From assembly GCA_002897915.1 (NCBI GenBank), contig BDTS01000087.1, positions 1 through 41,488 on the forward strand: a DNA stretch of 41,488 bases, read 5' to 3'. Made by a program: the position numbers and the translations under genes. The DNA comes from a bacterium BMS3Bbin09. Its GTDB lineage: Bacteria > Nitrospirota > Thermodesulfovibrionia > UBA6902. The notes below the pieces were generated by a model, which ran no database searches, had not been told where the DNA came from, and saw only the letters and a list, made by a program, of their open reading frames with translations. Positions 1 through 41,488 of the stretch are shown here, piece by piece (positions within the stretch are counted from its first letter, which is position 1; each line of letters starts with the position of its first letter).

Positions 1-231
1 GTAATGTCTGTTCTCTGTCTCGTACTCTACGTGCGCTGTCGCTATCGTTATCCCTCTGGCCTTTTCTTCAGGCGCGTTGTCGATCGAGTCAAATGCCCGA
101 AAGTCTGCTCCGCCCTTCATTGCCAGATATTTTGTGATCGCAGCTGTTAATGATGTCTTACCATGATCTACGTGACCAATTGTTCCTATGTTTGCATGCG
201 GTTTCGTTCTTTCAAATTTTGCTTTAGCCAT
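1..231 (-). CDS. tuf: Elongation factor Tu, N-terminal part (truncated by window edge)
   Basis: Minus-strand translation from ATG at 231: [63 protein letters not shown]; the GHVDHGKT P-loop and RGITI are diagnostic of EF-Tu. Confidence 0.97.
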
Positions 232-275
232 TTTCGCCTCCTGTTTTGACTATACGTTAAAACTTTTCTATTCAA

Positions 276-348
276 AGCCCATGACCGGGATTGAACCGGT
301 GACCTCATCCTTACCAAGGATGTACTCTGCCAACTGAGCTACATGGGC
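276..348 (-). tRNA. tRNA-Thr (anticodon GGT)
   Basis: Minus strand GCCCATGTAGCTCAGTTGGCAGAG...CTTGGTAAG...GGTTCAATCCCGGTCATGGGC; acceptor, D, anticodon and T arms all pair. Confidence 0.95.
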
Positions 349-438
349 AATCTCAACAAGCACTCAGCTGTAAGCGATCAGCTATAAACTTTTCATGCTT
401 ACTGCTAACAGCTTATAGCTATTCTCTATCTTTAATGG

Positions 439-510
439 AGCGGGAGACGGGGGTCGAACCCGCGACCCTCAGCTTGGAAGGCTGACGCTCTACCACTGAG
501 CTACTCCCGC
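439..510 (-). tRNA. tRNA-Gly (anticodon TCC)
   Basis: Minus strand GCGGGAGTAGCTCAGTGGTAGAGC...CTTCCAAG...GGGTTCGACCCCCGTCTCCCGCT. Confidence 0.95.
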
Positions 511-562
511 GTATCCAGCTATCTATATCAGAACTCCACTTATTAACAACCATCAGCAGCGC

Positions 563-647
563 TGGTGGAGAGGGGAGGATTCGAACCTCCGAAGGCGTCG
601 CCGTCAGATTTACAGTCTGATCCCTTTGGCCACTCGGGAACCTCTCC
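563..647 (-). tRNA. tRNA-Tyr (anticodon GTA), class II with long variable arm, CCA encoded
   Basis: Minus strand GGAGAGGTTCCCGAGTGGCCAAAGGGATCAGACTGTAAATCTGACGG...GGTTCGAATCCTCCCCTCTCCACCA. Confidence 0.95.
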
Positions 648-734
648 TTCAAAAGCTTTCAGCCTTCAGCTCTCAGCACTTAGCTTAAAGATTTTTACTT
701 CTGTTATTAGCTGACAGCTAACTGCTATATATGG

Positions 735-807
735 AGCCGATGAGAGGAGTCGAACCCCCGACATGCTCATTACAAGTGAGCTGCTCTACCAACTGAGCTA
801 CATCGGC
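735..807 (-). tRNA. tRNA-Thr (anticodon TGT)
   Basis: Minus strand GCCGATGTAGCTCAGTTGGTAGAGCAGCTCACTTGTAATGAGCATGTCGGGGGTTCGACTCCTCTCATCGGC. Confidence 0.95.
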
Positions 808-1040
808 ACACGATAACTATCAATAATCACTGTAAATTAACGCAATTATCCTGTGACAGAATAGCTACTATAAAAGAAAAATACCAAATTAATCAACCAA
901 TAATCCTAACATTATTGCATTTCTTTTGCAATATCCTTGCCTGACCTCAAAATAATGTTAAAAATCAGGGGGATACCAATATGAAAAATATTGTGCAATA
1001 AGTGCCCCGCTTCTATACTTTTGCCAAATTTTCGCTTGTT

Positions 1041-2042
1041 TCAGGAAATTCCGATCGGTGCTTTTGGGTTGGACTTATCAACAAGGTGACATCGGACCAT
1101 ATGCCCTTGAGAAACATCTTTGGGTTCCGGCCACTCGATCCTGCAGATACCTTCAGCAACAGGACACCTTGTATGAAAACGGCATCCACGCGGCGGCTCG
1201 ATCGCTGAAGGGACATCTCCCTTGAGAATTATCGGCTTCCTTTTCGCCGCAAGATCAAGGGAAGGATTGGCTGAGAACAGTGCAACAGTATATGGATGAA
1301 GCGGATTGGAATAGAACTCCTCTGTATCCGCGATCTCAACGATCTCTCCGAGATACATTGTCGCGATCCTGTCCGAAACATGTTCGACCACCGAAAGGTC
1401 ATGGGTGATAAATAGGTACGAAAGGTTAAGTTCTTTTTTCAGCTTTGCAAGGAGGTTTAGTATCTGCGCCTGGATAGAGACATCAAGCGCCGATACCGGC
1501 TCGTCGCATATGATCAGCCTGGGATTGAGTGAGAGTGCCCGGGCAATGGCTATGCGCTGCCGTTGACCACCTGAGAACTCATGCGGGTACCGGTTGTAAT
1601 AACCGGCCGAAAGACCAACCTTTTCGAGAAGCTCCCCGACCATCTCTTTCTTTTTAGCGCCTGTTGCTATCTTATGGGCACCAATGCCCTCGGCGATTAT
1701 ATTACCGACAGTAAGCCTTGGGTTCAGCGAAGAATACGGGTCCTGGAAAATGATCTGCACATTTTTCCTGAATTGACGGAGCTTCTCTCCCTTCAGGCTG
1801 AATACATCATCACCGTTAAAGCTGACCTCTCCGCCAGTCGATTCAATAAGGCGCAGGATGACCCTGCTCGCAGTGGTCTTGCCGCAGCCGGATTCCCCGA
1901 CGAGCCCCAGTGTCTCTCCCTCTTTTATATCAAAAGAGATATTATCAACCGCCTTCACATGACCGATGACCTTTGAAAAGATCCCCTTTGTGATTGGGAA
2001 ATACTTTTTTAAATTCCTGACCTCTAAAAGGGTATTATTCAT
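1041..2042 (-). CDS. dppF: Oligopeptide/dipeptide ABC transporter ATP-binding protein (DppF/OppF-like)
   Basis: Walker A GESGCGKTT, signature FSGGQRQRIAIARAL, Walker B LIICDEP, C-terminal oligopeptide-transporter Cys motif GCRFHTRCP. Confidence 0.93.
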   Translation of the reverse strand: MNNTLLEVRNLKKYFPITKGIFSKVIGHVKAVDNISFDIKEGETLGLVGESGCGKTTASRVILRLIESTGGEVSFNGDDVFSLKGEKLRQFRKNVQIIFQDPYSSLNPRLTVGNIIAEGIGAHKIATGAKKKEMVGELLEKVGLSAGYYNRYPHEFSGGQRQRIAIARALSLNPRLIICDEPVSALDVSIQAQILNLLAKLKKELNLSYLFITHDLSVVEHVSDRIATMYLGEIVEIADTEEFYSNPLHPYTVALFSANPSLDLAAKRKPIILKGDVPSAIEPPRGCRFHTRCPVAEGICRIEWPEPKDVSQGHMVRCHLVDKSNPKAPIGIS

Positions 2043-3076
2043 CGGCTAATATTTAAAAACGATCCCGTGTTCGTCTTTTCCTTCCATAAATGTTTATCTA
2101 TCTTCCCCCTGAAGTGACAGGCAGCTGTATGTCCCTCACCGATATTTTCGAGAAACGGTTCCTGTGACCTGCATATATCCTCCGCGAACACGCACCTCGG
2201 CCAGAACTTGCAGCCACGCGGAAAGGCGAGCGGGTCAGGCACATTGCCGGGTATCACATAGAGATCCCTCTTCCCCCTGCCGACAACAGGTATCGATGTG
2301 AAGAGCCCCAGGGTATACGGGTGGCCCGGGTTACTGAATATCTGCTCCACCGGTCCGTATTCGACTATCTTGGACGCGTACATGATCGCAACATGGCTGG
2401 CCATGCTTGCAACCACACCCAGGTCATGAGTCACGAGCAGGATCGACATACCTAACTCATCCTGCAAAGAACGCATAAGGTCGAGTATCTGCACCTGGAT
2501 CGTAACATCGAGCGCGGTTGTGGGTTCGTCTGCGATCAGGAGATCGGGAGAACATGAAAGGGCCATCGCGATTATCACCCTCTGCTTCATCCCCCCTGAC
2601 ATCTGGTGCGGATAATCATCTATACGTATCTCGGGAGAAGGTATGCCAACCTTTTTCAGAATACGGAGAGTAAGCTCCCTCGCCTCAGCAGAGGTCTTGT
2701 GCTGATGGAGCATGATCACTTCCTGTATCTGATCCCCGATAGTAAACACGGGATTAAGCGAGGTCATCGGCTCCTGGAATATCATGCTTATATCGTTCCC
2801 CCGAATGCCCTGCATATCTTTTTCGGAAAGTTCCAGAAGGTTCTTTCCTTTATATATGATCTCTCCACCCGCTATCCTGCCGGGAGGCGACTCTATCAGC
2901 CGCGGGATAGAGAGGCACGTAACGCTCTTGCCGCACCCCGACTCGCCGACCAGGCCGAGCGTGGTCCCCTTCTTTATCTCAAGATCCACCCCGTCAACAG
3001 ACTTCACCACCCCGGCGTCCGTATCGAAATAGACCTTTAGATCTTTTATTTTTAATATTGCTTCGCTGTTACTCAT
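2039..3076 (-). CDS. dppD: Oligopeptide/dipeptide ABC transporter ATP-binding protein (DppD/OppD-like)
   Basis: Walker [45 protein letters not shown]; overlaps dppF by 4 nt. Confidence 0.93.
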
Positions 3077-4239
3077 TATCTTTTCCTTAACCTCGGATTA
3101 AGCGCGTCTCTCAGCCCTTCGCCAAAAAGGTTGAACGCCAGCACAACGACCAGGATCGAGAGCCCCGGTATATATGTGAGCCACGGCGCGTCAAAGAGAA
3201 ACCTCTTGCCGTCTGAAAGTATATTCCCCCAGGTCGCGTGCGGCGGCGGCACTCCAAACCCCAGAAAGCTCAGCCCAGCCTCGGTCAGTATCGCACCGGC
3301 TATTCCTATTGTGGCGGATACAAGTACCGGCGCAATCGCATTTGGGATCATATGCCGGAAGATAATGCTCATGTCCCTGATCCCCATGGCCCTTGCCGCT
3401 GACACAAAGTCCTGTTCGCGAAGCGAGAGAAATTCAGCCCTCACAAACCTCGTCGTACCCATCCAGCCAGTAAGTCCGATCACTATCATAATATTGTAAA
3501 TGCTGGCCGGGAGTATGGCCACAACAGTTAGTATAAGAAAGAAGCTCGGAAAGCAGAGCATTATATCGACAAACCTCATTATCAGGCTGTCCACCGAGAC
3601 TGTATCAAAAAAGAAGAACCGCATTGCCCCCGGATCGCCGCTGCCTTTTACAGATACAAAATAATAAACTATTGAAAAAGATACGAATAACGCAGATGCC
3701 GTCATGAAGTTGATCGCCATCTCCTTTTGGCCCGAAATAAGAAAGACCATGGATGTAAAGAACGCGGCCATCGCGAGTAGCTGCATAAAATTTATCCTGA
3801 CATTGCCGTAGTAGCCGGCCAGGCCGCCCATTATGATACCGATAAGGACCGCTATGCCGACTGCCACGAAACCTACGGTCAGCGAGACCCAGGCCCCCTG
3901 CATCATGCGCGCCAGAACGTCGCGGCCGAGATCATCGGTGCCGAGCAGATAGATGCCGGCAAACGGCCTGTCTTCCGGCTTTACCATTTCAGTATCTACC
4001 GGAGAAACAGGTGGTAAAAGTTTCTCGGAAAGCCTGACCTTTGCGGGGTCAAGCACCGGGTTGTCGCCAACAGTTAATACAAGCCCTGAGACAGCCACAA
4101 GAAAAAATACGGTAAAAATGACGAGCCCCCAGAGGGCGAGCCTGTTCTTATTGAAAATCCTCCATGCCTCGGTAAAGCGCGAGACCTCTTCGGCCATCCC
4201 GAGGTGAAGGTCTGTTGTGTCGTTATCGTTATTTATCAT
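3076..4239 (-). CDS. dppC: Dipeptide/oligopeptide ABC transporter permease (DppC/OppC-like) with internal hydrophobic insertion
   Basis: EAA-loop region MGTTRFVRAEFLSLREQDFVSAARAMG and GLSFLGFGVPPPHATWG are typical of DppC/OppC. Confidence 0.9.
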   Translation of the reverse strand: MINNDNDTTDLHLGMAEEVSRFTEAWRIFNKNRLALWGLVIFTVFFLVAVSGLVLTVGDNPVLDPAKVRLSEKLLPPVSPVDTEMVKPEDRPFAGIYLLGTDDLGRDVLARMMQGAWVSLTVGFVAVGIAVLIGIIMGGLAGYYGNVRINFMQLLAMAAFFTSMVFLISGQKEMAINFMTASALFVSFSIVYYFVSVKGSGDPGAMRFFFFDTVSVDSLIMRFVDIMLCFPSFFLILTVVAILPASIYNIMIVIGLTGWMGTTRFVRAEFLSLREQDFVSAARAMGIRDMSIIFRHMIPNAIAPVLVSATIGIAGAILTEAGLSFLGFGVPPPHATWGNILSDGKRFLFDAPWLTYIPGLSILVVVLAFNLFGEGLRDALNPRLRKR

Positions 4240-4252
4240 ATTTTAAGCTCAC

Positions 4253-4280
4253 GTAGGGGCACGGCATGCCGTGCCCTTAC
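4253..4280. repeat. Family A palindrome GTAGGGGCACGGCATGCCGTGCCCTTAC
   Basis: Near-perfect 28-nt palindrome in the dppC/dppB gap; the same sequence recurs at 23477 and, with minor changes, at 25292 and 26832. Confidence 0.95.
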
Positions 4281-4285
4281 AGTTA

Positions 4286-5245
4286 TTACAATCTTATCCT
4301 CGGGTCCACGACCATATATAAAAGGTCCGAGATAAAGGTGCCGATCAGTACCAGCACTGCGGCCATAAAGTTAATCGTCAGGATTATCGGATAGTCGCGG
4401 GCAAGTATCGCCTCATAACCCATCCTCCCCATGCCGGGCCACGCGAATATGGATTCGATGATCACTGACCCGCCGATCAATCCCGGCAGGATGAGTCCGA
4501 ACATTGTCACGAACGGGAGCAATGCGTTGCGGAATCCGTGTTTGTAATAGACCTGGTCCTCTGACAGCCCCTTTGCGCGGGCAGTACGAATATAGTCCTG
4601 GTGAATGACCTCAAGCATCTGCGCCCGGACATACCTTGAGAGCAATGCGATGCCCCCGAGCGCACCGAGTATCGAAGGGATCACAAGGTGCCATACCCTG
4701 TCCATTATCTGATAGATGCTATCTGCTCCGGACATGCCGAAGGTCTGCATGCCGATCACCGATATATTGAATGTCTTTACCACAAATATAATGAGTATAT
4801 AAGCGAAAAAGAAGCTCGGTATCGAGATCAGCACATACGCGAAAAAGGTCGACGTTCGGTCAAAAACAGAACCCCGGTTGATTGCGGCATGTATCCCGAC
4901 AGGAAACGAGAGACACCATGTAATTAATGTACCGACTATAAAGAGCCATAAACTGTTCTTGAACCTCTCGTATATCTTTCCGAGTACGGGCTGGTTGTCC
5001 TTCCATGACTTCAACTGCCCGGTAAAGAGATTCTTATAATAAAGATAGTACTGCTCATGCAGCGGTTTATCGAGATTGAACTCCTGCCTGAAACGCTGAA
5101 GGTCCTCGACCGTAAATTTCGGGTTAAGCGGGTCTATCTGGCTCGGCTCTCCGGGTGCAAGATAGACGACCAGAAAAGATATGATCGATATAAAAAAGAG
5201 CGTTACCAGTTTTTGAAAGAAACTCCTTACTGTAAAAGAGAACAT
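4286..5245 (-). CDS. dppB: Dipeptide/oligopeptide ABC transporter permease (DppB/OppB-like); start moved to 5245
   Basis: Typical DppB sequence FVVYLAPGEPSQ...YVRAQMLEVIHQDYIRTARAKGLSE. The ORF-track N-terminus MRKTPCLGWSERKIPCSKWSDQT is encoded by duplicated upstream-gene sequence, so the start is probably MFSFTVRSFFQK. Confidence 0.9.
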   Translation of the reverse strand: MFSFTVRSFFQKLVTLFFISIISFLVVYLAPGEPSQIDPLNPKFTVEDLQRFRQEFNLDKPLHEQYYLYYKNLFTGQLKSWKDNQPVLGKIYERFKNSLWLFIVGTLITWCLSFPVGIHAAINRGSVFDRTSTFFAYVLISIPSFFFAYILIIFVVKTFNISVIGMQTFGMSGADSIYQIMDRVWHLVIPSILGALGGIALLSRYVRAQMLEVIHQDYIRTARAKGLSEDQVYYKHGFRNALLPFVTMFGLILPGLIGGSVIIESIFAWPGMGRMGYEAILARDYPIILTINFMAAVLVLIGTFISDLLYMVVDPRIRL

Positions 5246-5252
5246 AGTCTGA

Positions 5253-5312
5253 TCACTCCATTTCGAACACGGGATTTTCCGCTCACTCCATCCCAAACAC
5301 GGGGTTTTCCGC
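5253..5312 (-). repeat. Tandem 30-bp duplication of the 3' end of the binding-protein gene, including its stop codon
   Basis: 5283-5312 tcactccatcccaaacacggggttttccgc versus 5253-5282 tcactccatttcgaacacgggattttccgc (26/30 identical). Confidence 0.9.
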
Positions 5313-7361
5313 AAGTTTTATCCATTTATTAAAGTAAAAGGAATAATTGCCTGTCCGTGTAGGGGTTATCTTCTTGATCTCCTCTTCACCTGTCGGCAGT
5401 ACCTCTTTTATCACTATCTTTTTGTCGAGTACAGCTGTCCACCTGGTAACATACAAAAATGTATAAGGCTGTTCATCGGCTATGATCCTGTGGAGCCTGT
5501 GGCAGTATTCCACCTGTTTGTCATGATCATACTCCTGCCTGATCTTTACGATCAGGTCATCCGCCTCATTATTCTTGAAACCGACAAAATTCAGCTGTTG
5601 AGGATTTGTCTGGCTCGAGTGCCATATCTGGTAGAGGTCAGGGTCTATCCCCATGGACCAGCCGAGTATAAGCGCATCGAAGTTGCCGGTGTTCACGTGC
5701 CTGCCAATGAACACGGACCATTCCACTATATCGGTCTTCACGTCGATCCCTATCTTCTTCCATGAGTCCTGGGCGATCGTGAGGATGCTCTTCCTGATGT
5801 CATTGCCGCCGTTCGTAATAAGTGTAAAGGCGAACCTCTTGCCGTCCTTTTCGAGCCAGCCTTCGCTATTCCGGACCCAGCCCACCTCTCTCAAAAGTTC
5901 GAGCGCGCCTTCAGGGTCATAGGGCATGGGCTGTATTCCCCTGTCGTAATAGTCGGTCTGTTTTACGAACGGCCCGGTGATCCTCTCGGCCTGGTCATAC
6001 ATGACATAGTGTATGATCTTGTCTGTATCGATCGCCATGCCGAGCGCCTGCCTGACCCTCTTGTCCTTAAAAAGGTCACGGCGCATATTGTAGCCTATAT
6101 ATGAATAACCAAAAGAAAGTCCGGAAAAGTTTTGATACGCGGGATCGTTCTTGAGACGCTCCACCTGGTGCGGCTGCACCCCGTAGCTGTCCACGGCCCC
6201 TCCGTAGAATTCCATCTCCTGTGTCAGGAGGTCAGGCACTATCCTGTATGTATAACTCCTATAGTTCGGCGCACCTTCCCAATACCCTTCATTCCTGTCG
6301 AGTAAAATGTACTGGTCAGACTTCCATTCCCTGAAGACAAAGGGCCCGGTACCCACAGGATGCCGGTTAAAGTCGCTGTCCCTCATACTGAATTTTTCAG
6401 GGTCCTCTCCTTTGGCTTCCGCTTCTCTCTTCATGGCTTCGGAATTCAGGAGGTGCTCGGGGAGCATACCCATTCCCCAGGTCCCGAAGGCCGGAAAATA
6501 GAGCCTCTTATAGACAACCTTCACCTTATACCTGTCGATAACTTCGAGGTACTTGACCGGTTCAAAATCAGAGGTGCGGGGGGATAGGTTCTTCGGGTCC
6601 ATGATCGCTTCGTATGTGAATTTCACGTCCCCTGCATCGAACTCTTGCCCGTCATGGAACTTTACTCCCTTCCTGAGGTCAAAGATGATGACCGGGTTGT
6701 TTTCTGTCGCGGGAAGGACCTGAGAAGCGATAGCGGATAACTTGTCCTCATGCCCTGCGGTAAGCATCTCAATATGATCAACGGGCCGGAAGGTCTTAAA
6801 GTACCCCTTGCCAAGCACTTTTTCCATTTTCAGGAAAAAATTCTGGTCCACTTCCTTGAGCGTTACCTTGAACCTGTGAGGGGCTTTGAACCTGACCTTT
6901 AAATTTATTGGATCGGGACCAGGCATCAGGATCTCTGTCTCGCCCTTTTGCGGGGGGATTATCTCAACATCCTTTATATTGCCTTTTTGCGCTAGGAGCA
7001 GTTTTCTTACTGCCTCTGGATCGGATATCTTTCTGCCCTTAATTGCCACTTTGGGATTGAGATAAAAATAGACCTCTTCATAGATCTTCCAGCCCGTGGC
7101 AAGGCGTCCGCGGAACTTCAGATCCTCGTCCCTGTCGATCAGGCCGTCAAATACCTGGTCCTCAATGGTACTGCTGGCACTGTCAGCGCTTAATATGGGA
7201 TTCAGTATTCTTGCATCGCCTATGGACGCGGTGATAAATTCCTCCAGGCGGAGGGGGTTGCCCTTGACCTGTTCGTCATAGGTCGGCACCCAGAAAAAGG
7301 ATTGTAAAAGCAGCGCAAAGATGATAACCGGAAGAAGTATTAATACTCTTTTTATCAGCAT
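5283..7361 (-). CDS. Extracellular peptide-binding protein, SBP_bac_5 family (large, 692 aa)
   Basis: VKFHDGQEFDAGDVKFTYEAIMDP, DKRVRQALGMAID, LGWSMGIDPDLYQIWHSSQ are SBP_bac_5 hallmarks; N-terminal hydrophobic segment. Confidence 0.92.
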   Translation of the reverse strand: MLIKRVLILLPVIIFALLLQSFFWVPTYDEQVKGNPLRLEEFITASIGDARILNPILSADSASSTIEDQVFDGLIDRDEDLKFRGRLATGWKIYEEVYFYLNPKVAIKGRKISDPEAVRKLLLAQKGNIKDVEIIPPQKGETEILMPGPDPINLKVRFKAPHRFKVTLKEVDQNFFLKMEKVLGKGYFKTFRPVDHIEMLTAGHEDKLSAIASQVLPATENNPVIIFDLRKGVKFHDGQEFDAGDVKFTYEAIMDPKNLSPRTSDFEPVKYLEVIDRYKVKVVYKRLYFPAFGTWGMGMLPEHLLNSEAMKREAEAKGEDPEKFSMRDSDFNRHPVGTGPFVFREWKSDQYILLDRNEGYWEGAPNYRSYTYRIVPDLLTQEMEFYGGAVDSYGVQPHQVERLKNDPAYQNFSGLSFGYSYIGYNMRRDLFKDKRVRQALGMAIDTDKIIHYVMYDQAERITGPFVKQTDYYDRGIQPMPYDPEGALELLREVGWVRNSEGWLEKDGKRFAFTLITNGGNDIRKSILTIAQDSWKKIGIDVKTDIVEWSVFIGRHVNTGNFDALILGWSMGIDPDLYQIWHSSQTNPQQLNFVGFKNNEADDLIVKIRQEYDHDKQVEYCHRLHRIIADEQPYTFLYVTRWTAVLDKKIVIKEVLPTGEEEIKKITPTRTGNYSFYFNKWIKLAENPVFGME

Positions 7362-7440
7362 CTGATCTCTCTAATTATATTAAGGTCAAGGCTTATTTGC
7401 CTAAAGCTTCGCACCTGCCTTACCGATAACTACTAGTGTC

Positions 7441-7602
7441 ATGTACAATTATATGGTATTAAATACATCAAAGGAAAATCTGCCAAAAGACTTTATGTCT
7501 TATTACAAGCGCAACAAGAACGACGAGCTTCTTTTTGTCTGCATCAATCATCCGAAACTTATTGAGTACCTTGAAGCGCATCTCGAAAAAAGCCTTAACT
7601 GA
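7441..7602 (+). CDS. Small hypothetical ORF (53 aa)
   Basis: ATG-initiated MYNYMVLNTSKENLPKDFMSYYKRNKNDELLFVCINHPKLIEYLEAHLEKSLN; convergent with bioA, overlapping its end by 8 nt; no clear Shine-Dalgarno. Confidence 0.35.
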   Translation: MYNYMVLNTSKENLPKDFMSYYKRNKNDELLFVCINHPKLIEYLEAHLEKSLN

Positions 7603-9025
7603 TAACCAGCCTACCCTGCCTACCGCCTGCCTGCCGGTAGGCAGGGCAGGCAGGTCCAGTTACCGTCCCTATGGCCTCACCTGTTATACGGGTGAGGCTG
7701 TTTAATTCATGGGCCGAGATCGTAAGCGGCGGCATTAAGACAATGACATTCCCGAGCGGCCTTATGATGACCCCGTTCTTCAGCGCCTCGGCACAGACCC
7801 TTATGCCCATCTTATCCTCAAGCGGATAGGGCTCTTTTGTCTTTTTATCCCTGACCAGCTCTATTCCGACCATAAAGCCCTTCTGCCTCACATCCCCCAC
7901 ATGAGGATGCTCCGATATCTTCGCAAGCTCCCTCTCAAGTATCTTTATCCTCGGCCGCATCTTCCTGAGCGTCCCTTCCTTTTTAAAAAGGGAGATGTTC
8001 GCGATTGCGGCCGCACACGCGAGCTGGTTGCCCGTGTAAGTGTGTCCATGAAAAAAGCTCTTCAGGTCCTTGTATCTGCCCAGAAAGACCCTGTATATCT
8101 TTTCAGCCGTGACTGTCGCGGCAAGCGGCAAATATCCGCCGGTGATCCCTTTGGCAAGACAGAGGATGTCAGGGCTCACGCCTTCATGCTCGCAAGCGAA
8201 CATCTTCCCTGTTCTTCCTATTCCTGTCGCAACCTCGTCCGCGATCATCAGAACATTATATTTATTGCAGAGCCGCCTTACCCCTTTGAGATATCCGTCC
8301 GGGAAGACTATCATTCCGGCCGCACCCTGCACGAGCGGTTCGATCACAAGTCCCGCGGTCTCTTTGTGGTGCTTCTTAAGGACCTCTTCCATGCCCTTGA
8401 GGCAGGTGAGCCTGCAGGATGGATGTTTCTTGTTCAGTTCACAGCGGTAACAGTACGGGGAGGGTGCCTTGAACGATTTAAACAGGAGGGGTGAGAAGAG
8501 CTCATGGAACAGCTCTATCCCGCCCACGCTGACCGCGCCTATTGTATCGCCGTGGTAGGCATTGGTCAGTGAAATGAATTTTGTCTTTTCTTTATTGCCC
8601 TTGTGCTGCCAGTACTGGAAGGCCATCTTGAGACCTACCTCGACCGCGGTCGAGCCGCTGTCCGAATAAAAGACCTTCGTAAGTCCCCTGGGCGCGATCT
8701 TCACGATCATACCGGCCAGCTCCGCTGCGAGTGGGTGCGCAAGGCCGAGGAGGGTCGAGTGGGATATTTTGTCGACCTGCTCCTTTATAGCGTCATCTAT
8801 CTCCTTTTTCCCGTGTCCATGCACATTGACCCATATCGAGGATACCCCGTCAATATACCACCTGCCGTAGATGTCCTTGAGAAAGACCCCGCGGCCCCTG
8901 GTAATGATCAAAGGCGGCTCCTCAGCCCACTCCTTCATCTGGGTGAACGGGTGCCAGAGATGTTCCCTGTCCAGCTTTTCGATCCGTCTCTTTAACGCCT
9001 TGATATTCATAATTAATTTCCGCAA
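7595..9025 (-). CDS. bioA: Adenosylmethionine-8-amino-7-oxononanoate aminotransferase
   Basis: HLWHPFTQMKEW, YGRWYIDGVSSIWVNVHGH, VFYSDSGSTAVEVGLKMAFQYW, MIADEVATGIGRTGKMFACEHEGVSPDILCLAKGITGGYLPLAAT (PLP lysine). Confidence 0.96.
   Translation of the reverse strand: MRKLIMNIKALKRRIEKLDREHLWHPFTQMKEWAEEPPLIITRGRGVFLKDIYGRWYIDGVSSIWVNVHGHGKKEIDDAIKEQVDKISHSTLLGLAHPLAAELAGMIVKIAPRGLTKVFYSDSGSTAVEVGLKMAFQYWQHKGNKEKTKFISLTNAYHGDTIGAVSVGGIELFHELFSPLLFKSFKAPSPYCYRCELNKKHPSCRLTCLKGMEEVLKKHHKETAGLVIEPLVQGAAGMIVFPDGYLKGVRRLCNKYNVLMIADEVATGIGRTGKMFACEHEGVSPDILCLAKGITGGYLPLAATVTAEKIYRVFLGRYKDLKSFFHGHTYTGNQLACAAAIANISLFKKEGTLRKMRPRIKILERELAKISEHPHVGDVRQKGFMVGIELVRDKKTKEPYPLEDKMGIRVCAEALKNGVIIRPLGNVIVLMPPLTISAHELNSLTRITGEAIGTVTGPACPAYRQAGGRQGRLVIS
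7611..7654. repeat. Family B palindromic repeat (CCTGCCTGCCGGTAGGCAGG type) in the bioA 3' end
   Basis: ctaccctgcctaccgcctgcctgccggtaggcagggcaggcagg; the same core recurs at 18015-18034. Confidence 0.85.
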
Positions 9026-9230
9026 TTAAAATTACCACCTCTTGCCTTAAATGTCAAAACAATATAGCTGAGTTGAATAGATATAATTGTAAATTATATC
9101 TATTTTGTACGAAACTTATGCCTGTGGTATAAAAAACTTCACAAATTATTCACTGTTTTCTTATAGTATTATTTACGCGCGTTATTATTATTGGTTTACA
9201 AGGATATATACTGGAGGTATAATTTATTCA

Positions 9231-10706
9231 ATGCAAAAGAAAACTTTCCTTTTTTTTATAGTTATGGCCCTGATACTGGGCTACATAATTGGGGAACGCT
9301 CCGATCTTTTCTCAAAAAAATCCCCAATAGCTCCATACACCTACAACCTCCAGGTACCTGCCAACCCTTCCGGAGAGAACTCGGCCTTCTCAAACGTCGT
9401 CAAGGTCATAAGCCCACTTGTCGTAAACATCTCTACTACAAAAACAGTAATGAAAAAAGACGCGTCCCAGTTCTCGCACTTTTTTGACAACCCGCTCCAG
9501 GACTTTTTAGAGCCCTTTAACATGCCGAAGAAATGGAAAGAAGAGAGCCTCGGCTCCGGGGTGCTGGTGTCGCAAGACGGCTATATCATCACAAACAACC
9601 ATGTTGTCGAAAAATCGGATGAGATAAAAGTAACTTTATACGGTCAGCAGACATACACCGGCAAAATAATCGGCACAGACCCCAAAACAGACATTGCGGT
9701 CATAAAGATCTCCGCGGACAACCTCCCATCCATAAAATGGGGAAATTCCGACGGCCTCCAGGTAGGCGAGTTCGTACTCGCGTTCGGTAACCCCTTCAAC
9801 CTGGGACACACTGTCACAATGGGGATAGTCAGTGCACTCGGAAGAGCGAATGTTGGGATCGCGGACTACGAGGACTTTATACAGACCGACGCGGCCATAA
9901 ACCCGGGCAACTCGGGCGGCCCGCTCGTAAACATAAAGGGTGAGCTTGTCGGCATAAATACGGCGATCTTTTCGAGGACAGGCGGATACCAGGGCATCGG
10001 GTTCGCAGTCCCGAGCAATATGGCAAAGTCCGTTATGACACAGCTTATAAACGAAGGCAAGGTCACGCGCGGCTGGCTCGGAGTGACCATCCAGAACCTT
10101 ACCCCGGAGCTCTCCAGGGAGTTCGGCCTCAAAAAGACGACCGGGGCCCTTGTCACGGACATCTTTGACAACAGCCCGGCAGTCAAGGCTGGCCTAAAGA
10201 GGGGGGACGTGGTCATAGCGGTAGACGGTAAAACGATAAAGAACGTCGAAAACCTCAGGAACATGATCTCCCAGAGCAAGGTCGGAAAAAAGATAAAGGT
10301 CACTGTTCTCCGTAACAGCAAAAAACTTGTCTTTAAAGCCGTTATATCAGAGTTCCCGCAGAACCTCGCCAATACGATACCTGAAGATGAAACCGAGATC
10401 ATGCCGGAAGAGAAGAACGAACTCGCCGGTTTCAATGTTATGGATCTGTCAGGCGAGATAGCCAAACAACTCGGGCTCTCAAGGAACGAGCGCGGGGTCG
10501 TTATAATAAAGGTCGATCCCTATAGCCCCGCAGGGGACGCCGGGCTGAAAAAAGGAGACGTTATACAGGAGATCAACAAGAAAAAGATCATGAGCTTAAA
10601 CGATTTCAATAAGATAACCCCGCATATCAGAAAAGGGGATACCTTACTACTTTTTGTAAACAGGGGCGGTAACAAATTCTATGTTACCTTGAAAGTATAT
10701 TCTTAA
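9231..10706 (+). CDS. degP: DegP/HtrA-type periplasmic serine protease with two PDZ domains
   Basis: SGVLVSQDGYIITNNHVV, TDIAVIKI, TDAAINPGNSGGPLVNIKGELVGINTAI (GNSGG catalytic Ser), two PDZ regions. SD ggagg precedes the ATG at 9231 (MQKKTFLFFIV), so the ORF-track N-terminal extension from 9105 is unlikely. Confidence 0.95.
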   Translation: MQKKTFLFFIVMALILGYIIGERSDLFSKKSPIAPYTYNLQVPANPSGENSAFSNVVKVISPLVVNISTTKTVMKKDASQFSHFFDNPLQDFLEPFNMPKKWKEESLGSGVLVSQDGYIITNNHVVEKSDEIKVTLYGQQTYTGKIIGTDPKTDIAVIKISADNLPSIKWGNSDGLQVGEFVLAFGNPFNLGHTVTMGIVSALGRANVGIADYEDFIQTDAAINPGNSGGPLVNIKGELVGINTAIFSRTGGYQGIGFAVPSNMAKSVMTQLINEGKVTRGWLGVTIQNLTPELSREFGLKKTTGALVTDIFDNSPAVKAGLKRGDVVIAVDGKTIKNVENLRNMISQSKVGKKIKVTVLRNSKKLVFKAVISEFPQNLANTIPEDETEIMPEEKNELAGFNVMDLSGEIAKQLGLSRNERGVVIIKVDPYSPAGDAGLKKGDVIQEINKKKIMSLNDFNKITPHIRKGDTLLLFVNRGGNKFYVTLKVYS

Positions 10707-10721
10707 TATAAAGGAGAACCC

Positions 10722-11726
10722 ATGTTATATCGAATTGTTATTTTTCTAATTTTTACGGCAGTTGGTTATCTCCTCGGGATAAAAGAAAGGCTGATATACC
10801 AAGGCATCATGTGGGGCGCGGGCATAGGCCTGATCGCATTGATCATCGATTACATCTTTTCGATAGTCGGTTTCGGCACGGTTATCGGCGGACTGCTCGG
10901 TCTCTCGGTCGGCCTCCTGTTTGCAAAGCTCATATACTTCCCGTTAATCTCCATCTTTACGAATATAGACGGTAAATATATGACCCTTGTCTTTAACGTG
11001 CTATTCGGCTACAGCGGTCTGCTTCTGGGCCTGAGGGTCGGCAAGGACTTTACCATCTCAAATCTGGCCAAGGCATTCAAAAGCAGGATAGAAGATGGAC
11101 ACGAAACAGTCATTGATACAAGCGTGATCATTGACGGCAGGATAGTGGAAGTCTGCGAAACCGGGTTCTTCGAAGGGAGCTTCATTATACCGCAGTTCAT
11201 ACTGCAGGAACTCCAGCATATCGCGGACTCAAGCGATTCGCTCAGGAGGGCACGCGGGAGAAGGGGGCTCGATATCCTTCACAAGATCCAGAAGATGAAT
11301 AATATAGATGTAAAGATAGTTGATGAGGATTTTCCAAAGATAAAAGAGGTCGACGCAAAACTGGTGGCACTCGCCAAGATGCTCGGCGCGAAGATAATCA
11401 CGAACGATTTTAATCTCAATAAAGTAGCTGAACTCCAGGGTGTGCCGGTACTCAACCTCAACGAACTCGCGAACGCACTCAAACCTGTTGTGCTGCCGGG
11501 CGAAAAGATGAATATTTTTATCGCCAAGGAAGGCAAAGAATCGAATCAGGGGGTAGGTTATCTCGATGACGGGACAATGGTGGTCGTGGACAATGCTAAA
11601 AAGACCATAAACCGTCAGGTAGATGTCATAGTCACAAGCGTACTGCAGACCACTGCGGGCAGAATGATATTCGCGAAGCTCAAAGACAACAGTGAAAGAG
11701 AAGAACTGAAGATGGCCCGCCATTAA
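10722..11726 (+). CDS. PIN/TRAM domain membrane protein (YacL-like)
   Basis: N-terminal TM segments, PIN core ETVIDTSVIIDGRIVEVCETGFFEG...IITNDFNLNKVAELQGV, C-terminal TRAM-like segment GVGYLDDGTMVVVDNAKKTINRQVDVIVTSVLQTTAGRMIFAK. Confidence 0.92.
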   Translation: MLYRIVIFLIFTAVGYLLGIKERLIYQGIMWGAGIGLIALIIDYIFSIVGFGTVIGGLLGLSVGLLFAKLIYFPLISIFTNIDGKYMTLVFNVLFGYSGLLLGLRVGKDFTISNLAKAFKSRIEDGHETVIDTSVIIDGRIVEVCETGFFEGSFIIPQFILQELQHIADSSDSLRRARGRRGLDILHKIQKMNNIDVKIVDEDFPKIKEVDAKLVALAKMLGAKIITNDFNLNKVAELQGVPVLNLNELANALKPVVLPGEKMNIFIAKEGKESNQGVGYLDDGTMVVVDNAKKTINRQVDVIVTSVLQTTAGRMIFAKLKDNSEREELKMARH

Positions 11727-12440
11727 ATGAAAAAACGAATAGTAGCTATAGTCCCGGCAGCCGGTCTCGGCAAGAGGTTCAGCTCATCCGTAAGAAAAAC
11801 ATTTGCTACGCTGGACGGCATGCCCCTCCTGACCCACACACTGAAAAGACTGAATCGTGAACCGCTAATCACCGATATCATCCCGGTCCTCAGGGGCCAG
11901 GACACAAAGACCGGACTCGATATAGCCGAAGAGCACAAGCTCGATAAGGTACGCTGGATAGCAGCCGGCGGCCCGGAAAGGCAGGACTCCATATACAACG
12001 GCTTGAGGCTCCTCGAAGAGATGGGCGGGGGCGTTTCACCCGACACTCTCATTCTTGTCCATGACGGAGCAAGACCGGTGATCCCGAAAGGCACGATCCA
12101 CCGGCTCATAAGTGAAGTGGAAGGGATCGACGGAGCAGCGCCGGGTGTGCCTGCAAATGAGACGCTGAAGAGCGTGAACAAGGACGGCATCATCACCTCA
12201 ACGATAGACCGCGAAAATATCAGAGCGATCCAGACCCCTCAGATATTCCGGTTCAGTGTGCTCAAAAAGGCCTATGAAAAGGCATTCGCGGACGGTTTCT
12301 ACGGAACGGACGATGCCTCTCTCGTCGAAAGGATAGGGGGAAAGATAAAGATAATCCCCGGAAACCCTTTGAACATAAAGGTCACCACACCAGAGGACCT
12401 GCACCTGGTGGAATACATCATTGCCAACCAGGAGGTATAA
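11727..12440 (+). CDS. ispD: 2-C-methyl-D-erythritol 4-phosphate cytidylyltransferase
   Basis: AIVPAAGLGKRFSSSVRKTF, VHDGARPVIP, RENIRAIQTPQIFRFSVL, DGFYGTDDASLVER. Confidence 0.95.
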   Translation: MKKRIVAIVPAAGLGKRFSSSVRKTFATLDGMPLLTHTLKRLNREPLITDIIPVLRGQDTKTGLDIAEEHKLDKVRWIAAGGPERQDSIYNGLRLLEEMGGGVSPDTLILVHDGARPVIPKGTIHRLISEVEGIDGAAPGVPANETLKSVNKDGIITSTIDRENIRAIQTPQIFRFSVLKKAYEKAFADGFYGTDDASLVERIGGKIKIIPGNPLNIKVTTPEDLHLVEYIIANQEV

Positions 12441-12446
12441 TAGAAA

Positions 12447-12917
12447 ATGCGTATCGGATCCGGTTATGACTCACATAAGCTGGTAGAGGGCAGAAGGCTC
12501 ATTATAGGCGGGGTGGATATCCCGTTCGAAAAGGGGCTCCAAGGACACTCGGACGCGGACGTGCTCTGCCACGCTATAATAGACGCGGTCATGGGCGGAC
12601 TCGGACTCGGCGACATAGGAAAACATTTCCCGGATTCTGATAATAAATGGGAAGATGCCTCGAGCATAGACCTGCTTTCAAGGACCATGGAGATGGTGAA
12701 GGATAATGGTTTCGAGGTCACATGGATCGATTCAACCGTAATGGCCGAAAGACCGAAGCTCCTGCCGTTCATTGAAGAGATGAAGGAGAATATTTCAAAG
12801 GCCGGTATACCTTCCAGCCTCATCAATATAAAGGCAACAACAAACGAGGGTATGGGTTTTATCGGCCGCAGCGAAGGGATTGCCGCGCAGGCTGTATGTC
12901 TTTTGAGACCGGTATAA
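12447..12917 (+). CDS. ispF: 2-C-methyl-D-erythritol 2,4-cyclodiphosphate synthase
   Basis: MRIGSGYDSHKLVEGRRLIIGGVDIPFEKGLQGHSDADVLCHAIIDA...DIGKHFPDSD...NIKATTNEGMGFIGRSEGIAAQAV. Confidence 0.97.
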   Translation: MRIGSGYDSHKLVEGRRLIIGGVDIPFEKGLQGHSDADVLCHAIIDAVMGGLGLGDIGKHFPDSDNKWEDASSIDLLSRTMEMVKDNGFEVTWIDSTVMAERPKLLPFIEEMKENISKAGIPSSLINIKATTNEGMGFIGRSEGIAAQAVCLLRPV

Positions 12918-13016
12918 AGTCTGTCCATTTATGTATAATATTGAGCTTATTACTTCATACTTTATTCATGTTTTGTCAATAAGATAAGATAGAACAATTA
13001 ACAACGGAGACTTCAT

Positions 13017-13532
13017 ATGAAATATAAAGGACCTGTACTTTTAATATTAATAGCGATAGCGATAGCTACACTTTTCCTTATTCCGGAAACAAAGGTTTAT
13101 AAAGAGATAGCGTCGGTGGATCAGCCCGCGCCCGATTTTGAATACGCGGATTCAACAGGCAAGATATGGAAGCTTGCGGACCTGAAGGGTAAGGTCGTCC
13201 TTGTAAACTTCTGGGCAACATGGTGCGCCACCTGCAAGGCAGAGATGCCGCAAAAAGAGCTCCTATACAGGAAAATGGAGGGCAGGCCCTTTCAGATGCT
13301 CGGCATGCTCTTCAGGGACGACCCCGATAATCTGCCCGATTACTTCAAACAGAACAAGGTCAGTTTCCCGACACTCATAAGCCCGGACAACGATTCCGCG
13401 AAGAGGTTCGGTATCACCGGTGTGCCCGAGACCTTCATTATCGATAAGGACGGCGTTGTCAGAGAAAAGCTTGTCGGGCCGCAGGAATGGAACAGTGAAG
13501 AGAGTCTCGCGATCATAGAGAAGTACCTGTAG
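13017..13532 (+). CDS. TlpA/ResA-type thioredoxin-fold lipoprotein/membrane-anchored disulfide reductase
   Basis: N-terminal TM, LKGKVVLVNFWATWCATCKAEMP (CxxC), GVPETFIIDKDGVV. Confidence 0.92.
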   Translation: MKYKGPVLLILIAIAIATLFLIPETKVYKEIASVDQPAPDFEYADSTGKIWKLADLKGKVVLVNFWATWCATCKAEMPQKELLYRKMEGRPFQMLGMLFRDDPDNLPDYFKQNKVSFPTLISPDNDSAKRFGITGVPETFIIDKDGVVREKLVGPQEWNSEESLAIIEKYL

Positions 13533-13533
13533 C

Positions 13534-14190
13534 ATGTACGACAAACTTAAAGAGATAGCAAACGATCAAAGTATCCTGGCCTTCGGAGTTGCAGACACGG
13601 AAAACCTGAGGGAACATTATGACGGGCTCCCCATGGACCAGACCGAGGGCCTGAACAACGGCATATCGATCGGCATGGCTGTCTCTGGCGCTGTGCTCAA
13701 GGGCTGCATCATGGGCCCGACACGCCACTACCTTCACAACTACCGCATGACCAACTGGAACCTTGACATGACGGCTGCCAGGATCGCGGCCGTGATACAG
13801 GACGAGGGCTTTCGGGCGATGCCTATACCCGCGAGCCAGATAGTGGACTGGGAGGCGCAGACCGCGCATCTCTCGCACAAGATGATCGCGCTCCGCGCTG
13901 GTTTAGGGTGGATAGGGAGAAACAACCTCCTCGTACATCCGAAGTGGGGCTCAAAGATAAGGATCTCGACCATACTCACCGACATGCCGCTTAAAACTGA
14001 CACGCCTATTGAACGTGACTGCGGCTTCTGTAAAAAGTGCATTGATGTATGCCCGGTCAAGGCGATCAAGGACTCCCACAAAGATTGGAACAAAGCGGCC
14101 TGCCTTGTGAAGCTGAAGTACTACGCGCAGAACTATGGTGTAGGGCAATATATTTGCGGGTTGTGTCTGAAGGTTTGCGACTCGGTATAA
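13534..14190 (+). CDS. QueG-like Fe-S protein (epoxyqueuosine reductase-related 4Fe-4S protein)
   Basis: LSHKMIALRAGLGWIGRNNLLVHPKWGSKIRISTILTDMPL plus CGFCKKCIDVCPVKAI ferredoxin motif and ICGLCLKVCDSV. Confidence 0.8.
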   Translation: MYDKLKEIANDQSILAFGVADTENLREHYDGLPMDQTEGLNNGISIGMAVSGAVLKGCIMGPTRHYLHNYRMTNWNLDMTAARIAAVIQDEGFRAMPIPASQIVDWEAQTAHLSHKMIALRAGLGWIGRNNLLVHPKWGSKIRISTILTDMPLKTDTPIERDCGFCKKCIDVCPVKAIKDSHKDWNKAACLVKLKYYAQNYGVGQYICGLCLKVCDSV

Positions 14191-14196
14191 AAACCC

Positions 14197-15183
14197 TTAT
14201 TCTAAAGTTCCGAGTTCATCATGTCTTACCACTCTGTTTTTCCCCAGAGATTTTGCTTTATACATAGCCTCATCAGCTTCATCCAGTAATTTCTGTATTG
14301 ACATCCCTTTTTCATAACCTGTAATGCCAATGCTTAATGTATTGGAGATAGTTGCCGGCTTGGTATCTGTGTCTGAAGTAAATGAGAATGTTTTACATTC
14401 AAATGCGGCCCTTATTCTTTCTGCAACAATATATGAAATGGTTGCCTCGGTATCAGGAAGCACGATGACAAATTCTTCTCCTCCGAATCTAAATGCGCGG
14501 TCAGTTGGTCTGAGTTTTTCTTTCAGCATGGCTCCCAAAAAAGACAGGATCTCATCCCCTGCTAAATGGCCATAGGTGTCATTTATTACTTTAAAATTAT
14601 CAATATCCATCATTAAAATAGAAAACTTGTAATCATATCTTGCACAGCGTGAAATTTCATCTTCCAATGTTGAGAACAGATAGTTTCGATTATAAAGCTT
14701 GGTAAGCTTGTCGGTTATTACCAGTTCCTGTATCTGTCTGTTCTTATTGTCAAGATTTTCAAGAGCTGAAGATAATTCTTTGTTTAAATGGGTAATTTTA
14801 GCCATCTGCTCTTCGGCATGGTGGGTTTTTTTGCGTATCAGGTACAACAGGTTATTTACCCCTTCCCCGATCCTCTCAGCATTGGTCGGACAGGCTGCCT
14901 TGTAAACATCACACTGCATGCAGTTTTGATATTTATCAGCAAATTGCCCCTGAATATTTCCTCCACAATAAGTACCGGCAACTTGCCAGCAGCGCAATTC
15001 TTCTTTCTGGTTGTATATTGGGCAGTCATCTTTTTTGCACTCTTTCTTTTCCCAGCACACTATTAAGTTAGGATTTTCAAAAGTTACATTATCGTCTTTT
15101 ATGGCCCTGTCTAATAAGAAAACCATTTCATTGCTAAATTCTTCAATATCGACTGCAGACTTTTTCTTATTTTCGTTTGCCAT
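14197..15183 (-). CDS. GGDEF (GGEEF) diguanylate cyclase with Cys-rich (two-CW-like) N-terminal domain
   Basis: N-terminus CWEKKECKKDDCPIYNQKEELRCWQVAGTYCGGNIQGQFADKYQNCMQCDVYKAACPT; coiled-coil; LTKLYNRNYL...DIDNFKVINDTYGHLAGD...RPTDRAFRFGGEEFVIVLP (I-site RxxD plus active site). Confidence 0.92.
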   Translation of the reverse strand: MANENKKKSAVDIEEFSNEMVFLLDRAIKDDNVTFENPNLIVCWEKKECKKDDCPIYNQKEELRCWQVAGTYCGGNIQGQFADKYQNCMQCDVYKAACPTNAERIGEGVNNLLYLIRKKTHHAEEQMAKITHLNKELSSALENLDNKNRQIQELVITDKLTKLYNRNYLFSTLEDEISRCARYDYKFSILMMDIDNFKVINDTYGHLAGDEILSFLGAMLKEKLRPTDRAFRFGGEEFVIVLPDTEATISYIVAERIRAAFECKTFSFTSDTDTKPATISNTLSIGITGYEKGMSIQKLLDEADEAMYKAKSLGKNRVVRHDELGTLE

Positions 15184-15420
15184 GATATCCCTTTTTTTTG
15201 AAAAGCATTAACTAATTACTCGGCACATTTTCATTAATTCCTGAATTTTTATCGTAAAACAGATTTATTTCATTGTCAAATGCAATTAAATTTTAGGACT
15301 TATAATAAATTTCTCTACCGAGCAGGCCCCATCGCTCATATCTTTTTTCTTGCCGATTCGGCATGAATATATATATAATTTTTCAGGACATGGCCGGAAA
15401 ACAACAAAAGTGAGGTCAAG

Positions 15421-17964
15421 ATGAGTACAGAAAGTTTAGCTGCAAAAGAATTAAGACCTGATAAAACAGGTTATTTCAAATACCGCTTGGGTGTTTATAT
15501 CCTTTCAACTATTTTCGTGTGCGTTTGTCTGATCATTGGGCTCGGATTTGCTAATGATTTTCTTGCCAAAAAAGCAGGTTTTTCGATCTCTGTCTGGTTT
15601 ATATTGGTACCTGCTGTTTTGTTTGCGATCTATAGCTTCCTGGTCATTCAGGCCAAATATTCGAAAACAAAATATACCCTTTACAAGGACCGCATAAATT
15701 TCCACGGCGGGAGCCTGTTCAGTGATTTTGAAAATGAGCTGAATTATAAAAATGTTACACGTGTGTCTTTGATCCTTCCTTATATGGAAAACTATTTTTG
15801 CAAGACAGGAAATGTACTCATCGAGAGTGCAGGGGCCACAGAGACAGAGATCGTTCTTAGCTCTGTATCCGATCCCAAAGCTTTATACAATGGGATACTG
15901 AATAACCTGAAGGAAAACGGTTTTCAGTTAAATATGAAAAAGCTTATTCAGGTGGAGCGGCCACATCCCCTGGCCGTCTTTTTACAAACAGGTCAATCTG
16001 TTTTATATGCGCTTTTTATCATTGCCTGGATTCTTGGGTCAAGTGATGAAAAAACCGGGAAATCTTTTATTCTCCCCTGGCTCCTGGCACATCCACCGGT
16101 CGCATTGCTATTGGGAGTAATTATCCTTATCGGCCTTACCATTTACGGGATTCTGATCTATTTTGAATTACAACGGAGGGTTTACCGGCTTTTTGATGAT
16201 GCTATTGAATATCATGAGGGATTTCTGACAAAGGTCACATCTATTATTCCTATGGAGAATCTGACGGATTCGACTGTGAAGCAGGGTTTTATAAGTAAGA
16301 TGTTCGGCCTGTACGATGTTAATTTAAGCTGCCAGGGCAGCAATCAGGCGATCTCTTTCCTGAACATTGCAAACGGCGAGTTGCTTTCAGAAAATCTTGA
16401 TAGGCATATTAAACTATTTAGTGCACGCACTAAAGAACAAGTTCCTGAGCAAACAGCAAATGAGCTTCACACTGCTTCCTCTCAGGCAATATCAGGGACA
16501 GCGCAACCGCAAACACCTGCCAGCGCAAAAAAGCTGATCGATTATGACCGGACATCCACCCTGGAATTAAAGATGGATGCCTTGAAAAGCTGGATTCCGA
16601 TCATCGTCCTTGTCCTTTTTTTCATTGTCAGTATTGTTTTTCTACCCAGAGCTGCGCAGATCATCGCTGCGTTCTGCAGTTTCATAGTTGTCTGTGTAAT
16701 GAGTGTTTTTATCATCATCCGAATATCCAAAACAATATATAAGATCAAGGGGTCTTCTGTTGAAAAGACTTTTTGTTTTCTGAGCCGTTCAACGACAGAG
16801 TTCACGTTTGAAAAAATAACGGCAGTCACATTTAAACAATCAATTCTTGATCAAATAGCAAAGACCCATGCGATCATCTTCTGGTCCATCGGGGCTAGCC
16901 AGCCGCTTATTCTGCAGAACGTGCGCATAACTGACAGCGATAAAAAAATGATAATGGCAAAGTGCGGGATACATGATAAAAAGAAAAACGAAGTACATCT
17001 CATAGCAGCGGATTTTTCTTTTGCATCGATGATATGCGCGAATCTCTTTTCCTATTCATTTTTGCTTACTCTTCTTGTTGTATCCGGGGCTGTCTTCCCG
17101 CAATTTATAATAGCTTCACTTGTTATCGTGCTTATACTTTTCGGGCTCTCCTTTGCCTTTTTGAACATGTATCACAAGCGATCCAATCTGCGGTTCCATG
17201 ATGATCACATTCAATTTACCCATGGCCTGGTCAGCCTTTATCATCAATGCGCCCTTTATGAGGATATCAAGGATATCACGACCGTGAAGTTTCCGATGAC
17301 AAATAAGGGCCTACTGCAATTTAACATTGCCGGAGAATCCCTGGCGCCTCGAGGTAATAAAAGCCTCAACAAACAACCGGGAGCAATGTTCCTGAATTTT
17401 GCGTTTAAGTTCAAGCATGCGGACAATATTGAACTTTTGGATGAGCTCATTGACTCAATTTTAATTATGGGCCTGTCTTCAGAAGCATCCGTTAAGGAAT
17501 TGATCCATAAACCTTCAGATCATAAATATACTGATCGAGTAACGGCGCGCTCATCTATCTTGAACCCTCTTATCAAAAGTGGATTTTATACAATATTTGC
17601 ATTGGCCTCGATATTAATTGTCCCTCAGTTCACTGTATTTCAATTCCCATTTTGGGCAAACACGATCATAATAAGCGTTTTACTATTGATCAATGTTATT
17701 GTCGCGATCCAGACAAATGTCCGGAGGTATTCAATTCAGGATAAACGTGTCCTGGCAAAGTCAGGTGTCATATACAAACAACAGATCACCGTCATCTTTG
17801 ATCGTATTGATTTTATTAATTCTCAACAGGGGGCATTAAATAAACTCTGCCGTAACGGCAATGTTACCGTCAATACCGCCGGATCAAGTAAGCCAGAAAT
17901 TATTGTAAGAGATATATCGAATTACCGTGAATTTTATGACGAATTGAAAAGGGTGTATAACTAA
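15421..17964 (+). CDS. Large multi-TM protein with repeated bacterial PH (bPH2/DUF304, YdbT-like) modules
   Basis: 847 aa with TM pairs each followed by beta-rich segments (YTLYKDRINFHGG..., YRLFDDAIEYHEGFLTKVTSIIPMENLTDS, NLRFHDDHIQFTHGLVSLYHQCALYEDIKDIT, RRYSIQDKRVLAKSGVIYKQQITVIFDRIDFI) in the YdbS/YdbT pattern. Confidence 0.75.
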   Translation: MSTESLAAKELRPDKTGYFKYRLGVYILSTIFVCVCLIIGLGFANDFLAKKAGFSISVWFILVPAVLFAIYSFLVIQAKYSKTKYTLYKDRINFHGGSLFSDFENELNYKNVTRVSLILPYMENYFCKTGNVLIESAGATETEIVLSSVSDPKALYNGILNNLKENGFQLNMKKLIQVERPHPLAVFLQTGQSVLYALFIIAWILGSSDEKTGKSFILPWLLAHPPVALLLGVIILIGLTIYGILIYFELQRRVYRLFDDAIEYHEGFLTKVTSIIPMENLTDSTVKQGFISKMFGLYDVNLSCQGSNQAISFLNIANGELLSENLDRHIKLFSARTKEQVPEQTANELHTASSQAISGTAQPQTPASAKKLIDYDRTSTLELKMDALKSWIPIIVLVLFFIVSIVFLPRAAQIIAAFCSFIVVCVMSVFIIIRISKTIYKIKGSSVEKTFCFLSRSTTEFTFEKITAVTFKQSILDQIAKTHAIIFWSIGASQPLILQNVRITDSDKKMIMAKCGIHDKKKNEVHLIAADFSFASMICANLFSYSFLLTLLVVSGAVFPQFIIASLVIVLILFGLSFAFLNMYHKRSNLRFHDDHIQFTHGLVSLYHQCALYEDIKDITTVKFPMTNKGLLQFNIAGESLAPRGNKSLNKQPGAMFLNFAFKFKHADNIELLDELIDSILIMGLSSEASVKELIHKPSDHKYTDRVTARSSILNPLIKSGFYTIFALASILIVPQFTVFQFPFWANTIIISVLLLINVIVAIQTNVRRYSIQDKRVLAKSGVIYKQQITVIFDRIDFINSQQGALNKLCRNGNVTVNTAGSSKPEIIVRDISNYREFYDELKRVYN

Positions 17965-18099
17965 GGGCGTTGCACCCAAGGGGCACAGGCATGCAACACC
18001 CCTACGAGGGCAGACCTGCCTACCGGCAGGCAGGCACACAGGTCTGCCCATACAATGTCGCATATCTTTTGTAAGGGCAGGTTTGAAACCTGCCCCTAC
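17964..18099. repeat. Cluster of three family A-type palindromes, one with a nested family B element
   Basis: agggcgttgcacccaagggg...gcaacacccctac; gagggcagacctg[cctaccggcaggcagg]cacacaggtctgcccatac; gtaagggcaggtttgaaacctgcccctac. Confidence 0.85.
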
Positions 18100-18197
18100 T
18101 TGCAAGGCTGTCAATCCTGACAGCTAATCATTCAAATACAGCAATGCTATAATTCACGGATCAAGCAAATACATATTGACAATGCCTTTAAATTGAC

Positions 18198-18213
18198 ATA
18201 CTATAAATAGTAT
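18198..18213. promoter_or_regulatory. Candidate TA operator: ATACTAT-AA-ATAGTAT inverted repeat upstream of the toxin gene, near a TTGACA box
   Basis: Sequence ttgacaatgcctttaaattgacatactataaatagtatatacactataaactATG; perfect 7-2-7 inverted repeat followed by another ACTATAAACTAT half-site. Confidence 0.5.
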
Positions 18214-18227
18214 ATACACTATAAACT

Positions 18228-18509
18228 ATGTGGGAAATATATGAACATCGGAGGATAGCAAAACAACTTGGCACCTCACCGGTTGAGATCCTGAAGATCT
18301 ACGAAAAATGGAAGGATATTGTAAGCATATCGGGCCCGGCTGGATTAAGGTCAATCAAAGGGTTTCATGACGAGGCCCTTCGAGGCGAATGGAAAGGACA
18401 CAGGTCATCAAGACTGGGAATTAAACATCGTATACTTTATAAGGTCGTTAAAGAAGAGGTTCTTGTACAAGTTATAAACATTACTCCTCATGATTACAGG
18501 AGAAAGTAG
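18228..18509 (+). CDS. RelE/HigB-family mRNA interferase toxin
   Basis: 93 aa, YEKWKDIVSISGPAGLRSIKGFHDEALRGEWKGHRSSRLGIKHRILYKVVKEEVLVQVINITPHDYRRK; RelE-fold pattern (RxLYKV, HDYRR). Confidence 0.88.
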   Translation: MWEIYEHRRIAKQLGTSPVEILKIYEKWKDIVSISGPAGLRSIKGFHDEALRGEWKGHRSSRLGIKHRILYKVVKEEVLVQVINITPHDYRRK

Positions 18510-18771
18510 TATGAAAGATTACAGCAAAGCAAAGAAGAACATAGATGTAACCGTCGGTGAATCGATTCGCATTATCAGGCAGTTGCAGGATATGAGTCAG
18601 AATCAACTGGCCGACGCCACCGGGATACCGCAGTCAACGATCTCCGCGATAGAGAACGACCGTGTTCAGCTCGGGGTTGAGCGTGCAAAGGTCCTTGCGA
18701 GGGCACTTAAGTGCCATCCTGCAGTTCTTGTCTTTCCAGGATGGGAAGTACAGCAGGAGCCAGCCGCGTAG
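18490..18771 (+). CDS. HTH-Xre antitoxin (HigA-like)
   Basis: SIRIIRQLQDMSQNQLADATGIPQSTISAIENDRVQLGVERAKVLARALKCHPAVLVFP; overlaps the toxin gene by 20 nt. Confidence 0.9.
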   Translation: MITGESSMKDYSKAKKNIDVTVGESIRIIRQLQDMSQNQLADATGIPQSTISAIENDRVQLGVERAKVLARALKCHPAVLVFPGWEVQQEPAA

Positions 18772-18837
18772 TTTTGTCTTTCCCCTTGAAAAACAACGTC
18801 TTCACTGTTATCCTATTTTGAAAAACTACCCTTTTAA

Positions 18838-19488
18838 ATGAAAAATCAAGATCGATACAAAACATCCCACTTAAGCGAGGCACAATATGAACCCGGCTCC
18901 GGAAACAGGGTACTCAAGAATCTTCTCGGCATTAAACGCAAAAGAGAAATGGATCAGGCGGAAAGTGAGGCTTTAGAGCGAATAACTGATCTGCTGTTTA
19001 AAACTTATGCGAAAAATCAACGTTTCAAAGAAGCTGCTATTAAAAATATGCACAAAACCTGGTTGAAGGATATCTATGCCTGGGCTGGCGAATATCGAAA
19101 TGTAAATATCAGCAAGGATGATTTTCCGTTCGCTGCTTCTAAACAGGTACCGCAGTTGATGAATAAGTTTGATAAAGAGATCCTGGTTAAACATACTCCT
19201 TGCAACTTTAAAACTTTGAAGAGAGTTATTCAGGCACTGGCAATAGTTCATACAGAATTAGTGCTGATCCATCCATTTCGTGAAGGGAATGGAAGAATAA
19301 CCAGAGTGCTGGCAACACTTATGGCGACTCAGGCCGGATTACCGTTGCTGGACTTTAGTGCAATTCGAGGCAAAAAGAAAGAAGAATATTTCAGAGCTGT
19401 ACAGGCAGGAATGGACAAAGATTATAAGCCTATGGAAGCAGTATTTGACTTGATAATCAGTAAGACATTAAAAGATCAGGACCGCTGA
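18838..19488 (+). CDS. fic: Fic/DOC-family protein (putative AMP transferase)
   Basis: Canonical Fic motif HPFREGNGR in VHTELVLIHPFREGNGRITRVLATLMATQAG; N-terminus YEPGSGNRVLKNLLGI; WLKDIYAWAGEYRNVNISK (flap). Confidence 0.94.
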   Translation: MKNQDRYKTSHLSEAQYEPGSGNRVLKNLLGIKRKREMDQAESEALERITDLLFKTYAKNQRFKEAAIKNMHKTWLKDIYAWAGEYRNVNISKDDFPFAASKQVPQLMNKFDKEILVKHTPCNFKTLKRVIQALAIVHTELVLIHPFREGNGRITRVLATLMATQAGLPLLDFSAIRGKKKEEYFRAVQAGMDKDYKPMEAVFDLIISKTLKDQDR

Positions 19489-19691
19489 GATTTTTTAGAA
19501 GTCTTTTTTGACTTCTTGGTGAACAAGCAGTTAATCCCTTCGATCGCGCTGGAGGTTGATACATTAGTAATGAGCGCAGACTTATATTTCTTGCGGTCCT
19601 TCAAGTAAGGATTTGTTTCTATTAAAGGCTTCTTGGACATACTATATTTTACCATATTGAGTAATACCTTGTTTGCCATATTTTCCCCCAT
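19476..19691 (-). CDS. Small protein with a Fic inhibitory-helix-like motif (TSSAIEG), convergent with fic; candidate Fic antitoxin
   Basis: MGENMANKVLLNMVKYSMSKKPLIETNPYLKDRKKYKSALITNVSTSSAIEGINCLFTKKSKKTSKKSQRS; SSAIEG fits [S/T]xxxE[G/N]; a GGGGGA box precedes the MANK start (about 19679). Confidence 0.6.
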   Translation of the reverse strand: MGENMANKVLLNMVKYSMSKKPLIETNPYLKDRKKYKSALITNVSTSSAIEGINCLFTKKSKKTSKKSQRS

Positions 19692-19737
19692 CGCCTATCG
19701 CCTTGTATCTTTAATCCGTTGGCTCTTTTGCTCTTAT

Positions 19738-19773
19738 AAACAATTTTATTGCCCGGCAGGGCTAAAATTGTTT
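19738..19773. repeat. 36-nt inverted repeat AAACAATTTTA-tt-GCCC-ggca-GGGC-TAAAATTGTTT
   Basis: Two nested perfect stems in the divergent region between the small Fic-motif ORF and the OLD gene. Confidence 0.9.
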
Positions 19774-19891
19774 ACACTCTTTTCAAGGGACATGGTTGAA
19801 TAATCAAAACAACTCCACCTTTCATGCTATCTCCTGATTTTGACAAAAAAGCCGGGGAATATAGCATTTATAAAATCAAGGAAAACATCTT

Positions 19892-21712
19892 ATGAAATAC
19901 ACGTATTTTGAAATCAATAACTTCAAGGGTATTGAGAAGGTTAGAATTGATATAGATTCATCACCAAAAGGAGATGTGTATACTCTCGTTGGGCTAAATG
20001 AGAGTGGTAAGACTACAGTGCTTGAAGGTATCAATCTACTTACCTACCGTGAGGATCTTGACCCCCTCGATCTACCAGGATATGGAGAGCACGATATCCA
20101 TGACCTTATTCCAATCGCTAAGCGAGCAAATTTCAATGATAGCATAATGATTGAAGCTGGTTTCATGCCTACTGAAAGTGATGAGAAAATACTTGCACGC
20201 TTATTTAAAAAGAATGTCGGGGCCACACTAACTGAGCCGATTGGTGAATTCCATATAACTCAAGCATACAAATTTGAAAATTCAACGATGGTTGCGGGGC
20301 AGCCTAGCATCAAATGGAATATCAATCTTGTCGGAAAGCTAAAGAGACAAAGAATTCCAAAGAAAATCTCTAGTCCAAATTGGGCAGAGTGTATCCGGAT
20401 AATTAAAACTTTTTTGCCTTCGGTCGTTTACTTCCCTAATTTTTTATTTGAATTTCCTGACAAAATTTATCTTGAGAATCCACCAGATAACCCAGATAAG
20501 CACAATTTCTATTGTACAGTCTTACAAGATGTTTTAGATGCGATAGGAGATAACACAAATTTGCAGGATCATGTACTTTCAAGGGCAAAGAGCTCAAAGA
20601 CTTATGATAAACGAAGTTTAGAAAGCGGCCTTTTAAAGGTTGGTGCACACATAACCAAGACGGTATTTGAAAACTGGGATCGTATATTTAAAAGGCCTGC
20701 TGGAAAAAAAGAAATAATAGTAGATATAGAGCAAGATGCTCGAGGAGTTTACTACCTCCAGCTTCGTTTAAAAGATGGGAGCGACCTTTTTGCTATTAGT
20801 GAGAGGTCATTAGGATTCCGATGGTTTTTTACGTTCCTCTTGTTAACTCACTACAGAGGGTTTCGTAGTCTTGAACCAAGGAATGTCTTGTTTCTGATAG
20901 ATGAGCCTGCGTCAAACTTGCATCCCTCAGCTCAGACGCAGCTAATAGATAGCTTCACTAGACTACCTACCGGTTGTGGAATAATTTACACAACCCATAG
21001 CCATCATATGATCAAACCAGAATGGCTTGAGAATGCGTTTGTAGTCAAAAATGAGGGGCTTGACTATACGGATGCTGAGGATAACTATTCCGCAAAGGAA
21101 ACAAAAATAATACTGAGTAGATATAGGGAGTTTGCATCTAGACATCCAGAGCAATATACGTATTTTCAACCGATTCTAGATGTTTTAAATTACTGCCCAG
21201 GGCAATTAGAGAATGTTCCGGACGTTGTTATGCTCGAGGGTAAGAATGATTTTTATATCTTGAAATATATGTGTCAACAACAGAGAAGGGAGGAAGAGAT
21301 CAACCTAATGCCAGGTGGAGGGGCTGGCAGTCTTGATCAACCAATTCAACTCTATTTCGGGTGGGGGCGAAATTTTATTATACTACTCGATTCAGACGGT
21401 GAAGGTAAGACACAAAAAAATCGATATTTGGATAAATTTGGACTCGGCGCTCGTATATTCACTCTTGCAGATGCAGATGAGTCTTGGGGGAACAATGGTA
21501 TGGAGAGCCTATTTACAAAAGATGAGCAAATTAATATGCAAACTACGATTTATCCCGATTCTAGTAATTTCAACAAAACCCATTTTAACCGTGCTATACA
21601 AGAACTGTATCTTACAGATCGCGAAGTGGCGTTGTCAGAACAGACAAAGACTAAATTTGGCAACTTAATTGATAAATGTATTTCATGGTTAGATTTATCC
21701 ATAGATTACTAA
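19892..21712 (+). CDS. OLD-family ATP-dependent endonuclease (AAA ATPase plus TOPRIM)
   Basis: FEINNFKGIEKVRIDID, Walker A VGLNESGKTTVLEGI, LFLIDEPASNLHPSAQTQLID and TTHSHHMI (ABC-type ATPase), then TOPRIM-like VVMLEGKNDFYILKYM...FIILLDSDGEGK. Confidence 0.87.
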   Translation: MKYTYFEINNFKGIEKVRIDIDSSPKGDVYTLVGLNESGKTTVLEGINLLTYREDLDPLDLPGYGEHDIHDLIPIAKRANFNDSIMIEAGFMPTESDEKILARLFKKNVGATLTEPIGEFHITQAYKFENSTMVAGQPSIKWNINLVGKLKRQRIPKKISSPNWAECIRIIKTFLPSVVYFPNFLFEFPDKIYLENPPDNPDKHNFYCTVLQDVLDAIGDNTNLQDHVLSRAKSSKTYDKRSLESGLLKVGAHITKTVFENWDRIFKRPAGKKEIIVDIEQDARGVYYLQLRLKDGSDLFAISERSLGFRWFFTFLLLTHYRGFRSLEPRNVLFLIDEPASNLHPSAQTQLIDSFTRLPTGCGIIYTTHSHHMIKPEWLENAFVVKNEGLDYTDAEDNYSAKETKIILSRYREFASRHPEQYTYFQPILDVLNYCPGQLENVPDVVMLEGKNDFYILKYMCQQQRREEEINLMPGGGAGSLDQPIQLYFGWGRNFIILLDSDGEGKTQKNRYLDKFGLGARIFTLADADESWGNNGMESLFTKDEQINMQTTIYPDSSNFNKTHFNRAIQELYLTDREVALSEQTKTKFGNLIDKCISWLDLSIDY

Positions 21713-21826
21713 CATGGTGACATCTAACAATTAAATGAATTTGTCCTTCCCCGCCTTGTCCCCACGTTTTAGATTTGCGAAGAAAATCTGCGGGGATTTC
21801 CCCCTTGAACCGGTATTATATATACC

Positions 21827-22582
21827 ATGAACTGCCCTAAATGCAATTTTGAACAAGAAGCCTCAAACACGGAATGCATAAAGTGCGGGATCGTGTTCGA
21901 AAAGTACAAACAACCTCAGGAAAGCGAAACCGTTGAAGCGGTTGCAGAAGTAAACACAGACAATATTATTGTTCTCAAAGAGCCGTCTGAAACCGGTTTT
22001 TTAAATCTCCTTCTATACACAAAAGAAAACATTGACCCGATCTACTTGGGCGGAAGGGCCGTCGCCTTCCTGATCATCTTTATCTGGGGATGGAAGTTCA
22101 TCTTCACGCCGATCAATCACCCTTACCTGCTCCAAACAAATATGCATTTAATAAACCTCCCGTTCCATGAGGCAGGCCATCTCGTTTTCAGGCCCTTCGG
22201 ACAATTCATTTCCTCTCTCGGCGGAAGTCTCGGGCAGATACTCATTCCCCTGATGTGTCTTGGGACCTTACTATTGAAAACACGGGACACCTTCGGGGCA
22301 TCAGTCACGTTATGGTGGACAGGACAGAACTTTATCGACCTTGCCCCGTACATCAATGACGCAAGGACACTTACAATGCCACTTCTCGGGGGCAACACCG
22401 GGCGCTTCTCCCCATACGGTTTTCATGACTGGGAGTTCATTCTTACTGAGTCGGGGCTTTTGCAACATGATCATTTTATCGCGGGACTATCTTTCACGAT
22501 CGGCTCGATATTGATAATACTCTCATTTGTATGGGGCGGGATTCTTTTATATAAGCAGTACCGGAATCTTGAGAAGAGTTAA
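21827..22582 (+). CDS. Zinc-ribbon plus membrane protein with HEAGH motif (putative M50-like metalloprotease)
   Basis: N-terminal MNCPKCNFEQEASNTECIKCGIVFEKY (two CxxC), TM segments, NLPFHEAGHLVF (HExxH). Confidence 0.65.
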   Translation: MNCPKCNFEQEASNTECIKCGIVFEKYKQPQESETVEAVAEVNTDNIIVLKEPSETGFLNLLLYTKENIDPIYLGGRAVAFLIIFIWGWKFIFTPINHPYLLQTNMHLINLPFHEAGHLVFRPFGQFISSLGGSLGQILIPLMCLGTLLLKTRDTFGASVTLWWTGQNFIDLAPYINDARTLTMPLLGGNTGRFSPYGFHDWEFILTESGLLQHDHFIAGLSFTIGSILIILSFVWGGILLYKQYRNLEKS

Positions 22583-22604
22583 GCATTACAAGAACAAGCT
22601 ATAC

Positions 22605-22686
22605 ATCCCCCTTAGGTTAAGGGGGAAAGAGGGGGTTACTACTATTGAATAACTCCCCTAACCCCTCTTAATCTAAGAGGGGAATC
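22605..22686. repeat. Inverted-repeat element of CCCCCTTA...TAAGGGGG type
   Basis: catcccccttaggttaagggggaaagagggggtta ... taactcccctaacccctcttaatctaagaggggaatc; arms are inverted repeats and each arm contains a hairpin. Confidence 0.8.
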
Positions 22687-22712
22687 TTCCCCTGGCCCCT
22701 CACCCTTCTGTT

Positions 22713-23510
22713 CTATATATCCGGAAAATAAACCGCCTCTCCCTTTGTCCCGCCGTAAACCACGAAGATGCCATACTTGTAATAGCAATCCGCATCCCTG
22801 AAACCAGCGGCCCTTAACGCATCCAGTTGGTCTTCAAGTCTGTCGGGCTGGTTCTCTTCGCCATCCTTATATCTGGCGATAACATCGGCGGACGGTTCAT
22901 CGTATGCCTTAAGTTCGGCCCTCTTCTCAGTCATCCACTCTTCCCAGATCTTCATGTACCATCCGTCAAGTATATCTGTCGGCGGAAGCACGACATCTAT
23001 GTTGATAAAGTGCCCGTCCGGACGCAGTTGCGCGTTTATGGCCCTGAAGAATCTGGACTTCTCATCCATTGTCAGATGATGTATCGCCATTGAAGAGAGA
23101 ACAATATCATAATCCCGGACAGGCAGGCCGTCCTCTATGATCTCCTGAAAGGTCGCTTTGATATAATCCGCGTTCTCAAAACCCTTCAGCCTCTCTTTCG
23201 CCTTTTCAAGCATGTCGTCAGACGCATCAACCAGGGTGGCTGATATCGAGTTATCAACATCAAGGATATTACGCGTAACTATCCCGTCCCCACACCCGAG
23301 ATCCAGGACCCTGATATTCTTTTTCCCTGAAACGAAATGCCTGAAGAATGACCGCATGATCCCGAACATCCTCTGCCTCTCGACAATGTATATGTTCGCG
23401 TTGTCTCTGTACTGCTTTGCGAACTCCTGGTCCGCCCATCTTGTATTATTAAAGTCTGTCATGGTTATCTCCTTCCGTAGGGGCACGGCATGCCGTGCCC
23501 TTACAATCAC
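22713..23510 (-). CDS. Class I SAM-dependent methyltransferase (UbiE/trans-aconitate type)
   Basis: IRVLDLGCGDGIVTRNILDVDNSISATLVDASDDMLEKAKERL...DYDIVLSSMAIHHL... Confidence 0.88.
   Translation of the reverse strand: MIVRARHAVPLRKEITMTDFNNTRWADQEFAKQYRDNANIYIVERQRMFGIMRSFFRHFVSGKKNIRVLDLGCGDGIVTRNILDVDNSISATLVDASDDMLEKAKERLKGFENADYIKATFQEIIEDGLPVRDYDIVLSSMAIHHLTMDEKSRFFRAINAQLRPDGHFINIDVVLPPTDILDGWYMKIWEEWMTEKRAELKAYDEPSADVIARYKDGEENQPDRLEDQLDALRAAGFRDADCYYKYGIFVVYGGTKGEAVYFPDI
23477..23504. repeat. Family A palindrome
   Basis: gtaggggcacggcatgccgtgcccttac, identical to 4253-4280. It lies at the 5' end of the upstream-extended methyltransferase ORF; the methyltransferase probably starts at MTDFNNTRW (about 23462). 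Confidence 0.95.
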
Positions 23511-24199
23511 ACCTTTTTGATACGAAGCATATTATTGCCTCCGATCTGAAATTCGAACGGCACCCTGACTACTTCCGCCTCTATCCCTTTTCCGGATAAA
23601 AACTCCAGGATATCACCAAGGTGTTCATACGGTTTTGCATCAAGTCCCGAAAGGGGAAATATCCTCACCTCATTGGCGGAGACCCTTATAAGTTCCTCCA
23701 GACACTTCATATGAAAATCACGATCGAGCCTGTCACCGTAAAGAAAGAGGAAGTGCCCTGAAAGAACGAGCTCAAAGGCATTATCAGGGTAAGGCAGCTT
23801 CGGCAGCTCCGCCTCTCTGTATATGCCCGACTTTTTGTTGCGGACGAGGTCCTTTATAAAGCCCCCGAATGCCTTTTTCCTCAATCCCATTACATGTTCC
23901 TTGTCAGTGTAATAACCCCACTTGTACTGATGTGCGGCCTCATCGAACTTCTTGAAGACATGCCGGATATCCTCCTGCCCTTTCTTGAAAAGGTCAAAGG
24001 AATTTTGTCCGTACATAACATCACATGCCGAAACATCGAACCCCTTTTGCCGGGCCTCTGCCGTAAAAGAGGAGGATCCGGCGGCACAATCAAGGACAGG
24101 CCCCTTTGTGAGCAGCGTATCATCGAGATCAAAGATGTCCATGTATTCGGCATACGTCCTTCCTAAAAATACAATGCGGTCTATATCTAATTTATCCAT
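23507..24199 (-). CDS. SAM-dependent methyltransferase-like protein
   Basis: GPVLDCAAGSSSFTAEARQKGFDVSACDVMYG (motif I), LPYPDNAFELVLSGHFLFLYGD, LEELIRVSANEVRIFPL. Confidence 0.8.
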   Translation of the reverse strand: MDKLDIDRIVFLGRTYAEYMDIFDLDDTLLTKGPVLDCAAGSSSFTAEARQKGFDVSACDVMYGQNSFDLFKKGQEDIRHVFKKFDEAAHQYKWGYYTDKEHVMGLRKKAFGGFIKDLVRNKKSGIYREAELPKLPYPDNAFELVLSGHFLFLYGDRLDRDFHMKCLEELIRVSANEVRIFPLSGLDAKPYEHLGDILEFLSGKGIEAEVVRVPFEFQIGGNNMLRIKKV

Positions 24200-24223
24200 A
24201 ATGTTATCTCCTTAAAAAATAAA

Positions 24224-24250
24224 AAAGCCGCGGTTATTAGCCGCGGCTTT
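24224..24250 (-). terminator. Rho-independent terminator (A/T-flanked, possibly bidirectional)
   Basis: aaagccgcgg-ttattag-ccgcggcttt with a T-rich tract on the minus strand (ccgcggcttttttattttt). Confidence 0.85.
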
Positions 24251-24274
24251 CGGGTTTATTATGTTGATCCAATA

Positions 24275-24364
24275 TCAGCTAACAACACCCCCGTTCAGCC
24301 ACGGCTTGATAAGTCGTGCTGCGAAAGTAAGTGCGTCAATTAATATCAGATTCATTGTAGACAT
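24275..24364 (-). CDS. Possible 29-aa peptide between the HD gene and its terminator
   Basis: ATG...TGA: MSTMNLILIDALTFAARLIKPWLNGGVVS; starts 18 nt after the HD-gene stop and ends 24 nt before the terminator; no good Shine-Dalgarno. Confidence 0.3.
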   Translation of the reverse strand: MSTMNLILIDALTFAARLIKPWLNGGVVS

Positions 24365-24382
24365 TTTCAATACTAATTTAAT

Positions 24383-25198
24383 TTAATTCCCATTGTCAAG
24401 ATTAAGCCTTTCTTTTATATATTCTCTCAACACATCCATTGCCGCCCTGATCTCATCCGTCTGCGGCAGCTTCTCGATCAATCGCTCGATATACCCTCTC
24501 TCCTGCAACAGCCTGATGGACTCATCAAAGTAAAGGTCGTAGATCCATGAGAGCTTCATCAGCTTGAAGTCATTCTCTGTCCTTATGTTCGAATAAGAGG
24601 CAACCTCTCTGTTGTAGAGGTTCTCGATCATGATCTTTGAGTATTCGGGAGTGTCCGGCATCCCGAAGGCGGTTGCGGACGCGCTCTCTTCAGGATGGCT
24701 TTCGTAATATTCGATGAAAACCCGGAAGATATCGACCTTGTCCGCGTCACGCACCATTTTAAGAAAAAAAATCGTGTCTTCGTCGAATATTGTCGGTATG
24801 GAGAATGCGCCGTGAAAATTCACGACCTTAAGTACAAGCTCCCTTTCACTTTCGGACAGGCGCTCAAGGACACCTTCTTTAATCAATGTCTTCTTGCCCA
24901 GAAGCCCGTGGCTGAGCGAGATAGCATCCCTGAAGGTCCTGTATTTGGCATACTGAGGGAACCTCCCGATATCATGGAAAAGCGCGACTGTCTCGGCAAG
25001 CCTCATTTGATCATCACTAAGTGACAATCCCTTTGCGATCAACAGGATGTTCTCTCTGACATTGCGCGTATGCTCTACCTTAAGCATTATATTTCTCTGG
25101 TCCTCTTCATTGGACGAATAAAAAAACTTCGTAAAATCGGAAAACCAGTTCCTGAAATATTTAAGGTCGTCTTCGGTCATCTTATTAAAACGTTTCAA
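24383..25198 (-). CDS. HD-domain phosphohydrolase
   Basis: VEHTRNVRENILLIAKGLSLSDDQMRLAETVALFHDIGRFPQY (H...HD), MVRDADKVDIFRVF (D). Confidence 0.88.
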   Translation of the reverse strand: MKRFNKMTEDDLKYFRNWFSDFTKFFYSSNEEDQRNIMLKVEHTRNVRENILLIAKGLSLSDDQMRLAETVALFHDIGRFPQYAKYRTFRDAISLSHGLLGKKTLIKEGVLERLSESERELVLKVVNFHGAFSIPTIFDEDTIFFLKMVRDADKVDIFRVFIEYYESHPEESASATAFGMPDTPEYSKIMIENLYNREVASYSNIRTENDFKLMKLSWIYDLYFDESIRLLQERGYIERLIEKLPQTDEIRAAMDVLREYIKERLNLDNGN

Positions 25199-25202
25199 AC
25201 GT

Positions 25203-25319
25203 GTAGGGGCACCCCCCTGTGGGTGCCCTTTTGAATTTTATCGTCTCTTATCAGGGCAGGCACGGGGGCCTGCCCCTACGTTATGTCTTTTGTAAGGGCA
25301 CGGCATGCCGTGCCCCTAC
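25203..25319. repeat. Three consecutive family A-type palindromes
   Basis: 25203-25230 gtaggggcacccccctgtgggtgccctt; 25253-25279 agggcaggcacgggggcctgcccctac; 25292-25319 gtaagggcacggcatgccgtgcccctac. Confidence 0.9.
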
Positions 25320-25339
25320 ATTTTATTTGTCACCTGTCT

Positions 25340-26701
25340 TTAATATTTATACTCCATGACCATCTGATCGAGCGAATCATCGCGGAGGAGGTACTGAACA
25401 TTGTCCTCTGCTATCATTTTGAACGCATACTTGATCACTTCCTTGTACAAGTCACAGAATACGGCCTTTTTGTACATGTTACCGCGAGCATACATCTCTG
25501 CCGGGCAGGGCGATCCGCAGATGTGCCTGAAGTCACAGACATCGCACTCATCTATCTTCTCAACCATCCTCGACCTGATTTCCTTAAACGGCTTTGAGTT
25601 CATCGCCTTTTCAATAGAGGTCTTGAAGATGTTCCCCCCTGAGAATTCCTTGAAACCTATAAATTCACCGCAAGGCACCATTGCACCGTCCGCGGTAACT
25701 GTGAGGAATGTCCTTCCGCCTCCGCAAGGTGAGATGTCACACATCATACGGCGCGCGGTAGGCGATATGATCGCGAGCAGGACATTAGCGAAGTTGCCGA
25801 TCACGATCTGCTGTTTTGTCTTTTTTGTAAGCTCCATCGCCGTGTTAACTGCCTTGATAAGGTTCTCCGCGTACTCGGCGTCATCCGCCTTTATCTTGTC
25901 AGCGCGTTTCTGTGTAAGGCGCACCGGGTTCAGTAGCACCATCGGCACCTTCTTCTTATGAAGGAACCGAACGAGCTGCGAGAGCTTTGTCACGTTGAGC
26001 TTTGTGACCGTGCAGATCACGTTCAGGCCTTCATAACCCTCAAACCACTTCAGTGCCTGGATCGCCTTTTTGTAGTTGCCGCCGCCGGCCCTTGATACAC
26101 GTGAAAGATTGTTATCAGCCTCCGTCGCGGCATCAAGGGAGATGCCGATACCCACGCGGTATTTCTTGATGAACTCCACGTCCTCTTTTTCGAGGAGGAG
26201 TGAATTTGTCTGGATACCGAAACGCATCTTCTTGTGATACTTCTTTATCGACTTGAAGAGGAGATCCTTGACCATGAGCGGCTCCGCAGCGTGATAAACG
26301 ATAACAGGTTGCTTCTTCTTGTCCTTGAAATAGTCCTCGATCCTGCTAAGCGTCAGGTCGAGCTGTTCCCATGTCATCTGGGTGCCGTGTGTCCTGATCT
26401 TCGAGGGAATATAGCAGTACGGGCAGTTCGCGTTGCATCTGTCTGTGGGGTCAATATAAACACAGTTAAGCGGCTCGTTGAACCTGAAGTCATGCATCTC
26501 CTTGTCAAGATGCTTCAGCTCTTTTTTATAGAGATCGATCAGGTTCTGGGGGAGGCTAAAGTCTCCGTTGTTCCTCGGCAGCGCGCTCCAGAAAATATTT
26601 TCCGGATCAAGCGCCAGCTTCCAGTTCTCATCTATATCCGAAAACGAGAGGCCCCTCTCAACATTGGTCTCTGAACATCCGCATTTACTCTTCTTACTCA
26701 T
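25340..26701 (-). CDS. Radical SAM/SPASM peptide-modifying enzyme (CbpB-like)
   Basis: Radical SAM cluster motif DPTDRCNANCPYCYIP; SPASM-like C-terminal Cys array MCDISPCGGGRTFLTVTADGAMVPCGEF...CDVCDFRHICGSPCPAEMYARGNMYKKAVFCDLYKEV. Confidence 0.9.
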   Translation of the reverse strand: MSKKSKCGCSETNVERGLSFSDIDENWKLALDPENIFWSALPRNNGDFSLPQNLIDLYKKELKHLDKEMHDFRFNEPLNCVYIDPTDRCNANCPYCYIPSKIRTHGTQMTWEQLDLTLSRIEDYFKDKKKQPVIVYHAAEPLMVKDLLFKSIKKYHKKMRFGIQTNSLLLEKEDVEFIKKYRVGIGISLDAATEADNNLSRVSRAGGGNYKKAIQALKWFEGYEGLNVICTVTKLNVTKLSQLVRFLHKKKVPMVLLNPVRLTQKRADKIKADDAEYAENLIKAVNTAMELTKKTKQQIVIGNFANVLLAIISPTARRMMCDISPCGGGRTFLTVTADGAMVPCGEFIGFKEFSGGNIFKTSIEKAMNSKPFKEIRSRMVEKIDECDVCDFRHICGSPCPAEMYARGNMYKKAVFCDLYKEVIKYAFKMIAEDNVQYLLRDDSLDQMVMEYKY

Positions 26702-26738
26702 TTAATGAATCTCCTTTTATATTGATTTTATATTTGTA

Positions 26739-26813
26739 GTCATTCCTGTGAAAACAGGAATCCATAATACTGCACATCAACAACTACTGGATTCCCGCTT
26801 TCGCGGGAATGAC
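26739..26813. repeat. Family E element GTCATTCCTGTGAAAACAGGAATCCA...TGGATTCCCGCTTTCGCGGGAATGAC
   Basis: 75-nt element with inverted terminal arms (gtcattcc / ggaatgac) and two internal hairpins. Confidence 0.88.
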
Positions 26814-26831
26814 ACATCGCAGCATGTTTAT

Positions 26832-26924
26832 GTAAGGGCACGGCATGCCGTGCCCCTACAAGTGAACATTACACATTGACACAATGTATGCTTATGTAGA
26901 GGCGGGTTTGAAACCCGCCCCTGC
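26832..26924. repeat. Two family A-type palindromes
   Basis: 26832-26859 gtaagggcacggcatgccgtgcccctac; 26896-26924 gtagaggcgggtttgaaacccgcccctgc. Confidence 0.9.
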
Positions 26925-26940
26925 AATTTCTTTTAAAAGA

Positions 26941-26974
26941 GTGGGCAGACGGTTTCAAAAAACCGCCTGCCCAC
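26941..26974 (-). terminator. Strong hairpin/terminator (or partial terminator) directly after the 46-aa peptide gene
   Basis: Minus strand gtgggcaggcggtttttt gaaaccgtctgcccac followed by tctttt; 15-bp stem with one G:U. Confidence 0.8.
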
Positions 26975-26985
26975 CGCTTCATTGA

Positions 26986-27126
26986 TTAAAGAGGCATTTT
27001 CTTTTTTGGCACATCACCGTACATTACAAAATGTGTCAAACCGTTCGCGGTCTTCGCACATTTCATGTGGTAGGAAATGGCTGTCTTTGTCTCTGCCTTC
27101 TTCTGGGTCTTCTTGGATTTTTTCAA
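26986..27126 (-). CDS. 46-aa candidate RiPP precursor peptide (CbpA-like), TTG start; absent from the ORF track
   Basis: Minus strand AAAGGAGGGTAATTTC-TTG; MKKSKKTQKKAETKTAISYHMKCAKTANGLTHFVMYGDVPKKKMPL*; near-perfect SD, Lys-rich leader, single Cys, immediately upstream of a radical SAM/SPASM gene. Confidence 0.85.
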   Translation of the reverse strand: MKKSKKTQKKAETKTAISYHMKCAKTANGLTHFVMYGDVPKKKMPL

Positions 27127-27153
27127 GAAATTACCCTCCTTTCAATGAAGTTT

Positions 27154-27170
27154 CCCCGCCAGCTGCGGGG
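27154..27170 (-). other. Hairpin in the 5' leader of the 46-aa peptide gene
   Basis: ccccgcagctggcgggg on the minus strand, about 10 nt before the SD. Confidence 0.6.
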
Positions 27171-27187
27171 TAAAGATTATTTATCTG

Positions 27188-28261
27188 TTATGCTCCAACT
27201 GCCGACAAAGCTCCAAGCAGAATTTCATTATCCTTACGGGATTTGACGGCCACCCGTATATAAGAATCGTCAAGGCCCCTGAAGTTTGAACAGTCCCTGA
27301 GGATAATTCCCTTCTCCTTCATACCCTCGCATATTTTCACGCTATTACCTGTCTTGATCAGATAAAAATTGATTGCGGAAGGGAAAAACTCTATTCCAAT
27401 ATCCCTCAGTCCGTTCTCGATAAACTCTTTTTCATTTTTGATGAGATCCATGGTCCTGGCCGCGTAATCAATGTCATCTATCGCAGCGATCGCCGCCTTC
27501 TGTGCCAGTGTGTTCATTGTCCAGGGCTCCTTGAATTCCTTGATCCTCTCGATGATATCCGGATGGAACACCCCGTATCCGGCCCTCAGCCCTGTTATCG
27601 CGTAGAACTTTGTCATGGACCTCAGGACAATAAGGTACGGATTGCCCTGAACATGCCCGATCACTGAATCAGCTGGGCAGAAATCGATAAATGCCTCGTC
27701 CAGAACAAGAAGACATTTCATTTCCCGCGCGGCTTCAGCTATCCTGAGCACTTCTTCTTTGGTTAAAAGATCACCGGTCGGATTATTCGGGTTGCAGAGA
27801 AACGCCATATCGCACCCCTGCATTACTTCAATAAATTCCCTCGCAATTATTTTGTAACTATCTTCTTTCTTGAGGGTCAATTCTTTTATCTCTCCGCTTT
27901 TTATCGCGTTTCCATACTCTGAGAACGCCGGAGCCGTTATGAGCACCTTGCCCGGCTTCAACGCAGCAGGAAGAAGATATATAAGTTCGGTACTCCCGTT
28001 CCCGCAGATTATCGAGTTGGGGTCGATATTGTGGTATTGCGCTATCACTTGCCTCAATTCAGACGCGTCCGGATCCGGATAATGGACGAGGTTGTCCAGT
28101 TCAGCCCTGATCGCCTCTTTTACCCTGTCCGAGATACCAAGCGGATTGATCGACGCGCTGAAATCAATAAGTTCAGATGCGGGTATCCCTGTCTCTTCCG
28201 AGATCCTGTATATGTTCCCACCATGTTCCGGTCTGTTTATTTCCATAGTCTCTACACTCAT
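27188..28261 (-). CDS. cobD: Threonine-phosphate decarboxylase / histidinol-phosphate aminotransferase-like
   Basis: MEINRPEHGGNIYRISEETGIPASELIDFSASINPLGIS is typical of CobD (CobC-type); NPNNPTGDL, SMTKFYAITGLRAGYGV (PLP Lys). Confidence 0.93.
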   Translation of the reverse strand: MSVETMEINRPEHGGNIYRISEETGIPASELIDFSASINPLGISDRVKEAIRAELDNLVHYPDPDASELRQVIAQYHNIDPNSIICGNGSTELIYLLPAALKPGKVLITAPAFSEYGNAIKSGEIKELTLKKEDSYKIIAREFIEVMQGCDMAFLCNPNNPTGDLLTKEEVLRIAEAAREMKCLLVLDEAFIDFCPADSVIGHVQGNPYLIVLRSMTKFYAITGLRAGYGVFHPDIIERIKEFKEPWTMNTLAQKAAIAAIDDIDYAARTMDLIKNEKEFIENGLRDIGIEFFPSAINFYLIKTGNSVKICEGMKEKGIILRDCSNFRGLDDSYIRVAVKSRKDNEILLGALSAVGA

Positions 28262-29466
28262 ACCAATAAAATTGCCGCAAGAAGCCCGAGGAAAGAGGTC
28301 AGTTTAATGATGCCTACGGCTATGAGTGCCGCCTCCATATACGCCTCGGCACTCCCTGGCTTGAGACCCTCTTTCAGGATATTGTCTCCTATGTAAGGCT
28401 TTACACCCTCGACTCCTTCGTAAGTCGATGGCCCCCCGAGCCTTACCCCGAGGGCGCCCGCCATTGCTGCCTCGGGCACACCGGCATTCGGACTCGAGTG
28501 ATTCTTTCCATCTCTTATCATTATCGAATAAGCCCTCTTGGCACTTTCAAAGTCAGGGCCCTTTATCTTCCCTTCGATCCAGTTCAGAAAGCTTCCTACA
28601 TAGCGGCCCATCCTGTTGCGCATGCCTTCAAGCCATTCTGCGCCCCAGCTTACAGCGAACCTGCAGGAGTTAATACAATATACTGCCGCCACTATCAACG
28701 CGCCGGTGATCCTTGCCGGAATATAGTTGGCAATATCATCCAGCCTGGCTGCTGCCCAGCCAAAACTCCGATATTTATCATTCTTATATCCAATCATAGA
28801 ATCGAGAGTGTTAATTGCCTTGTATGTCATTGCGAGCGGCAGCCCCCCCAGAACAAAATAGAATAAGGGGGCGGTTATCCCGTCCGATGCGTTTTCCGAA
28901 AGTGTCTCTATAACAGCCTTCAGTATCCCGGCCTCCTGCAGGTTCTGCGTGTCCCTGCCAACGATCATAGAAAGCTTGTCCCTCGAGATATTGAGTTCGC
29001 CTCTTCCAAGTTCCCGTATCACGCCAAGCGCCGAACCAATGAGCCCGCGGGTCGCGAGTGTTGTCGAGACCAGGAAGACATAAATGCCGAACGAGATAAA
29101 TTCGGCTATCGGAGAAAAATCCAGGCTATCTAAGATCCTGTCCAGAATAAAAAATGAAATAAACGTGCCCGCAACCATAATAGCAACAAGCGCGGCCCCC
29201 GCGATCTTCTCCTGCACCCCTGTCGAAAGATCTTTCCCCTTGCGAAGGAAAGGCGGTACAATATCATTCAAGTTGACCCGGGGACGCGGCTTATCATCGC
29301 CTTTACTCTCTTCTTCTGCGCCTTCCCAATTGATCAGATTCCTGAGCCAGGTCTCAAGCTTCTCTATAAGCAGTCCCATTGCCTGGACCGGATGGGGCAT
29401 CCATCTCGGGTCGCCTGTGATCAGGTCAACTAAATATGCCAATGTAAGTGCCATGGTCTCTGTCAT
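28258..29466 (-). CDS. cbiB: Adenosylcobinamide-phosphate synthase CbiB
   Basis: LAYLVDLITGDPRWMPHPVQAMG, ETLSENASDGITAPLFYFVLGGLPLAMTYKAINTLDSMIGYKNDKYRSFGWAAARLDDIANYIPAR, NHSSPNAGVPEAAMAGALGVRLGG. Confidence 0.97.
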   Translation of the reverse strand: MTETMALTLAYLVDLITGDPRWMPHPVQAMGLLIEKLETWLRNLINWEGAEEESKGDDKPRPRVNLNDIVPPFLRKGKDLSTGVQEKIAGAALVAIMVAGTFISFFILDRILDSLDFSPIAEFISFGIYVFLVSTTLATRGLIGSALGVIRELGRGELNISRDKLSMIVGRDTQNLQEAGILKAVIETLSENASDGITAPLFYFVLGGLPLAMTYKAINTLDSMIGYKNDKYRSFGWAAARLDDIANYIPARITGALIVAAVYCINSCRFAVSWGAEWLEGMRNRMGRYVGSFLNWIEGKIKGPDFESAKRAYSIMIRDGKNHSSPNAGVPEAAMAGALGVRLGGPSTYEGVEGVKPYIGDNILKEGLKPGSAEAYMEAALIAVGIIKLTSFLGLLAAILLV

Positions 29467-31043
29467 TTCATCTCCTCCGTCTTATTCATGCAGTACTCCA
29501 TTCCGACTTCTCTCAATATGAAACAGATGTCCAAACTCTTGCCAAGGATATCCGCCCACCGCTCTATCGCCTCCTCTTTCTTTGAGTGATAGTTGGTCGT
29601 CTCTTCCCTCGGGGGAAGGCCTTTTTTCATCCTCAGGGAATTTATAACAGCGGTCCTAAGGCCGTCATTATCGAATATACCATGGATATACGTCCCCCAG
29701 ACATTCTCTTTGACGGAACCGTCAGGGACAGGATCGTTCGAGCCGTTCAAACGTTTTATATTGAACAGCCCCACATCCCCGGTCGTATGCCCCATATGGA
29801 TCTCATATCCCTTGAGCTGGTTCCATTTACATGTTGATGTGCTTTGCACCGCCCCGAACCATTTCTGGCTGACAAGGTTGGCTGATAGCTGACAAGTGGT
29901 CTTTGTCCTGTCCATTGTTGTTACTGTATCGAGCAAATCCATTCCATCTATTTCCGCGTGTGAACTTTCAACATTATCAGGATCAACGATCTTTTGGCCG
30001 AGCATCTGATAGCCCCCGCATATGCCTGCTACCGATGTCCCGTTCTCAGCCGCTCTCCTTACAAGCTTATCGATCCCGTTCTCCCTCAAAAATAGAAGAT
30101 CGGTCACGGTATTCTTTGAACCCGGAACAATAATAAGATCCGCGCTCTTTATGTCCATCTCATCGAGGGAATATTTCAGTTCAACGTCCGGCTCATACAT
30201 GAACGAGTCAAAGTCCGTAAAGTTGGATATGTACCTCAGGCCGAGCACCACGATCTTCACCGGCTTGTGATACTCACCCTTGTGAGATTGCTTCCATCTC
30301 TCGGCAGGGATCGCGTCCTCTTCATCCAGTCCAAGATCCCCATGATAATAAAGCGTGCCTATCACGGGCTTGTCCGTCTTCTCCTCTATCATCCGGAGCC
30401 CGGGCCGGAGGATATTCATATCGCCCCTGAACTTGTTCACAATGAATGCCTTAATATAATCTGCGTCGGTCCTTCCGTCTTCGCGTACGCGGTCCCCCAG
30501 CAGGCCGACCGTCCCGTAAAAAGCGGCGAAGACGCCGCCCTTATCTATGTCGCCTACCAGTATCACAGGTGCGTCCGTATAACGGGCAACGCGCATGTTC
30601 ACAACTTCTTCATCCTGAAGATTGATCTCCGCGGGACTGCCCGCGCCTTCGATCACGATCAGGTCATAATCCTTTGCAAGCCTGTCGTACGCGGCCGTGA
30701 TCTCTTTCCAGACCCGGTCCTTGATCTCATAATATTCATGCGCCTTTAGAGTCGCATAGACGCTGCCGTTGAGTATCACCTGACAGCCTGCCTCGCCGGT
30801 TGCCTTCAACAGTACGGGATTCATATCGTTTACCGGCTCTATACCCGCGGCCTCTGCCTGGAAGGCCGTTGCCCTGCCGATCTCACCGCCCTCCTTTGTG
30901 ATAAAGGAATTGAGCGCCATGTTCTGGGACTTGAAGGGCGCGACCTTTATGCCCATGTTCCTGAATATCCTGCAGAGCCCGGCAACGATAACGCTTTTGC
31001 CCGCGCCTGATCCTGTTCCCTGTATCATGATTGCTTTAGCCAT
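29463..31043 (-). CDS. cobQ: Cobyric acid synthase; start moved to 31043
   Basis: MAKAIMIQGTGSGAGKSVIVAGLCRIF...VAPFKSQNMALNSFITKEGGEIGRATAFQAEAAGIEPVNDMNPVLLKAT; VAGICGGYQMLG; GYEIHMGHT. The ORF-track prefix MCCCTVALFLT lies in a repeat tract. Confidence 0.96.
   Translation of the reverse strand: MAKAIMIQGTGSGAGKSVIVAGLCRIFRNMGIKVAPFKSQNMALNSFITKEGGEIGRATAFQAEAAGIEPVNDMNPVLLKATGEAGCQVILNGSVYATLKAHEYYEIKDRVWKEITAAYDRLAKDYDLIVIEGAGSPAEINLQDEEVVNMRVARYTDAPVILVGDIDKGGVFAAFYGTVGLLGDRVREDGRTDADYIKAFIVNKFRGDMNILRPGLRMIEEKTDKPVIGTLYYHGDLGLDEEDAIPAERWKQSHKGEYHKPVKIVVLGLRYISNFTDFDSFMYEPDVELKYSLDEMDIKSADLIIVPGSKNTVTDLLFLRENGIDKLVRRAAENGTSVAGICGGYQMLGQKIVDPDNVESSHAEIDGMDLLDTVTTMDRTKTTCQLSANLVSQKWFGAVQSTSTCKWNQLKGYEIHMGHTTGDVGLFNIKRLNGSNDPVPDGSVKENVWGTYIHGIFDNDGLRTAVINSLRMKKGLPPREETTNYHSKKEEAIERWADILGKSLDICFILREVGMEYCMNKTEEMK
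29866..29897. repeat. GCTGATAGCTGA/GCTGACAAG-type short repeat inside cobQ
   Basis: tggctgacaaggttggctgatagctgacaagt; resembles the AGCTGATAGC-like tracts between the tRNAs. Confidence 0.55.
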
Positions 31044-31054
31044 TGTTAAAAAAA

Positions 31055-31087
31055 GTGCAACAGTGCAACAGCACAATAGTGCAAAAG
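31055..31087. repeat. GTGCAACA-type short tandem/inverted repeat upstream of cobQ
   Basis: gtgcaacagtgcaacagcacaatagtgcaaaag. Confidence 0.85.
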
Positions 31088-31096
31088 TTAAAAGAC

Positions 31097-31711
31097 TTAA
31101 ACGACAAAATTAATTTGTTTAACTACAGGATAGTCCCACATCTCGATCACATTCAATGCGCCAAAGTCCTGTTCTATCCTGAAAATATTCTCAAGAGGTA
31201 TCCCGAGCATCTCACACAGGATGACCCTGGTCACCCCGCCGTGCGACACGACAGCGATATCCTCTCCCTCATGGTCCTCCATGATCTTATTGAATGCGGG
31301 CATCACTCTCTCCCGCAGATCAAGCGTGCTCTCGCCCTCCATGGGACTGAACCTAAGCGGATCACGCGCCCATGCACTAAAGGCATCGGGCCACTTATCG
31401 CTTATCTCATCAAAGGACATGCCCTCCCACTCCCCAAAGTTGCGTTCCTTCAGTTCATCGATAACAATCGGTTTGAGCCCGAAGGGCTCCGCGATAATCT
31501 CCGCGCTCTTGCTCGCCCTGCTGAGACCGGAACAGTACACAGCGCCTATTGCACTATTGCGCTTCTGCACTATTGCACTAAGAAAACTCGAGAGTTTTCT
31601 TATCTGTTCCACCCCGTTCGCGGATAGAGAAACATCAATGTGCCCGTTATAGCGGCGAGGGTCCGAGTCCTCGACCTCTCCATGTCTTATTAGATAAATT
31701 TTTGTGCCCAT
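31097..31711 (-). CDS. cobC: Alpha-ribazole phosphatase / histidine phosphatase family
   Basis: KIYLIRHGEVEDSDPRRYNGHIDVSLSANGVEQ, GLSRASKSAEII, NFGEWEGMSFDEI, VVSHGGVTRVIL. Confidence 0.92.
   Translation of the reverse strand: MGTKIYLIRHGEVEDSDPRRYNGHIDVSLSANGVEQIRKLSSFLSAIVQKRNSAIGAVYCSGLSRASKSAEIIAEPFGLKPIVIDELKERNFGEWEGMSFDEISDKWPDAFSAWARDPLRFSPMEGESTLDLRERVMPAFNKIMEDHEGEDIAVVSHGGVTRVILCEMLGIPLENIFRIEQDFGALNVIEMWDYPVVKQINFVV
31546..31582. repeat. GCACTATT-type repeat inside cobC
   Basis: ctattgcactattgcgcttctgcactattgcactaag; same unit type as 31055-31087 in the opposite orientation. Confidence 0.75.
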
Positions 31712-32487
31712 ATTATTGTCACTATCAAAAATATTAAGACCGCGATCTCATTCATGGCCCCGAACGAATCACCTGTCATACCCCCGAAGAGCTTGTTGAA
31801 GAAGAGTACTGACAGGAAGCTGAACCCGTAAAGAACCGGCATCGCGAACATCAGATAAAAGATATAAAGCGGGAACTGCATAACGATCGTACAGACCAGC
31901 CCCGTAAGAATGACCGCTATTGCTGAAGCTATTAAAAGCTGCTTGCCTTCCGTATGCTCGATAAAGAGATTCCCGAGCCCGTCTTTCCGCGCGGACCTGC
32001 CGTGAAAGGCCGCTATCACCATTGCCCAGCGCGACAGTATCGGCATTGAGACAACGGTCGCATAATAGGCTGGAGCAGGCGCATGAAAGAACAGCGCGCT
32101 CAACATGGTAAACTTCAGCAAAAGCACCATTACTATGGATATCACACCCATCGGACCGACAGTGCTGTCCTTCATGATCAAGAGCTTTTTTTCGTAGTCA
32201 CCCCGTGATGCAACAGCGTCAAAGGTGTCTGAAAGTCCGTCAAGATGAAGACCGCCGTTCATTATCACCATGATGAGAACGAGCAGCGCACTCGTCAGCT
32301 CTGCTGGAAAATACTCCATAAAGACCGATGCAAAAAAGGCGAGCAGAACCCCCTCGCCTAATCCGACAAGGGGAAAGAAGGACGTTGTTCTCCCCATCTC
32401 TTCAGGAGAGACCTCGCCCGTGTCCTTAACAGGAACTATCGTCAGGAACTGGGATGCAAGTATCACCTTTTTCATTGTCTTTACCAT
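31690..32487 (-). CDS. cobS: Adenosylcobinamide-GDP ribazoletransferase
   Basis: FLTIVPVKDTGEVSPEEMGRTTSFFPLVG, GGLHLDGLSDTFDAVASRGDYEKKLLIMKDSTVGPMGVI, FNKLFGGMTGDSFGAMNEIA. Confidence 0.95.
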   Translation of the reverse strand: MVKTMKKVILASQFLTIVPVKDTGEVSPEEMGRTTSFFPLVGLGEGVLLAFFASVFMEYFPAELTSALLVLIMVIMNGGLHLDGLSDTFDAVASRGDYEKKLLIMKDSTVGPMGVISIVMVLLLKFTMLSALFFHAPAPAYYATVVSMPILSRWAMVIAAFHGRSARKDGLGNLFIEHTEGKQLLIASAIAVILTGLVCTIVMQFPLYIFYLMFAMPVLYGFSFLSVLFFNKLFGGMTGDSFGAMNEIAVLIFLIVTIIWAQKFI

Positions 32488-32492
32488 GACAA

Positions 32493-33566
32493 TTATCCTT
32501 TCTTACCGGCTACCTCGGCTTCCGCAAAGGTCGCCATCTCCTTGTAAATCTTGAGTCCTCCTTCAATGACGAGCATCGCAAGTGCGACCCCCGTGCCTTC
32601 ACCAAGTCTCATGTCGAGATCAAGTATCGGTCTCAGGCCAATCTTTTCGAGCAGTGCCTTATGTCCTATCTCCTGGGACCTGTGGGCCGCAAACATATAG
32701 TCCTTTGTCTTCGGTTCTATCATGTACGCTATCAATGCACCGGCAGTTGATATGAACCCGTCAATTACAACGGGGACCTTGTTCGCCGCCGCGCCGATGA
32801 TCAATCCGGCGATGGCCGCGATCTCCGCGCCTCCGATCTTTGAAAGCACATCAATCGGATCGGAAGCATCAGGAGTGTTGATCGATATAGAATCCTTGAT
32901 GACCTGGACCTTATTCTTCAACACATCGTCATTTATGCCGGTGCCCCTGCCAGTGATATCTTCGACTGATACACCTGTGAGCACGGCTGTTATTGCGCTT
33001 GATGGGGTTGTGTTCGCAATGCCCATCTCACCGGTGCCGAACATTTTATAACCTTTCCCGGCGTATTCATTCGCAAGCTCTATCCCGACATTAATGCACT
33101 TTTCGGCCTCTTCCCTTGTCATGGCAGGACCCTTACGCATGTTCTTTGTGCCGGATACAACCTTGCGGGAGACAAAGCCCTCTTTATCTAAACCGCCGAA
33201 GTCATAGTCCACCCCAATATCAACAGCAACGACCTCCGCGCCCGCGTGACGGGCGAGAACATTTATGCCCGCGCCTCCGTTAACAAAGTTCATGACCATC
33301 TGCGGGGTCACCTCTTTCGGGAACGCTGATACCCCTTCTTCAGCAACGCCATGGTCGCCCGCGAAAGTGAAAACAACTTTTTTATCGAGAGAGGGCATGT
33401 TCTCCTCTGTTATCGCGACAAGCTGTTTCGCGAACTCCTCGAGCCTGCCGAGGCTGCCCTGCGGCTTGGTAAGGCTGTCCAGCCTGTTCTGCGCCTCTTC
33501 AGCGAATTTACCGTTACTGTTTGTGATGCTGCTTGATGTTTTCTTATAATCCATACTATCCTCCAT
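32493..33566 (-). CDS. cobT: Nicotinate-nucleotide--dimethylbenzimidazole phosphoribosyltransferase
   Basis: [103 protein letters not shown]. Confidence 0.97.
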
Positions 33567-33573
33567 TTTAAAA

Positions 33574-33612
33574 AACTGTTCAAACAGTTCGAACGTTCGA
33601 ACAGTTCAAACG
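33574..33612. repeat. Heptameric palindromic repeat GTTCAAACAGTTCGAACGTTCGAACAGTTCAAAC
   Basis: Intergenic cobU-cobT; perfect palindromic core AACAGTTCGAACGTTCGAAC/AGTT. Confidence 0.85.
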
Positions 33613-33614
33613 AT

Positions 33615-34133
33615 TTATTTGATTTTTAAAGGTATCCCGGCAACCACCAGATATACCTCCTCCGATATTCCCGCTATCCTCTGATTTAAATTGCCCGCAA
33701 GGTCCCTGAACTTTCTTGCCAGGTCGTTCTCGGGTACAATGCCCGTCCCGACCTCGTTCGAGACCATATAAACCGTTGAGAGGTCCTTTGATCTATCTAA
33801 TTCATCAATAAATTTATTGATCGCCCCTTCGGTATCTTTCATATGATGCATAATATTCGAAAGCCATAACGTCAGACAGTCAATAAGGACAACGCTGTAT
33901 TTATCCCCGGTCTCTGACAGTACCTTTGAAACATTCAGCGGCTCTTCATAGGTATCCCATTCATCGCCTCTTTCGGCCTTGTGCCTACTGATGCGTTCTT
34001 TCATCTCCCCGTCAAGTGCTTCAGCGGTCGCAATAAAGGCCTTTTTGCCTTTTACCCCGGATGCCTGGGTCAATGCGAACGAGCTCTTTCCGCTCTTTGC
34101 GCCGCCCAGGACAAAAATTATCTTTAGTGCCAT
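33615..34133 (-). CDS. cobU: Adenosylcobinamide kinase / adenosylcobinamide-phosphate guanylyltransferase
   Basis: IIFVLGGAKSGKSSFALTQA, ISRHKAERGDEWDTYEEP, VLIDCLTLWLSNIM, VSNEVGTGIVPENDLARKFRDLAGNLNQRIA. Confidence 0.96.
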   Translation of the reverse strand: MALKIIFVLGGAKSGKSSFALTQASGVKGKKAFIATAEALDGEMKERISRHKAERGDEWDTYEEPLNVSKVLSETGDKYSVVLIDCLTLWLSNIMHHMKDTEGAINKFIDELDRSKDLSTVYMVSNEVGTGIVPENDLARKFRDLAGNLNQRIAGISEEVYLVVAGIPLKIK

Positions 34134-34146
34134 TTCCCTTTCTCCT

Positions 34147-34875
34147 TTAGTTCCTCAGCCTGTATGTGAGCGGAAGCTCGATCCTGCTGGCAATGAGCGG
34201 AAACGGAGCCGCTTTTTTGACCACCTGCACGGTCGCGTTGTCGAGGATGCCGGAGCCGGAGCTTTTCAGTATCTTGATCCCGTAGGGAGTTCCGTCCGCC
34301 ATAACATTAAAACTCACATGCACCGTGCCTTCGATGCCCCTCTTTCTGGCAATGATCGGATATGTCTTCACCCTTTCTATGGCCATATATATCAACTCGA
34401 TGGTCCCGGGGAGGATCCCAGCCCCCTGTCCGGGCGGAGCAAACGCATGGCTGCCAGATGCAGGTTGATCATAAACAGCCTGTGCAACTACTATCTCTCC
34501 ACCATGATCAACGGCCTCTCCCGGTAAAGGGGTAACCCCGGCAGCTAGTTCTTCCCTCACAGGCTCCTTTGCCACAGGCTCAACTTCTTCAGTAATTACA
34601 TCTTCACTTAACGCTTTAGCTTTCTCAACAACATCATCCGCCCTGGTCATCTCCGGCTCAACACTGGCGATAACAGGCAGCTTCGCTTTTTCAACAACCC
34701 GAACACCAGCTGCCTTAACTGCCTGCGGTTCATCTGCCGCAAGGCTGATAAAGACAACCTCCGTCTCAGGCAGTTTCCCGCTGCCCCCAAACAATCTTGC
34801 GGAAAGCAAGAGGGCAGCAGAGAAAAAGCAGATATGCAGTACTATTGATACTGTTATTGTCTTTTTAAGCGTCAT
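34147..34875 (-). CDS. tonB: TonB-family energy transducer
   Basis: N-terminal TM, Pro/Glu/Val-rich linker, C-terminal TonB domain ARKRGIEGTVHVSFNVMADGTPYGIKILKSSGSGILDNATVQVVKKAAPFP. Confidence 0.9.
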   Translation of the reverse strand: MTLKKTITVSIVLHICFFSAALLLSARLFGGSGKLPETEVVFISLAADEPQAVKAAGVRVVEKAKLPVIASVEPEMTRADDVVEKAKALSEDVITEEVEPVAKEPVREELAAGVTPLPGEAVDHGGEIVVAQAVYDQPASGSHAFAPPGQGAGILPGTIELIYMAIERVKTYPIIARKRGIEGTVHVSFNVMADGTPYGIKILKSSGSGILDNATVQVVKKAAPFPLIASRIELPLTYRLRN

Positions 34876-34899
34876 ACTTATAGCTTCTCCTGCTTACAG

Positions 34900-36735
34900 C
34901 TATATCGACAATTTAACTCCGGTAAATACCGAAGCTCCCGGGGTACCGTAACCACCCGCAACCTCATAGTGTTGGTTGAACAGGTTGTCCACACGTCCGA
35001 AAATCTTAAGGTTATTATTTAGTTTATAACTGCCGCTCAAGTCCACGAGTATGTATGAAGGCAGATTTCCAACGCTCACGGACTCATATACCTTGCTGAC
35101 ATATGTATAGCTTGCCATTACAGAGGCCGGGCCGTCGGAATAATCCAGTGTAACGTTCAGCTTGTCGAGCGGCCTCCTCTGGAGCCGGTGCCCGGTGGCC
35201 TTATCCTCGGAATCAGTATACGAATAAAACGAACTCGCGGTCAGGCTTTCGCTTATCTTAACAACAGCCCCTGCCTCGATCCCCCTGACGGTCGATTCCG
35301 CTATATTCTGCGGTACATACTGCCACGAGCCGGGCGGGGTCTCTATCCATTCTATCAGGTCTTTATAATCCTGATTAAAATAAGTAAGGGAGACCGTGGC
35401 CCTCTCCTTTACAATCTCCTTCTCAACCCCAACCTCCCAGGCATTGCTCTTCTCGGGCTTCAGGTCCGGATTGCCGCTGCTCCATGCGTCCTGGTAATAG
35501 AGCTCATTCAATGTCGGTGTCCTGAAGCCGGTACCGTAGCTGCCTTTAAGTTTAAGCCCGACGGTTTTGATGTTATAAACTCCACCGACCCTGTAAGTTG
35601 TCTTATGTCCGGATGCCTCATGGTCATCATATCTGAGGCCCGCGTTCAATACAAGATCATCATTCAAAAGCTTCAGTTTATTATTAATATAGAACGCATT
35701 GTTGTTTACCGTCCTCTCAAATACCCCGATGTTCTCGCCTTCCTCTTCTTCGTATTCAGCTCCAAGTGTAAGAGTATAACTCTCTGTCAGATATAGGTTA
35801 TGCTGCCAGTCAACCGTATCCAGGGCCGTGATTATGTCCGCATTATTCCAAAGGGTGTCAGGGTCGGTGTATTTCAGATAATCCTTGACCCTCGATATAG
35901 TGAGCACCTGCTCCCACTCATCGATAAGGTAAAGCTTTGCCTTTCCGGACATAACATAATGCCTCCCAGTCTGGACATAGTTCAGGTCGTCAGCGCCGAA
36001 TGCATCAAGCTCCGAGCGGTCACCTGAATACCTGCCCGAGAGTTCCAGCTCAAACTTCTCCGTCGGCCTGATCCCGATCCTAGCTGACACGAAATCGTTC
36101 TTATATCCGTCGGCCTCGGTGCCGGTCTTTGCGGCTGATATGCCGTCGGTCTCATAGTGACTGACTGTCACCCTGAAGTCCGCCTTGTCCGTACCGCCGG
36201 AAAAACTCACGGACGGGCTGAATGTTTTATTCGCCCCTTCTTCATAGTAGCCCTCTATCTTCAGAGGGCCTTTCCCTTTTTTGGTAATGATGTTAATGAC
36301 CCCAGCCATGGCATCTGATCCATAGATCGTGCTCTGCGCTCCCTTTACGATCTCGATCCTCTCAATATTGTCGGACATAATATTGGCAAAGTCGAAATCG
36401 CCGGTGGTCGTGCTCTTTACCTTTACCCCATCTATCATCACCAGTGTCTGTGCTGCGCTTCCACCCCTTAAAATAACGGTTGAGAGCTTGCCCGAACCAC
36501 CGTTCTGCACAACATTGATCTCGGGAACGTCCTTCAATACATCAATTATAAACTCTTTCCCCTCTGCCTCGATCTTTTCCTGCGGGATCACGAGCACACT
36601 GCTGGTCGTCTCCTCAACCGCTTCTTCAATCTTTGTTGCACTTACGATAACTTCTTTTACCTTAATGGGCTCATCTCCGGCAAATACCGTCGATGCACCG
36701 AAAACCAGAATTAATAATATCCATAATCTATACAT
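34900..36735 (-). CDS. btuB: TonB-dependent outer-membrane cobalamin receptor
   Basis: Signal peptide, plug PQEKIEAEGKEFIIDVLKDVPEINVVQNGGSGKLSTVILRGGSAAQTLVMIDGVKV, GAQSTIYGSDAMAGVINIITKKG, C-terminal barrel LKIFGRVDNLFNQHYEVAGGYGTPGASVFTGVKLSI. Confidence 0.94.
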   Translation of the reverse strand: MYRLWILLILVFGASTVFAGDEPIKVKEVIVSATKIEEAVEETTSSVLVIPQEKIEAEGKEFIIDVLKDVPEINVVQNGGSGKLSTVILRGGSAAQTLVMIDGVKVKSTTTGDFDFANIMSDNIERIEIVKGAQSTIYGSDAMAGVINIITKKGKGPLKIEGYYEEGANKTFSPSVSFSGGTDKADFRVTVSHYETDGISAAKTGTEADGYKNDFVSARIGIRPTEKFELELSGRYSGDRSELDAFGADDLNYVQTGRHYVMSGKAKLYLIDEWEQVLTISRVKDYLKYTDPDTLWNNADIITALDTVDWQHNLYLTESYTLTLGAEYEEEEGENIGVFERTVNNNAFYINNKLKLLNDDLVLNAGLRYDDHEASGHKTTYRVGGVYNIKTVGLKLKGSYGTGFRTPTLNELYYQDAWSSGNPDLKPEKSNAWEVGVEKEIVKERATVSLTYFNQDYKDLIEWIETPPGSWQYVPQNIAESTVRGIEAGAVVKISESLTASSFYSYTDSEDKATGHRLQRRPLDKLNVTLDYSDGPASVMASYTYVSKVYESVSVGNLPSYILVDLSGSYKLNNNLKIFGRVDNLFNQHYEVAGGYGTPGASVFTGVKLSI

Positions 36736-36780
36736 AAATTTATATTTCCTTTTCTATTTAATTAATTGTTTTTCAAATGT

Positions 36781-36808
36781 GTAGGGGCGTATCGCGATAC
36801 GCCCTTAC
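36781..36808. repeat. Family A palindrome in the btuB 5' UTR
   Basis: gtaggggcgtatcgcgatacgcccttac. Confidence 0.93.
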
Positions 36809-36846
36809 AGATGTTCTTTTGTTTCGAATTCGTTCCCGTCTCTGTC

Positions 36847-36867
36847 TCAACTCGTATCGTATCTCAT
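36847..36867 (-). CDS. Possible 6-codon leader peptide (MRYDTS) after the cobalamin riboswitch
   Basis: Minus strand AGAAGGAGGTTTTA-ATG AGA TAC GAT ACG AGT TGA; strong SD. Confidence 0.35.
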   Translation of the reverse strand: MRYDTS

Positions 36868-36889
36868 TAAAACCTCCTTCTCTCTCGAA

Positions 36890-37085
36890 AGGTTGCGATT
36901 TTCCGGGTATTCAGGGTCTCCTGACTCAGGGCCTCCTACTCGCCCGCCTTCCCGGCCTTTATGACCAGTGGCTTTTGTAGGGGCATATTGCCATATACCC
37001 TACAATGGGCTTTCGCTCCCATCACAGTTGCGGGACAGTTCCCGTTTTTCACGGGATTCCCCTTAAACATCCGGGTGCTGCATTT
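36890..37085 (-). promoter_or_regulatory. Cobalamin riboswitch (AdoCbl class-like) upstream of btuB
   Basis: Minus strand carries, in order, GGGGAATCCCGTGAAAAACGGGAACTGTCCCGCAACTGTGATGGGAGCGAAAGCCCA ... AGCCACTGG ... GGCCGGGAAGGCGGGCGAGTAGG ... GAGTCAGGAGACC: the B12-box core and flanking conserved elements. Confidence 0.95.
36977..37003. repeat. Family A-type palindrome inside the cobalamin riboswitch
   Basis: gtaggggcatattgccatataccctac, between ...GCGAAAGCCCAT and AGCCACTGG on the minus strand. Confidence 0.88.
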
Positions 37086-37096
37086 ATATGTTCTTG

Positions 37097-37864
37097 TTAG
37101 TACCTTATATATACGCCTCCTGCATCATCTCTTTTCAACTCAATATCAACATCAAACGCCTCGTTAAGCCGTTCTCTGGTCAGAACTGTTTCAGGCGGGC
37201 CGCTGCCGAGGATCCTGCCTTCCTTGATCATTATTATCCTGTCAAACTGAAAGGCAATATTTATATCATGCAGGGCCATAATAAGGGTCATGTCTCTCTT
37301 TTCCCTCAAGTCCTTCAACAGCCGTAGCAGCTCTATCTGGTATTTTATGTCCAGGTTCGCCAGCGGCTCGTCAAGAAGAACAAGCCCCGCCCCCTGGAGA
37401 AGCGTCATCGCTATATACACCCTCCTGCGCTCACCCCCGCTAAGGTTCGTTATGAGCGAGTCAGCGTAACTGGAAAGCCCGACCATCTCTATCGCGTCAT
37501 CAACCGTTAATTCGGGCAGGGTGTCATAAGGGTACATACCCATGCCAACGAATTCCCTTACTGTAAAAGGGATACTCATATCAAGTAACTGGGGAAGATA
37601 GCTCAGGAGCTTTGCCCTGTCCCTGTTGCTGTAATCATGAATTTCCTTTCCCCATAGATCGACCGTCCCCCTTGTGGGGCGAAGTATCCCGCTTGCCAGC
37701 TTGAGAAGGGTCGACTTGCCTGAACCGTTCGGACCGAGCAGGCCTATGAACTCCCTGTTATCAACAGCAAGAGATATGTCTTTGATAAAGGGCTTCTCCT
37801 TTTCATATGAAAAGTCTGCGCCTTTGATCTCGAGTATATGTTTCTCAGATGCTGAGTACATCAC
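37097..37864 (-). CDS. btuD: Cobalamin/Fe3+-siderophore ABC transporter ATP-binding protein
   Basis: GLLGPNGSGKSTLLKLASGILRPTRGTVDLWG, NLSGGERRRVYIAMTL, LVLLDEPLANLDIKYQIELL. Confidence 0.9.
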   Translation of the reverse strand: MMYSASEKHILEIKGADFSYEKEKPFIKDISLAVDNREFIGLLGPNGSGKSTLLKLASGILRPTRGTVDLWGKEIHDYSNRDRAKLLSYLPQLLDMSIPFTVREFVGMGMYPYDTLPELTVDDAIEMVGLSSYADSLITNLSGGERRRVYIAMTLLQGAGLVLLDEPLANLDIKYQIELLRLLKDLREKRDMTLIMALHDINIAFQFDRIIMIKEGRILGSGPPETVLTRERLNEAFDVDIELKRDDAGGVYIRY

Positions 37865-38807
37865 GTTTCCTTAGCAAATACAGAAAATATGGGGCGCCCA
37901 ATATGGCCGTAATTATCCCGGCCGGCAGCTCCATTGGTGATACGATCGACTTGCCTATCAGGTCGGCAATACAGAGCAGCATGCCTCCGCCAAGCGCTGA
38001 TGCCGGAATAAGCACCCTGCTGTCGGACCCCACCACAAAACGGCCTATGTGCGGGATCAGCAGGCCGATAAAACCTATCATGCCTCCGAGGGCAACGGAC
38101 GCGGCAGTCATAAGACTTACCGCTATAAAAAGAATGAACCGCTCTTTCCCCGGTGAAAACCCGAGGCTGTGCGCCAGATCATCACCCAGCATCAGGCTGT
38201 TCAGCGCCTTTGCCCGGGAAAAGGCAATGGCGAGCCCAACCGCTATAAATATGACCCCGTAAGGGATAATGGACCAGTCCGTTATCGAGAGGTCGCCGTA
38301 TATCCAGAGAATGGCGCGCTTTAGCCCCTCATTGCTCGATACACTCATAAGAAGCATCAGTAACGCTGAAAAAAGGAATCCGAGTCCGACACCCGCAAGG
38401 AGCAGCCGGTCCGGCCAGAAGCCTCCCCGCTTCCATCCCATAGCCCCAACAAAGATTCCCGTCACCATGGCGCCGGCAAAGGCTAATACGGGAATCGTAA
38501 ACACCCCGAAAATAGTGACCCCGAAAATAATGCCCGCAGCCGCGATCAGCGCGGCTCCGCTCGAGATCCCAAGAATATACGGATCAGCCAGGGGGTTCCT
38601 CAGCACGCCCTGAAGCACCGCTCCAGACGCACCGAGCGCCATTCCCATAAGGACCGAAACAACAACCCTCGGGAGCCTTATCGAAAGGAGTATCTGCCTA
38701 TCCATATCACTGAGCCCCATAGGGCTTATCCACTTCGGCCCGCAAAAGAGGGCAATGCTGAATACCGCCAACGCGCTCAATATTATTAAAAAGAATTTTA
38801 TTTTCAT
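37845..38807 (-). CDS. btuC: Cobalamin/siderophore ABC transporter permease (FecCD family)
   Basis: LSIRLPRVVVSVLMGMALGASGAVLQGVLRNPLADPYILGISSGAAL, GMIGFIGLLIPHIGRFVVGSDSRVLIPASALGGG. Confidence 0.93.
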   Translation of the reverse strand: MKIKFFLIILSALAVFSIALFCGPKWISPMGLSDMDRQILLSIRLPRVVVSVLMGMALGASGAVLQGVLRNPLADPYILGISSGAALIAAAGIIFGVTIFGVFTIPVLAFAGAMVTGIFVGAMGWKRGGFWPDRLLLAGVGLGFLFSALLMLLMSVSSNEGLKRAILWIYGDLSITDWSIIPYGVIFIAVGLAIAFSRAKALNSLMLGDDLAHSLGFSPGKERFILFIAVSLMTAASVALGGMIGFIGLLIPHIGRFVVGSDSRVLIPASALGGGMLLCIADLIGKSIVSPMELPAGIITAILGAPYFLYLLRKRDVLSI

Positions 38808-38813
38808 ATTCGT

Positions 38814-39674
38814 TTATTTCTTCAGGTACTGCGCAAGCTCTTCAAGTCCCGGGATGACCCTCGGCCCGAGCCTGTAGAGGTTCTCGCTCACAAAAAAGAC
38901 CTTCCCGTTCTTCACTGCGGGCAGATACGCGATCCTCTCCAAAAGCCCGCTCGACTTCTTCTGCATATCCATTCCCGTTGCCGCGCCTACAAAGATAATG
39001 TCCGGCGATCTGCGCACTATCTCCTCGATAGAGTATTTGGGATACTGGATCTTCGCGTCTTCCGCGATATTGGTCGCACCGAGCAGGGTTATTGCGTCAT
39101 GGATCGCTGTCCCCGGGCCCGCCACCATCAGGGGTTCCGGCCAAAGCATAAAGACCACTTTCAGGCCCTTGTCCTTCCTCGCGGCCTTATATTCACTAAG
39201 TGGTCCTTCTATGCTTGATGCAAGCCGGTCAAATCCCTCCTCTGAATCAAGGGCCTGTCCCATCTTCCTTATCCCCTCAGGCAGTTGATCTATCGTACGC
39301 GTCATAAAAACATAGGTCTTTATACCAAGGGAATGGAGCCTCGCCTCAAACTCCTTAGAGTTACCGTTGGTAGTCATAATGACTATGTCCGGTTTTAAGG
39401 AGAGTACCGCTTCGAGCGACGGGTTCGACATCCCGCCTATCTTTGTCCTGGCCTTAGCCTCTTCCGGGTAGTCGCAGTAGCTGGTCACACCTATAACCCT
39501 CTCTCCGAGGCCTGCTGCAAAAAGTATCTCGGTCATGCTCGGAGCAAGCGAGACGATCCGTCCAGGCGCTTCGGCGTGAGAAACAGTTGAGAGTTGCAGG
39601 TTAAGAGTTAAGAGTAAAAAGAACAGAACGATAAAACCCAGCCTGTTTTTTTTATTTAAAACTGTTTTCCTCAT
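38814..39674 (-). CDS. btuF: Cobalamin-binding periplasmic protein
   Basis: GRIVSLAPSMTEILFAAGLGERVIGVTSYCDYPEEAKARTKIGGMSNPSLEAVLSLKPDIVI; signal peptide. Confidence 0.93.
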   Translation of the reverse strand: MRKTVLNKKNRLGFIVLFFLLLTLNLQLSTVSHAEAPGRIVSLAPSMTEILFAAGLGERVIGVTSYCDYPEEAKARTKIGGMSNPSLEAVLSLKPDIVIMTTNGNSKEFEARLHSLGIKTYVFMTRTIDQLPEGIRKMGQALDSEEGFDRLASSIEGPLSEYKAARKDKGLKVVFMLWPEPLMVAGPGTAIHDAITLLGATNIAEDAKIQYPKYSIEEIVRRSPDIIFVGAATGMDMQKKSSGLLERIAYLPAVKNGKVFFVSENLYRLGPRVIPGLEELAQYLKK

Positions 39675-40969
39675 TAAGTTTCCTTCCCCAAGCTGATCAG
39701 TGAGAATAAAAGCGTGTCGACCTCATCAATAAGCGCCTTGAACATCCCTCCGTAACTTTTCGAATCAGAGAAGAGAACCAGCCTTATCGCCCTGATCTCA
39801 TCATCATCGCATCTCTCATAAGTGATATGTCCATCCTGCATGGCATGCCTCTCAAGGACAAGGAGCCGCTCCGCCTTTTCGATGAACGGAACCAGTAATT
39901 CTTTTATCTTCCCCAGTGCCGGTACATAAGACGCCGCGCCCGCTTCTCTGGATGCCATTAACTCTAATATTTCCTTCATCATTATATAGAGCGTGTTGTA
40001 TTCAAAACCCCTTACCCCTCGTCTCCATTGCAGGAGCATCGGGGTCCGCCAGAACCAGAGAAAGTTCCTTTCCCCGAGCGCGATCAGGTCCGAGCAGAGG
40101 TTTTGTAGGGGCAATTCATGAATTGCCCCTACGGGATCGTGAGAAAATGATTTCTTATTATAATTCTGTGCTTCGGCTTCCGCCCTCTCTCCCGCAAGAT
40201 ATTCCCATAAATTAACGAGCGCCTGCTCTCCGTTAAGGTCCCCGGGCGTATCAAAGTGAATAAGTGACAATATCACCTTTCCCTTTCCATACATGCCCTC
40301 AATTATCGACGGTTCTTTTACCAATCTTCCGGGATCAAGATTTATCCGGTATATATCTTCAAACTTCTTCCAGCCTCCGCAGTCCTCTGTATCTCCGACA
40401 TTCAGGTCCGAACTGAATGCATCGGGCAGGGCGCTGCCATATGTTGCGAGGACATTCACCCCGTTGTCCCCGACTATGAACTGCGACGGCCACCACGCAT
40501 GAAAAATTGGAACGGCCAAGCCTTTCCATATCGGATGTTCACTAATATTCAGTTCGATCCTGCCGCTGAAGCTCGGCACTCTTTCGCTCGTGGGTCTCCT
40601 CATGACATTGAGCAGCCCCATGCCGCCCTTTGCCCCGGTCGCAAGCCCGGCACCGCCGCAAAAGCCAAGATAACTGCCGCCACGAGAGACAAAATCCTGT
40701 ATTGCCCTGATCCCGGACTCACCAAGCTTCTTACCCTTATTCGACGCCCACCCTCCAGGCACAAAAAGCATCCTGTACCCGGCAAGTGCGCCGGACTGTG
40801 TCTCCTCGGCCGTGACAAGGTTGAACGGAAGCCCGAGTCCCTTCAGCGCCTTATGCGCCATAAGGCCCCAGAGGAACGATTCGTCCCAGAGGAAGGCGAC
40901 ACCCCCCCTTCGCCCCCCCTTATCAAGGGGGGGATAGGGGGGTAATTTAAATCTTATATTTTCTGTCAT
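39674..40969 (-). CDS. BPL_N (biotin-protein-ligase N-terminal, amidotransferase-like) domain protein with repeat-encoded insertions
   Basis: VAFLWDESFLWGLMAHKALKGLGLPFNLVTAEETQSGALAGYRMLFVPGGWASNKGKKLGESGIRAIQDFVSRGGSYLGFCGGAGLAT (GATase-like nucleophile region GFCGG). Confidence 0.75.
   Translation of the reverse strand: MTENIRFKLPPYPPLDKGGRRGGVAFLWDESFLWGLMAHKALKGLGLPFNLVTAEETQSGALAGYRMLFVPGGWASNKGKKLGESGIRAIQDFVSRGGSYLGFCGGAGLATGAKGGMGLLNVMRRPTSERVPSFSGRIELNISEHPIWKGLAVPIFHAWWPSQFIVGDNGVNVLATYGSALPDAFSSDLNVGDTEDCGGWKKFEDIYRINLDPGRLVKEPSIIEGMYGKGKVILSLIHFDTPGDLNGEQALVNLWEYLAGERAEAEAQNYNKKSFSHDPVGAIHELPLQNLCSDLIALGERNFLWFWRTPMLLQWRRGVRGFEYNTLYIMMKEILELMASREAGAASYVPALGKIKELLVPFIEKAERLLVLERHAMQDGHITYERCDDDEIRAIRLVLFSDSKSYGGMFKALIDEVDTLLFSLISLGKET
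40105..40132. repeat. Family A palindrome inside the BPL_N gene
   Basis: gtaggggcaattcatgaattgcccctac; encodes VGAIHELPL in the minus-strand reading frame. Confidence 0.95.
40905..40943. repeat. CCCCCCTTATCAAGGGGGG-type repeat at the 5' end of the BPL_N gene
   Basis: ccccccttcgccccccttatcaaggggggatagggggg; encodes PPYPPLDKGGRRGG. Confidence 0.85.
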
Positions 40970-41488
40970 AGCCCCTCGGGGTCACCATCCGGCCGTTCCA
41001 CTGAAATGTCTGCGAGTTACCGATTATTACTGTGCTCAGCATATCAATCTCACAATCGAGCATATGCGCAAGGTCCGTTACCATCACTTTTTCATTCTCT
41101 CTTGTCGCTGCCTTCACTATTCCGACAGGTGTATCTCCGGATCTGTGCCTTAAGATAATTTCTTGCGCCTTGTTTATGTTCTCGGGCCTGCCCTTGCTTT
41201 TAGGGTTATAGATCACGATCACAAAATCCGCTGAGGCCGCTGCCTCAAGCCTCTTTGTGATAAGGTCCCACGGGGTCAGCAGGTCGCTCAGGCTTATTGA
41301 CGCGAAATCATGCATGAGCGGCGCGCCGAGCCGTGCGGCGCATGAACTGAGCGCCGGGATGCCAGGGACGATCTCTACCTCGATAGAGTTAACGGGCGTA
41401 CTGCCGTTCGCCCCTACATGTTGACTGCTTAATATTTCAAAAACAAGTCCTGCCATCGCGTATATCCCGGGATCACCGCTGCATATAA
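40947..41488 (-). CDS. cobJ: Precorrin-3B C17-methyltransferase (CobJ/CbiH), 5' part outside window
   Basis: Open frame to the window edge: ICSGDPGIYAMAGLVFEIL...IEVEIVPGIPALSSCAARLGAPLMHDFASISLSDLLTPWDLITKRLEAAASADFVIVIYNPKSKGR. Confidence 0.94.
   Translation of the reverse strand, partial: ICSGDPGIYAMAGLVFEILSSQHVGANGSTPVNSIEVEIVPGIPALSSCAARLGAPLMHDFASISLSDLLTPWDLITKRLEAAASADFVIVIYNPKSKGRPENINKAQEIILRHRSGDTPVGIVKAATRENEKVMVTDLAHMLDCEIDMLSTVIIGNSQTFQWNGRMVTPRGYDRKYKI
41391..41417. repeat. Family A-type palindrome inside cobJ
   Basis: aacgggcgtactgccgttcgcccctac (minus: GTAGGGGCGAACGGCAGTACGCCCGTT), encoding VGANGSTPV. Confidence 0.8.

Follow-up and report, generated by a model that had tools for sequence, protein, structure and literature searches.

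Introduction

Short peptides paired with a SPASM radical SAM enzyme are known from cofactor biosynthesis, as in the PQQ (PqqA/PqqE) and mycofactocin (MftA/MftC) systems, where the peptide carries an invariant, cofactor-like core. The RiPPs made by this class of enzymes are often secreted bioactive compounds, and the sulfatase motif recognized by the anaerobic sulfatase maturases (anSME) is C-x-P-x-R. To our knowledge, no radical-SAM-modified peptide cofactor, chaperone or ligand is part of the described B12 pathways or of cobalt handling. A further pair, CbpA/CbpB, is represented in NCBIfam by two curated models, TIGR04164 (cobo_pep) for the peptide, with a cut-off of 35 bits, and TIGR04163 (rSAM_cobopep) for the enzyme, an equivalog model with a cut-off of 375 bits, whose short names may suggest that the curators had already seen a link with cobalamin. 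A literature search disclosed no paper on this pair or its product, the inspected matches to "CbpA" being journal-code DOIs. The gene pair described here belongs to this named but uncharacterised family and lies in a stretch of 41,488 nucleotides (contig BDTS01000087.1 of the Nitrospirota bacterium BMS3Bbin09), hereafter referred to as the window.

Organization of the gene run in the window

In the window, the minus-strand genes btuB-tonB-cobU-cobT-cobS-cobC-cbiP-cbiB-cobD-cbpA-cbpB form a contiguous run located behind an RF00174 riboswitch, and the spacing between them suggests that they might belong to a single transcript. The features are the following:

36899-37112, minus strand: cobalamin riboswitch aptamer RF00174 (80.4 bits), heading the run that ends in cbpA-cbpB
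34900-36735, minus strand: btuB-like TonB-dependent B12 receptor
34147-34875, minus strand: tonB-like gene
33615-34133, minus strand: cobU, adenosylcobinamide kinase/guanylyltransferase
32493-33566, minus strand: cobT
31690-32487, minus strand: cobS
31097-31711, minus strand: cobC, alpha-ribazole phosphatase
29463-31076, minus strand: cbiP/cobQ, cobyric acid synthase (sequence cluster)
28258-29466, minus strand: cbiB (sequence cluster)
27188-28261, minus strand: cobD, threonine-phosphate decarboxylase (339 bits)
27135-27142, minus strand: Shine-Dalgarno site AAAGGAGG, 8 nt ahead of the TTG of cbpA
26986-27126, minus strand: cbpA of clade II, 46-aa precursor-like peptide with a TTG start
26940-26975, minus strand: strong hairpin immediately downstream of the cbpA stop
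25340-26701, minus strand: cbpB, radical SAM/SPASM peptide-modifying enzyme (TIGR04163, 490.9 bits)
24383-25198, minus strand: HD-domain protein recurring in B12 operons of the class

An earlier, sequence-only reading of this DNA had placed a short peptide gene between cobD and a SPASM-type radical SAM gene, and this arrangement is borne out by the cobD match and by the Pfam Radical_SAM and SPASM domains of the downstream product; regarding B12, that reading had gone no further than naming cobD as a neighbour. For comparison, 81 CbpB loci were considered, i.e., the window and the best 80 loci obtained when one genome of each prokaryote species was scanned. The HD-domain protein is embedded in B12 operons in 18 of them and might possibly be a corrinoid-pathway phosphatase, which is a guess. 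Elsewhere in the window, a 431-aa protein (39674-40969, minus strand) has no NCBIfam match and recurs in five B12 loci (cluster 21), and the product of 19892-21712 (plus strand) is an AAA_15 ATPase with a weak OLD-like TOPRIM match, possibly a defence-type gene.

The cbpA gene

The ORF at 26986-27126 encodes MKKSKKTQKKAETKTAISYHMKCAKTANGLTHFVMYGDVPKKKMPL (46 aa); its coordinates, TTG start, translation and Shine-Dalgarno site are all as previously read. The ORF is short and starts with TTG, which is compatible with a chance reading frame; however, the frame and its Shine-Dalgarno site are kept across phyla. Seventy-two cbpA homologues start with ATG (36), TTG (30) or GTG (6), and 68 of them are preceded by a Shine-Dalgarno site that a rough score rates as good. 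The conserved core of the window peptide spans residues 16-46 (AISYHMKCAKTANGLTHFVMYGDVPKKKMPL, 31 residues) and is separated from that of closer relatives by 11-21 synonymous changes as against 0-3.5 nonsynonymous ones, the ratios being 11:0 and 14:0 in the two relatives whose core is identical; the resulting pN/pS is about 0-0.1, with synonymous sites near saturation. This is the purifying selection by which the earlier reading had proposed to judge the ORF. Since synonymous differences far exceed nonsynonymous ones, the frame is more than chance, and the probability of a fortuitous ORF, already refuted by this conservation, is practically nil: cbpA is a real gene whose core is under extreme purifying selection. 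Pfam and PDB searches with the peptide gave no credible match.

Pairing of cbpA with cbpB

When the 46 residues were used in a tblastn search of CbpB loci from this phylum, a homologue was found beside the CbpB gene in every complete locus retrieved. A CbpA profile matched 26 of the 296 genomes of the phylum, including all 23 genomes with a CbpB above the cut-off. Two matches lacking CbpB (G054 and G134) lie on contigs that end just or shortly after cbpA, so the idea of an orphan cbpA in G134, whose locus is cut by the contig end, was rejected; the match in G191 was weak and was discarded as spurious. The best 80 CbpB loci belong mostly to Nitrospirota and Omnitrophota, and also to ANME-1 and other archaea, Planctomycetales and Deltaproteobacteria; in 73 of them, the profile located cbpA immediately ahead of cbpB. 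As for the other seven, four are truncated by a contig end, one is N-masked, and two (L047 and L104) have no cbpA in the stretch examined. Homologues beside related radical SAM genes, and co-occurrence with those genes, are what the earlier reading had led one to expect.

CbpA sequence families

The sequence-only reading had pointed to a resemblance to the CbpA/CbpB pair, and this resemblance holds: the enzyme passes TIGR04163, and its partner encoded upstream, the peptide, is conserved. However, the window peptide has no match to TIGR04164, and none of 59 clade II CbpA reaches 35 bits (26 weak matches, best E 2.4e-5), whereas members above the cut-off have E values of about 1e-12; an intermediate sequence (L017) scores 15.1 bits. 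The window peptide is nevertheless encoded by a short ORF directly upstream of CbpB and aligns with CbpA sequences that pass the model, C23, G29, L30 and H32 being invariant in 24 aligned CbpA (tblastn and alignment, model-passing CbpA included). Judged by position and alignment, it is the CbpA partner of CbpB.

Among 68 distinct cores, the G, the L, the H and the aromatic residue are invariant, and the Cys is present in all but one. The exception is a homologue (L106, 4489-4623) with Gly replacing Cys, which points either to a misassembly or to a Cys that is not essential. The constant positions are C23, G29, L30, H32 and F/Y33, while position 20 is either H or R; of the core residues singled out earlier, C23 is thus among the constant ones, and Y19 and H20 are not. 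A Lys/Thr-rich leader followed by a core had also been proposed: the N-terminus is indeed Lys-rich, but the layout, with a variable N-terminus and an invariant C-terminal core, is the reverse of the usual RiPP one.

Two clades can be recognized, and the CbpB tree splits them with full SH-aLRT support. Clade I peptides (e.g., L008-L011, L034 and the Methylovirgula plasmid pHY1) read C-x(3)-G-[TA]-G-L-[SA]-H-Y-[IV]-L, in two spacer variants, and, where scanned, are above the TIGR04164 cut-off or annotated as CbpA. Clade II peptides, including that of the window, mostly read C-x-x-T-[AGS]-N-G-L-[ST]-H-[FY], have a longer tail, and occur in Nitrospirota, Omnitrophota and ANME-1 archaea. The curated CbpA model in its present form therefore overlooks a large precursor clade, and the genes of this clade, short and often starting with TTG, are easily missed by gene callers.

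The radical SAM enzyme CbpB

On the strength of its sequence, the product of 25340-26701 is CbpB. Its CX3CX2C motif (C89/C93/C96) and eight SPASM Cys are invariant in 37/37 sequences. Glu346 is likewise invariant and aligns with the Asp after the PC motif in anSME. The best fold matches of the predicted structure (mean pLDDT 88.7) are the peptide-modifying enzymes CteB, anSMEcpe and ChlB. Both auxiliary clusters should, by analogy, be fully Cys-ligated, and such ligation, read from the alignment, would speak against thioether formation via a free cluster site. An assignment of CbpB as an anaerobic sulfatase maturase was rejected, the TIGR03942 score being 115.4 bits against a cut-off of 349 and the corresponding stretch of CbpA reading C-A-K-T-A.

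The N-terminus of CbpB is arranged as strand-strand-strand-helix; this region matched no solved structure at E 0.001, and no RRE-like (PqqD-like) fold was found. Together with the homologue that lacks the core Cys, this would suit a CbpA acting as a small, unmodified regulatory or partner protein, with CbpB acting on another substrate. We consider such an arrangement improbable, given that the cbpA-cbpB pairing is adjacent and near-exclusive and that CbpB resembles peptide-modifying SPASM enzymes in both sequence and fold.

Association with cobalamin and cobalt genes

Within the flanks covered, which measure about 6 kb per side in most loci, a cobalamin or cobalt gene is present in 74 of the 81 CbpB loci. 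Across these loci, cbpAB fills 13 different two-sided slots among such genes, as between CbiO and CbiD, CobU and CobT, CbiB and CbiA, or CbiP and CbiB; the fact that the slot changes while the operon is kept argues for a function of cbpAB in the B12 pathway. Moreover, four stand-alone cbpA copies outside B12 operons are preceded by a cobalamin riboswitch sequence of their own. This riboswitch ends 84 nt before the cbpA start in L133 (G134) and 103 nt before it in L129 (G021), and in both cases the interval contains a T run and a stem resembling that of an intrinsic terminator; it lies about 88 nt before cbpA in L131 (G176), and in L092 cbpA is immediately preceded by a repeat of a riboswitch tail and by a terminator. 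The riboswitch tail and terminator of L092 occur twice around an N run (5454-5830), which may be a duplication or an assembly artefact. No B12 link is visible for cbpAB in L095, L096 and L109, and neither B12 genes nor a cobalamin riboswitch lie near the pair on Methylovirgula pHY1. On this plasmid of Methylovirgula sp. HY1 (L135, 7843-9422), an annotated clade I cbpA-cbpB is located beside pqqA, pqqD, pqqE and another radical SAM gene.

As secretion is common among RiPPs made by such enzymes, the product might be an antimicrobial or a signal that is found in B12 operons incidentally. This is very improbable: no exporter, peptidase or immunity gene recurs beside cbpAB, the core does not diversify, and 13 slots in B12 operons plus dedicated riboswitches are unlikely to be incidental.

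The distribution of the pathway was also compared with that of CbpB. CbiD is enriched in CbpB-bearing genomes (15/23 versus 94/273 other genomes of the phylum, p 0.006), and CbpB is absent from 94 of the 109 CbiD-bearing genomes of the phylum, so that it is not needed for B12 synthesis and is rather an accessory to it; a dependence of CbpB on de novo synthesis was rejected, since CbiD is enriched and yet not required. CobS was too common to be informative. CbiJ/CobK (precorrin-6A reductase, PF02571) is undetectable in 22 of the 23 CbpB-bearing genomes, and also in 17 of 25 CbpB-negative, CbiD-bearing genomes of the class (p 0.024, confounded by family). A replacement of CbiJ by CbpAB was rejected, the absence not being specific to CbpB-bearing genomes, as was the replacement of a missing pathway step, since most genomes have a CbiX-type chelatase whether or not they carry CbpB. 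The CbiJ/CobK step is unfilled in G000 and its relatives.

The missing reductase and the invariant, cofactor-like core might point to a product that serves not as a metal ligand but as a redox cofactor, comparable to PQQ or mycofactocin, in some reductive step of corrinoid metabolism, candidate reactions being Co(II) to Co(I) reduction or ring reduction. This seems rather unlikely, since CbiJ is missing from CbpB-negative genomes too and no dedicated partner oxidoreductase recurs beside cbpAB.

The hairpin between cbpA and cbpB

In the window, the stretch of 61 nt behind the cbpA stop has a folding energy of -31.1 kcal/mol (z -6.4). Most Nitrospirota loci have a strong hairpin at this place: over 42 of them, the median energy of the 60 nt downstream of cbpA is -28 kcal/mol versus -8.4 in 76 other gaps of the same loci (p 3e-15), although the loci are related and G+C also differs (0.53 versus 0.38); the effect is weaker outside Nitrospirota. 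Some of these hairpins in relatives are REP-like palindromes, and a palindromic repeat of similar kind, TGTAGGGGCACGGCATGCCGTGCCCTTACA, is present in the window in the intergenic gaps 26831-26860 and 25291-25320. The hairpin is likely a partial terminator or 3' stabiliser through which the precursor would exceed the enzyme.

Proposed role of the CbpA/CbpB pair

Taken together, the CbpB model match, the near-exclusive pairing, the purifying selection, the B12 context, the riboswitches, the hairpin and the fold likeness favour the idea that CbpA is a peptide of the RiPP type that is modified by CbpB, produced at low B12 and employed intracellularly in corrinoid or cobalt supply, and we regard this as probable. 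The loci devoid of a visible B12 link, the CbiD-bearing genomes devoid of CbpB, the Gly of L106 and the lack of a detected RRE-like domain weigh against it. CbpA would be the precursor and CbpB its radical SAM/SPASM maturase, most likely modifying the invariant C-terminal segment around C23 and G29-L30-[ST]31-H32-[FY]33. The window pair would be transcribed under the cobalamin riboswitch, which would imply production under B12 scarcity, and the hairpin may yield more peptide than enzyme. The product might be a modified small peptide, cofactor-like or binding metal or corrinoid, that aids B12 or cobalt supply; an action within the cell is to be expected, given that the core hardly varies between phyla or between two domains and that neither exporter nor peptidase recurs. 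That this represents a riboswitch-controlled, radical-SAM-modified peptide cofactor, chaperone or ligand for B12/cobalt supply, extending from Nitrospirota to ANME-1, has in our opinion an even chance of being correct. For this uncharacterised peptide-enzyme pair, the riboswitch and operon evidence thus provides a B12/cobalt hypothesis that can be tested.

Comparison with known systems

The PQQ and mycofactocin systems share with CbpA/CbpB a short peptide, a SPASM radical SAM enzyme and an invariant cofactor-like core; however, the sequences differ, and neither a peptidase nor a PqqD-like chaperone nor a redox partner recurs beside cbpAB. The closest solved structures to CbpB are those of CteB, a SCIFF (ranthipeptide) maturase, both in sequence (5wgg, 107 bits) and in fold (5why). 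Nevertheless, in the alignment CteB lacks an equivalent of C321, present in all CbpB, which by this alignment would have no open coordination site at auxiliary cluster I, and SCIFF/ranthipeptide substrates are Cys-rich in the core, whereas the CbpA core has one Cys. The anSME enzymes align with the eight SPASM Cys of CbpB, and anSMEcpe (4k36) is among its best fold matches (TM 0.81-0.83 by target length), but their substrate motif is absent from CbpA and no sulfatase is involved. Lastly, CbpA sequences that pass TIGR04164 share with the window peptide the motif C-x(5)-G-L-[STA]-H-[FY] and the position just upstream of CbpB, while lacking N28 and the YGDVPKKKMPL-type tail of the window's clade; the CbpB of this clade forms a well-supported separate branch, archaeal members included, and in both clades some relatives are located in B12 operons.
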